From positions 39,908,758-39,972,757 of the forward strand of contig NC_134080.1 in NCBI RefSeq assembly GCF_000715075.1: a stretch of DNA of 64,000 nucleotides, in the 5' to 3' direction. Shown here piece after piece: positions 1-64,000 of the stretch. The notes under the pieces are model-generated. The model ran no database searches. It was given only the letters and a program-made list of their open reading frames with translations, and was not told the DNA's origin. The position numbers and the translations under genes are program-made. This stretch comes from Nicotiana tabacum (Eukaryota; Streptophyta; Magnoliopsida; Solanales; Solanaceae). The first letter of the stretch is position 1. Each line of letters opens with the position of its first letter.

Positions 1-302
1 TCCTTTACCTGACGGTCTTGGAAAATTCATTTGGTTGTGTACTGGGGCAACATGATGACACAGGAAGGAAGGAGCAGGCCATCTACTATCTCAGTAAGAA
101 ATTTACAGTGCATGAGGTCAAGTACACTCAACTCGAGAAAACATGCTGCGCCCTAACTTGGGTAGCTTCAGAAGTTGAAGCACTACCTGTCTTCATATAC
201 TACTTATCTCATATCCCGTTTGGACCCATTAAAGTATATCTTTCAGAAACCTATGCCCACGGGAAGGTTGGCAAAATGGCAAATTCTGCTCACAGAATTT
301 GA
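1..302 (+). pseudogene. Reverse transcriptase RNase H domain, C-terminal fragment, frameshifted
   Basis: The frame is open from position 3 and enters the window already coding. It contains the Tat RT RNase H signatures GCVLGQHD and KEQAIYYLSKKF. Around position 168-176 the protein switches frame: the first frame gives an atypical tail, while the normal continuation (SSYTTYLISRLDPLKYIFQKP) begins in the next frame at 175. A small indel at about 170 therefore separates this part from the downstream ORF, so the copy could not express a full Pol. In intact relatives this domain degrades the RNA strand during reverse transcription. Confidence 0.85.
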
Positions 303-2187
303 TATCGTCTACGTAACAAGGACGGCCATGAAAGCCCAGGCACTGGCAGACCATTTGGCAGAGAATCCCGTTGATGAAAAATACGAGCCCTTAAGAACGT
401 ATTTTCCTGACGAAGAGGTGATGCATACGAATGAGTTGGAAGTACCTGAGGAACCGGGTTGGAAGCTTTTCTTCGATGGAGCTGCAAACGCAAAAGGGGT
501 TGGAATAGGAGCAGTACTCATTTCTGAAACAGGACGGCATTATCCTGTTACGGCTCAACTGCGCTTCTATTGCACCAACAATATGGCCGAATATGAGGCT
601 TGCATTCTGGGTCTGCGCTTGGCTGCTGACATGGATGTCCAAGACGTCTTGGTCTTGGGAGACTCGGACCTCTTGGTACATCAAATTCAGGGTGAATGGG
701 AAACACGAGATCTAAAGCTCATACCATACCGACAATGCTTGCATGATCTGAGCAAGCAATTTCGATCGGTAAAGTTCAAACACATCCCGAGAGTTCACAA
801 TGAGGTTGCGGATGCCTTAGCCACCTTAGCATCAATGCTGCACCACCCTGACAAAATGTATGTTGACCCTCTACACATCCAGGTCCGTGATCAGCACGCC
901 TACTGCAATGCCATAGAAGAAGAAGCAGATGGCGAACCCTGGTTTCATGATATCAAGGAATACCTCAGGATGGGGATATATCCGGAACATGCCTCTGGGG
1001 ACCAAAAAAGAGCCCTTCGGCGTTTGTCGAATGGTTTCTTCCTCAGTGGAGGAGTATTGTACAAAAGAACCCCGGATTTGGGATTGTTGAGATGCATAGA
1101 TGCCAGGCAGGCAACGACGGTTATGGCGGAAGTACATGCCGGAGTTTATGGGCCGCACATGAGCGGATATGTATTGGCGAGAAAGATCCTTCGAACAGGG
1201 TGTTATTGGCTAACCATGGAACACGACTGTATCACTTTCGTAAGGAAATGCCATCAGTGCCAGATACATGGAGATTTGATTCATTCTCCGCCAACAGAGT
1301 TACATACGATGTCAGCACCCTGGCCGTTTGTAGCATGGGGCATGGATGTCATTGGGCCCTTCGAGCCAGCAGCGTCCAACGGTCATAGGTTCATTCTAGT
1401 GACCATTGATTACTTCACCAAATGGGTTGAGGCTAAAACCTTCAAATCAGTAACCAAGAAGGCAGTGGTGGACTTTGTTCACTCCCATATCATCTGCAGA
1501 TTTGGGATCCCAAAAGTGATCATCACGGATAACGGTGCGAATCTTAATAGCAGCTTGATGAGAGAGGTATGCCAACAATTCAAGATTACACACCGCAATT
1601 CCACCCCATATCGTCCTAAGGCAAATGGAGCAGTCGAAGCAGCCAATAAGAATATCAAGAAGATACTGCGAAAAATGGTGGAAGGGTCCAGACAGTGGCA
1701 CGAGAAATTACCCTTTGCTTTGTTGGGTTACCGCACTACCGTCCGGACTTCCATAGGCACAACTCCTTATTTGTTGGTGTATGGAACTGAGGCCGTGATA
1801 CCAGCGGAGGTCGAAATTTCGTCCCTCCGAATTGTCGCTGAAGCCGAAATTGATGATGATGAATGGATCAAAGCTCTCTTGGAACAATTGAGCCTGATAG
1901 ATGAGAAAAAATTGGCAGCAGTGTGCCATGGTCAGCTGTACCAGAAGAGAATGGCAAGAGCGTATAATAAAAAGGTGCGCCCCAGGAAGTTTGAAGTAGG
2001 GCAGCAGGTATTGAAGAAGATCCTCCCACATCAGGTCGAGGCAAAAGGCAAATTCGCCCCAAATTGGCAAGGGCCTTATATCGTGACTAGAGTCTTGGCC
2101 AATGGTGCTTTGTGTTTGACAGATGTCGAGGGAAGATGTGTCGACATGGCTATCAATTCAGATGCAGTCAAGAGATATTATGCGTAA
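175..2187 (+). CDS. Tat polyprotein C-terminal part: RNase H end, additional RNase H, integrase
   Basis: An open frame of 670 codons. Residues 1-65 finish the RT-linked RNase H. Residues about 96-222 are a second, archaeal-type RNase H with acidic residues D101 (FDGAAN), E139 (AEYEA), D163 (GDSDLL) and D213 (VADALA). This tandem RNase H is diagnostic of the Tat lineage. Residues about 321-362 are the integrase zinc finger (H321, H328, C359, C362). The integrase core shows D391 (GMDVIGP), D452 (TDNGAN) and E488 (GAVEAAN), with the D-D-35-E spacing intact. The C-terminus carries a WQGPYIV-type GPY module and no chromodomain. The first methionine is not a true start: the polyprotein is entered from upstream and broken by the frameshift near 170. 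The integrase itself has no stop and looks recently functional. Confidence 0.93.
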   Translation: MKHYLSSYTTYLISRLDPLKYIFQKPMPTGRLAKWQILLTEFDIVYVTRTAMKAQALADHLAENPVDEKYEPLRTYFPDEEVMHTNELEVPEEPGWKLFFDGAANAKGVGIGAVLISETGRHYPVTAQLRFYCTNNMAEYEACILGLRLAADMDVQDVLVLGDSDLLVHQIQGEWETRDLKLIPYRQCLHDLSKQFRSVKFKHIPRVHNEVADALATLASMLHHPDKMYVDPLHIQVRDQHAYCNAIEEEADGEPWFHDIKEYLRMGIYPEHASGDQKRALRRLSNGFFLSGGVLYKRTPDLGLLRCIDARQATTVMAEVHAGVYGPHMSGYVLARKILRTGCYWLTMEHDCITFVRKCHQCQIHGDLIHSPPTELHTMSAPWPFVAWGMDVIGPFEPAASNGHRFILVTIDYFTKWVEAKTFKSVTKKAVVDFVHSHIICRFGIPKVIITDNGANLNSSLMREVCQQFKITHRNSTPYRPKANGAVEAANKNIKKILRKMVEGSRQWHEKLPFALLGYRTTVRTSIGTTPYLLVYGTEAVIPAEVEISSLRIVAEAEIDDDEWIKALLEQLSLIDEKKLAAVCHGQLYQKRMARAYNKKVRPRKFEVGQQVLKKILPHQVEAKGKFAPNWQGPYIVTRVLANGALCLTDVEGRCVDMAINSDAVKRYYA

Positions 2188-2357
2188 TTTCTTTAAATTA
2201 TGGCAATTTTGGTTTATTTGTTTGTATTTGGCATTTGTTGAATAATGAGATGACGGAGGCAATTCTTTCTTCTATCCAAACACTTTTAACCCTCGCTTCC
2301 CCCTTTGAGCCTTAAGCAAATTCTTTCAATACCCCTCTTTTGGAATCACTAATGGGA

Positions 2358-2450
2358 AAGATACGAAAAAAAAAGAAAAGAAAAGAAAGGAAAAGAAAAG
2401 AAAAAGAAAAAGAAAAGGAAAAGAAAATGAAAAGAAAGAAAAGAAAAATC
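2358..2450 (+). repeat. Purine-rich (A/G) microsatellite
   Basis: About 90 bases made almost only of A and G in AAAAG/AAGAAA steps, about 170 bases after the integrase stop. The inverse element M has a matching pyrimidine tract at about 33180-33285, so this is an old part of the family's 3' UTR. Confidence 0.85.
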
Positions 2451-2469
2451 AAGGAATATAAAACCGTGG

Positions 2470-2512
2470 GAACTACGTTTGACCTGATTCCTCAAAGAGG
2501 ATACGTAGGCGC
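2470..2512 (+). other. Two-stem RNA motif, 3' UTR position 1 (element L)
   Basis: Outer stem CTACGT (2473-2478) pairs with ACGTAG (2503-2508). Inside lies a single-stranded stretch ending TGAT and an inner hairpin TCCTC-AAA-GAGGA. The orthologous copy in element M is at 33125-33166 on the minus strand with the same inner hairpin. It lies 283 nt after the integrase stop. Confidence 0.7.
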
Positions 2513-2525
2513 CTCACGGCTCGGT

Positions 2526-2603
2526 CATAGTATGCATCATAGTGAATATAGGATGCATAATGTACATAGTATGCATCATAGTGAATATAGGATGCATAAT
2601 GTA
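2526..2603 (+). repeat. 39-bp direct repeat, two copies
   Basis: Two perfect adjacent copies of a 39-bp unit beginning CATAGTATGCATCATAG, starting at 2526 and 2565. A third, degraded copy follows to about 2640. Confidence 0.9.
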
Positions 2604-2984
2604 CATAGTGTGCAATATAGCACAATGTGCGTAACGCACGTAGCTCAACATAAGCTTAAAAAATAAAGTCCCCAAGCAAGAAAACTGGGGCAGAGGTTAT
2701 GTTTTAAGTTCCAACAAAGGTTTGATTCCAAAAGTTGTAGCACATCACCCTTCAAATTGTTTTCATTTTTATAGCCTTTCTTCAAACCCACACCAAAACC
2801 AACATCGACATCCAAAAGACCTCCCGATCAATGTTCGAGAGATGCCAAATCCGGCAAATAAGGCCGAGAATAATACACTGATCCCCAGCAAAGTAGAGGA
2901 TCGTAAGACTGGGAATGAGTTGATAGTCAAAAGAATCCCCGGAAGAGAGGGTCGTATCTACAACACCCCGGATCCTCGAAAGAA

Positions 2985-3180
2985 ATAAAATGAGAAAGTC
3001 TTATTGGTGAAAACCTTCACAGGCACCGAGAGGCGATGTAAGATGAGGGATATGAAATGAGGGAGTCTTATTGGTGAAAACCTTCACAGGCACCGTAAGG
3101 CACCGGGAGATGAGAGAAACGAGAGAGTCTCATTAGTGAAAACCCCTCGAAGGGTACTATGAGGCGACAAGACAGATCGG
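2985..3180 (+). repeat. Three diverged copies of a module of about 66 bp
   Basis: Copies start near 2994, 3060 and 3127. Each has GTCTTATTGGTGAAAACC or a variant, followed by CCTTCACAGGCACC or a variant. The core GTGAA-AACC-TTCAC can fold as a hairpin. Related sequence occurs in inverse orientation in element M at about 32660-32900. Confidence 0.7.
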
Positions 3181-3909
3181 CAAAAGCTACAACAACCGAA
3201 ACGGACACTCCTTTATCATCCCCCGCAAGTCAGGCCATCGGGCAAATCGATTGATACAAATAGACTGGGTCGGGAATCTATGGTGCACGTCATGATCACG
3301 GGGACCAGCTGTGTCCTCCAGATAAGTTCTTTGGATTGTCTCCTCCCACAAAATATTGGTTCAGAAAGTTTTTCTCTTTTCCATATCTTTATTTCTTTTC
3401 CTAAAATGTGTCTTGAAAGGATTTTTCAAAGCTTACTACCAGAAACCGAAGGGGAATTCATCCCAATGCAGGATAATACAAACAGTCTTAAGGGCCGGTC
3501 CCAGGCAATGCAGTGATTGTGCCCGGAAATTTTTGGAAGAAGTAAGCTCCAAAAGGGAGTGGTTTAGAAGCAGACTCCCACATCATGTGTTTAAAGAGAA
3601 AGCAGAAAAGGGGATAAATTGAAAACCAATCCCCAGCAGGCTAGAGACCCCCAATAGGCAACTTTGCCCGCCAACCAGTTATGGGAACAAAGAGCAAGAA
3701 AGGGGGAAGGGAGAAAAACGGCTCGCCAGAAAGGCACCCTCTACCACCACGATTAAAACTGATTAAATCCTTTTGTCTGCTGCAGGAAAACAAAGGATTG
3801 ATGATGGCAGCAAGATGCACCGCCATGGAAGTCACCAAAAACCGGGGCAGAAAATTTTCTGCCAATTGTCGAAAATTTTCTCGGAAGAACGGGAAAGCAA
3901 TTTCAATAC

Positions 3910-4822
3910 TTTTAAGTTCTAGGTCGCCCACCAGTATAATGCGGGAATACTTTTAAGTTCTAGGTCGCCCACCAGTATAATGCGGGAATACTTTTAAGTT
4001 CTAGGTCGCCCACCAGTATAATGCGGGAATACTTTTAAGTTCTAGGTCGCCCACCAGTATAATGCGGGAATACTTTTAAGTTCTAGGTCGCCCACCAGTA
4101 TAATGCGGGAATACATTTAAGTTCTAGGTCGCCCACCAGTATAATGCGTGAATACATTTAAGTTCTAGGTCGCCCACCAGTATAATGCGGGAATACATTT
4201 AAGTTCTAGGTCGCCCACCAGTATAATGCGGGAATACTTTTAAGTTCTAGGTCGCCCACCAGTATAATGCGGGAATACATTTAAGTTCTAGGTCGCCCAC
4301 CAGTATAATGCGGGAATACATTTAAGTTCTAGGTCGCCCACCAGTATAATGCGGGAATACTTTTAAGTTCTAGGTCGCCCACCAGTATAATGCGGGAATA
4401 CTTTTAAGTTCTAGGTCGCCCACCAGTATAATGCGGGAATACTTTTAAGTTCTAGGTCGCCCACCAGTATAATGCGGGAATACTTTTAAGTTCTAGGTCG
4501 CCCACCAGTATAATGCGGGAATACTTTTAAGTTCTAGGTCGCCCACCAGTATAATGCGGGAATACATTTAAGTTCTAGGTCGCCCACCAGTATAATGCGG
4601 GAATACATTTAAGTTCTAGGTCGCCCACCAGTATAATGCGGGAATACTTTTAAGTTCTAGGTCGCCCACCAGTATAATGCGGGAATACATTTAAGTTCTA
4701 GGTCGCCCACCAGTATAATGCGGGAATACTTTTAAGTTCTAGGTCGCCCACCAGTATAATGCGGGAATACTTTTAAGTTCTAGGTCGCCCACTAGTATAA
4801 TGCGGGAATACCCTTTAGCTCT
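3910..4822 (+). repeat. 41-bp tandem array, 22 copies
   Basis: The core AGGTCGCCCA recurs exactly every 41 bp from 3921 to 4782, giving 22 copies, followed by one degraded partial copy. Copies differ at only a few positions, mainly ACTTTTAAG against ACATTTAAG. The unit also exists in element M, but only as two or three inverse copies at about 30811-30895, so the array expanded in the L lineage. Confidence 0.97.
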
Positions 4823-5375
4823 AGATTTTGGAATCAGTCACCCCACCCGAAAACGGAAGGGTACAACAGAGAGCCCCGAACGGGAAACAATAAAATCCCA
4901 GCACCAAAAAGCAGACAACTACAGAGGCAAGCGCACAATTCAAAGGGAAAAAGGAACGCGTCTCAAAAGAAGTAGTTTGGGAACGTTGTAGCATGCCCAG
5001 TATAACAATTCTGATGAAAAACCATACCACTGAAGAAACCATTGGAAGATCTAAAGAAGAAAGCCGTGTCCCCAGCAAATCAAGCAAAGTGATGAGAACT
5101 GGCATTCAGAAAAGGTGAAGGACCAACATCATCTCCAAGTTCACAAAATAAAGGCGTCAGAGGAAAGCGTTAGCCGACAAGAAAGCAAGGCAACAAGAAC
5201 AAGTTGAAGATGGATGAGATTTCAGGATCCTCAGTTTAGCTTAGCTTCTTGTTTTCCTTTTAGAGCAATGTAATAGGGAGATCGGTTGAGCAGTAGCATC
5301 CTACAGCAGCATACAACAGCGCACAACAACAGCAAGCAATACAGTCACACGGTAGTCCCAGCTACCAAAATTTCC

Positions 5376-5423
5376 CGAACTACATTGACCTGATTCCTGT
5401 TCAGCCCAGGATATGTAGGAAAC
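5376..5423 (+). other. Two-stem RNA motif, 3' UTR position 2 (element L)
   Basis: Outer stem CTACAT (5380-5385) pairs with ATGTAG (5413-5418), a compensated change from the CTACG/CGTAG of the other positions. The inner hairpin is TCCTG-TTCAGCC-CAGGA, preceded by the shared TGAT. It ends about 115 nt before the polypurine tract. The orthologous copy in M is at 30385-30430. Confidence 0.7.
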
Positions 5424-5537
5424 CTCTGAAGCAAAGGTTCGGTCAAATCTCTTTCAAAAAATGCTTCACACGGAGTATTCGGACGGGCAAAAATCGCTCG
5501 CTTTATCTTTGCGCGAAAACCCTTCGTGTCTTCGTGC

Positions 5538-5550
5538 AAAGAGGGGCAGC
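5538..5550 (+). other. Polypurine tract of element L
   Basis: AAAGAGGGGCAGC lies directly before the LTR start TGTAAG. The identical tract in inverse complement precedes the left LTR of M at 30250-30262. It primes plus-strand DNA synthesis in LTR retrotransposons. Confidence 0.85.
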
Positions 5551-6215
5551 TGTAAGCACGTGATTTTTGCTTCACGGACAGTCACTCCAAAAGAAATAGT
5601 AACAAAGGACCTCGTTGTACAATTTTCAATTTTCCGTAACGTGTGCTGCTAGTCATGTGTGGTTCTGTCCATTTTGTCCATTTTTACATTATTAAACAAA
5701 ATACAAAATGTGTATGTCCTGGTAATTAGACCATAATTCATTCAGTAAAAGAAAAATTCACAAAAATATTCTAGGGTGCGATTTAACCTATTTAAATATT
5801 TTGATAATTATGTTTGTTTGAATTTCATTTTATTTTTTTTTAAGATTAGAAAAAAAAAAGGAAAAAAGAAAGGGAGAAAAGAATGAAGAAAACGGTTTGG
5901 GCCAAGGAAATAAACCAAAAATAGGCACAAACCAATTCGATCAGGCCCAGTCCAAATCCGGTTGCCCAGACACCTCCTGAAACGATACCGTTTCAGGCCA
6001 ATCCATCTCAGCCGTTCAAACTCTCGATCCAACGGCTCAGGACCTCTATCAGTAACCCGCTTCAAAACCCGACCCAGGAACCAATCCGATCCAACCCCTC
6101 ACTTAAACCAAACGACCCCGTTTGACTACCAAACGACCCCGTCTCATTTCTCAGCATCAGATCCCAGCCGTTGAGATCATCTGATCTAACGGCTCAGATC
6201 CAATCAACCTCCCCA

Positions 6216-6223
6216 TATATAAA
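6216..6223 (+). promoter_or_regulatory. Probable TATA box of the L LTR
   Basis: TATATAAA lies about 665 bp into the LTR, at the boundary between an AT-rich U3 and a C-rich segment with AAACCC motifs about 80 bp downstream. Transcription would start near 6250. No experimental support is visible. Confidence 0.55.
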
Positions 6224-6665
6224 CTCAGCCCTTTACCCCGCACCCCCTATCCGAACCCCCCCCCCTTCAGTCATCTCCTTCCCCGAACCCTGAAACCCCC
6301 AAACCCTAACGCCGCCCTAGTTTCCCTTCCACCAAAACCCGGCGGCATGAACGTCGGTGACCACCCCCTTCACACCCCTAAAGCATCCAACCACCCTGAA
6401 CACGAATCCACTAACCACGAACCTCGAATCACCTCCTATCGTCTCGAATCTGGATTTGAAGATTCGAGACAAAACTCGATCTATGCCAAACCACCCCATC
6501 TTCATACCAGACACTCCCCTGACCTTCCTCGTGACCAAACCAAGCTTGGTTTGGTCCGAATCTACCCACAACTCCCTAAAAATCAGATCTGGAAATCCAG
6601 ACCTTAGAACACATGCACCTGGGGAATCTGGCCGGCCTTGACAAGGGTTTGAGGTCTAATAGACC

Positions 6666-6703
6666 TTAATCAAGGTGTTCTCATGTGAGAACACCCTGAT
6701 TAA
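6666..6703 (+). repeat. 38-bp near-perfect palindrome in the L LTR
   Basis: Arms of 18 bases around a TG centre, TTAATCAAGGTGTTCTCA and TGAGAACACCCTGATTAA, differ at one pair. If transcribed it would form a long hairpin about 450 nt after the TATA box. Confidence 0.8.
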
Positions 6704-8644
6704 AGTTTGTTCGGCTTCAAGAGTTCGAAGTTGAGTCAGATTTGGGTCATTTTGATTTCAAACTCTTTTTGGTAAGTTTCCCTTTCTTTTGTTTTATTTC
6801 TAATTAAGTTGTCAGCATATTTCTTTGTGTTTGTTTGTTATTTTGTTATTTTTCATTCGGATTTCTTCCATCTCTGTTAAAGGCCTTTTTATTTGGCCAA
6901 TTGTCTTCTGTTTGTGTTCTGAATATACCCTGTGATATACGTGCTCATCAATTAGATTAGTCGTCAAACGAGTTTAATTCACATAAGTTCCCAGTGTTTG
7001 AACAAATTTGTCTGAGGTCATTCGGGACTCTATACGTGTTGTTTATATGAACGATTGATTGTTATGTGTTACGATTAATATAGTCGAGTCGATATATGTC
7101 GTCAATTAGTTTCAATCGTTAATGGTAACAACTTGATTCGTATTGCTTATTTCTGCTGTGATCGTATTTGAGTCCCATTAGGAACTGAATTGTATTGCCT
7201 ATTGATTTTGTTCAAATCGAATTAAAAAACATCTAGGGGAAAGGTTATAATGGCAGATTCAGACTTTGATTTTAAAACACGATGCCATTTGGTTTAGACC
7301 GTGGGCAGCATGTGTATGGTTAGCTTTAAGGAATTAAAATAATTGGACAGCATGTGCTGTCAGATTATATTCCTACTGCCCATACTTTGGTTAAATAAAC
7401 AAGTGATCAGTACATTTTAACAACAAAAGAGAGAGGGGCTGTCAGGGATTTGATGGGAGTTTTGTTTATTTAAAAGAAGTGAGTGGAAAAACAACGAAGG
7501 GGGGGCAATTTTGAGTTGTAAAACAGACTGTAAAGTGTTAAGGTTAGGCTATAAAAGAGGAGACCTTCCATTAGAAAAGGAGTTCAATTTTTTGGAGTCT
7601 GGAGAGATCCTGGGAGTAAGAAAAACTAAAAAGGAAAAACAGAAATAAATTTCAGAACATTGTGAATGAGTATTGTCTAGAAGAAACTGTGCAAGAGTCC
7701 AGTTTGATCAGGTTTTCTGTGGGGTTTTGCTTTTCCTGTTGTTTGCCAAGCTTTCTTGTGGTTATTGGATTTCTGTTGCTGTTGCATTCAACACTCTGGG
7801 CTGTTGTTTCCTGCTCTGTTTTTTTTCTGGGATTGTTCATTGGTCGCTCGACTCCTTGCTGAGCTTCACCATTATCGGCTGTTTATTTGTTGTTGTGTTG
7901 TTGCTGTGTCTGTTGCTGCTGTTGATTGTGGCACACTACTCGACTGATTATTCCCTTTCTTCCTTTCCTTTCTATACCAGGTACACACCCAATACACTGT
8001 CAGATGTAACTGGAAATTTGAGCATGAATGTAAATGAAAGACCTGAAGAATTTTGTTTATATACGTAGTTTGTCCCTTGAAATATCATGTAATGTATGAA
8101 ATTTTATGCTTGTTTTGGATGCTGGAGATAGCCTTCAGGTTTGACAACTGTCAATGAATGGTAGTTTGAATGTTAGATTGTGCATATAGGATGGTGATAA
8201 GAGTATGCCTAAGGCAACAGGTTGTATCTCAGATTTAGTGCAATAGTGTAGTATAAGCATGTAATGTATGCCAAGCATGAAATTCGTACACTAAATAAGT
8301 TCTTTCCTTTCCAATAAATTGCTATATATAACTCTTAAAACCATGTTTTAAGATCAGGAACACAAACTCAGGGCCTTAACCTCACAAAGATCGAGTTCAG
8401 GCCAAAACAGGCCAAGCCAGCCTGCTTCGAACAAGCAGTGGCCCAGGTCTGGCCAATCACGCTTGGGCTGGATTTGGGCCCGATATTATTTGTTCGGACA
8501 GCCTCGTTTCTGATTTAGGCATTTCTGAATGTTGTTACAATCAACTTGTAAGCATGTAATTAATTAGGACTATCTACTGTTTTTCAATTGATAAGGACAA
8601 ACGCGATAAGAAACGTAGTTGCTATAGGATATCCTTTTAAAATA

Positions 8645-9268
8645 AGAACGAGATGAGCCTCGATGAAAATAAACAAAACGTGCAAATGCGGGGCCCTTGT
8701 TTAAATGTATATTATCGAAGCATTTAGGTTCCAGGACGGGTTGTTTAGCAAATCTCACAACCCTCCTAAAAATAACAATACGATAGACTCTTTAGGACGC
8801 GCCTTAATAAATCTTACCTTCTTAAACTCGGGTGCGCATTTATGTGACCCAAATCCAATTCTCAACGGAGCCGAAATGTGTTTCTAATCACGGGTACATT
8901 GATTGTGACGTGGTTCGAGATGCATGTCCATGACGTTGCAAATCCATAAAAAATAAAGAACGAGATGAGCCTCGCCAAATAAAAAATACAAATTGCGGGG
9001 CCCTCAGTAAATATTTGCTTTAAAAATTATTTGGATTTCGGGATGGACCGTTTAGTGAAATTCCACGGTCTTACCCAAAATAAGTACGCTAGTCGCTTTA
9101 GGCGCATCTTTAATAATTTAATTTCCTTAAACTCGGGTGCGCATTGATGTGACCCAAATCCCAATCTCAACGGAGTCAAAGTGTGTCGACAATCACGGGT
9201 ACATTGATTGTAACGCGGTTCGAGATACATTTTCACAACGTTGCAATTCCTGATAAAAACAGTAAAAT
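8645..9268 (+). repeat. Direct duplication of about 312 bp in the L LTR
   Basis: Two diverged copies start at GAACGAGATGAGCCTCG (8647 and 8959). Both contain GCGGGGCCCT and CTCGGGTGCGCAT. Element R has the same duplication (about 60270-60880), while the M LTRs carry only one copy (about 26490-26770). Confidence 0.8.
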
Positions 9269-9608
9269 GATAAAAGCGGTTAAAAGTTAAATTTTGCACA
9301 TAAGTTCACACTTGTATAAAATCAGATAATCAAGCCGAATATGATAGTTAAGCGACCGTGCTAGAACCACGGAACTCGGGAATGCCTAACACCTTCTCCC
9401 GGGTTAACAGAATTCCTTATCCGGATTTCTGGTACGCAGATATAGAGTCATTATTTTCCTCGATTCAGGATTAAAATTGGTGACTTGGGACACCCTAAAT
9501 CTCCCAAGTGGCGACTCTGAAATTAATAAACCATCCCCGTTTCGATTATCCTTTAATTGGAAAAACTCCCCTGCGCCCCTCGCGGGTGCGGAAAAAGGAG
9601 GTGTGACA

Positions 9609-10680
9609 TACAGGATTCCTCCGTTGTGAAAAAAATTGTTGGATAACCTCCGAAGTGTGCGCTTCTGAGTAGGATTTGCAAGCTCGGGTATTCTCCTTTC
9701 ATCAAATATTCCTTGATATCATGAAACCAAGGTTTTCCGTCTGCTTCTTCCTCAACATGAGCACAATAAGCTGGTTGCTCATGGATCTTTACCGGAATAG
9801 GGTCAATGAAGTTCTTGTCTGGATGTTGTATCATGGATGATAGGGTAGCCAATGCATCGGCGAACTCATTCTGGATTCTAGGAACATGTTGGAATTCTGT
9901 CTTTGTGAACCTCTTTCTTAGTTCCTATATATGATGCAGATACGGGAGTATCTTGGAGTTTTTTGTTGCCCATTCTTCTCGGACCTGATGTATAAGTAGG
10001 TCCGAATCTCCGATCACTAGCAACTCTTGAATGTTCATGTCAATGGCTATTTTGAGCCTTAAGATGCAGGCTTCATACTCGGCCTTATTGTTGGTGCACG
10101 GGAACCTGAGTTTGGCAGACACCAGATAATGCTAACCAGTTTTTGATACTAGGACTGCTCCTATGCCAACTCTTGTGAAATTTGCTGCTCCATCGAAAAA
10201 CATTCTCCAACCATCATAGGATTATGTAATGTCCTCTCCTATGATCGTCAGGAAAATGTGTTTTCAAGGGTTCGTACTCTCCATCCACGGGTTTTCAGCA
10301 AGGTGATCTGCCAATGCCTGTCCCTTGATCGCTTTTTGAGTTACGTAAATAATGTCGAACTCACTTAACAGGATTTGCCACTTGGCTAGCTTGCCAGTGG
10401 GCATGGGCTTCTGAAAGATGTACTTCAAGGGATTCATACTCGATATGAGATATGTAGTATAGGCACAGAAGTAATGCCTCAACTTTTGAGCTACCCAAGT
10501 CAAAGCACAGCAGGTGCGCTATAACAAAGAATAGCGGGCCTCGTACGGGGTGAACTTCTTACTAAGGTAATAAATGGCCTGCTTCTTCCTCCCCGTTTCA
10601 TCATGCTGCCCTAGAACACAACTGAATGCTCCATCCAATACTGCAAGGTAGAGTAATAAGGGTCTACCTGGCTCAGGTGG
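9609..10680 (-). pseudogene. Tat-B RNase H, additional RNase H and start of the integrase spacer
   Basis: Minus-strand pieces in three frames: RT RNase H with GQHDETGRKKQAIYYLSKKF (about 10500-10650, one in-frame stop), its end at 10264-10503, additional RNase H with NNKAEYEACIL and GDSDLLIHQ (9925-10122), and the spacer FHDIKEYL (about 9609-9852). Domain order matches element L. The frame is lost between pieces, and the coding sequence stops abruptly at 9609 where L is inserted. Confidence 0.88.
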
Positions 10681-11862
10681 AACTAAGACTGGTGGTGTTG
10701 ACAGGTATTCCTTGATCCTGTCGAAAGCTCTTTGGCAATCATCAGTCCATTTGGTAGCGGCATCCTTTTCAACATCTTAAAGATCGGCTCACAGATAACT
10801 GTAGATTGTGCTATGAACCGGCTGATGTAGTTAAGTCTCCCCAAGAAATTCATCAAGTCCTTCTTATTCTTTGGCGGTGGCAATTCTTGAATAGCTTTGA
10901 CCTTTGATGGATCCAGTTCTATTCCTTGGCGACTCACGATAAACCCCAAGTAGTTTTCCGGCAGGAACCCCAAATGCACATTTAGCGGGATTCAGTTTTA
11001 GGTTGTACCTCCGTAATCTGTTGAAGAACTTCCTCAAATCTTTCATGTGGTCAGTGGCTTTCTTAGATTTGATAATAACATCATCTACGTACACCTTTAT
11101 CTCCTTGTGTATCATATCGTGGAAGATGGTAGTCATGGCCCTCATGTAGGTGGCCCCTGCATTCTTCAGGCCGAATGGAATCATCTTGTAACAGTATATT
11201 CCCCACGGCGTAATGAAAGCCGTTTTCTCAGCATCTTCTTCATCCATCCAGATCTGATGATACCCAGCGAAACAATCCATAAATGACTGCAATTCATGCT
11301 TGGCGTAATTGTCAATCAGGATGTGTATGTTTGGCAAGGGGAAGTTGTCTTTTGGACTGGCCCAGTTGAGATCCCAATAGTCGACAAAGACTCTGACCTT
11401 CCTATCCTTCTTTGGTACTGGCACAATGTTGGCTAAACATGTTGGGTATTCTACTACCCTGAGAACCTTGGCTTTAACTTGCTTAGTGGCTTCTTCCTTG
11501 ATTTTCAGACTCATGTCGGGCTTAAACTTTCTGAGCTTTTGCTTTACCGGAGGACACGTTGGATCGGTTGGAAGTTTGTGAGCCACAATAGATGTACTCA
11601 GACCAGTCATGTCATCATACGACCAAGCGAATATGTCTTCATATTCCCTTAGAAATTTTGTGTATTCCTTCTTTTCTGATGGCGATAAGTGGACACTAAT
11701 TCTCGTTTCTTTGACGTTCTCTGCATCTCCCAAGTTAACAATCTCAGTCTCGTCCAGGTTGTACTTAGGTCTATTCTCGAAATTCTCAACTTCCTTAACA
11801 ACCTCTTCTGGTATTTCATTTTCTCTAAATCTGTGTCCATTTGTTGTGTTGTCTCGTCGCAC
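10681..11862 (-). pseudogene. Tat-B reverse transcriptase
   Basis: A 332-codon minus-strand frame (10864-11862) contains the RT palm motifs FPLPNIHILID, FMDCFAGYHQIWM, MIPFGLKNAGATY and the catalytic YVDD (codons at 11080-11091). A frameshift near 10980 moves the thumb/connection part (ENYLGFIVSRQGIELDP, LMNFLGRLNYISRF) to another frame at 10683-10979. This enzyme would copy element RNA into DNA; here it cannot be made as one protein. Confidence 0.92.
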
Positions 11863-12519
11863 GTCACAGTCATCGGTTCATCAAGATAAGTAATAGTAAT
11901 GTTGTATAAGTAAAGTAATGAGAGAAAATAATAGTAATAAGTGTTGATTCATAAGGAAAGTTAAAAATGCTTTGATAAATTGCATAATCGTTTTGAACAT
12001 TGGAGATCTTATTGCGGGAATTAAAATGCGAAAGGAAAATCATTTAGTAAATAAAAACAGTGCATGATGCTTGTTTTAGCCTTGCTACCCCAAGGCTCAT
12101 CGGGCTCTGGTTGTCCTGATGGTCCAGTTATTGAAACATGCCCCTCTGCTCACGGCATGTATGGAAGGGCCTCCCTCCCCCTCCTCCTCGAGAACAACAC
12201 AACAGTCCATGTCATTGTCTTCTAGGAACAAATTCCTCATCGCTGCAAGTGCTTCTTCTTCTTCTGACCCATAGATAACACCAGCCGGTTGGAAAGTCCG
12301 CTCCAAGTGTGGTATTGGCTGCTCCAGCGGATAGTAAGGACCACGCCATGGTGGCTACCAGTGGTTGAATTCCTCCCAGGTGTACTCATATCCCAGACCG
12401 AAAGTAGTGCCATGCTTCTTGAGCTTTATGGGCTTAGCGATTCCTTGGAGATTCTTGCCGAGCCCTTTGCCAGGTTTGTACCCACACCAATTTAGTATAC
12501 TCTCGATCTTGTTATCCCA
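11863..12519 (-). pseudogene. Tat-B protease-RT linker
   Basis: Contains a 69-codon minus-strand frame (12097-12306) with AAMRNLFLEDNDMDCC and an acidic stretch, the usual low-complexity linker of Tat Pol between protease and RT. Both sides of it are frameshifted or stopped. Confidence 0.65.
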
Positions 12520-13365
12520 CTATTTGTCTTTGTCAACAGCATTCACCCGTTCGATATGATGGTAAGTCTCTCCACCTAGCTTTCTTCTCCCCTCGATTGA
12601 TGGAATGGTCTGGCGACTGTATATAGGGTTGCTACCGTCACCGTGAATGATCACTTCCTGGTGATTCCACTCAAATTTTACTGCCTGATGCAGTGTTGAG
12701 GCTATGGCCCCAGCAGCATAGATCCATGGCCGTCCTAATAGCAAATTGTAAGATGCTAGCACGTCTATCACTTGGAAATCAACGTCGAACCAAGTTGGCC
12801 CCATCTGTAAGCACAGACTAATTTCCCCAATGGTGGACCATTGGGAACCGTCAAAAGCTTTCACGTTAATGGCTCCATCCTTTATCTCGTGCAGTCCCCT
12901 ACCCAACTTCTTGAGTGTTACCAATGGACAAATGTTGAGGCTGGAACCCCCATCAATCAAGATCCTGGTGATAAAGTAATCCTCGCATTGCACAGTGATG
13001 TGCAGTGCTTTGTTGTGCCCCAACCCTTCAGGCGGTAGCTCATCCTCATGAAAAGTAATGTTGTGACTCTCCAATACCTGTCTGACCATGTTAGCCATTT
13101 CTTCGCCAGTAATGTTGCTTGGCATGTATGCTTTACTTAGCAACCTCAACAAAGCATTCTTGTGTGCCTCAGAATTTTGTAGCAAAGCAAGTATGGAGAT
13201 TTGCGCCGGTGTTTTGTTCAACTGGTCGATGACCGAGTATTCTTTGGCATGTATCTTTCTCCAAAGATCATCTGTACTTGTCTCAATGATGGGTGATTGA
13301 TTGGAGGCCTGCTTGCTTGACTCAGCTAGGTGTTCAGGGGTAGATACCCTACCAGTTCTTGTCAT
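12520..13365 (-). pseudogene. Tat-B retropepsin-like protease
   Basis: A 281-codon minus-strand frame. The active-site region reads ILIDGGSSLNICP at residues about 136-147 (D138), followed by a second-half motif LLGRPWIYAAGA near residue 215. Most retropepsins have D-T/S-G; the D-G-G form here is a variant. A methionine-rich upstream part belongs to the gag-protease junction. The frame is uninterrupted within the domain, but flanking gag and linker are broken. Confidence 0.85.
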
Positions 13366-15463
13366 ACCCTGTGTAGCAATAGTTTCTTCGAACCTAACCT
13401 TGCCTTTCCTCCTTGCCTCGGCTGTATAGTCCTATGGTATAGCCTTTGTATGGAATGGTGTTACAGCAGACATCGCCACTAGGATCGGCGTAGACATCTT
13501 CACTCCGAACGGAGCATGTGCTTTGGGTGGTAAAACTGCAACTTCGAATGGTGTAGGTGCATTTGTTGGAGACACAAATTTGACCTCAATTGGTGCTGGT
13601 GTCTCAAGTGGAACGGACATATTCACCTCAGCGTCCCAGATGGCTGAATCTGGACTATGATTGGATTAAGAGTAACTATTGGTTTCTTTGGATCATCACC
13701 TTCTATGATCAACCCAATTGACCCCTCGGGATCCCAATCATCCTCTACTTCGATCATGTGAACACCTCCACCCTTATGGTCTGGCAGAGGGTTATTGCGG
13801 ACATTCGGAGCGGGCTCCTTTGCCACAATAATCTTGTTGTCAATCAAAGTCTGGATCTTGTCCTTCAAAGAACGACATTCATCGATGGTGTGCCCCTTCA
13901 TGTCGGAATGGTATGCACAGGATTTGTTTGGATTGACCCATTGAGAAGGGTTCTCAAGGGTTATGGCAGGGAAAGGGGTGACATAACCAGCGGCTTTGAG
14001 TCTCTTGTATTAATGGTCAATGGGTTCAGCAATGGATGTATACTGTTTAGGAGGTCTGCGGTCAAAATTTGGTCGAGGTCTAGGGAAGTTTTGGCGTGTA
14101 GGAGGTGATTGATGGTAGGATGGTTGAGCGTTGTAGACCTGGTAAACATGTGCGGGTTGGGAATATCTGGGTGAAGTAGGTTGATATGTGGGAGGTAGAG
14201 ATGACTGATAAGTGGGTGGTGGAGTTTGGTAAGAGGGTGAGGGTACTTGGTAGTTTGGAGTAGGCTGATATGTGAGTTGAGACACTGGGTAGCTTTGGTA
14301 TCTAATGGGAGATTTGGTTCTCTGTGCCACCATGACGGCTCCTACATCCCTTTTCTTGGACACACCACCGGACTATAAGGCCTTATTTGTGGCTTGCAGG
14401 GCCTCAAAGTTTGTAACCATACCGCTTTTGATTCCCTTTTCAATCCTTTCACCCAGCTTGATAATGTCAGAAAATTTGTGGCTCTCGATCATCATTAGTC
14501 ATTCATAATATTACGGGTTCTAAGCCCGAACAAAGAATTTGTTCATTTGTTCCTCTTCTAGGGTAGGTCTGACCTTAGCAGCTTTGGACCTCCAGCGAGT
14601 AACATACTCGCGAAACGTTTCTGTAGGTTCTTCTTTAGATTCTGAATGTAGAATACATCCAGCGCATTCTCCGTGTTGAACCTGAACCTATCCATAAAAT
14701 CGGACGCCATGCCTACCCAACCTGACCACTTCTTCGGATCTTGGCTAATGTACCAAGATAGAGCATCTCCTTTCAGACTCCTCATGAACAGCTTCATGCG
14801 GATTCTCTCGTCTTTCCCTACTCCAACCAGCTTGTCACAGTATGTTCTCAAATGTACTCTCGGATCCCCTATACTATCAAACATCTCGAACTTAGGAGGT
14901 TTGTACCCCTCGGGCAGTTCGACGTCGGGCTGTATGCAAAGATCTTCATAGTTCAGCCCCTCAATTCCTTTGCTTCCTTCGACGCCTTGAATCCGGCTAG
15001 TCAATTTCTTGAGTTCTTCAACCAGATTCCTGATGAGCAAGTCTTTATCATCAGACTCGGGTGCGCTTGAGATGGGTTGGGTGGAGTGTGACATGGTCTT
15101 CACGTAGATAGGGGTGTTATGAAAGTGGTCATTTGTGGAGTTTTGGGGTTCCGGGATGAGTAGTGGAGTTTTGTTGGAAGTATGGAAGGTGTTGCAGTGG
15201 TGGTGAGGAGCGGGATGGTTTTGTGGCTTTGGGATATTTTGTGGAGGTCTGGGGTTCTGAGCATTTGGGAAATTAACATCCGGAGTGGTGAGGAAAAATG
15301 ACAGATTTGCCAGGTTCCGAACCTGATCAAGCTCTTCTTGGAATTTCAACAGTTTTTTTTCAAGTTAGGATGCACTTTCCTTAGGAACCAGAGTACCATG
15401 ACCATGAGTGACATCTACCCATTCAGTTGAGTTCTTCTTTCTAGCGTTGTTCGAATCTTTCAT
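13366..15463 (-). pseudogene. Tat-B gag
   Basis: The minus-strand start codon is at 15463 (MKDSNNARKKN). An in-frame stop lies near 15366, followed by a 263-codon frame (14558-15349) with the capsid-like retrotrans_gag region (GYKPPKFEMFDSIGDPRVHL, RSLKGDALSWY). After further frameshifts there is a proline/tyrosine-rich segment (14010-14363) and a zinc finger CAYHSDMKGHTIDEC (about 13873-13918) of C-x2-H-x5-H-x4-C type. Gag would form the virus-like particle and bind RNA; this copy is disrupted. Confidence 0.88.
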
Positions 15464-16867
15464 TTTTCCTTTGTTCTTGTTTTTGACAGGAGTAAGAGGA
15501 GGAGTGGGTGGAGGGCCCCTGGATCTCGTTGAATAAGATGATGTTGCCAGAGTGCACGATCTAACCTTTAGGGAGGGGAATAATAAACAAAAAGTAAAAA
15601 CAAAAAGATAACAAGTTAGTGAGGATTATAAGAAAATGTTGCGATATTTAAACACATAGTTCAAGAATGTAAATCATGTCTTATTTTGAAACCTCTTTAT
15701 GCCCGAGGTAGGCCTAGCGACAAGTTGATTTGGAGAACTTAGAATGCTAAATGCCTCATTTTATTGATAGAAAATAAGACGAATCCCAATCAACACTAAA
15801 TAAACAGGAAATAAATGTCACTACTAGCCATTGGTCTTATTACATTCATAAAACGAAAAAGAAAATTCCTATATACTTGATCCCAGAAGGACCTTCCTCA
15901 GGTTGAATGCTCTCGTTGATCAGATCCTCCAGTTCGCGTAGGTTCACCAGTAAAAATGCCTTTGCCAGGTGTTCTCCTTCGTTTCTCTCAGCGCTCTGGC
16001 AGTCGGTGACTCTTTTCCTTCCAATTCCAGCAGACTGTATTCCAGATATTCCAACTTTTCGCTTGTTTTGGCGACCCTCTCTTTCCACTCATTGATTTGG
16101 TCATTTGATGGAAGACTCTTCCACCAGTCTAGCAAGAGTGAAGGTATCCTAACCATAACAAAGTCGGGGACCTCGTTCTTCATTTTCTGCAAAACAAAAG
16201 AGTTAAGACCCTACCCCCACCAGACTCGACTATTTAACATCAACAATTAGCATGAAGCATTTAGTTCTTCCAATAAATGTACAGAACGTGGTGATGTCCG
16301 TTTGGGTTTAGGGAAACCCGGTGAACTTTGGACAAGGCTATCTTAAAGAGTCATTATGCGGACAAGATAACTGACATGGCTAGGTTTGACCATGATACAT
16401 GCACAGTTTAAATAGAGTAAGGTTTCTATGGGGTTTTAGACCGGTACCCTTGAGCGGACAACTCAAGGGGTAAAGGAACGGAACCATAGACTACACCGTT
16501 GATCGACTGGTTTTACTGCAAATACGTCTTTTTGGGATTTAGGGGGTGATAATATCGGAAGAGCGCAACCACTTATTATAAGCGTTGCTATGGTATTTGT
16601 TTGGCACGAGTGGAATATGATGTTAAGCATGATTATGCAATAATTAAAGCAGGTTGTCACGTATTTGCACGTTAGGAAAGCAGTAAATACAACATTTTTT
16701 CATAGTTTAAAGCGATAGTAAAGGAAAGTAATAAAGGAAAGAAACAAAAAGACAAGTCAGTTTTGCAATTAAAAAGAAAATTGAATGCTTGAAAGAAATA
16801 AACAAATAATTGCGTATAAAGAAACATAATTTCACAATCATAGTCTAAAATGGTAAAAGCCTAAAAC
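15464..16867 (-). other. Tat-B leader with a coiled-coil ORF remnant
   Basis: Between primer site and gag. The segment 15846-16192 keeps two overlapping minus-strand frames: PSLLLDWWKSLPSNDQINEW, then a heptad-like helical stretch (LEYLEYSLLELEGK), then in the other frame LRELEDLINESIQPEEG. This suggests a frameshifted small protein upstream of gag, as Ogre elements have. The rest (about 15500-15845 and 16193-16867) shows nothing I recognise. Confidence 0.55.
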
Positions 16868-16885
16868 TCCCCAGCAGAGTCGCCA
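16868..16885 (-). other. Primer binding site of Tat-B (tRNA-Arg)
   Basis: On the minus strand this reads TGGCGACTCTGCTGGGGA, three bases inside the LTR edge. From memory it matches the 3' end of plant tRNA-Arg(ACG) except for one base; Ogre/Tat elements are known to use tRNA-Arg. Confidence 0.8.
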
Positions 16886-18039
16886 TGCTGTCGCGCCCCT
16901 TTTTTCTCGCGAAATTGAGTTTATGACATTTGGAAGGACAACTCATTCCTTTTGGGAATTGGGTTTGCATTTGAAGAGTCGTCATCCTAATGATTAGGAT
17001 GCATTAGGACACCAAAAGAATTTGATTTGAACAACCAGAGATTGAGTAAGGGCTTGAAATTATTCCAAGGGGAAGGTGTTAGGCACCCCTCAGAATCCAT
17101 TAGTGTGGTTCCCGGCCAAACTATTATTGTGCATTTGGGTGCAAATAATATATAGACAAATAAGGCTCAAATAAGAGAGGATTTCACATATAAAAGTTTG
17201 AAAATAAACAAAGTTTGGAAGAGCACTTAAGAAGGCTGATTTTAGAAAATAAGGAGTAAAAAAATGCCAAGGAAATAAGAATAAAGAGAGGGAGGTCCTA
17301 GGTTTATTTAAAATATGGATCACATCAATGCAATACCCGGTAATCACTCCTCAAAAAAGGAGTTACACGTGATATTAGCGCACCGGTCATCATATCCATA
17401 TATACCCTTCCCACCCCGTTAAGGTATTTAAAGCGCGGATTAGTCTCGTTCACTTATTGCATTCTATTACCCATCCCAATCCTATTAGTCCCGGAGGAAT
17501 TTAGGACTATTAATCCTAAAAGGGGGGGACATACAGAACACCTATTGCAAATTGGGGGAAAGCACATAACAAGCAGAGGTTCAGATATACCTCCTTAAAC
17601 AAAGAAACACGTAATTAGCATGACTTACACATACTGTTTAGGTCTGATTATAAGTATTATATACGAAGAAGGGCGGTTGTTGAGGCAGTTTTAGTTTATT
17701 ACATAACTCAGATAAGAAGTTCGAATCAGGCCTGCCTGTTGGTTGTAACAACTAACAGAAGCAGATTCGGTTTATAATTATACTCTAAGGCTTTCCTAAG
17801 TGTTAGACAAGGATCCTATAGGCATGGCATCTACTAGATTCAGAAAAACAATGAAACAATAAGGCTCGAAATGAACTGTTTGAATGCATGCTCGTTAAAC
17901 TTGCTAAATGATAGAATCAGATTATTAAAAGAGAGGCACGATTTAAGCGAATTGATTAAAAGCTCTACAACTGACAGTACCCATTATTACTGATTTTAGA
18001 TTTATGCTTAAGTGAAGTGGATCAGATTCGATTAGGAAC

Positions 18040-18420
18040 TCCTATAGGCATGCTTTTTACGCGTTGTTGATTTTAAACCTTGTAGACATGGTGTAAAAAA
18101 TGCAGAAGCCTTATAGACTTAGTATCTAAATGCATAAGGCTGGGTTTAAACCTAGAAACATGGTATCTAGCTTGCAGAATTTGTTTAAAACCTACGAGCA
18201 TGGTATCGAGATGTAATTGAATAGGTAGAATCGACAATCTTATAGGCATGGTTTCTATATGAAGTTGAGTATGCAGAATTCAGAATGGACCTATAGGCAT
18301 GATTTCTATATGCATTTTGAATATGCAGAATTTAGAACACCTATAGACATGGTTTCTATATGAAAGTTGGATATGCAGGAATAGAGTAATCTTATAGTCA
18401 TGATTTCTACCCTTTGCATA
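18040..18420 (-). repeat. Diverged short-period repeats in the Tat-B LTR
   Basis: About eight copies of a core like CCTATAGGCATGGTTTCTAT followed by ATGCAGAAT, spaced roughly 50-60 bp (for example near 18240, 18290, 18340 and 18390). Copies are diverged, so the duplication is old. Confidence 0.6.
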
Positions 18421-20329
18421 CATAGTTACCCACTATTTTTCACTAACCATCCCCAAGTGTTTATTACAAATTATTACAACCCAGAATAAATAAAAATACA
18501 TCAAAAAAATACAACCAGAGGAAGCCTGATTCTTGACTTCCTCTCTGAGTTATGAGATAGACCAACTCAAGAGACCATTGATCCAAAGCCTTTCTTACAT
18601 TTGAGTGTGTCAAAGTTCCATAAGAGCCTCAATGGGACTCCGGGCAATGCTCACACCCAAATGTATTATCAGAATGGGGACAAGTGCAGTATAGAAGGGC
18701 CAACCCTCAAGTGTCCAAGTTCAGAGGGAGCTCAAAGGGGTCCCAAGGCAAGGCTCACAAGAGGGGGGGGCAGAACTTAAGGACTAAAAAGTGTGCAAGT
18801 GAAGAAGAGAATTCTAAAAGGGGGAAAAGAGAGGGAAACAGCTACAAATAAGTACACAAAAAGGGTTCAGGGGGAATAGGGAGATTGTAAAGAGCCTATT
18901 GCTTAAGCAAGGGCAGGCTTTAGGCATGCCCAGCAATGGAGGATGCTAGCATACCTATAAGCCTGTCAGAACACACACTATTAGAGGCTGGGATCCTAGG
19001 GAATCAAGTTTGATTCATGGACAATAAATTGCAGTATTGCCATGCCTCAAACTATAGCCTGAACACATAGGGATAGGGGTTTGGGGTACATAGTAGAACA
19101 GGCAGAAAGAAATTTCAGCATGCTAGAGTAAGTGCATTGAACTATACCTAAGTAGTAATCAGACATGCAGGTAAAGGTAGTAAATAAACACGTTGTTGTG
19201 ATTGCTGAAAATCTTAATCAGAACATACCAGTTTAAAGAAGCAAATAGAGAAAAAGCAGGCAGCAGGACTTGCAAACATGCCACAGTACAAGTAACAAGA
19301 GAGAATACTTTTGGGTGTAAGTGTGAGTTCAGAAAAAAGGTACGAGTGTTGGTGTCCTTATGTCAATGAAAGAGTCAGGTATTTATAGTGTGAAAACAAG
19401 CAGAAAATAAGGTAAGGATTATAGTTCAGAAATAATTAAGGAAATATATGTCAATTAAAATCAAATCAATATTAAAGACTTCCTTTAATTAAGGAATTAA
19501 ATCAAACGGCAGCATGCAAGTGCTAAATAAGGGAAGAAATCATATAGGGCTGAATATGACCAATAAGAAAATATTTCCAACATAGTACAAATACACAGTA
19601 GGTAATAGAGGCTAGGTTCATCAGACTCTAATCACGGAAAGGCCTGTAAGAATCCCATACCAATATAATCAAGGTAAGGGGATCAAATCGACTTAAGTAT
19701 AAAAGGTAGGAGTCGAAGGTTCGAAGGAAAGTATTCAAATGAATCCAAGAAGCAGGGAAGTCAGAAAGAATCAATTACAAGTGTGCAATCAGCATTACAC
19801 AAAGAGATTTGAAATCAGTCCACAATCAAAGGTTATTTTGAGAGGGAAATTTAGCATATAAAGGAGTGCATAACATTAGGCATGCAAGGCTGAACTCATG
19901 GCAAAGAGAATAATCACATGACAGTCACATAGGTCAAATTCACCATCTTAGTAATAGAAAAGGGGAGAGTATCAGAAGCATGCAAAAGGGTCAAGTAGAA
20001 AGCTTTTCTGAAAACTGTAATCCACTTCCAATGAGAATAGGAAATCGAAATCATATAAAGCACAGAAGTTGAAGCAGAGATTTCGAAACATAGTCGAGCA
20101 ACAGATGAAGTAGCTTCAGAAACCCAGATGGTTCCAAAGAGATTAGGGTTTTGAAACCAAACAAGTTCAGAGATGAGGAACCAAAAAATCACGTAGCAAT
20201 AGCCTCAAAACTCGGATGAACCCCCAAATTTTAGGGTTTTTACCATTAATCGAGTATAGAGATGAAAATAAGTAAATCAGGCAGAAATACTAACGAAATA
20301 AGTTCATAAATCCCAAAAGGGAACTAAGA

Positions 20330-20505
20330 CTCTTAGCATGCATTTTCCAGTAGAAGAAACTCATGAGAAACATAGTAAAAGAACAACATAATAAACACAG
20401 TAGAAGAACACATAAAGAAACATAGTAGAAGAACCACATAAGAAATATAGTAGAAGGAACACATAAGGAAACCAGTAGAAGAAACTCATGAGAAACACAG
20501 TAGAA
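20330..20505 (-). repeat. Short-period (about 30 bp) repeats in the Tat-B LTR
   Basis: Repeated AGTAGAAGAA(C)...CATGAGAAACA/CATAAGAAA units, about six copies with irregular spacing. Confidence 0.6.
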
Positions 20506-21695
20506 CATGTTAAAGATCAGAAAAAACCCTAAATCGGAAAAGATGAAGGTTTTGAAAGTAGAGTTTTGAAAGAAACTTTTGAGAAAACATTTGCAAGTTT
20601 AGGGTAAGCACAGATCTATAATGGATCTAAAAGAATCAGAAGAACCTCGAAATTTAGGGTTTTAGAAGAAACCCAGAGAGTGAGAAAGGCTTGGAAAACA
20701 TCGATCTAATCATGAGAAGTCAATATCAGGCTCGAACAACCATGGTTGGCCGGAGCAAGGTCGGAGACAGCCATGGAACTCGAATCGAACAACGTCTGGA
20801 CCCCGGTTTTTCATGGTTAGGCCTTGAAACTTCAGTTAACCAGGCGTGTAGGAGTTATAGGAGGCCGGTATAGGACTTCAATGGCCTTAGAAGCCATGGA
20901 TTCCAGTGATTTTAGGGTGGAAGTTAAGGGAGGCGGCTAGGGTTCGAGAAGCTTTGAGAGAGAAATGAGAGAAGGGGGGATTCAAGGGCGGCTATAGAAG
21001 CAAATGACATAGGGTTTGGGGGGTAGGTCAGGTTAAAAAAAGAAGGGGTGAATATGAGCCATTGATCTAAGTGATCAACGGCTGGGATTAAAAGGGAGAT
21101 CCGGGCGGGCTACTAAAATGGGTTGTGGGTTGGGTAGATTTAGGATTTGGGCTGGGTAATTGGGTTATTAGGTTGGGTTTAATTGGGGTGCCAAATCTGG
21201 CTAAAATTGAAATGCAAATGGGCTAACATTTAAATAGCCATTTTTTCCTTAGTTTCTTTATAAAAAATAGTAAAATGATTTCTGAACATAAACTAAAAGC
21301 ACTAAAATGATTAATAATATACAATTATCAAATTAAAAATACTGGAGTTAATTTTATAAACATAAATACGATTTATATTTTAAAAGAGGCCAATATTGCA
21401 ATTATATGCAATTTAGCTTTAAAAATGCCAAATAAATTTGTAAAAATATGCAAAAAATTATGTTAGCTATATTTTAGAACAAATATGAGAATACAACAAA
21501 TTAATTACTAAAAAGATAATTTTGGGAATAATTATTGGATTTTTTTGATAAAATAAGGCAATAAATTGATTTAAAAACTCTTAAAAATTAAGGAAAAATA
21601 AGAAAACCTTTGGACATACTTATATATGCATATACATTCTATTTTGAAAGTATTTTGTATATTAAAAATATACAGGAAAAAATTAGGTATCAACA

Positions 21696-22124
21696 ATACT
21701 AACATTAGTGCTATCTAACTAAGGAAAACAAAAGAAAACGCTCGACCACCTACTAACCTTTTACCCTACTCCTCGACCTTCATACCTTCCTATTAAAGGT
21801 CATGTCCTCAGTAAGCTCTAGCCGCGCCATGTCCTGCCTAATCACCTCTCCCCAAGACTTCTTTGTCCTACATCTACCCTTTCTCGTATCACCAAGATCA
21901 ACCTCTCACACCTCCTAACTGGAGCATCTGTGTTTCTCCTCTTAACATGCCCAAACCATCTCACTCTCGCCTCCCGCATATTATCCTCTACGGGGACCAT
22001 TCCCACCTTTTATCCCGAATAACTTCATTGCTAAACTTATAGAACTTGGTATGCTCGCACATCTATCTCAACATCCTCATTTCATCTACTTTCATATTCT
22101 GGACATGAGAGTTCTTGATTGACC
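21696..22124 (-). mobile_element. RTE-type LINE fragment, 3' coding end
   Basis: The minus-strand translation, across a few frameshifts and stops, gives the end of a RTE-clade LINE protein: [28 protein letters not shown], then IRQDMARLELTEDMT. It is homologous to the LINE in MEMO1 intron 1 (43070-43945). The copy is 5'-truncated near 22124, and its 3' tail is separated from it by the Tat-B insertion. Confidence 0.8.
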
Positions 22125-22286
22125 AGCAATTGAAAAATTTAAATAAAAATCCTTGTGAGCACTTGATATTTCTTCAACTTTCATAACAATTAGGAGAAAT
22201 ATAAAAAATGTTATTCGTTTCGTGTGGAGAAAATAATTGCATAAAAGGTGTTAAAGTTAACACTAGTGAAAATTAATTGTAACATT

Positions 22287-22965
22287 TGTTGGTATTATTC
22301 ATCTTTAGGTGTTATACTCTAATTTGATAATGCAAAGAATAAAAAACTTCTAATCCACAATTATCTGTGGTTAATTTTCATACCTCTCCACCATTAATTT
22401 TTGTAACATATCTAGATTGTATGTATATACAGAGTAGGAGAATGAAGTTACTACTTCATAAATAGTTCACATTCATAAATATGACGGCTTCTTAACTTTT
22501 GTGACTTTGTTTGTGAAAAGATATTAGCTTTTCAGAAAGTTTGAAGTTACTGTCTTTATGATAATTTTATCATTAAGACAAAAATAATGTTACATAACAT
22601 TAACTCCCATTTGATTCTTACATTTTTCTGATGGAAGAAACCGTAGCTGATTTGCCTATATAAGCATCATCATTTGTGAACTAAATAACCAACCAAAAAA
22701 TATTATTCTCTCATCCTCTCAAAAGACTATTCTTCTTCCTATTTTTCTGGGCAATTTCTTTTTGCAAACTCCAAACTTCCAGCAACGAGTGCATGTGTTT
22801 GGAAGTATTGTTGAATCTTGGAGAGCGACTAATCTTAACGATTTGCATTCAGTCGGACTAAAATCGCTTTCAAGGCAGTGGCTTGCCACGACACAGTATT
22901 GATTCGATAAGTTATTTATATTCTTTTATTATTTTTGGTCATTATTATCAAGTGTTTTTCTAACA
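22287..22965 (+). repeat. 5' LTR of copia-1 (679 bp)
   Basis: Starts TGTTGGTATT and ends TTTCTAACA. It aligns with 25628-26093 plus 42026-42215 with moderate divergence. No convincing primer binding site follows, so the PBS is mutated or lost. Confidence 0.93.
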
Positions 22966-22995
22966 ATGTAAAAGCAATTTCATAATATTGATCAA

Positions 22996-23206
22996 TGGCT
23001 ACTACTTTGACTAAAACTCTTCCCGATTTGTCAAAGCTTAGCCTTTGGATAGAAACAATTATAAGGGTTGGTCCCAGAGACTTTTGATTTTCATCGAACA
23101 ATTAGAAGTTGATTATGTTTTGTTCAACGAACCTTGTGCTAATGTTGTGTCTAATACTATTGTTGTTATTGATGGAAGGGATTTGCCCATAACTTGAGAT
23201 TTTTAA
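22996..23206 (+). pseudogene. Copia-1 gag N-terminal remnant
   Basis: Starts at ATG 22996 (MATTLTKTLPDL). A frameshift follows after about 15 codons, and the other frame then reads NYKGWSQRLLIFIEQLEVDY and FNEPCANVVSN, typical of the Ty1/copia gag start. A stop follows near 23190. The sequence then passes directly into integrase-derived sequence, so the rest of gag, protease and most of integrase is deleted. Confidence 0.75.
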
Positions 23207-24990
23207 AAGTATGGGGTTGTTTGGCTAATGTTGATCTACCTGAATTTAAACAAGTAACTATAGGACCCAGACTTTTGATGTCATTTTTATTGGTTATGCA
23301 CAAAACAGTGCTGCATATAGATTTTTATCTTTGAATGATCACTCTTTTTCTGAATCTAGAGATGCAGAAATTTTTTAGCATGTTTTTCTATTGAAATATA
23401 ATGTTCCTACTGATGTGCCTAATAATACTTCTATGTCTGTTAACTCTCATATTGTACCTTCTTCTAGTATTACTAGTAAACTTAGAAGGAGTAAGAGACG
23501 TAAAATTAAAGCTAGCTTTGGTCCTGACTTTATCACTATTTTCCTGACTGAAGATATTGAGCTCGATTTTTTGAATTATGAATTAGTGTCTACCTATTTA
23601 ATAGAAGAATACCCTAAGACTTGTGATGAAGCACTGAGGTCAATAGATGCTAATTTTTGGAAAGAGGCCATTAAAAGTGAATTAGACTCTATAGTTTCTA
23701 ATCACACTTGAACTTGTCTGATTTGCCTAAAAGTTGTAAATCCATAAGTAGCAAGTGGATATTTAAGAAGAAATTGAGACCTGATGGTACAATTGAGAAA
23801 TATAAGGCTAGACTTATTATTAAGGTTTTAACCAAAAGAAAGGCATTGACTTCTTTGATATTTATTCTCACGTGACTAAAATAGTAACTATTAGAACTCT
23901 TGTTGCCTTAGCCGCTATCCATAATTTAGTGATACGTAAAATATATGTTAAGACGACTTTTCTAAATGGTGATTTAGAGGAAGAGATCTATATGACTCAA
24001 CCTGAGGGTTTTGTGATCCAAGGACAAGAGAATAAAGTATGCAAATTGAGAAAGTCTCTATATGGTCTTAAACAGCCACCTAAGCAATGTTATGAAAAGT
24101 TTAACATCACACTAATAGATAATGGGTTTGTTGTTAATGCATCTGAATGATAAGATCAAATTGTGTGATTATATATTTGTATGTGGATGACTGCTAATCT
24201 TTGGCCCTAATGTGGACATTGTAAATGAGACTAAGAAGTTGTTGTCTTTTAAATTTGAAATGAAAGATCCTGGAGAAGCAAATATAATTTTAGGGATTAA
24301 AATTAAAAGAACTACTAATGGATTTTTATTGTTTCAGTCTCATTATATTGAGAAAATATTGAAAAGGTTTCATTGTTTTAGTGTAGCTCCTGTGAGAACT
24401 CCTTGTGATCCTAGTATACACTTGAGAAAGAATAAAAAACCTAGTTTTTCTCAAACTGAATACGCTAAGATAATTGGTAATATAATATTTTTCATGAATT
24501 ATACACGACCTGATATTACTTATGCTGTTAGTAGATTGAGTAGATATACGCATAACCTTAGTAGTGAACACTGGAATGCTCTTCGTCGTTGACTAAGGTA
24601 TTTGAGAGATATTATGGATTAGTGTTTGTATTTTAATAAATTTTCTGTTGTTTTAGAAAGCTTTTGTGATGCAATCTGGGTTACTGACAATAGTAATTGT
24701 TAGCTCCACTAGTGACTATGTGTTTATTTTGGGTGCAGGTGCTATTTCGTGAAAGTCTTCAAAACAGACTTGTACAGCATGTTTGACCATGGAATCTGAA
24801 TTTATTGCTCTTGAGTTAGCAGGGCAAGAAGAAGAACGGTTGAGATACTTATTGGCAGGCGTGCCTTGAAGGGGAAGACAAACTTCACCAGTTTCTTTAC
24901 ATTGTAACTCACAAGTAACAATTGAAATTGCCAAGAATAGTGCGTACAATGGGGAAAAAAGATATATCCGCATTAGACATGGTGTGGTGA
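23207..24990 (+). pseudogene. Copia-1 pol remnant: integrase end, RT and RNase H
   Basis: From 23212 the frame reads WGCLANVDLPEFK and FIGYAQNSAAYRFL, the copia integrase C-terminal region. It continues after a stop in 23391-23711. RT follows with KWIFKKKLRPDGTIEKYKAR (about 23750), TTFLNGDLEEEIYMTQPEGF, SLYGLKQPPKQCYEKF (23872-24150), a decayed YVDD (near 24180) and GIKIKRTTNGFLL...RPDITYAVSRLSRY (24212-24592). RNase H scraps extend to about 24990. Multiple stops and frameshifts show an inactive copy. Confidence 0.88.
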
Positions 24991-25627
24991 AATAATTATT
25001 GAATCATAGTGTTATTTCTTTGGAATATGTAAAATCCGAAAAAATTTGACGTATCCTTAACCAAGGGTTTGGCAAAGAAAGTTGTCCTTGAAATATCGAG
25101 GGGGATGGGGCTAAAGCCCATGGATTGAGGAAGTATGGTGGATACCCGTTTGTGGTCAATCGAAGCCATATTAGACTTCAATATGCACTACATGTTCTAT
25201 CCCTATGACGTGTGATAATGCTTTATAAGGTTCAGCCTACTTTGGTCTTAATGATTCCATAGCTTTAAGGTGGTCTAAATGTTGATAGACTTGATGGAAT
25301 CACCTACATGAGTGTAAAGTGTGGTCGCCTTTTATGAAAGACTTGGGATGTCTTTCTAGAGCACTCATGAGACCCAAGGTGTGTGCATGATCATAAAATC
25401 ACTTTGTTAGTATCGCAGAGTTTGCATAAAGATTAAGGATATAGTATGTGTTGTGAGGGTCTCACTCATATCCATTTAGTTCAAGAGTACTTCACTCTGT
25501 GGATATTAGTTGTTGCCTCATTTTACTACATGTCAATTCAAATCGAAAGACATTGACACTTAAATACATGTTCCTTCCTTTTGCCCAGAAATTATTCTTA
25601 TTCTTTATCTTTGCATTAGTGAGGGAT
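24991..25627 (+). other. Copia-1 3' non-coding region
   Basis: No coding signal after the RNase H remnant. It ends GTGAGGGAT immediately before the 3' LTR, a weak polypurine tract candidate. Confidence 0.6.
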
Positions 25628-26093
25628 TGTTGGCATTATTCCTCTTTAGGTGTTATACTCTAATTTGATAATGCAAAGAAGAAAGAACTTCTAATCCACA
25701 ATTAATCTGTGGTTAATTCTTATACCTCTCCACCATTAATTTTTGTAACATATCTAGATTGTATGTATATGCACAGTGGGAGAATGAAGTTACTACTTCA
25801 TAAATGGTTCACATTCATTCATATGACGTTTCTTAATTTTTGTGACATCGTTTGTGAAAAGATATTAGCTTTTCAGAAAGTTTGAAGCTACTGTCTTTAT
25901 GACAATTTTGTCATTAAAACAAAAAATAATGTTACATAACATTAACTCCCATTTGATTCTTACATTTTTTTATGGAAGAAACCGTAGATGATTTGCATAT
26001 ATAAGCACCAAGCAAAAAATATTATTCTCTCATCCTCTCAAAAGACTATTTTTCTTCCTATTTTTTCCTGGGCAATTTCTTTTTGCAAACTCC
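25628..26093 (+). repeat. 3' LTR of copia-1, left part
   Basis: Aligns with 22287-22760 of the 5' LTR and stops at the ACTCC target duplication (26089-26093), where element M begins. Confidence 0.93.
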
Positions 26094-29000
26094 TGTCACA
26101 CCTCCTTTTTCCGACCCCGCGAAGGGCGTAGGAGTTTTTTCTAATTAAAGGACAATCAAAACGGGATTTATTTATTTATTTCAGAGTCGCCACTTGGGAG
26201 ATTTAGGGTATCCCAAGTCACCAATTTTAATCCCGAATCGAGGAAAAGAATGACTTCATATTACAGTCTGCATACCAGAAATCCGGATAAGGAATTCTGT
26301 TAACCCGGGAGAAGGTGTTAGGCATTCCCGAGTTCCGTGGTTCTAGCACGGTTGCTCAACTGTTATATTCGGCTTGATTATCTGATTTTATACAAATATG
26401 AACTTATGTGCAAATTTTATCTTTTTACCGCTTTCATAATTGTTATTATTATTTTTACAAGAATGTGAACATCGTTTAAAAACATGTCTTTGGATTGCGT
26501 CACATAAAATGCACCCGCGATCCGGAACGTATTTTTATTCAATGTTTTAGGATTTGGATTTGGGTCGCATAAATGCGCACCCATGTTTAAGAATGTATTA
26601 TTATTAAATCGTGCCTAAAGCGATTAGCATATTATTATTTATGGGTAAGACTGTGGAATTCACTAAACAGTCCATCCCGAATTCTAAATACTCAATTAAA
26701 TATTTATTGAGGGCCCCGCAATTAGTGCATTTTATTGGGCGAGGCTCATCTCATTTTATTTTTAAAAGGACAGTCCTAAAATGCCTACATTTTTTATTGA
26801 AATTTGTATCTACAAAATAAAGGAGAAATATCTTAATTTATTTACATGTTATTACCTAGTTACATTATACTAGGCATGTTCTCAGTTTGTCAAATTAAAA
26901 AAAATATAGCAATTCTAATTTTAATCCTAGACCATTTATATGCTGAAATTAACCAATATTATTTAACTAAATAAATTTCTACCAACTTCCTACTAGATGG
27001 CCTATTCGTTTGATTTTTTATTCAACGGAATTACTACACCATTTATTTATTTTTAGGCAATAGATGTAGATAGTTCATTTGTTAAGCTATCATCGAATGT
27101 TCCACTATATGTATTAAATATCTACATGATTCTGATTTTTTGCAAACTACATAATTTATACATACAAATAAAATTCAGAATATAATTAAATATAATTCAA
27201 AATTTCAACTCTTCATTTTTTCGTATTCATGCTTCATATTTCGGATTACAATAACCAGCGTGTCAGTTGTGTACCTGATATTGGAAGCAAAAGAAAATGA
27301 AGATGAGAATCAGCAGCAGCAGTAAAATCAGTACAACACAACAACAATAGTACAACAACAGTAACAACCCAGTAACAGACCGGTGGAGTAGTAATCCAAA
27401 AAAAACAAAAGCTTCAGCTTTTATGAAACAACAATCAATTCTGATTTCAAACAACAAAAGAAAGCAGAATATTTTTTTTAGTTTTTTTTTATTTGAAAGC
27501 TTAAATATTTTTCGGAATTTTCTATCTCTTAAATGTTCAGCCCTTTTCTCTCTTATTTTCAGATTTGTTTCTCTCTCCCGTTTTTTTTCTGTCTCCCCCC
27601 CTTTGTGTTTCTGATTTCAAGACTTCTTATAACCCATCCCATAAATCTTTCCATTAATTAAAATCAACCCATTTTCTCTACCAAACCCACTCATCCCCAT
27701 TACACTAAATAAATATATCAACCTCACCCCATAATATTTTGTTCCTCATGCTTCATTAAACAAATACAAGATTCTTTCCCACTAAATTTTATCTTGTCTC
27801 CCCCTTTATATTAAACAATTATATCACAACCCACCCCATTTCATTTTGTCCCCCATGCTTCAAATAAACAATTACAAAATGTACAATTCCTAAACTACCC
27901 TTCCGACACTATTGCAAATTGCTATTTTACCCCCCGAAAGTACTATAAATTACCAAACTACCCATCAGCTATAACACATCAATTAATCAAACTTAACCAA
28001 AATATAGACAATATGATTAATTTCTAACAATGTTCAAACAACAAATTTCATGAACATGAATTCTTCAACATTTCAACAACAAAGCACATGAACATGATTT
28101 CAACAACATTTCAACAACAAATCACATGAACACAAATTGAACAACAAAGAACAACTAAAATTTGATTGAACAATATTTTAGCAACAAACAATCCTATTTT
28201 CGGATTCAACAACAACAACAAACAAGTATATTTAGATTTCTAACTTCAATCATATTGAACTTAAAATCAATTCTAACAACATTACAACCAACAATTCTTA
28301 TATTAAACTTTAAACAAGATTATGAGACCAATTCAAGAAATAATCACAAATGGTAAACAAGAAATCAAACTATAAACATTTCGGATTCAAAATCAAACAA
28401 ACATAATATGAACATGAATTAAATCTAAAATAAAAAAGACGGATTCAAATGACTAAAACCAACATACTTCCCTTATTACAACTAAATTCTTTTAGGCAAA
28501 TGACAAAACAAAAACTAAGAAGAAACAATTATGAATTTAAACTTGAACTTAACAATATTAACAATTTCCGGGAAATACATCAAATACATGAAACAAATTG
28601 AAGAAACAATTAATTAAATTTCAATTTGAATCTAACAAATATTAAACTAACAAATATTCACTTAAACAATAATACAAACATGAAATAAACATGAAAACAA
28701 CTAATTAATCTTTCATTTGAAATCTGAAAAATTAATTTAACAAACAACACATGAACATGAACTAAAAATTAATTCAAACGTTAAACAAAACAAACATTTG
28801 CCGATTTTAGATTCGAAAATATCAAAACAAAATACGGACAAAAATAAAACTCAAAAACTACTAACCGGACTGAAACGAAGAGTGTATGGACTGACTTGAC
28901 GAACCTCGGCCAAAGTTCAACCACGCGACGATGAACGAATTTAAGAAGCGAACCAAGCGGCGCCGAAGCAGTAGCAGCAGTTCGGCGCAGCGGAAGGGAT

Positions 29001-30249
29001 GAAACAGGAGCAGCTGGGGGGCGTTTGGCTTGCTTGTAGACGACGAAGTTCGGCGAGGCAGACGACGCCACTACGGCAGCCATGGATGGAGGTCGAGACT
29101 CGAGCCATGAACAACAACTACGAACAAACAGCAACGACGCATCCATGGACGACGAGCTTGGAACAGATGCAGCTCGGCCATGGATTCAACAGCGACGAGT
29201 TGCTGTGTCGTTTGGATGGGGAATATGAAGGCAGTGACAGCAGTAGCAGCTTGCGCGAGCTTGCAGCTGAAAGTAGAAGAAGCGAGGTGGAGGAGGGCAG
29301 TGTTGACGACGGGGTTTGGACGATGAAGCAGCAGCTCGGAGGAAGGAGGAGAAGCAGCGGCGTCGGAGGGTTGTTTGGACGGGATTGTGGTCGTTTGGTC
29401 GACTGGTCCTGTGGGAACGTGAAGACGCAGCAACGGGGGGGAAAGGGGGAAAGTCGACGCAACAACGATGGTCGACGCAACAATGGCGGAGAAGATGACG
29501 AAGGTGAGGTCGAGGAAGAAGAAAGAGCAGCAGTGGCGTGAAGGGGAAACAAAAGGATCAGCCATGGATGGGTTCTTTTGAGCTTTTGGAGAAGAAGGAG
29601 CAAAAATGGGTGTGGAGGGCGGATAGTTAGTTTTAGGTTTTTAGGGTTTTTTGTTCTTTTTTGTTTTTTTTCTTTTGTTTTGTTTTTTGAATGAAGAGGG
29701 GTGTTGGGTTAATGGGTTAATGGGGCGAACCGCGTCGACCCGTGTAAAGTGGACTGGGTCATGGACAATTGTTTGGGCCTAGGGTTGAAAATTGAAGAAG
29801 TGGCCCAATCCGATTTTTATTTGTATTTTTGTTATCTTTTCTTCCTTTATTTTCTAAAACTAAATTATAAAAATACTTAAACTATTATTAAGAATTAAAT
29901 TAAGTTATAAAAACGCAAATTAACTCCCAATAACAATTAACGCACAATTAAGTAATAATTAAGCATAAAATTGTATATTTGGACATTAAATGCTAAAAAT
30001 GCAAACGATGCCTATTTTTGTAATTTTAATTTTTGTAAAACAAATTTAATTACTAACAATTGTATAATTAAATCCTACATGCAAAATGCGACATATTTTT
30101 GTATTTTTATTAATTTAACAAATAAACAACGCACAGACAAATACAAATAATTATTCAAAATATCACAAAATTGCACACCAAAGAAAAATCATTTTATTTT
30201 TGAATTTTTGGGAGTAATTCTCATATTGGGCAAAAATCACGTGCTTACA
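26094..30249 (-). repeat. 3' LTR of element M (4156 bp)
   Basis: Minus-strand ends are TGTAAGCACG (at 30249) and GTGTGACA (at 26094). Interior ORFs around 28780-29600 overlap on both strands in a GC-rich segment and show no domain. They are kept in both LTR copies simply because the LTRs are near identical. Confidence 0.95.
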
Positions 30250-30262
30250 GCTGCCCCTCTTT
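30250..30262 (-). other. Polypurine tract of element M
   Basis: Inverse complement of AAAGAGGGGCAGC, adjacent to the inner edge of the 3' LTR; identical to that of L. Confidence 0.85.
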
Positions 30263-30384
30263 GCCCGGAGACACGAAGGGTTTTCGTGCAAAGATAAAGC
30301 GAGCGATTTTTGCCCATCCGAGTACTCCGTGTGAAGCATTTTTTTTTTTTGAAAAAGATTTGACCGAACCTTTGCTTCAAAGGT

Positions 30385-30430
30385 TTCCTACATATCCTGG
30401 GCTAAACAGGAATCAGGTCAATGTAGTTCG
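30385..30430 (-). other. Two-stem RNA motif, 3' UTR position 2 (element M)
   Basis: Outer stem CTACAT/ATGTAG (30388-30393 and 30421-30426) and an inner hairpin with TCCTG/CAGGA arms. It is the orthologue of 5376-5423 in L, with one loop difference (TTTAGCC against TTCAGCC). Confidence 0.7.
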
Positions 30431-30810
30431 GGAAGTTTTTGGTAGCTGGGACTACCGTGGGACTGCGATGTTACTGTTGTTGCATGTTGTTATCACTGCT
30501 TACCGATCTCCTTGTTACACCGTGCTTAAAAGAAAACAAGAAGCTAGGCTAGACTAAAATTTGTTCTTGTTGCCTTGCTTTCTTGTCGGCTTGTGTTTCC
30601 TCCGGTGCTTTTCTTCCGATGCTTTTCTTCCTTTTGACACATGCACTTGAGTTTGTGCTGGGACCTCTTGTTACAACCTTCTGCTTCCCGGTGCTGGGGA
30701 TTTTATTGTTTACTGCTGGGGATTCCTGTTGTAACCTTCCGCCTTCTGGTGGGGTTACTGATTCCAAAATCTGTAATACAAGACTAAAAAGTTGCTTCAA
30801 TGCAAAATTA

Positions 30811-30895
30811 TGAAATGTATGCCCGCATTATACTGGTGGGCGACCTAGAACATGAAATGTATTCCCGCATTTTACTGGTGGGCGACCTAGAACTG
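30811..30895 (-). repeat. 41-bp unit of the L array, two to three copies
   Basis: ATACTGGTGGGCGACCTAGA and TTTTACTGGTGGGCGACCTA are inverse complements of the 41-bp unit that is repeated 22 times in L. Confidence 0.85.
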
Positions 30896-30949
30896 AAAGT
30901 AAAAGGACAGAAATGTATGCCTCTGTTATATGGGCGGGCTTCCAACTTC

Positions 30950-31265
30950 AATGCTAACTTAGGAGGAAATGCGTCTCCTATGGGTAAAAGTAAACTTAGG
31001 AGGAAATACGTCTCCTATGGGTAAAAGTAAACTTAGGAGGAAATGCGTCTCCTATGGGTAAACTAAACTTAGGAGGAAATGCGTCTCCTATGGGTAAAAG
31101 TAAACTTAGGAGGAAATGCGTCTCCTATTGGTAAAAGTAAACTTAGAAGGAAATGTGTCTCCTATGGGTAAACTAAACTTAGGAGGAAATGCGTCTCCTA
31201 TGGGTAAAACTAAACTTAGGAGGAAATGCGTCTCCTATGGGTGAAACTAGACTTAGGAAGTGCGT
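30950..31265 (-). repeat. Tandem array of about 36 bp, nine copies, with AGGAG/CTCCT arms
   Basis: The core TTAGGAGGAAATGCGTCTCC recurs about every 35-37 bp with small indels in the spacer GGGTAAAAGTAAA. Each unit contains TAGGAG and CTCCTA as an inverted pair around GAAATGCGT, so each could fold into a small hairpin. Confidence 0.9.
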
Positions 31266-31410
31266 CTCCTATTGGCAAAGGCGTGGAATGTATTCCCTTG
31301 TTATACAGGTGGGCACCTAAAATATGCAATGGACAGACAAGAAAAGTATTCCTCTCGTTATTCAGGTGGGCGCCTGGCTTCAACAACAACTTTGAAAATA
31401 AAATCCTATT

Positions 31411-31740
31411 CGAGGGCGGATGAACCCAAAATATCCTATTCGAGGGCGGATGAACCCAAAATATCCTATTCGAGGGCGGATGAACCCAAAATATCCTATT
31501 CGAGGGCGGATGAACCCAAAATATCCTATTCGAGGGCGGATGAACCCAAAATATCCTATTCGAGGGCGGATGAACCCAAAATATCCTATTCGAGGGCGGA
31601 TGAACCCACAATATCCTATTCGAGGGCGGATGAACCCACAATATCCTATTCGAGGGCGGATGAACCCAAAATATCCTATTCGAGGGCGGATGAACCCAAA
31701 ATATCCTATTCGAGGGCGGATGAACCCAAAATATCCTTAA
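31411..31740 (-). repeat. 30-bp tandem array, 11 copies
   Basis: CGAGGGCGGATGAACCCA recurs exactly every 30 bp from 31411 to 31711. Copies are nearly identical; two have CCCACA instead of CCCAAA. The period is a multiple of three, so it creates artificial repeat-peptide ORFs in several frames. I see no such array in L. Confidence 0.97.
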
Positions 31741-33124
31741 GACTTGAAAATGTCTTGCCTCGAATACTTGCTGGGGATAACACTGTTGGGGAATTATTTA
31801 CTTACCTGTTGGGGGGTAAAATGTTATCAGCTGGGGATAACACTGTTGGGGGATTCTGATTCTTTCAGAACTAGTGCTTCACTGAGCTCAAGTTTCATCC
31901 CTTTGCTGGGGAACAACTTCCTCCATAGAACTTATTATGTTGGGGCAACACTGGTTCTAGGACCACTTCCCTTGAGACTGGCGTTATCTTTATTCTTTCC
32001 CGCATGGGTACCTGACTTCCAGAAAATTTTCTAAGCGGAAGGAAAATTTTCTGCCCCAGTTTGATAATATCCCTTGCGGCATGCATTTCTGGCATCAATG
32101 CCATTTCCTTTACCTGTTTCAAATCAAACAAATTTTGTTAGTTTAAAACATGGTGGTTGGTTGTGATACTCTTACTGGGATGGTTTCCTCTTTCTCCTTT
32201 CCCAGCTTTGTGTTCCATTATGCTATCAAAACTTGTTGGGGATGATGTTAATTGCTGACACTGGCCCATCCCTTTTATCAATCTCATCTTGATGGGGATA
32301 CCCTTCTTGACACGGGTTTTGCGCATGTTCCTTCCTGACTTATACCATTTGGATGTACTAGTCAGATCTCATTTCGTATAATTGGAAAGCTGATGGCGTA
32401 TTTCGAAGTCAATTCACTTGTTCTGACCAGACAGACTCTATTGGGGATTTTTCTATGAAAGGAAAAAGATAAAAGGGAACAGAATAAAAAGAATGAATGA
32501 CTCTTTAACAAAAGAAACTATAAATAAAAACCTATCAAATGCAGATACCGACTCTAATGGCCATGACATGCGTATGTGGCCTATCCTCTACCGTCAATCA
32601 TCTTTCAAGATCTTCAATTGTCGATTCCCCATCTGATTCTCAAACTTATTCGACTTGTAGTGCCCGAAGGGTTTTCACTATCAAGTCTCTCTCATTTTTT
32701 GTTCTTCTCTCAGCTTTCATCGCTTTATGGTGCCTATGAAGGTTTTCACCGATAAGACTCTCTCATTTGTATCACTTTCCAGCTGGGGATTCGGAGTGTT
32801 GCCGATATGACTCTTTCTGTTGGAGATTAGAGTCCTTTCTGTTGTGGAACAGAATGTTATGCTCACCGGTGAGACTCTCATTTGTCTGACTTGGCATCTT
32901 TTGAAGACTGATCAGAAGGTCTTTCTTTGGACCGTAATGTGAGTTTTGGATAAGCTAGAAAGAAAGGGTATAAAAGGCTCAAAAATGCATCGATTTTGGG
33001 TTAATAATTACAACTTTCGGAATTATATTTATTTACAACAAACACAACTTTTGCCCCAGTTTCTTGCTTGGGGACATTTTAATTGATTTTTTTCATTTTT
33101 CAAAACTATGACCGAGCCGTGAAG

Positions 33125-33166
33125 CGCCTACGTATCCTCTTTGAGGAATCAGGTCAAACGTAGTTC
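33125..33166 (-). other. Two-stem RNA motif, 3' UTR position 1 (element M)
   Basis: Outer CTACGT/ACGTAG type stem (33128-33133 and 33158-33163) and an inner hairpin TCCTC-AAA-GAGGA on the minus strand. It is the orthologue of 2470-2512 in L. Confidence 0.7.
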
Positions 33167-34025
33167 CCAATTCCTCTTTTCATTCCGACTTTCTTTCTTT
33201 TTTTTTTTTGTTATCATCATTTTTCTTTTTTTTTCTTTCATTTTTCTCTTTTTCGTTTTGTTGTTTTCTTTCTTTCTCTTTTTTCGTTGCTACTGATTCC
33301 GAACGAGGGGTATGAAAGAAAACAATAAGGCTCAAAAGGGGTTAACGAAGGATAAAGTGTTTAGGTAGCAGAACAAAATGCCTTCGTCATTCCAGTCTTC
33401 AAAACATGCCAAGTGCAAACAACACAATTTGAACATAGGTTTATAGTCTCTTCCGATGGTGCCGGACTTGACAATTATGTTAAACATTTTATTTTTCCTT
33501 GTCATTTCAAAAGCACCGTTGGGTGACACTCTCACCCTCATTATCTTGAACGGCCCTCATGCCAATTTGGCAAATCTTGCTTTTAACGGTTTTTCTTTGT
33601 GTTTCACTTGCCCCAGTTCCACATGACTCGGGCTTCAAATAATCCAAACCGTTCTTATTTCCTTTAAATGGTCTGATCGCCTTTCTAGGGTTTTACGAAT
33701 AACTTTTAAGGTTAGGCCCAAACTGTGTGCGCATGTCATGTCACTAGAATCGACACTGAACAAAAATGATAAAAGGACTAAACAAAGAGATGACTGGAAA
33801 TAAAGAAAGACCGGATTTTGTATTAGACTACCGGTGAAATGGTTTAAATAACAAAACAAACAAAACAATCCAGAACAAAATCCTAAAACAAACTGGACAA
33901 GACAATATCCGACTTATAACCCTAATAATCCGAACAACATAAATGTCAACAAAATAAGCCACCACAAGCTTCTCTCTTGTTAACCAAGGAACAGAGCGTC
34001 CTTCCACTTTATCAAGACTGGCATC

Positions 34026-34826
34026 TTAGCCACTGAGCTTTGCATCGATACTGCCAAGACCATTACCAGCTTCAATATCATCAACATCCGTCGGCAAGTT
34101 CTCGAGGGGGCTCGAGTGCACCATGTCACTGTTATTAATCACAACCCGCCCTTTTTGGATCATTTTCTCTACTTCCCTTCTCCAACTATGACAGCTCTCA
34201 ATGTTGTGCCCTATGACATTGGAGTGGTAGGCGCATCGCGCTGCCGGATCAAAGCTCCTTGCAAGTGGATTTGGAGTACATGCAGGGAGTGGCTCAATCG
34301 AGGCAGCATGCCTTAGCCTTTCAAACAGACTGGCATAAGATACCCCGATAGGGGTGAGAGCCTTTCCTCGTTTCAGCAACCTCTTCATTCTTGCATGTTG
34401 ACAGGGCCGGAAACCTGATCCAGATGGCTTTTGGTAGGCTTGTATGGGTGGGTAAGCATTTCGTGGAGTCGGGTACCTGGGAAGTGAGGTATGGCTTTTG
34501 AGGTCACAGGGAAAGAAGTGGTGTTGGGGAGCGGAGAAGCATTGAGGAGTGATGGAGCTACTCGGATAGCTGGGAAAGCTGCCATAAATGGGTTGGGATA
34601 GAGAGTATGGGGGATCTTCCATTATGGTGTTGGGTGCTTGGGAAATGACCGAGTTCAAGAGGCTTGGCGGTGGAGGGGGTGGTGCTTTTCCCGTTATCCA
34701 TGCCTGATACATGTCTGCCACATGCTGTCTCAGCATTTTCACTTCTTCTACCAACCCGTTGTTCTGTTCGACCAATTGTTGTCGGTCATCAGTACCGACC
34801 CACTCGGTTCTGCGGTTCTGAGCCAT
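34026..34826 (-). pseudogene. Internally deleted gag of element M
   Basis: An uninterrupted 266-codon frame starting MAQNRRTEWV, about 3.0 kb inside the 5' LTR. Residues about 15-40 are helical (LVEQNNGLVEEVKMLRQHV), residues 50-135 are proline/serine/tyrosine rich, and the C-terminal third has TPIGVSYASLFERLRHA and the zinc finger CAYHSNVIGHNIESC (C-x2-H-x5-H-x4-C). The capsid part seen in Tat-B gag is absent, so the N-terminal region is joined to the nucleocapsid region. It may still bind RNA but should not form particles. It is possible that the frame is only neutral remnant sequence. Confidence 0.85.
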
Positions 34827-35078
34827 TGTCCTTTGATTTTGCTTTGCAGGGAGGAGTTACCACAACCAACCACTTTCTATATATGGACACATCAAAAGGA
34901 AGCCATCACGTTAGTGTTAGGGCATTGGACAGACAATCATGTATCAGAGATACAATGTACCTAAGTAGTTAGACAATTGTGCCCCCTGAAAATCTTCCAC
35001 ACTCTCTTTTATTTATTTATTATTATATTTTTTTATATATTTTTTTTATTTTAGTGGTGGTCGAATCTTATGGAGATT

Positions 35079-35123
35079 GCCTACGTATCATGACCCCGCA
35101 TGAATCAGACCGAGCGTAGTTCG
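35079..35123 (-). other. Two-stem RNA motif, leader position 2 (element M)
   Basis: Outer CTACG/CGTAG (35081-35085 and 35115-35119) and inner hairpin TCATG-CGGGGT-CATGA on the minus strand. It is the orthologue of 63784-63829 in R. Confidence 0.7.
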
Positions 35124-35574
35124 GACCCAATAAAAGATAAACAATGCTAAACATTTTTTTTCAATTTTCATGTTAAAACAAACTGGGTTTCAAAGGTTTG
35201 AAGATGACCTACAAGCTGGAAAATCAAACAACCCACATATTCTAATTAAAAGATTTACAAACGGCCAGTCTCTTTCCCCGTTTGACAAATGCAACCAAAC
35301 GGTTATTTTTGCAAATGTGGCCCCTTCCAAATTTCACATGAATTTGAGGCCGGGGAGGATTATTTTATGACACTTTACACACTTGTCCATTCTTTTACGA
35401 AAATAACCTTTCGACAACTGACAGATACTCTAAGGCTATTTCGGCAAGAACGGTTCAAGACGCGGCCGAAGTTGGCTCGGCTTATTTTGACTAAAAAATC
35501 CAAACGGTATTCACCTGACCGCTGACTCTTTTTTTTTCTTTTCAAATTATACTAAAAACCTGATGTTGCAAACA

Positions 35575-35945
35575 CAGCCCTTCAGCGTCTCGGGGACGAA
35601 GATTTATAGGGCTGTGTGGGTCAACTAGACCAAAATCCTAAACATGACCCAAAAAGGTGGTTGTTTATGCAAAGTCAGCCTTCCGGCGTCCCTCTCGGGA
35701 ACATTCGGCTATTTTTGACAAAATAGCATCACCCGACTTATTTATGACTCTTTTTATCATTTTTCGAATTAGAAAAGTCAATATTGCAAACACGGCCTTT
35801 CAACGCCTCGGGGACGAAGATTTTTAAGGTTGTGCGGGTCAACTGGACAAAATCTTAAAAATGACCCGAAGGTGACTGTTTATGCAAAGTCAGCCTCCCG
35901 GCGTCCCTTTCGGGAACATTCGGTTATGTCTTCATAAAATAGCGT
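35575..35945 (-). repeat. Duplicated leader module of about 215 nt (element M)
   Basis: Two diverged copies, each with GACGAAGATTT, GGGTCAACT, and a TCCC/GGGA hairpin at 35689-35700 and 35904-35915. On the RNA strand the hairpin loops are GAGA and GAAA, both GNRA tetraloops. R has the same duplication. Confidence 0.8.
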
Positions 35946-36106
35946 CACCCGACTTCTCTATGACAAAATTAAAATTTTGACATGTTTTCTTTTTGGCTAT
36001 TTTAGCAAAAGGGGAGGTTGGACACCACCCGACTTATTCATGACAAGAGTAAATTTTTTGATTTTTGACTATTTTAGCAAAAGGTGGGGTTGGACCCGAT
36101 GAGGGT

Positions 36107-36152
36107 TGCCTACGTATCTCACATCCGGTGAGAATCAAACCCGCGTAGTTCG
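36107..36152 (-). other. Two-stem RNA motif, leader position 1 (element M)
   Basis: Outer CTACG/CGTAG (36110-36114 and 36144-36148) and inner hairpin TCTCAC/GTGAGA. It is the orthologue of 62806-62852 in R. Confidence 0.7.
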
Positions 36153-36964
36153 AGCAATCAAGAATAAGTAGATGAACTAACTTTTTTTTTTGTGAATTTG
36201 TGAAAGAACTACTTTAAAAGAAGAAATGAAGTATATTTTTTTTTTGGATTTTTGATTGATCTTTTTTTTGAAAGAAATACTTCTAAGATATATTTTTGAA
36301 TTTCATTTGCTTTTTTTTATTCTAAAGAAGAAGAAGAAAATATTTTTTGGAATTTTACCTTTAATAAAAGAAATGCTTCTAAAATGTTTTTTTTTGAATT
36401 TTGAATTTTCTTTTCAATTTTTGAAAGAAGAATCAAAATATTTTCGGATTTGGTTTTTTTTTTATATTATATATTTATATTTATTTATTATTTTTTTTAG
36501 AAAAACAATTAGAAAGACTTTCTAAAGAAGTCAATAATGGAAAATATTTTTGGATCATCTGTTTTGAAAATTGGGATTCTAAAAACTTTTGGCAAGACCA
36601 ATGTTCTTGCAACAGATAAAGATATATATACATTTTTTGGAAATAAAGAAAAACTTTTGGATTTTTTATATATATATATTTGCAATAATAAAACCACTTT
36701 CAACGCCCGACTCCCCTTTTTTTTTTATAACATAATAAAACTTATTGGACTTTTTGACATTTTTCAAAACAAGACTTGCTAATAAAACAAACTTAATAAG
36801 ACACATTTTTTTTCATTTTCTCAAAATTTCAGCAGAGCTACGACTCTACTCGGACTCTTTCACGGTTTTCTAATATGTGGAAAATGATGACAACATACAA
36901 AATCTTTTGAATTTTCATGCTCTTTTTTTTATATGTATATATATATATATGTTTATTATTATTT

Positions 36965-37190
36965 TTCAAAAATGTGGCATGGGAAACATAAGGATTTCCA
37001 AGACATCTTGGATTCCGCAACTGTTCCCCATGCGCTTTTCCCAACATGTGAAGCATGGGGGACATAGGGAATTCCAAGACTTCTTGGATTCCACAAATGT
37101 TCCCCATGTGCTTTTTCCCAAAAAATGAAGCGTGGGGGACATGTGGAATACCAAGGCTTCTTGAATTCCACAATGTTCCCCATGTCATTA
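36965..37190 (-). repeat. Triplicated hairpin module in the M leader
   Basis: Three copies of about 75 bp. Each has a CCAAG/CTTGG inverted pair around four bases, followed by GGATTCCRCAA.TGTTCCCCAT and a GGGGGACAT-like segment. The R leader has the same three copies (61815-62030). Confidence 0.85.
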
Positions 37191-37849
37191 ATTAACATAA
37201 TGGCATGCTTATCAAAAATAGTGCAACTTTCTTATTTAACGTGATCAGCATGATAAGGAGTGTCATTTGTCTGCAAATATCATTGGTCCGCCAAATGACC
37301 CATTCACCCTTGCATAAATACAACATGTAGCACATAGGATGCCAAATATGGTCTATTATTTTCAGGTTGCTTGTCCTAGACGGACCCAACCCCTGTGTTG
37401 AGTCCCCTAAGTCAAATGCACATGATGCAAATAAACGTTCCTACTAGGGATCCGACATGTGGCTTCGTTATACTAAGTTCATAACCTGGGTATTTGTTCT
37501 AGACCTGGCTTACCCGAGCGGACAGCTCGAGCCGAGGGGGGGCAGCGTACCGGGAATACAGAAGCTTCACCGGCTTAGCAACTTATCCGAACCTCGTTCT
37601 AAATTGGGATTTGACACTATACAGAAAAGAAGTCATACGAAGTACGCCCTTCTTCATGATTTAGAAGACTCAGAAAGTATAGGGGTTTCGGCACAGTTTA
37701 TATACAGTTCACGTAATATCAAAGCAGTAAAAGCAGCATTTAGCACATTAGGCTCAAACATGTAAAAATCAGATAATAAATAAAGCCAAATAATAACAAT
37801 TATTTTAAGCTCGAATTCTTAACCCTAAACCAGTGGTTCTGGGTGGGAA

Positions 37850-37867
37850 TCCCCAGCAGAGTCGCCA
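37850..37867 (-). other. Primer binding site of element M (tRNA-Arg)
   Basis: Reads TGGCGACTCTGCTGGGGA on the minus strand, four bases from the LTR edge; identical to R and Tat-B. Confidence 0.88.
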
Positions 37868-37871
37868 GAGC

Positions 37872-40800
37872 TGTCACACCTCCTTTTTTCGACCCCGCGA
37901 AGGGCGTAGGAGTTTTTTCCAATTAAAGGACAATCAAAACGGGATTTATTTATTTATTTCAGAGTCGCCACTTGGGAGATTTAGGGTGTCCCAAGTCACC
38001 AATTTTAATCCCGAATCAAGGAAAAGAATGACTCCATATTACAGTCTGCGTACCAGAAATCTGGATAAGGAATTCTGTTAACCCGGGAGAAGGTGTTAGG
38101 CATTCCCGAGTTCCGTGGTTCTAGCACGGTCGCTCAACTGTTATATTCAGCTTGATTATCTGATTTTATACAAATATGAACTTATGTGCAAATTTTATCT
38201 TTTTACCGCTTTCATAATTGTTATTATTATTTTTACAAGAATGTGAACATCGTTTAAAAACATGTCTTTGGATTGCGTCACATAAAATGCACCCGCGATC
38301 CGGAACGTATTTTTATTCAATGTTTTAGGATTTGGATTTGGGTCGCATAAATGCGCACCCATGTTTAAGAATGTATTATTATTAAATCGTGCCTAAAGCG
38401 ATTAGCATATTATTATTTATGGGTAAGACTGTGGAATTCACTAAACAGTCCATCCCGAATTCTAAATACTCAATTAAATATTTATTGAGGGCCCCGCAAT
38501 TAGTGCATTTTATTGGACGAGGCTCATCTCATTTTATTTTTAAAAGGACAGTCCTAAAATGCCTATATTTTTTATTGAAATTTGTATCTACAAAATAAAG
38601 GAGAAATATCTTAATTTATTTACATGTTATTACCTAGTTACATTATACTAGGCATGTTCTCAGTTTGTCAAATTAAAAAAAAACATAGCAATTCTAATTT
38701 TAATCCTAGACCATTTATATGCTGAAATTAACCAATATTATTTAACTAAATAAATTTCTACCAACTTCCTACTAGATGGCCTATTCGTTTGATTTTTTAT
38801 TCAACGGAATTACTACACCATTTATTTATTTTTAGGCAATAGATGTAGATAGTTCATTTGTTAAGCTATCGTCGAATGTTCCACTATATGTATTAAATAT
38901 CTACATGATTCTGATTTTTTGCAAACTACATAATTTATACATACAAATAAAATTCAGAATATAATTAAATATAATTCAAAATTTCAACTCTTCATTTTTT
39001 CGTATTCATGCTTCATATTTCGGATTACAATAACCAGCGTGTCAGTTGTGTACCTGATATTGGAAGCAAAAGAAAATGAAGATGAGAATCAGCAGCAGCA
39101 GTAAAATCAGTACAACACAGCAACAATAGCCCAACAACAGTAACAACCCAGTAACAGACCGGTGGAGTAGTAATCCAAAAAAACAAAAGCTTCAGCTTTT
39201 ATGAAACAACAATCAATTCTGATTTCAAACAACAAAAGAAAGCAGAATATTTTTTTAGTTTTTTTTATTTGAAAGCTTAAATATTTTTCGGAATTTTCTA
39301 TCTCTTAAATGTTCAGCCCTTTTCTCTCTTATTTTCAGATTTGTTTCTCTCTCCCGTTTTTTTTCTGTCTCCCCCCCTTTGTGTTTCTGATTTCAAGACT
39401 TCTTATAACCCATCCCATAAATCTTTCCATTAATTAAAATCAACCCATTTTCTCTACCAAACCCACTCATCCCCATTACACTAAATAAATATATCAACCC
39501 CACTCCATTATATTTTGTTCTCCATGCTTCATTAAACAAATACAAGATTCCTCCCCACTAAATTTTGTCTTGTCCCCCCCTTTATATTAAACAATTATAT
39601 CACAACCCACCCCATTTCATTTTGTCCCTCATGCTTCAAATAAACAATTACAAAATGTACAATTCTTAAACTACCCCTCCGACCCTATTGCAAATTGCTA
39701 TTTTACCCCCCGAAAGTACTATAAATTACCAAACTACCCATCAGCTATAACACATCAATTAATCAAACTTAACCAAAATATAGACAATATGATTAATTTC
39801 TAACAATGTTCAAACAACAAATTTCATGAACATGAATTCTTCAACATTTCAACAACAAAGCACATGAACATGATTTCAACAACATTTCAACAACAAATCA
39901 CATGAACACAAATTGAACAACAAAGAACAACTAAAATTTGATTGAACAATATTTTAGCAACAAACAATCCTATTTTCGGATTCAACAACAACAACAAACA
40001 AGTATATTTAGATTTCTAACTTCAATCATATTGAACTTAAAATCAATTCTAACAACATTACAACCAACAATTCTTATATTAAACTTTAAACAAGATTATG
40101 AGACCAATTCAAGAAATAATCACAAATGGTAAACAAGAAATCAAACTATAAACATTTCGGATTCAAAATCAAACAAACATAATATGAACATGAATTAAAT
40201 CTAAAAATAAAAACGACGAATTCAAATGACTAAAACCAACATACTTCCCTTATTACAACTAAATTCTTTTAGGCAAATGACAAAACAAAAACTAAGAAGA
40301 AACAATTATGAATTTAAACTTGAACTTAACAATATTAACAATTTCCGGGAAATACATCAAATACATGAAACAAATTGAAGAAACAATTAATTAAATTTCA
40401 ATTTGAATCTAACAAATATTAAACTAACAAATATTCACTTAAACAATAATACAAACATGAAATAAACATGAAAACAACTAATTAATCTTTCATTTGAAAT
40501 CTGAAAAATTAATTTAACAAACAACACATGAACATGAACTAAAAATTAATTCAAACGTTAAACAAAACAAACATTTGCCGATTTTAGATTCGAAAATATC
40601 AAAACAAAATACGGACAAAAATAAAACTCAAAAACTACTAACCGGACTGAAACGAAGAGTGTATGGACTGACTCGACGAACCTCGGCCAAAGTTCGACCA
40701 CGCGACGATGAACGAATTTAAGAAGCGAACCAAGCGGCGCCGAAGCAGTAGCAGCAGTTCGGCGCAGCGGAAGGGATGAAACAGGAGCAGCTGGGGTGCG

Positions 40801-42020
40801 TTTGGCTTGCTTGTAGACGACGAAGTTCGGCGAGGCAGACGACGCCACTACGGCAGCCATGGATGGAGGTCGAGACTCGAGCCATGAACAACAACTACGA
40901 ACAAACAGCAACGACGCATCCATGGACGACGAGCTTGGAACAGATGCAGCTCGGCCATGGATTCAACAGCGACGAGTTGCTGTGTCGTTTGGATGGGGAA
41001 TATGAAGGCAGTGACAGCAGTAGCAGCTTGCGCGAGCTTGCAGCTGAAAGTAGAAGAAGCGAGGTGGAGGAGGGCAGTGTTGACGACGGGGTTTGGACGA
41101 TGAAGCAGCAGCTCGGAGGAAGGAGGAGAAGCAGCGGCGTCGGAGGGTTGTTTGGACGGGATTGTGGTCGTTTGGTCGACTGGTCCTGTGGGAACGTGAA
41201 GACGCAGCAACGGGGGGGAAAGTCGACGCAGCAACGATGGTCGACGCAACAATGGCGGAGAAGATGACGAAGGTGAGGTCGAGGAAGAAGAAAGAGCAGC
41301 AGTGGCGTGAAGGGGAAACAAAAGGATCAGCCATGGATGGGTTCTTTTGAGCTTTTGGAGAAGAAGGAGCAAAAATGGGTGTGGAGGGCGGATAGTTAGT
41401 TTTAGGTTTTTAGGGTTTTTTGTTCTTTTTTGTTTTTTTTTTCTTTTGTTTTGTTTTTTGAATGAAGAGGGGTGTTGGGTTAATGGGTTAATGGGGAGAA
41501 CCGGGTCGACCCGTATGAAGTGGACTGGGTCGTGGACAATTGTTTGGGCCTGGGGTTGAAAATTGAAAAAGTGGCCCAATCCGATTTTTATTTGTATTTT
41601 TGTTATCGTTTCTTCCTTTATTTTCTAAAACTAAATTATAAAAATACTTAAACTATTATTAAGAATTAAATTAAGTTATAAAAATGCAAATTAACTCCCA
41701 ATAACAATTAACGCACAATTAAGTAATAATTAAGCATAAAATTGTATATTTGGACATTAAATGCTAAAAATGCAAACGATGCCTATTTTTGTAATTTTAA
41801 TTTTTGTAAAACAAATTTAATTACTAACAATTGTAGAATTAAATCCTACATGCAAAATACGACATATTTTTGTATTTTTATTAATTTAACAAATAAACAA
41901 CGCACAGACAAATACAAATAATTATTCAAAATATCACAAAATTGCACACCAAAGAAAAATCATTTTATTTTTGAATTTTTGGGAGTAATTCTCATATTGG
42001 GCAAAAATCACGTGCTTACA
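37872..42020 (-). repeat. 5' LTR of element M (4149 bp)
   Basis: Near-identical partner of 26094-30249. The visible differences are a few substitutions and short indels, such as nine bases in the G-run region (29446 against 41218). It is followed by the ACTCC target duplication at 42021. Confidence 0.95.
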
Positions 42021-42025
42021 ACTCC

Positions 42026-42215
42026 AAACTTCCAAGCATGAGTGCACGTGTTTGGAAGTATTGTGGAACCTTGGAAAGCGATCGGTCTTAGCGATTTGCA
42101 CCCAATCGGACTGAAATCGCTTTCAAGGCAATGAGTTGCCACAACACAATATTTATTCGATAAATTATTTCTATTCTTTTATCCTTGGTCAATATTATTA
42201 ATTCTTTTTCTAACA
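42026..42215 (+). repeat. 3' LTR of copia-1, right part
   Basis: Continues the copia-1 LTR directly from the ACTCC duplication (CAAACTTCCAAGCATGAG) and ends CTAACA, followed by the outer target duplication ACATT. Confidence 0.93.
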
Positions 42216-42610
42216 ACATTTTGAATTTCATGTACGACTAGATGCGAGGAACTTATAGAAAAAGAAAAGAAAAGAAAATATAAAATCCCCCAATAAAAAT
42301 GAAAAAGTAAATCAAAGTAGGGTCCATCAAACAGGGTGGACCTGAAATGCAGGCTATAATAACTCTCTCCTACAAACATTGGAAGTTGAAACAGTGAACC
42401 GGGATATAATGAAGTGTCGAACAATGCTACTTTACTTCGCCCACTGAATCTCCCAACTTATTTATTAATAAAGTGAAAAGCCAAGTATAAATAATCAATT
42501 GAAAACTGCAGCTCTTTCCATCGCCAACAATCGCCATAGTCATTACGTTTGCTCTTGATTTTCCAATAACTAGGGCGTTTTTGGTTCGTTATTTTTCAAT
42601 CAGTTGAAAT
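42216..42610 (+). promoter_or_regulatory. MEMO1 upstream region with probable TATA box
   Basis: Only 395 bp separate copia-1 from the start codon. TATAAAT at 42486-42492, about 120 bp before the ATG, is the best TATA candidate. No other convincing motif was recognised. Essential promoter sequence must lie here or in the copia-1 LTR. Confidence 0.5.
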
Positions 42611-45600
42611 ATGGAGAAAATCAGGAAAGCATCTCATGCTGGTTCGTGGTACACTGATCATCGTAAGTTCCGCCAATCGATTTTTCTTCCGATTTCACTG
42701 TTTTTCCCCAATTGAATTCTATTTCATCTAGCAGATTAATCCTCGTATATTTTCGTGTAAGCTGGTGTGGAAACAGCAAAAAACTTTTTCCAAATTACGT
42801 CTATTTTTGTTGTTACTTTGATTGTTACTGTTGTTTAATTGGCTGAAAAGTAGTGAAATTGAAGGTTTTTGCTTGTTAAATTGGCACTGGTTCCTAGTTT
42901 TTATATTCGACTCGAAAGAGGTGTAGCGACAGTTATAGCAAAATTGATCTTTGAATAAATTGTGAATTAGCGAAAAAGCATTTTTTTATACGTAGTGAAG
43001 AAGAATTTATTCAAAGAATCTCTTCAATTTTTATTTTTTTTTGAATTTCTTTGAAAAATTGAAGTTTTTCAACAACAACAAACCCAGGAGGGCGAGAGTT
43101 TGTTTCCGATAGACCCTCGGCTAGAGAGCAGATGAAAAGAAGCATAGGCCACAAGCAGTAACACCAAAAGGAAATTAAGAAAACCAAAGCGAAAGATATC
43201 AATCAAACAGTAGGTAAAGATAGCAATCTACGAGTAAAAGGGATACCATAGTAATACTAATGTTGCCGGTCATAGAAAGAAAGAGCAAAACGCTCGACTA
43301 CCTACTAGCTTTCTACCCTAATTTTCGACGTCCACACCCTCTTATCAAGGGGCATGTCTGTTTCTCATCTTCACATGTCCGAACCATCTCAGCCTGCCCT
43401 CTCGGATTTTATCCTCCACGGGGGCCACTCCCCTTTTTTTCCGAATAACTTCATTCTTAATCTTATCAAATCTGGTATGCCAGCACATCCATCTCAATAT
43501 TCTCATTTCAATTGCTTTTATATTGTGGATATGAGACTTCTTGACTGGTCAACACTCTACCCCATACAACATAGTCGATCTAACCATCACTTTATAGAAC
43601 TTATCTTTAAGTTTAAGTGGCACATTCTTATCACACAGGACACTGGAAGTGAGCTTCCATCTCATCCACCCAGCTCCGATATACGGTGCGACATCCTCAT
43701 CAATCTCCCAATTTCCTTGTATTACTGACCCAAGGTACCTGAAACTTCCTCTATGGGGAATGACTTGTGTATCGAGCCTCGCCTCTATGTCCCCCCCCCC
43801 AGGGTTATGTCTCTAAACTTGCACTTCAAGTATTCCGTCTTGGTCCTGCTCAATTTGAAACCTTTAGATTTCAAGATCTGCCTCCAAACCTCTAGCCTCT
43901 CGTTAACACCACCCCGCGTCTCGTCAATCAAAACTATGTCATAATGAAAAATTCTTTGAATAAATTGTGTATTAGCGAATAAGCATTGATTTTCTTTAGG
44001 AATATGGTGTAATGCAACAAAAGTTGGATATAAATATGACCAAAGATGAACTTTATTACAACAATAACCCAGTTAAATTCCACTAGTGGGGTCTTGGGAG
44101 GGTAGTGTGTACGCAGGTTTACCCCGAGTAGAAAGGCTGTTTCCGAAAGACCCCGGGCTCAAGAAGACGCAAAGAGACAATATATCAGTACCATCAAAGA
44201 AACCATGAAACAAATAACAGCATCATCAGAACCAGAAAATAAATGAACAACAAACTAATAACCAGTAGATACAACCCGGCACTAAGAGGAACGAAAAAGT
44301 AGTGTGACTCAACACTAACCACTAACAGTCTAAGAGTAAGTCCTAACAGACTAGCCTCACTCTTTTAATTTTGGGAAGTCACAAGATGCTTTCACACCAT
44401 TTGCTTAATAATACTCCCTCCGTTTCAATTTATGTGAACCCATTTGACTGGGCACGGAGTTTAAGAAAAGAGAGAAGACTTTTGAACTTGTGGTGTAAAA
44501 TGAGGCACATATATTTTGTGTGGCTATAAATCATTGCATAAAAGTAAATTGTTTCCAAATAAGGAAAGGGGTCATTCTTTTTGGCACGGATCAAAAAGGA
44601 AATAGGTTCACATAAATTGAAACGGAGGGAGTATTATTTTTTACAATTTTCTTAAGTTTCAAGAGTTTAAATTTATGTAACTAATCAAACCTAAAATTTG
44701 TATTGATTCCTTTTCTTCAGACTAAAATTTTCAATTGTTACCTCAACATTTTCAACCACTACTACTCATATAACACATAAGTCACATATATCTCAAGCTC
44801 CATACTGAATGATATGGTGTCACCTGAAATGGGATGGAAGGACTGGTAGAAAAGCCAAATACTGATGCTTTTAGGGAAGTTACAAATGCCCATTCTGACA
44901 ATACATTGATGCTTTGCTATTTTCCTTGCCAGCCCAAGAACTGGCAGAACAGCTTGATGGCTGGTTGAGAGCTGCTGGCTTAGCAAAATCTTCTGATGTA
45001 CGAGGTGTAATTGCACCGTGAGTTATCTCCGTTTGCTATCAATATATTATTGATTGTATCCATATGTGGTTCTAACTGGTTATGTTAAACTCACTAGTCA
45101 TGCAGGCTATTCATATTCTGGTTGTGCAGCAGCTTATGCATTTGGGAACATAGACCCCACCAACATGTGAGTTTATTATGTGCTCTTTCCATTCTGATTT
45201 TCTTTTGAATGTGAAAACTCACATGCACATTAACAAAAGCTTTTTATTAGGAATTTCTTTTTAAAAGTGGGACAGTTACTTGCTACAAGTAATTTCCTGC
45301 ATCGTCGATTTACCAACCAAGGTTGACAGAAGGGGATATTAAAGTGACGAAACATTGAATGTGATATTATGTTCGATTTTAAAAAAAATACATCTAGTAG
45401 TTGGAACATATGAAACATACGAAGAATACATCAAGTTCAAAATGTTATAGAATAGTACTCCCTCTCTATCCCAAATTGTCTTTGCACTCCTGAGAGTAAT
45501 TTAAAGCTTTGAGTGATTGTTTTACATATTATTAATATCTTGAAAGGAAAAGAAGAACTTTTGTCTTGTGTGTCTTCCGTTGAGCTTTTCTAAATATTTT

Positions 45601-48600
45601 TTGTGTATGACAAAGTTATTGTTCTCTTTTCACTTTGGAGAATTGCTTAAATAGGTCCTTTAAAAGCGGAGTGTACAGCAATTTGGGATGGGGGAGGGGT
45701 TATACTTTGACTTTTTCATGATAGACAACTTGCTACCTGAAGAAAGCTTACTAATTTTGATGGATTTATGGAAAGTAGCTGGTTATTCTTTTCGATGAGG
45801 ACTAAAATAAGATGTAGGTCAAAGAAAATTTGATCTAGGGAGTTTTTGATTAACCACTACATGAGATATGGAATACTTTGAGCTCTTTGCCTTAAATATT
45901 TTGAACTCTTTGTTTTACAGTTCTCGGGTATTTCTACTTGGTCCATCTCACCACTATTATACTCCAAAATGTGCACTTTCAAGAGCCACAGTTTACAAGA
46001 ATCCTATAGGAGATCTACCCATTGATGTAGAAGGTATTGCAAACTTCTTTTTCTTTGCATCTTCATTTGTAAGAAAAAACCTGTAAAAAGTTCAGATAGT
46101 TGCTATTTGTATAATCCAGGAAAGAACTCTGCAGAAAAGATTTGGAATGGAAGAAGTGAAGCCTAATCTGAAAATTCTCTTTCGTTTATATTGCTTGACT
46201 TGACTTGCAAGGCCTTATCCCAGATGTATGCTAGTTGACAAATTAACCCTTTTTCTTTCATTCTTCCAGCTTCATGGCACGATTGTCAAACCACTAGTTA
46301 TTATTTATCTTCCAATTGTTTTGTTGCTATGTTCATGATGCTGCATATTGCACATACTAATGTCATGATTCTCTGTTTACAAATTTGTAATTATTTGTAT
46401 ACTATGTATGCTGAAGAAGAGTAAGCAAAGAATCAACTGAATTCTTCAAATAATGAACAAGACAGTTATACCATAACATATAGTCTTATATATCAATTGC
46501 GTTTGTCTAACATACTAACTTCACACTGGCTGGCAAGATGTTATGTAATTACTCAAAGAATAGCTCCGAGAAGTTTGGGTTTTTGGGTCTCCTAATAAGT
46601 GATAGCTGCTAAGATTAGAAGATTAACTTAAGCAATGAGGAATGAGCTCTGTATGGGAATCGCTCGCTGCTATTGGGGAAAATGTGGGAAGATACTCAAT
46701 ACCTAGAAAGAGGCTACATCTAATGGATATGACAATTTGATAATTAGCATCAGACATACTATTAGCCCCCACCACTTTCGTTTAACGTAAGGAAGTATGA
46801 CACGTGAAGTGTGGGTCGGGTGCACGTCATGAGTTCAGGTCTGTTGCTGACAGGAGCCTGGTATATAAGCGGAGGCAGGGTAGAGGAACAGGCTTATACT
46901 CCCTAGAGATTCTAACTTGTGGGCCAACTATAACTATTTGTGGGCATAATATTTTGAAACCTAACAATTTTCAAAGTAGATTTTTTTTTTTATCAGGTAA
47001 GGTAACTTTTATTAAGAAACTTCAAAAAAGTACCAAGGGGGTACTTTCAAAGTACAAGCAAAACATCATAGGAAAAAGTTACAAATAAAGATTCTACAAT
47101 TCCATAAAATCTAACAGCTGCACCAAGTCTCCTACTACCCTTTCCTTGCACCAAAAATATAGATTCTGCAAACAATTATTTTTCAGCGTAGGAATCTGGG
47201 TCCTCTGATCTTCAAAGCATCTTATTCCTTTCTAGCCAGATGGTCCACATGATGCACAAGGGAATGGTCATCCACATCTTTTTCTTCCTTTTGCCTACTG
47301 ATTGACCCTGCCAACTTTCCAGCAGGCTTCTAACATTGTTTGGCATTGCCTACTTCACCCCATAGATGTTAAGGAATAGGTCCCAAATCTGTCTGGTCTG
47401 CCGGCAATGAAGAAACAAATGATTTACAGACTCCAGGCTTTCTTCACAGAAAAAACATCTACTGCATAAAGCAAAACCTCTTCTTTGTAGCATATCTTGG
47501 GTAAGACATCTATTCCAGGCTACAGTCCATCCAAATCCAGCAACTTTTGTTGGTGCTTTGGTCTTCCAAAGCATCTTCCATGGCCATGATTCCTCCCGCT
47601 GCCCAGTTTGTTGTTGAAGAAGATTATAGCAGCTTTTAACGGAGTACTTCTTATCTCTACTGGCCATCCAAATCTGGGCATCCTCTCTACTGTCATCCAA
47701 GGCTATAGGCTTTAAAATTTTGAGTAGTTGACAGATATCTTCCACTTCCCAATCATTGAAGTGTCTTCTGAAAATTGGTTGCCATCCTGTTCCTGAATGG
47801 CATTCTGCAACAGTACAAAGTTTGTTAGTAGTAAAGCTATAAAGATGGGGAAATTTTTCCATCAATTATCCTTCTCCGGCCCAAACATCTGTCCAGAACC
47901 TAGCTTTGTTCCCGTTTCCAATCTTCACCGTTATGTTTCCTTGTAGTAAAGGCCATAAACTACTTATATACTTCCACAGACTGGCACCTGCATATGTAAC
48001 CACCGGACTAGGATCCCAAAAGTCTTTTTTACCATATTTAATGGTAATCAGCTTTTTCCATGGTTCCTCACCTTCTTCATTAAATCTCCATAACCATTTG
48101 CACAATAGACTCTTGTTGTGAAGCTTCAAGTTCCGCACTCCAAGCACTCCAAAGCTTCAAGTTCCGCACATAACCATTATGTTCCGCAATTTTCAAAGTA
48201 GATTTGTAATTTGTTAGACAGCCTCTTGGATTTAAGCGTAGGCACTCTTTGTATAAACACTGAGATCAAATGACATAACTATAACAGAAAAGAAAGTAGA
48301 TGTTGACACTTCACTCTGTTCAGAAACTTTAAGAATAAGTATATTGTTGCACATTATACCAGGGTCAATCTGCAAATTCTGGTCCTCTGCACTTGGCTTG
48401 TGACAGTTAAAGCAACCAGCACACTAGGAGAGGGATTTAAAAATAAAGGCAGTTGAGACACAATCTTAACAAGTGATCAGCACTCTATTGTTCTGCTTAT
48501 TTACGTGTGTAGTAAAAGAGTTAGCAAGCTTCTCCTTCATGTACGTTTTTCATTTTCTTGATGGCAACTTTTAAACAACTCTCATATAACAAAACTTGGT

Positions 48601-50272
48601 TTAATACCAGTAAATGACGAGCTAAAAGCTACGGGGAAATTTGAATACATGGATCTTCGAGTTGATGAAGCTGAACATAGCATGGAAATGCACCTTCCAT
48701 ATCTTGCTAAAGTTTTCGAAGGGTATGCTTTTCTAAATTAAATTTCATTTATGTGATGGTTTGATTCAGAGATAACTTTTAAAGTTACTACGACAGGTAT
48801 CCAGTGAAAATTGTGCCTATTTTGGTTGGGTCTCTTAGTGCTGAAAGTGAAGCCCTTTATGGACGGTTACTCGCAAAATATGTAGATGACCCAAAGAATT
48901 TCTTCTCAGTGTCTTCGGATTTTTGTCATTGGGGTTCAAGGTGAGTTTGATTCACCAATGTTGCATGTAGTTATATCTTGATCATATACAGAAAATATGA
49001 TCCTTATTCTGATGGCAATCATCCTTGTTGGTGCTGCGTGAATTCTATTTGGTCTTGTTGAAATAATTGGGAAATTTACCTGAAGACCGAACTTCAATTA
49101 GTTATTTTTGGTGCATTGGGATCTTTAAGTATTGATTGGTAGATCTCAGAGACTCAGACTGACTAAAGATGGGCAGAAATCTGGAAGTTTAATAATCTGA
49201 TCCACATTACACTTGTGTTTGCAGAGACGTATACAGTGTAAAAGCTCGCTAATATCATGTATTTTTGCCGAAAAAATTATTAAAATGTACAAATAATAAA
49301 TTTTGAACCCATTAAATTAGATGAGATGTGGTAGAATTGTGAATCTGAACCCGTAAAATTTAATTTCTGGATCCGCCTCTGTGTGTTTGATAATAATGGT
49401 CAAACAGGAAAGCAGAACAATCACATATTATACTACAATATAGCTGCAATAAACTGATTATGAATTTATTTAACCATACTGGTCCACGTAAAGTTTTGTC
49501 TCATCGAAGACATAGTTCAATTCTCGTTTCTAAAAAGAGATGGTAAGTGCATGGTATCTGAGTAACTTCTAATCATGGCTCATTGCTTCTAGATGGACTA
49601 TCACGGCAAAAAAAAAAGTGTTTGCATTGTAATGTTTCTTAGTCTGATGATGGATTCTCATTTTACCTGATACATATATTCCTTGGAATCTTTCTTTACA
49701 CCAATTGGGCTTTTAATTGTTAGGTTCAACTACATGCATTATGACAAAAGCCATGGAGCTATTTACAAATCTATTGAAGCCTTGGATAAAATGGGTATGG
49801 ATATTATAGAAACAGGAGACCCGGATGCATTTAAACAGTACCTGTCGGAGACGGACAACACCATTTGTGGACGCCATCCAATTAGCGTTTTTCTCCATGT
49901 AAGTCTCCTCCTCTCTTTTTTGATAAATTGTTTTTTCCTGAAAGGTGTTGTCTTCCTGTTGTCTATGTGGTAACCGGTTAGCATACAACCTTTTTCTAAG
50001 ATTATTTATGTTTCAATAAACTTCTTGATTTACCTATCTATGTCAGGCTGGGTTGGGGGTGTTCGCTTTACTTTATTATGTTGTCTGGTTCACTAATTAT
50101 GTTATACTCTTAAATGTCTTTTATCTTCTATTTTTCACTCACGCAGATGCTGAAAAACTCCTCGACTAAGATAAAGATTAGATTCCTTCGATATGAACAA
50201 TCGAGCCAGTGCAAATCTATGAGAGACAGCAGCGTAAGCTATGCATCTGCAGTGGGGAAAATTGATGCTTGA
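42611..50272 (+). CDS. MEMO1: MEMO1 homologue (Memo family protein), eight exons
   Basis: Exons: 42611-42662, 44933-45017, 45098-45166, 45921-46033, 48611-48722, 48797-48940, 49724-49898, 50147-50272. All seven introns are GT-AG, phases match and the joined 876 nt encode 291 residues with no stop, the usual Memo length. The conserved metal-site residues are visible: H47 ([12 protein letters not shown]), H79 ([11 protein letters not shown]) and C240 (NTICGRHPI). Other hallmarks are [19 protein letters not shown] and a C-terminal YEQSSQC. The family (Pfam Memo) resembles class III extradiol dioxygenases. Animal MEMO1 acts in cell motility signalling and binds copper or iron; the plant role is not established to my knowledge. 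There is no targeting peptide, so it is probably cytosolic. The ATG begins the conserved [12 protein letters not shown] segment, which fixes the start. Confidence 0.97.
42663..43069 (+). other. MEMO1 intron 1, left part
   Basis: AT-rich intron sequence without recognisable genes. A 34-bp segment at 42948-42981 (TCTTTGAATAAATTGTG...) is repeated at 43953-43986, just beyond the LINE. Confidence 0.7.
43070..43945 (-). mobile_element. 5'-truncated RTE-type LINE in MEMO1 intron 1
   Basis: The minus-strand translation gives the end of a RTE reverse transcriptase ([36 protein letters not shown]) with stops, then a deleted version of the C-terminal region seen at 21696-22124. The 3' end on the minus strand carries CTATCGGAAACA and a (TTG)n tail at 43070. 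The intron therefore hosts it antisense to the gene. A 34-bp direct repeat near both sides may be a target duplication. Confidence 0.85.
44059..44200 (-). mobile_element. (TTG)-tailed RTE/TS-SINE-type fragment in MEMO1 intron 1
   Basis: On the minus strand this shows GGGTCTTTCGGAAACAGCC, TGCGTACACACTACCCTCC and a short TTGTTGTAA tail. These are the 3' hallmarks shared by Solanaceae TS SINEs and their partner RTE LINEs. I cannot tell a truncated LINE from a SINE here; no clear tRNA-like A/B boxes were found. Its far edge is uncertain and may extend to about 44330. Confidence 0.6.
44414..44631. mobile_element. Stowaway MITE in MEMO1 intron 1
   Basis: 218 bp with terminal inverted repeats CTCCCTCCGTTTCAATTTAT and its complement, flanked by TA on both sides (44412-44413 and 44632-44633), the target duplication of Tc1/mariner-type Stowaway elements. 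No coding capacity. Confidence 0.92.
45458..45700. mobile_element. Stowaway-like MITE in MEMO1 intron 3
   Basis: Starts TA-CTCCCTCTCTATCCCAAATT; the right end CAATTTGGGATGGGGGAGGG is close to its inverse complement and is followed by TA. About 243 bp, more decayed than the intron 1 copy. Confidence 0.78.
46034..46964 (+). other. MEMO1 intron 4, left part
   Basis: About 930 bp with no gene recognised. The stretch 46790-46930 is less AT-rich and looks like an old repeat remnant, but I could not assign it. Confidence 0.6.
46981..48186 (-). mobile_element. 5'-truncated L1-type LINE in MEMO1 intron 4
   Basis: Flanked by a 19-bp target duplication CAATTTTCAAAGTAGATTT (46965-46983 and 48187-48205, overlapping the tail). 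The poly-A tail is the T-run at 46981-46992. The minus-strand protein is the C-terminal end of a plant L1 ORF2: [19 protein letters not shown], then [13 protein letters not shown], and after one in-frame stop the zf-RVT region ([32 protein letters not shown]). A frame of 93 codons (47866-48147) and one of 171 codons (47350-47865) are separated only by a stop, so the insertion is fairly young. Confidence 0.92.
48206..48610 (+). other. MEMO1 intron 4, right part
   Basis: About 400 bp of AT-rich intron with no feature recognised. Confidence 0.7.
49222..49381. mobile_element. hAT-type MITE in MEMO1 intron 6
   Basis: 160 bp. Ends are CAGAGACGTATACAG and CTGGATCCGCCTCTG (imperfect inverted repeats of the CAGAGGCGGATCCAG type), flanked by a perfect 8-bp duplication TGTGTTTG at 49214-49221 and 49382-49389. 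The 8-bp duplication identifies the hAT superfamily. Confidence 0.88.
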
Positions 50273-50949
50273 ACTTTATTATTACAGAAATTAATTCTCT
50301 CTGGAGAAGCTAATTATGTGGATTTTAGTCAAAATGACAGTGTAATCTAACAATGTCTGCCTCTGACATTGGACCATCTTATTCTGGGTTCCGTTATTTA
50401 AAATTTCATACTGCTAAATTATTAACCCCATAAGTTAAACGAGTTCCTTGATGTAATTGCTCTGTATAGGTTTGTGGAGGAAGAGATACGTAGGTCTCTT
50501 TATTTACATGGTTATGCGTTTGATGTTGGAGTAACTTCTTATGCTGAGACTAGCGCTATTCTCTTCAAATGAATTAGGTCTTTAAAAAAAGGTAAAAAAT
50601 AAACTAATTCCTAAGAGATAATTCAAACACATTGTGTTTCCTCATAAAAACATGCTCACTTTTGATTATTCGAGAGTTTATTCGAATCGTACCCGATAAT
50701 ATTTTCACAGTTTTTAGTGGCCATGCTTTTAAAATTGTTTTTTCATTAAACAAGACTCAGAGAAAGAAGAGGTGAAAAGAAAATTGAACCCACACATGTT
50801 GTGCATCAAAAGGGAAGGCCGAAAATGTTGGGTGAATTGACAGGAATGGGAGCGTAAGGGTTGGTCTTAGTTGAATGTCCCTAAAATTAGCAGTATTTAA
50901 AATCTAGCCCTCAACCCGCACATAGTTATTGTTTTACAATATTTTTCTA

Positions 50950-51170
50950 CCTGATTGATAGAGTTTATACTATATCTTCACTCTAGTTATCCATTAAGTT
51001 GTTCATCAAAGTCAACCAAATTAGCATGATTTTGCTTTTCCGGAATTTCTCTTCCGGATTGATAAAATTTATGTTATATTTACTTTACCTATCTGCTAAG
51101 TTGTTCATCAAAGTCTACCTAATTGATAGTATAATTTTTCTCTGTTGTTTTAACAAAGTGTTCTTCGAGT
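50950..51170. repeat. Diverged tandem duplication of about 105 bp
   Basis: TAAGTTGTTCATCAAAGTC occurs at 50995-51013 and 51098-51116, with related sequence on both sides (CTGATTGATAGAGTTTATACT and CGGATTGATAAAATTTATG). Confidence 0.7.
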
Positions 51171-52189
51171 TTGTAACTTTAATTTTAATCAAACTACCCA
51201 AGTGTACTCTAAATGATCTCAAATTTGAAACAGAGCTTTCAAAACCAAACACAAATAATCCAATCACCAATTTAGTAAAAAAAAATACCAAATTAAAAAG
51301 ACTCACATTGTCTTTTTAACACTTTCTAGGTCCAATAATAGAGTTTTGAGCTTTTTACAATATATTACTAAATCAGTATTTGAACTTAAAATTTAAGCAT
51401 AAATTATTAACATTCAAATAATTTTAACAATAATTGATCATTAACTTTTTACTTTCCACCACTAAACAAGAATTCTAAGATTTAAATATTGAAGAAGTAT
51501 GGTGTTCAAGTAAAACAACAAAAATATTTGCTTAGACCGTAAAAAAGGAGATATTATGCCAAGACCAATCAAGTTGGAGAACATGCCATGCAATTGTTTG
51601 AAAAATATTGGGAGTTTTATAACTTTACCCATAAAAACTAAACTAATTACTCTTGCTTATCCATTTATTTTTCTACCCGCCAAACTAATATTCTTCCTAC
51701 CCATTGCAGCTTTTGTGGGTAATTGTTTCTTATCGTCTTCTTTTTTCTTTTTTATTTCTCTGCTTTTATTTTTTCTCATTTTTTATTTATTCTTTCCTGT
51801 ATTCTTTATCCTTTTTTCTGTTCATATTTTTTTTCCAGAATCATATTATTCTTTATTTTCTTTATTCACCACAATCTGGTTTTATACTCAATTTGGCTCG
51901 TTTCTTTTCTTCTTTCTTTTTTCTTTCCTTTTGTTTATTTTTTTAATTTTGCGTTCTTTTTCTAATTTCATTCAATTTTTTTAATTTTTTTTATATTACT
52001 ATTTTATGTCTTCCGACACCTACTTCTTATACAATAAATATTATTTTCATGGAACTCCATCAACAAAATTCATTTAAGAAATATTTGCAAGGACCTAGTT
52101 GGAAATTTTTTTTAAAAAAAAAACTTATTCATTACGGTATACTTTTATATTATATTGTATACTACACCACTATAATGTTACTATAACCA

Positions 52190-52480
52190 TGACTTTAGCT
52201 TTGCACAATAGCACCTAGATGATTCAACAAATAGCAGTTGAAGTATACTATTATGGTATACCGTATACTATTACAGCATATTGTTGCAGTATATTGCATA
52301 TTATTGCAGTATACCGTTATAGTACTGCAGTATAACTATACACTCCTATAGTATATTGTATACTGTAGCGGTATACTGTTAGGTAACTGTGTTCTTTTTC
52401 GATTATTACAGTATACCGTTGCAGTATATTATATACTATAACAATAGTATATCGTAGCGGTATACTGTTTGATAATTGCG
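52190..52480. repeat. TATAC-rich palindromic low-complexity block
   Basis: More than fifteen copies of GTATAC, AGTATA or TATACT in both orientations within 290 bp, spaced about 10-20 bp, with GCAGTATA and GCGGTATACTG variants. No coding. Confidence 0.75.
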
Positions 52481-52770
52481 TTCTTCTTTGATTTTCAGCT
52501 GAAAAATTCGATCTCAATCACCTCAAATCAGCTCCAATTGCGATCAAACTTCAGTATGAACTTTTCAGAAGATACTATAAGCAATATTTAATAACACCCA
52601 CTTTGAATCAAACAAGAAATCTTCAAAATAAAAATTTTAAATTCAAGAGTTTCAAGCCCAACATTGGTGGTTATTCAAATAAGTTTATTTGAGCCAGAAG
52701 ACTAGTGAGAAATTATATGAGCCGATAGGTTAATAGAGGGCATATATATAAGACAAATCTAATATGTTAG

Positions 52771-53481
52771 TGTTATACAATAAAGATTGTAAAGTAAAGA
52801 CAAGTATAGAGAGAAACTGATATAGTATTCGAATTCAAACTGATGTACATAATGAACTGAAATCTCTTCTATTTATAGAAGAAATGAAGGTGTTGTGTAA
52901 GCTGCTACTATACCAGATATGAATAATCTTCTATTGAGAGTAATATTTATCCATAACGGAGTACTGAAAAGATAAGCTCATTGTACCAGGTATAGATAAT
53001 CTTCTACTGGAGGTAATGTTTATCCATAACGGAGTACTGAAAGGATAAGCTCATTATACCTGGTATAGATAATCTTCTACTGGGGGTAATGTTTATCCAT
53101 AACAGAGTACTGAAAGGATAAGCTCATTGTATCCGGTATGGATAATCTTCTATCGGGGATAATATTTATTCATAATGGAGTATTGAAACGATAAGCTTAT
53201 TATACCCGGTATGGATAATCTTCTGCCGGGAGTAATGTATCCATAACAGAATATCGAACGGATAAACTTATTATACCCGGTATGGATAATCTTCTATCGG
53301 GGATAATATTTATCCATAACCGGGTACCGAAGTGATAAGCTTCTTCAGGAGGCTTATTTCCAATACAGTACTAAATAGATAAACATATTTACGACGGAGT
53401 CCCATATGGATAAGCTTCTTCAGGAATCTTATTTACAACGGGGTACTAAATGAACATCCATAATATAATATATTTATAACA
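52771..53481 (-). repeat. 3' LTR of copia-2 (711 bp) with 73-bp internal repeats
   Basis: Bounded by TG...CA and aligned with 57748-58173. It contains about six tandem copies of a 73-bp unit (about 52911-53350) recognised by GATAATCTTCTACTGG and TTATCCATAACGGAGTACTG. Confidence 0.9.
52911..53350 (-). repeat. 73-bp tandem repeats in the copia-2 LTR
   Basis: About six units plus degraded ones to 53450, progressively more diverged to the right. The other LTR has at least four units (57889-58173) before it is cut. Confidence 0.88.
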
Positions 53482-53499
53482 CTCCCCCTTGGATGTTCA

Positions 53500-54350
53500 T
53501 TAAAAGATAATGTGCCTCATTAAAACCTTACTACGAAAAACCACATGGGAAAAAATCCTAGTGAAGGAAAAAGAGTACAATATTTAGTAATACGCATTTT
53601 TAGGTGCCTCATTAAAAACCTTGTAAGGAAAACCCCATGGGAAAAAACTTTAGTAAGGAAAAAAGAGTGCATCGCGTATTTTACTCCCCCTGATGAAAAC
53701 CTTGTTTCAAATATTTGAGTCTCCGCATTCTAATATTGTATCTGCATAACCAATACGATCTGCACCATATTTGTTAGTATTAGCAAGATACTTAAATGCA
53801 TAACAATTGCACTGAGATAGAGTATTTCAGGACCAAGGAGTTCCTCACCCTCTTCTGGAGGCCGGAACGGATCCTTATTCACTTCAAGTGATCGAACACC
53901 CATTGGTGTACTTAATGGGTGCGCTTTGTCCATGTAAAAGCGTTTAATTACCCTTTCTGCATAGGCAAATTGATGGATAAAGATCTCGTCTGCTAAATAT
54001 TCAATTTGCAGACCAAAGACAATTTTTTATTTTTCCAAGATCTTTCATCTCAAATTCTTTCTTAAGCTATTCAATTGCCTTTTTGGAGTTCTTATGGAGT
54101 TCCAACAAGATTTATGTCATCAACATAAACAGCAAGTATAACAAATTATGATGATATTTTCTTTATAAAAATACATGGACAAATAACAGCATTTATGTAA
54201 TCTTCTTTCAGCAAATATTTACTGAGGCGATTATACCATACGCGCCCAGGTTGCTTTAAACCGTACAAAGATCTTTATAATTTGATCGAGTACATTTTTT
54301 CAAGATTTTGAATTATATGCTTCATGCATTTTAAATCCTTCAAGTATCTT
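53500..54350 (-). pseudogene. Copia-2 reverse transcriptase and RNase H start
   Basis: Minus-strand fragments in shifting frames: SLYGLKQPGRVWYNRLSKYL (about 54260-54200), YVDDINLVGTP (about 54130-54100), FIHQFAYAERVIKRFYMDKA (about 53975-53920) and MDKAHPLSTPMGVRSLEVNK (53933-53730). Stops and shifts interrupt every part. Confidence 0.85.
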
Positions 54351-55450
54351 CATATAAATTTAATCAAATAATCATATAGGTTATGGCTTGTATCTAAATG
54401 ATATGACATCTTCAAGTGTCTGGACTGCTGGTTCGATCCTCACAATCTTTTACAATATTGTGCACTATATAGTATCAAATATATTGTCTACGATCATTTT
54501 GTATTAGTTCCTAAGCGACATAACTTGTTGAGATCTCATCACTTTCTTTATTTTCAGGTACCTGAACTTCTTCGGGAGTTTCATGAAATGTTATGTCGTG
54601 GGCTCTTCTAGAGCTTATTTCATCCTCATTATGATCATTAGCTCCTATCATTTTTCAAGGATTGTTACCTTTGGAACCGATTGGTCTACCACGCTTCATG
54701 CGTACAGTAAACTCTATCCTTCAGGGACTTTAATTTTAATAGGAGCATTTGCAGCTGAAATATGATATTAAAATTTGGATCAGCAAATGCTTCTGGCATT
54801 TGACTTGAGGATCATATTAATGATAATTCGATTCATATAACATATTTTTCAGTTGTTTATTTCATCCCCCAAATGTTAGAAAAATTAACATATATCCCCA
54901 ATCTTCTTTGGGAAACATATCTTTGTGTATTGTGGTAGAGAAATTAATCATATACCATACATCAAAAGATAGTAAAAATATTTGATTTCTGATCCTAAAC
55001 CAATTGTGAGATGAGGACTTTATCATATATTGTTGGTCTGATGCATACAAGTGTTGTTGTATGTAATTTAGAATATCTTAGACCAACACATGAAGCTTTG
55101 TTTTCATAAGCAATAGTTTAGCAATTAGTAGGAGGTATTCAATGCTAAACCAACTTGGATATAAACCAACACTATCAAGATGAATTGTTTTGATTTCATA
55201 ATCTGAAAGTTATGCTCTTAATTGAGAAAAGCAATCTCAAATGTCAAATTGCAGGTTGACAATAAACATACATGTAACCATATTATATATGCATCTATAA
55301 GTGGTTCACATGATAGGTGAATGGGCCCATATTCACCTTTTATATATTCCAAAATTCAGGGGTCTTAGTCCCAACTTTAGTCGGTATAATATTATGAGAA
55401 CAAGCAACACAGGAGAATTCTTGAAGAATCTTCTGGTTTTTCAGTATATG
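54351..55450 (-). pseudogene. Copia-2 integrase end and hinge region
   Basis: On the minus strand 54560-54770 gives the basic hinge (SAANAPIKIKVPEG, KRGRPIGSKGNN in pieces, HETPEEVQVPE). The part at about 54860-55060 gives an integrase C-terminal region with IRPTIYDK and QRRLGIYV in different frames. The catalytic core is not clearly visible. Confidence 0.65.
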
Positions 55451-56676
55451 CTTATCATAATTCTCAAATAGCTCATTTAAAAATGGCAAATGAAAACTTC
55501 AAGTTTATCATGGCATGTGCTATCTCTTAGTAAACTTTTAGTTTACTATGGCATAAACTTTTGCATTAGTAAACTTCTGATTTACTATGATACATGATGT
55601 AGTACAAATTGAAGAATAAGGCGGGTAACTTCTCACATACATATTATTTTACCCCATATGATTGTGGAAACATAAAGATTTTCAATCTTCCAATCATTTG
55701 TAGTATCAATATAATAGCCACTTGTACTAGTAAACTTCAGGTTTACTACAACATATGTTTTGACCATAATCATATAATATGAATGACATATTTTTATATA
55801 AACTCTTCAAGAGCCTTCATTTATTATCCACAGTCTAATATTTATCGGACACTACTGGTGTCATGTGTCTTCTAGACAAACAGTTAGCTCTTCAGGAGTT
55901 GTTGATATATTTTGTACTATCAAATATTGCTCAGACACTTCTGGTATCATGAGAGAAAATCACAATCAAATAAACAATGTAAAACAATTGTTTAAGCACA
56001 AGAAAACTCTTCTTCATAATATTTTCCTACTTCAGAAGGCAATTTCAATTGTGTTACTTCTTCAGGAGCAAATTTAAAATATAAAATATTGAGTATATAT
56101 TCTCTCAACTATATTACCTCTTCTGGAGGTGAATTGTAATCTATTCACATCAAGAGCGCGTTCATATTTACCAAATTTATTAATATTGTCACATTCACTT
56201 TAGGGAATGGATTAATATTATCAAAAGTTCTCATCCTTCAGGAAAACGAACATAATTATCTGAATGCGCATTAATCGCATCAAATTATGATGCCTCAACC
56301 TCTTTTAAAATATTTACTACTTCAGGAGCAAATTGAGGCGTGCATTTAATATATAGAATATTTATGTAGCTTATCTTCAATTGTAACCCTAAAAAGCCTA
56401 AATTATCACTTCTGGTGATCATAGGCATATACCACTTCTGGTGGTTAACAAAATATAATTACAATGAGATATACGAAATATAACCACTTCTGGTGGTTGT
56501 ATATTTCTTGCAAACTCTGCTAGAGTTTAAGTTGATCTAATAATGTTATCCATATTCTTCAAAATGACATAAATAAGATATATTATAGTAAACATTATTA
56601 TCAAAGCATGATTTTTATTTATGTACAATAATTACATAACCATACTATATATTACAAAAAACAAAAATTAAAATAT
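55451..56676 (-). other. Copia-2 segment with repeated TTCTG-loop hairpins
   Basis: Protease and integrase core would be expected here, but I recognise neither. Instead the sequence CACTTCTGGTGG or CTTCAGGAG recurs about ten times. Four of them are perfect hairpins with the same loop TTCTG (56116-56130, 56405-56419, 56431-56445, 56483-56497). Confidence 0.6.
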
Positions 56677-57747
56677 TTACATTTCTACAGATTCACCACC
56701 GATTACATGACTTGTTTCTCCTTCTGGGAGTGCAAAGTAATCAGCTACATCCAAATGCATGAAGTCTAAATTATCTTCAGAAATAAAATTTGCTTCAACA
56801 TTTTTCTCTGTCTTCTTCAGGGAGGCTTGATAAAGCTCAACCAGGTGCTTTGACGTACGGCAGGTATGTGACCAATGCCCTTTTCCTCCATATCTATAAC
56901 ATGCATTTTCTGCATTTGGTGCTTGCATTGCTTTATGCTTTTGTTCCTTCCTTTTCCTCTGCTGGTGGCGAGGAGGGTTCTTTGGTGCATTATTATTACC
57001 ATGATTAGAGTTTCTTCCCCGACCACGGCCATGACCACGACTGGGACCACGACCTCTTCCACGTCTAGCTTAGTGGAAGTTCGTCTCATTCACTTCGGGA
57101 AATGGACAAGAACTAGCAGGTCGGCTTTCATAGTTTTTTATTAATAACCCATTATGTTGCTCGACTATAAGAAGATGTGAGATAAGTTCAGAATACTTTT
57201 TAAATCCCATCTTTCGATATTGCTGTTGCAGGAGCATATTCGAGGCATAAAAAATGGTGAAAGTTTTCTCCAACATATCATGATCAGTAATATTATCACC
57301 ACATAATTTCAATTGGGAAATAATTCTGAACATAACAGAATTATATTCACTTATAGATTTAAAATCTTGTAGCCTTCGATGAGTCCAATCATAACATGCC
57401 TGTGGAAGAACGACCATGTTTAGGTGGTCATATCTATCTTTCAAATTATTTCACAGTATGACCAGATCTTTAATAGTAAGATATTCCATTTTCAGGCCCT
57501 CGTCAAGGTGATGACGTAGGAATATCATTGCTTTGGCACGGTCTTGGTTTGATGCCTGATTTTTATCCTTGATGGTGTCTGCCAGACCCATCGCATCAAG
57601 CACCCAAGACATGTAGCTTTTGCCCGATATATTTAGGGCTATAAATTCAAGTTTAGAAAGATTTGACATTATATAGAAAAAGAAAGTTCGTAGCTCATAT
57701 ACTTTCAAAGTATTTGCTCGAGATGTCAGAGTCTCGTGCTGATAACA
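56677..57747 (-). pseudogene. Copia-2 gag
   Basis: The minus-strand start MSNLSKLEFIALNISGKSYM lies near 57670. This frame runs to 57451. After a frameshift, 57444-57070 carries the UBN2/gag-polypeptide core (RYDHLNMVVLPQACYDWTH, YNSVMFRIISQLKLCG). After another, 56928-56677 carries a CCHC-like knuckle CYRYGGKGHWSHTC. The lost frames show an inactive copy; the protein would be the particle-forming Gag. Confidence 0.85.
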
Positions 57748-58173
57748 TGTTATAAAATAAAGACTGTAAAGTAAAGACAAGTATAGAGAGAAACTGATAT
57801 ATTATTCGAATTCTGACTGATGTATATAATGAACTGAAATCTCTTCTATTTATAGAAGAAAGGAAGCTGATGTGTAAGATGCAACTATACCAGATATGGA
57901 TAATCTTCTACTGAGAGTAACAGAGTACTGAAAGGATAAGCTCATTGTACCAGGTATAGATAATCTTCTACTGGAGGTAATGCTTATCCATAACGGAGTA
58001 CTGAAAGGATAAGCTCATTGTACCCGGTATAGATAATCTTCTATTGAGGGTAATGTTTATCCACAACGGAGTACTGAAAGAATAAGCTCATTGTATCCGA
58101 TATGGATAATCTTCTACCGAGGGTAATATTTATCCATAACGGAGTATTGAAAGGATAAACTTATTATACCCGG
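57748..58173 (-). repeat. 5' LTR of copia-2, truncated by element R
   Basis: Aligns with 52771-53220 (ACTGATATA...ATTCGAATTC and the 73-bp repeats) and stops at 58173 directly before the R LTR start. The 3' remainder should appear after R, outside the window. Confidence 0.9.
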
Positions 58174-58734
58174 TGTAAGCACGTGATTTTTGACCCTCCC
58201 CGGGAATTTTTACGTCCTTAAGCTTAAATATCTAATTTAGGACTAGTATAGCCATTTTAACTATTTTTACTTTATTTCGTTGCAAAAAGAAATTTCAAAA
58301 AATATATATATAAATTTTAGTTTATGTATCTCTCATAAACTTGAAAAATACAAAAATTGTACTTTATTTTTGTACTTTATAATTTCGAAAATTACAAAAA
58401 AAAAATATAAGTAAAATATAGTTCTATTAAGGTTTTATAGTCATTTTAACTTTGAAAAATACAAAAATATTACCTCATATTTTATCTTAATATTTAAAAC
58501 GAAAATTACAAAAAAATAGTTTCATTAATATTTTGTAGCTATTTTAAATATTGAAAAAATATTTAAAAAAGATATAGTTTTGTTTAAATACTAGTCTTAT
58601 TTTTGGTAGTTATTTTACTTACATAGGACTAGTTAAGCAACGTGTTCCTATTTCTCGGGTCCGGGCAAAAGAATAATATTCGGGTTCAAAATACCCGGTT
58701 TTAGGCCTAATTTTCGGACCTAGCCCATAATAAA

Positions 58735-58806
58735 CCGTGTCCAGGACACGTGGGGAACCCCACCACGCGTGGGGGACATATGCCTTGAACCCCACCACGC
58801 ATGGGG
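58735..58806 (+). repeat. Cluster of short inverted repeats in the R LTR
   Basis: CGTGTCC/GGACACG, then CCCCACCACGCGTGGGG and CCCCACCACGCATGGGG. CACGTG also occurs at about 58747, the core of a plant G-box. Confidence 0.7.
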
Positions 58807-60269
58807 CTCATTTTTTTATGGGCATTGTGTTACAAAACACGGACAAAGGCAAAAGGAAAGGAGGACTTTGAATTTTTTGGAAAAAAAAGACGGTTCACGC
58901 TTCTTCTTCTTAAAGAAGAAGAAGCAGAAACCCTAAAGACCATCGGCAAAAACCACCTAACACCACCCGACCACTCCCCCGGCGCTAAACCACCACCAAA
59001 ACGACCCCAAAAACCACCATTAACGACCTCACGACCACCACCAAACACCCACCTCCTTCACGTCCAGTTTTCCCCCCTCGTCATCACTGTTCCTCCGTCT
59101 TCTTCCTCTTGAAAAAAAAAAATAGAAAAAACCTACCAAAACCCTACCCTTAAAAACTCCATTTCCGGACTTCCCCCCAGCACCGGACCAACACCCCTAC
59201 TGCCCAAAACCACCATCGACAGACCACCAACTCCCTCCACCCCGTCCAGCGTCCTCGTCGACCACCTGCCCCGACGCCATAACCGCCAACCTTCGACGTC
59301 AACCAGTCGCACCCCGTCAACCAGTCGCACCCCGTCTACTACTAACTCCCTCCACCTCCATCACTGTCCAAACACCACTACACTACTGTCGTAACCAACA
59401 AGTCAGTCCCACCCCCCGTCGCAGCCCCAGTCCCGTCAACCTCAACCAAAAACCCAGCAACACCCATCGACCACCCGTCAAGCAGCAGCCATCGCTGCTG
59501 CGTCGTCCAACCACCCCCTTCGTCAACTGCCCAAACGACCCCTCCAACTGCGGCTTCACGTACACAGGTGTCGCGCCGGAAAAATACAGCAGCAACCAAA
59601 CAATCCCTGGTCGTTGACAGTTGTGGGTCCGAGCTTTCTGTTCGTCGAGGTACGGTACGTCGAGGTCCGGTACGTCGAGGTGTTTGTCTGAGGTCCGTTG
59701 AGGTCGTCTTTGGTTCGTCGAGGTCCGGTACGTCGAGGTTGTTGTCCGAGGTTTCGTCGCGGTTCCAACGCATCGGACGATAATATCAAGTAGGTCATCT
59801 CTGTCCGTGTCCTTCATATTTGTTGTTTAGTAACATGAACATGTGTTCGTTGAAATACAATCCTAGTTCATGCGAATAGTATGCAAATGAGCGAGACATA
59901 TTCATATGATGTTTGTAAGTTGATATTTCTTGTTAATTAACTCCGTATGATATTGAAATTTGCTCGTGAATGTATTTCCTTTGTTCCGTCATGTTAAGTA
60001 GTTATTCGGCATTTTGCTTCTTCATGCTCAGATTATTGTTATCTCAATGTTTGTCTTAATAGTTGTTCGTACATGTAGTAGCAATGTTAAAATCATAGTA
60101 GTAATTTAATCCCGCGGAAAAATACTCGTCTCATCAAATAAGTTTAATCTACGATCCATGACCTCGCGAAGTAGCAAAGAAATGTAGTCATTTTAGCCTT
60201 GTCCTTTTTTTAAAAAAAATATAAATAAAAAATAAATAAATAATAAATAATAATAATAAAAAATAAAAT

Positions 60270-60880
60270 GAGACGAGCCTCGCCAAATAAAAGGGACAAA
60301 TTGCGGGGCCCTCACAAAATATATGTATTAAATACTTAGATTCCGGGATGGGTCGTTTAGCAAATTTCACGGCCCTACCCAAAAATAATAATGCGCTAGT
60401 TGCTTTAGGCGCGCCTTTAATAATGTTATCTCCCTAAACTCGGGTGCACATTTATGTGATCCAAATTCAAATCTCAACGGAGTCGAAATATATCTCTAGT
60501 CACGGGCACATTGATTGTGACGTGGCCCGAGACGCATTTCCACGTCGTTGTAAATTCCTTCAAAAAAAATAAGAATGAGATGAGCCTCGCCGAATAAAAA
60601 TACAAATTGTGGGGCCCTCAGTAAATACTTGCTTTAAATTACTTAGAATTCAGGAGGGCCGTTAGCGAATTTCACGGCCTCCGCAAAATAATAATGCGAT
60701 AGTCTCTTTAGGCGCGTGTTTAACAATTTACTTTCTTAAGCTCGGGTGTGCATATCATGCGACCCAAATCCAAATCTCAAAACATCAAATAAAATGCGTT
60801 CCGGATTGTGGGTGCATTTCATGTGACACAGTCCAAAGATATGTTTTAAGCGATGTTCACATTCCTAAAAAATAATGATA
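60270..60880 (+). repeat. Duplication of about 305 bp in the R LTR
   Basis: Two copies start at GAGACGAGCCTCGCC (60270) and GAGATGAGCCTCGCC (about 60577); both contain GCGGGGCCCTCA-like sequence and CTCGGGTG. It is the same duplication as in L. Confidence 0.78.
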
Positions 60881-61226
60881 ATAAAGCGGTAAAAGTTAAA
60901 ATTTGCACATAAGTTCATACTTGTATAAAATCAGATAATCAAGCCAAATATAACAGTTGAGCGACCGTGCTAGAACCACGGAACTCGGGAATGCCTAACA
61001 CCTTCTCCCGGGTTAACAGAATTCCTTATCCGGATTTTTGGTACGCAGACCATAATATAGAGTCATTCTTTTCCTCGATTCGGGATTAAAATTGGTGACT
61101 TGGGACACCCTAAATCTCCCAAGTGGCGACTCTGAAATAAACAAATAAATCCCCTTTCGATTGTCCTTTAATTGGAAAAAACTCCCTCGCGCCCCCCGGG
61201 TGCGGAAAAAGGAGGTGTGACAGCTC

Positions 61227-61244
61227 TGGCGACTCTGCTGGGGA
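61227..61244 (+). other. Primer binding site of element R (tRNA-Arg)
   Basis: TGGCGACTCTGCTGGGGA, four bases after the LTR end. Confidence 0.88.
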
Positions 61245-61814
61245 TTAGTGACCCAGAACCACTGGTTCAGGGTTAGAAATTCGAGCTTAGATAAATTGTT
61301 ATATTTGGTTTTATCTGATTCTTACATGTTTGAGCCTAATGTGCTAAATGCTACTTTTACCGCTTTGACATTATTTGAACTGTATATAAACTGTGTCGAA
61401 ACCCTTCTCTTCTTACCTCTGGGGATGTGCTTACTGGTTGAGACTCCCTATTCTGTTAGTGTCATACCCTAAATAAAAGAGGCTCGGAAAGTTTCTAAGC
61501 CGGCTGGCCTTTTGGTTCCCGGAAAGGAGCTACTTCCTCAGCTCGAGTTGTCCGCTCGGGTACACTGTCTAGAACACCGACCCAGGTTTTTGAACCTAGT
61601 ATAACAAAGCCACATGCCGGATCCCTAGTAGGAACGTTTATTTGCATCATGTGCATTTGACTTAGGGGACTCAACATAGGGGTTGGGTCCGTCTAGGACA
61701 AGCAACCTGAAAATAATAGACAATCTTTCGGCATCCTACGTGCTACATGTTGTATTTAGTCAAGGGAGAATGGGTCATTTGGTCATTTCCAGCATGATGT
61801 TATTTTAATCAAAG

Positions 61815-62030
61815 CATGGTGAACATTTGTGGAATCCAAGAAGCCTTGGAATTCCCTATGTCCCCCACGCTTGCTTTTTGGGAAAGCACATGGGGAACAT
61901 TTGTGGAATCCAAGAAGTCTTGGAATTCCCATATGTCCCACACGCTTCATATGTTGGGAAAAGCGCATGGGGAGCATTTGCGGAATCCAAGAAGTCTTGG
62001 AAATCATTATGTCTCCCATGCCACATTTTT
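61815..62030 (+). repeat. Triplicated hairpin module in the R leader
   Basis: GGAATCCAAGAAG(T/C)CTTGG recurs at 61831, 61905 and 61982. CCAAG and CTTGG pair around AAGT or AAGC. Spacers share GGGGAACATTTGTGG-like and ATGTCCCCCACGC-like sequence. ORFs across this block in three frames are repeat artefacts. Confidence 0.87.
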
Positions 62031-62229
62031 GAAAGAAATAATAAATATAAAAAATAAAAATACAAATAAAAACAAAGCATGAAAATTCAAAAAGATTTTG
62101 TATGTTGTCATCATTTTCCACATATAAGAAAATCGTGAAAAAAGGAGAAAATAACAGCATAGAAGTCCGAGTAGAGTCGAAACTCTGCCGAAATTTTGAA
62201 AATGAAAAAATGTCTTGTTAGTTTGTTAT

Positions 62230-62770
62230 ATTAAAAGCAAAGGGAAAAAAATCATCATTGTTCTGTCTGGTTTTTTTAAAAATATTAAAAAAAGTTTGTT
62301 TTGCCATTAAATGAAAATGAAAAAGAGTTTGGTTTTTAAAAAAAAATGTTTTATTTTATTTTATTTTGTTTGTCTATGAAAATGCCAGAAATAAAAATAA
62401 AAAAGAGTCCGGCGTTGAATGTGATTTTATTATTTGTTCCAAAAATAAGTATATATATAATCCAAAAAAAAAATCAAAAGAAAGTTCAAAATTCAAAAAG
62501 ATAAAATAGATAAATAAAAATCCGAAAATATTTTGATTCTTCTTTAGAAAATTCAAAATTCAAAAAAAAAATATTTTAGAAGCATTTCTTTTATTAAAGG
62601 TAAAATTCCAAAAAAAATATTTTCTTCTTCTTCTTTAGAATAAAAAAAAAAGCAAATGAAATTCAAAAATGTATCTTAGAAGTATTTCTTTCAAAAAAAA
62701 ATCAATCAAAAATCCAAAAAATATACTTCATTTCTTCTTTTAAAGTAGTTCTTTTACAAATTAACAAAAA
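62230..62770 (+). other. A-rich low-complexity leader segment
   Basis: Mostly AAAAAT/AAAATTC runs, matching the T-rich segment 36180-36780 of the inverse element M. Nothing else seen. Confidence 0.75.
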
Positions 62771-62805
62771 AAAGGGTTAGTTCATCTACTTATTCCTGAT
62801 TGCCC

Positions 62806-62852
62806 GAACTACGCGGGTTTGATTCTCACCGGATGTGAGATACGTAGGCAAC
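62806..62852 (+). other. Two-stem RNA motif, leader position 1 (element R)
   Basis: Outer CTACG (62809-62813) pairs with CGTAG (62843-62847). Inner hairpin TCTCAC-CGGAT-GTGAGA, preceded by the shared TGAT. It lies about 1.58 kb into the leader. Confidence 0.72.
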
Positions 62853-62944
62853 CCTTATCGGGTCCAACCCCACCGTTTTGCTAAAAAGCCAAAAACAAAC
62901 AAATAATAATCATAAAAAATATATATGTCAAATTTTAATTTTTG

Positions 62945-63330
62945 TCATAAAGAAGTCGGGTGACGCTGTTTTATCAAGACATAGCCGAATGTTCCCGAAA
63001 GGGACGCCGGAAGGCTGACTTTGCATAAACAGCCACCTTTGGGTCATTTTTAAGATTTGGTCCGATTGACCCACACAGCCTTAAAAATCTTCGTCCTCGA
63101 GACGTTGACAGGTCGTGTTTGCAGTATTGGGTTTCCTATTTTCAAAAAACAATAAAAGAGTCATAACTAAGTCAGGAGATGCTGTTTGTCATAAATAGCC
63201 GAATGTTCCCGAAAGGGACGCCGGAAGGCTGACTTTGCATAAACAGCCACCTTTTGGGTCATGTCTAGGAGTTTGGTCCAGTTGACCCACACAGCCTTAA
63301 AAAGCTTCGTCCCCGAGACGCTGAAGGGCC
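62945..63330 (+). repeat. Duplicated leader module of about 214 nt (element R)
   Basis: Two copies with GCCGAATGTTCCCGAAAGGG, GACGCCGGAAGGCTGACTTT and GACCCACACAGCC. The hairpin TCCC-GAAA-GGGA is at 62993-63004 and 63207-63218, 214 nt apart, each with a GNRA loop. It is the same module as 35575-35945 in M. Confidence 0.83.
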
Positions 63331-63783
63331 GTGTTTTGCACCACCAAGTTTTTATTATAATTTGAAAAAAAGAGTCGACGGTCAGGTGAATACCCTTCAA
63401 ATTTTGTCATAATAAGCCGAGCCAGCTTCGGCCGCGTCTTAAACCGTTCTTGCCGAAATAGCCTTAGAGTATCTTTCAGTTGTCGAAAGGTTATTTTCGT
63501 AAAAAAATGGACAAGTTTGTAAAGTGTCAAAATAATCCTCCCCGGCCTCAAAATTCATGTGAAAATTGGAAGGGGCCACATTTGCAAAAATAACTGTTTT
63601 GTTGCATTTGTCGAACAGAGAAAGGGAGCTAGCCTTTTGTTTTTGAGTTTATAAATCTCTTGATTAGAATAATGTGGGTTGCTTGAGTTTCAAGTTTGTA
63701 AGTCACCTTCAAACCTTTGAAACTCAGTTTGTTCTAATATGAAAATTGAAAAATGTTTACTGTTGTTTATCTTTTATTCGTCT

Positions 63784-63829
63784 GAACTACGCAAGGTCTG
63801 ATTCATGCGGGGTCATGATACGTAGGCAA
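63784..63829 (+). other. Two-stem RNA motif, leader position 2 (element R)
   Basis: Outer CTACG (63787-63791) pairs with CGTAG (63821-63825). Inner hairpin TCATG-CGGGGT-CATGA, preceded by TGAT. It lies about 450 nt before the predicted gag start. Confidence 0.72.
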
Positions 63830-64000
63830 TCTCCATAAGATTCGGCCACACACAAAAAAAAATGATGAAAAAGAGAAAAAAAGAAAAAAGGAAAAACAAA
63901 GGTAAAAAAAAATAAAAAAAATAAATATATATATATTGATAATAATAAGGACCGACTGAGTCCATTCTAACATATTTGGTTTTGAATTGTGAAGAAAGTT

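Follow-up and report, generated by a model that had tools for sequence, protein, structure and literature searches.

The window analysed here, 64,000 nt of the Nicotiana tabacum genome (NC_134080.1, positions 39,908,758 to 39,972,757), contains eight copies of a short RNA motif, all on the sense strand of three Ty3/gypsy-type elements that we call A, B and C. The copies fall into four position types, T1 (after pol), T2 (before the 3' LTR), T3 (leader) and T4 (before gag). They comprise an outer stem (P1), two hairpins (P2 and P3) and a further helix (PK, with the arms PKa and PKb), and are listed below together with the host features.

166..2187, plus strand: RNase H-integrase section of pol, element A; its stop is 282 nt upstream of the start of T1
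2470..2527, plus strand: T1, element A; P1 CTACGT/ACGTAG, P2 TCCTC/GAGGA, P3 GCC/GGC, PK TGACC/GGTCA
5377..5446, plus strand: T2, element A; P1 CTACAT/ATGTAG, P2 TCCTG/CAGGA, P3 AACCT/AGGTT, PK TTGACC/GGTCAA
26093..30249, minus strand: 3' LTR, element B; 98.5% identical to the 5' LTR of B
30360..30429, minus strand: T2, element B (gag-only); found by descriptor and covariance model
33109..33166, minus strand: T1, element B; P3 GCT/GGC, a C-G to U-G change that keeps the pair
34026..34856, minus strand: gag-like ORF, element B, between T4 and T1
35059..35122, minus strand: T4, element B; P2 TCATG/CATGA, P3 AATCT/AGATT, PK GGTC/GACC
36087..36151, minus strand: T3, element B; P2 TCTCAC/GTGAGA, P3 ACCC/GGGT, PK GGGTT/AACCC
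37871..42020, minus strand: 5' LTR, element B, ~4.1 kb
62806..62870, plus strand: T3, element C; found by descriptor and covariance model
63784..63847, plus strand: T4, element C; PK GGTC/GGCC

Element A (plus strand) reads, in order, RNase H-integrase, T1 (from 2470), a tandem array with a 41-bp unit, T2 (from 5377) and a 3' LTR from about 5,550; a 90-nt piece of element B is 91-93% identical to the A array (3782-4942; 30919-31285). No pol match was seen in element B (26093-42020, minus strand), which keeps T3, T4, T1 and T2. Adjoining its 5' LTR is TGGCGACTCTGCTGGGG, which we take to be primer-binding-site-like from its presumed tRNA complementarity. In element C (plus strand) the 5' LTR ends near 61,222 and is followed by T3 and T4. 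The leader between these two copies (62870-63007, plus strand) gave a weak group I intron-like Rfam match (22.9 bits, gathering threshold 50, E 0.0024), which may be another structured leader piece or chance. A further gag-PR-RT-integrase element, D (9685-15364, minus strand), ends beside the LTR of element A, and its integrase piece is about 60% identical to that of A; near D, no recognisable motif was found in 9600-26000 when the filters of the model were disabled (best E 0.61). At 52771-53345 and 57748-58247, 5 kb apart, are two arrays of 73-bp period that are related to each other at about 90% identity.

All eight copies listed in the original prediction were recovered, within 0-1 nt of the GAA edge, and the outer and inner arms pair in each of them (8/8). 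The compensated outer stem CTACAT/ATGTAG is likewise paired, and belongs to the type preceding the 3' LTR. A structure descriptor in which only TGAT, one G and one C were fixed as letters, composed with knowledge of the eight copies, returned nine rows, namely the eight copies with one found twice, and none in 20 Markov shuffles. A covariance model (R1) built from two position types, T1 and T4, plus a copy from a metagenome assembly (L009, see below) recovered the held-out types T2 and T3; these other four window copies were found at E-values, which are rough, of 1e-14 to 5.3e-12. No ninth copy was seen in the window, where R1 gave eight matches at E<=1.

Helices and covariation of the motif

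The motif is a sense-strand RNA domain with the helices P1, P2 and P3 and a fourth helix, PK. The plan originally proposed stands in its outer stem and inner hairpin, but it was incomplete, with P3 and the pseudoknot overlooked. In each position type a second hairpin, P3, lies beyond P1' and is followed by a segment, PKb, that is complementary to the 5' stretch PKa (TGACC/GGTCA in T1, TTGACC/GGTCAA in T2, GGGTT/AACCC in T3, GGTC paired with GACC or GGCC in T4). The 5' stretch, first read as single-stranded, is really one helix arm, with its partner ~20-30 nt past the 3' end initially assigned. The full motif of ~58-81 nt reads GAA, P1, PKa, UGAU, P2 hairpin, U(A), P1', GG, P3 hairpin, C, PKb. 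Because P1 and PK cross, the two together form a pseudoknot from which P2 and P3 branch as hairpins.

R1 at E<=0.01 gave 95 matches in 47 sources, namely the window, L009 and 45 loci of the set L010-L059, from whose 50 members five that overlap others were left out. P1 and P2 were evaluated on the alignment of these 95 matches (63 distinct rows), which had been fitted to the structure of the model. They are paired in 98.0% of cells, versus 85.9% in shuffles and 22.7-48.5% in slid structures. The covariation score of 0.340, compared with 0.119 in shuffled alignments, was reached by 0/500 shuffles, and strongly supports the earlier claim of a selected RNA fold. The number of pair types (17 versus 14.7 shuffled) was reached by 10/500. 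The count of pairs with two-sided change, 4 compared with 3.6 in shuffles, was matched by 283/500 and does not stand out. In P2, both sides have changed in three of five pairs, one of them with six pair types, whereas P1 hardly varies, with two-sided change at one pair (7 rows). Compensated P2 variants such as TCATG/CATGA, TCACG/CGTGA and TCGTG/CACGA occur within one position type, and among distinct P2 arms, excluding copies with a P2 hairpin below 13 nt, 144/165 cells are paired versus 121.4 shuffled (0/5,000).

PK was scored on 90 distinct copies, in whose choice PK and P3 had played no part; four copies without a placeable P3 were left out of the final count. In the remaining 86, 317/344 PKa/PKb cells are paired and 71 copies form all four pairs. 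Sliding the register by -2, -1, +1 or +2 left 0/86 copies fully paired and 3-44% of cells paired. When each distinct PKa/PKb combination was counted once, 91/116 cells were paired and 16/29 combinations were complete, versus 77.3 and 9.1 in shuffles, with 0/5,000 reaching either value; as the copies are related, shuffle counts are not probabilities. PK, P2 and P3 arms all covary. Compensated PK changes were found within T1 (TGACC/GGTCA to TGACT/AGTCA), T2 (TGACC/GGTCA to TAACC/GGTTA), T3 (GGGTT/AACCC to GGGTC/GACCC) and T4 (AGGTC/GACCA to AGATC/GATCG), so the double changes are not merely differences between old duplicates.

Fewer than three contiguous PK pairs from the register were present in 11/86 copies, some of which look like parser errors (T2 subgroup). 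The P3 hairpin served to place PKb, and the placement rewarded a C after that hairpin; a preceding rule ("first C") had left 24/63 copies unpaired and was replaced, after those rows had been seen, by the second C of CC or TC. In the early scoring, 5/71 rows with a 5' stretch shorter than 4 nt were dropped, and 3 of the remaining 66 lacked P3. When the 5' stretch was searched freely for helices with the next 45 nt, most single copies gave a weak signal (shuffle fractions 0.0025-0.34), and exchanged partners frequently scored as high. What decides for PK is the fixed register alone.

Unpaired letters are conserved at 98-100% in the 90 distinct copies, which were picked by their core: GAA before P1, UGAU before P2 (98-100%), U and A before P1' (100%) and G after P1'. 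Since the loci were mostly fetched by P1 patterns and found again by a fuzzy core, the conservation of P1, GAA, TGAT and GATACGTAGG is inflated. The C before PKb occurs in 98% of 86 copies, a value inflated by the placement rule, which favours a C and makes the conserved C partly a matter of construction; the inner loop is variable. The P2 and P3 hairpin loops differ among copies in length and letters. Within the 64-nt motif, pairwise identity averages 0.81-0.85, versus 0.27-0.65 in 50-nt flanking bins, a contrast that is partly ascertainment because the copies were located through their core. This comparison used 150 nt on each side of 16 T1, 8 T2, 20 T3 and 21 T4 copies (the 65 of 90 with flanks), with groups set by letters, so that a T4 copy with A at P1 may land in T2. 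The GAA edge is sharp in T1, T2 and T4, and in T3 the two preceding letters are conserved too.

Genome-wide counts bear on P1. The pattern GAACTACG-N18-40-GATACGTAGG had 57,282 matches in the 4.0-Gb genome, and its reversed form one. The compensated spelling CTACA..TGTAG had 26,657 matches and the A.C mispaired spelling CTACA..CGTAG 2,839, each with one match for the reversed control; a compensated change at the neighbouring pair (pair 4) had 578, versus 0 reversed. The scarcity of the A.C form is suggestive support for P1. P1 is supported by two near-invariant blocks being complementary, by the compensated T2 form and, weakly, by this scarcity.

Energy folding of the short copies told little. 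Folded alone (42-53 nt), the eight copies and L009 were of unremarkable stability (z -0.5 to -2.3), and 6/9 minimum-energy folds deviated from the structure first proposed. With full-length copies, a nested energy model lost P1 in 5/5 cases and retained the pairing of the PK arms; the minimum-energy folds of the copies T1a, T3a and L009 are three-way junctions of PK, P2 and P3. As P1 was absent from all five nested folds, its simultaneous presence with PK is not proven. We consider the structure of the motif solid, and the coexistence of P1 and PK in one fold likely.

Placement in Ogre/Tat-type elements

In some large plant genomes, Ogre/Tat elements are among the major components. Their traits are an ORF1 upstream of gag, gag-PR and RT frames split by stops, tandem repeats before the 3' LTR and a very long LTR. 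Corresponding features here are an ORF1 with DUF7745, split frames in the locus L041, the tandem arrays and the 4.1-kb LTR of element B. In L041 the gag-PR frame (1971-5486) and the RT frame (5571-8039) are separated by stops; the gag-protease frame (plus strand) ends in a sub-cut-off G-patch domain match, ahead of the RT frame. An intact 462-aa ORF1 with a DUF7745 match was found in L049 (8220-9608, minus strand), between the leader motif and the pre-gag motif. A plant mobile domain in ORF1 was below the cut-off in L049 and above it in one piece of L055.

In Ogre/Tat-type Ty3/gypsy elements the motif recurs four or five times: the leader carries one or two T3 copies, after which come ORF1, T4, gag-PR, RT, RNase H-integrase, T1 and T2. 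One such run of T3, T4, T1 and T2 occurs at C1:1,766,419-1,779,282 among the matches listed. Of the first 30 loci fetched, several of them overlapping, 21 have Tat-type coding sequence within 1.5 kb, always on the motif strand; the other nine gave no match to the Tat-type coding queries within that distance. We further analysed 20 ten-kilobase stretches picked around matches, with 53 copies. Within each stretch the copies lie on one strand only. Coding hits of 80 aa or longer were found in 19 of the stretches (L044 has none), and all of these hits are on the motif strand. The untranslated, sense-strand placement originally proposed holds in the stretches examined; 51/53 copies are outside any sense frame of at least 100 aa.

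The nearest sense frame of at least 100 aa stops 154-300 nt before T4 in all ten stretches with an ORF1 match and T4, and 126-266 nt before T1 in eight of the nine with integrase and T1 (508 nt in L051). After T4, the next such frame opens 181-319 nt on in 9/10 stretches (477 nt in L055). No obvious coding stop precedes T3 or T2. The gag-only elements (B in the window, L048 and L054) retain T3, T4, T1 and T2; in L053, T3, T4 and T2 are present and T1 is not recognisable.

A search of a prokaryote genome collection gave a single motif match, L009, on contig JAFUBK010000065.1 of a 'Bacilli' metagenome-assembled genome (MAG) from roe deer jejunum (positions 7690-8000 of locus L009 and 1-1924 of locus L080). 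The first part of the contig is presumably bacterial, going by its ORF names, and its end encodes a hAT transposase. The motif lies 52 nt past the hAT stop, on the same strand, and is another solution of the same fold, with a 7-bp P2, an 8-bp P3 and a 6-bp pseudoknot, GGCCTT/AAGGCC. We rejected a bacterial origin of this copy, since it is the only one in the MAG and the contig end encodes a hAT transposase. The MAG also has no Tat integrase match, an empty answer that carries no weight there, and L009-like DNA was not found in plasmids and phages. We take the hAT-bearing end to be plant DNA in a herbivore-gut assembly, chimeric with bacterial DNA. In the tobacco genome, the two hAT relatives (~30% identical) that fall within the listed range have no exact motif nearby among the matches listed. 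If real, the neighbourhood of L009 means that the motif is not private to LTR elements. The hosts in the stretches examined are of Tat type, as predicted, but on the strength of this one contig, already chimeric once, the motif may reach beyond Tat elements.

Relation to known RNA elements

No Rfam match at gathering was found in the window, in agreement with the original statement that no named family is known. Permissive Rfam scans of the T3/T4 region, L009, eight T2-type loci and T1 gave only far sub-threshold overlaps with motif copies, which were set aside as chance (ST7-OT3_4, 14.6 bits; Plasmodium RNase P, 17.1 bits; Dengue SLA on the opposite strand, 15 bits). In viral contigs the exact patterns gave 0 and 8 matches, all eight without the GAA flank; by eye, three were taken for a coding motif of phage GIY-YIG proteins, and in one or more of the eight, L001 included, the inner stem can pair. 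Among pol relatives sought in viral contigs, one stretch fits the peptide pattern and none encodes a relative.

Among the titles and abstract openings listed by full-text searches of open-licence PMC papers, we found no description of the motif and no report of a structured RNA signal in Ogre/Tat elements. Ogre/Tat-lineage elements, to which Retand is a related lineage, are alike in a long region between pol and the 3' LTR with tandem repeats and in having non-autonomous members, but Retand LTRs measure 315-1,194 bp, compared with about 4.1 kb in element B (PMC11963269); the words 'hairpin', 'secondary structure' and 'stem' are absent from that text. Sireviruses (Ty1/copia) likewise have conserved non-coding motifs, some of them repeated, in otherwise divergent plant LTR elements. 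Those motifs comprise polypurine tracts, repeat boxes in the LTR and, at the polypurine tract, an inverted repeat, with no covarying pseudoknot (PMC2829016). The RNA stability element of Rous sarcoma virus likewise acts in cis, in a lengthy retroviral RNA whose 3' UTR past an internal stop is also long (PMC5580461); it belongs to an animal virus, and the likeness drawn here is one of context.

Possible functions

Our leading guess, to which we give a probability of roughly 40%, is that the motif is a host-factor site that exports or protects long transposon RNAs. The conserved joints (GAA, UGAU, U, GG) would come together in a single compact surface to which a trans-acting factor binds, most likely an RNA-binding protein of the host. 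The bound factor could mark very long, multi-ORF transposon RNAs for export or shield them from decay after internal stops. Non-autonomous elements would retain their copies because these act in cis. With the joints conserved while loops and stem letters drift, the motif looks more like a surface for recognition than like a dimer signal made by loop-loop contact. This reading also agrees with copies downstream of the ORF1 and pol stops and in untranslated intervals, with their retention by gag-only elements and with the possible copy in a hAT 3' UTR. Counting against it are T3 and T2, which lack an obvious stop before them, the single hAT case, the loss of P1 in the nested folds, the two-sided change at just one P1 pair, and a plant-virus study in which unstructured post-stop RNA gave resistance to nonsense-mediated decay and added structure abolished it, a readthrough structure also being protective (PMC6277124). 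In a wider form, which we hold unlikely, the motif would be a new RNA structural family, a portable cis-regulatory module with which unrelated plant transposons (Ogre-type LTR elements and hAT DNA transposons) evade a surveillance or retention step of the host acting on RNA; its copies in this genome would number tens of thousands.

The main rival, which we find somewhat unlikely, is a Gag-binding packaging or dimer-linking element, whose several copies would raise avidity and let gag-only parasites be packaged in trans. It accounts for the confinement of copies to the sense strand in the sampled stretches, for their presence at both RNA ends and for their retention in gag-only elements, and the 5' end of yeast Ty1 RNA reportedly contains packaging sequences (PMC5454406). 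It fits every copy except the one beside hAT, which, downstream of a DNA-transposon transposase, would serve no packaging role; a hAT copy, single case as it is, would favour a general mRNA role. Positions just after pol or before the 3' LTR are unusual for packaging signals. Dimer linking through kissing loops is made improbable by the variable P2 and P3 loops.

Translation control, a ribozyme and an exonuclease block are less likely. Reinitiation or internal entry for a downstream ORF would suit T3, upstream of ORF1, and T4, between ORF1 and gag with the next frame 181-319 nt on in 9/10 stretches. T4 is nonetheless at a distance from the gag frame, and the sequence after T1 and T2 yielded no identifiable sense gene, so we think such a role decidedly unlikely.

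We are still more sceptical of a self-cleaving ribozyme or its relic. The strand order of HDV-like ribozymes is P1-P2-P3-P3'-P1'-P4-P4'-P2', and the motif, provided that P1 and PK form together, shares this nested-pseudoknot helix order, and an occurrence in retroelement RNA, with those of R2, L1Tc and other retrotransposons; without P1, its layout (stem, CUGAU, stem, GA..., stem, UC) recalls the hammerhead. Besides topology, the C before PKb, with its inflated frequency, would be in keeping with a ribozyme, and many mobile elements contain HDV-like ribozymes (PMC4035085). On the other side, no Rfam ribozyme model reached threshold, and permissive scans of four stretch sets gave no HDV or hammerhead family. 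HDV-like ribozymes have a P1.1 and a catalytic C in J4/2; in the motif, the C before PKb reaches its inflated 98% and the inner loop is not conserved. HDV-like ribozymes have no unpaired joint between P2 and P3 or between P3 and P1', whereas the motif has UGAU and U(A) joints without an HDV counterpart. The motif also differs in its near-invariant P1, its 5' GAA, its several copies per element and its LTR host. The hammerhead core is CUGANGA ... GAAA ... UH, whereas the motif reads CUGAUUC...GAUA..., with the two positions after UGAU paired U-A and C-G in 61-62 of 63 rows. Four or five cutters would moreover destroy the genomic RNA. A 5'-3' exonuclease roadblock that yields protected fragments is very improbable: a compact pseudoknot recurring along the RNA would suit it, but known xrRNAs stall Xrn1 with an apical-loop pseudoknot ring, the apical loop pairing with downstream RNA, and here both hairpin loops are variable.

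Whether it acts by export and protection, as we favour, or by packaging, a ~65-nt pseudoknot with natural compensatory variants would give a handle on the recognition, export, protection or packaging of giant multi-ORF retrotransposon RNAs. It would also be a marker for annotating the UTRs of Ogre/Tat elements and of their gag-only parasites.
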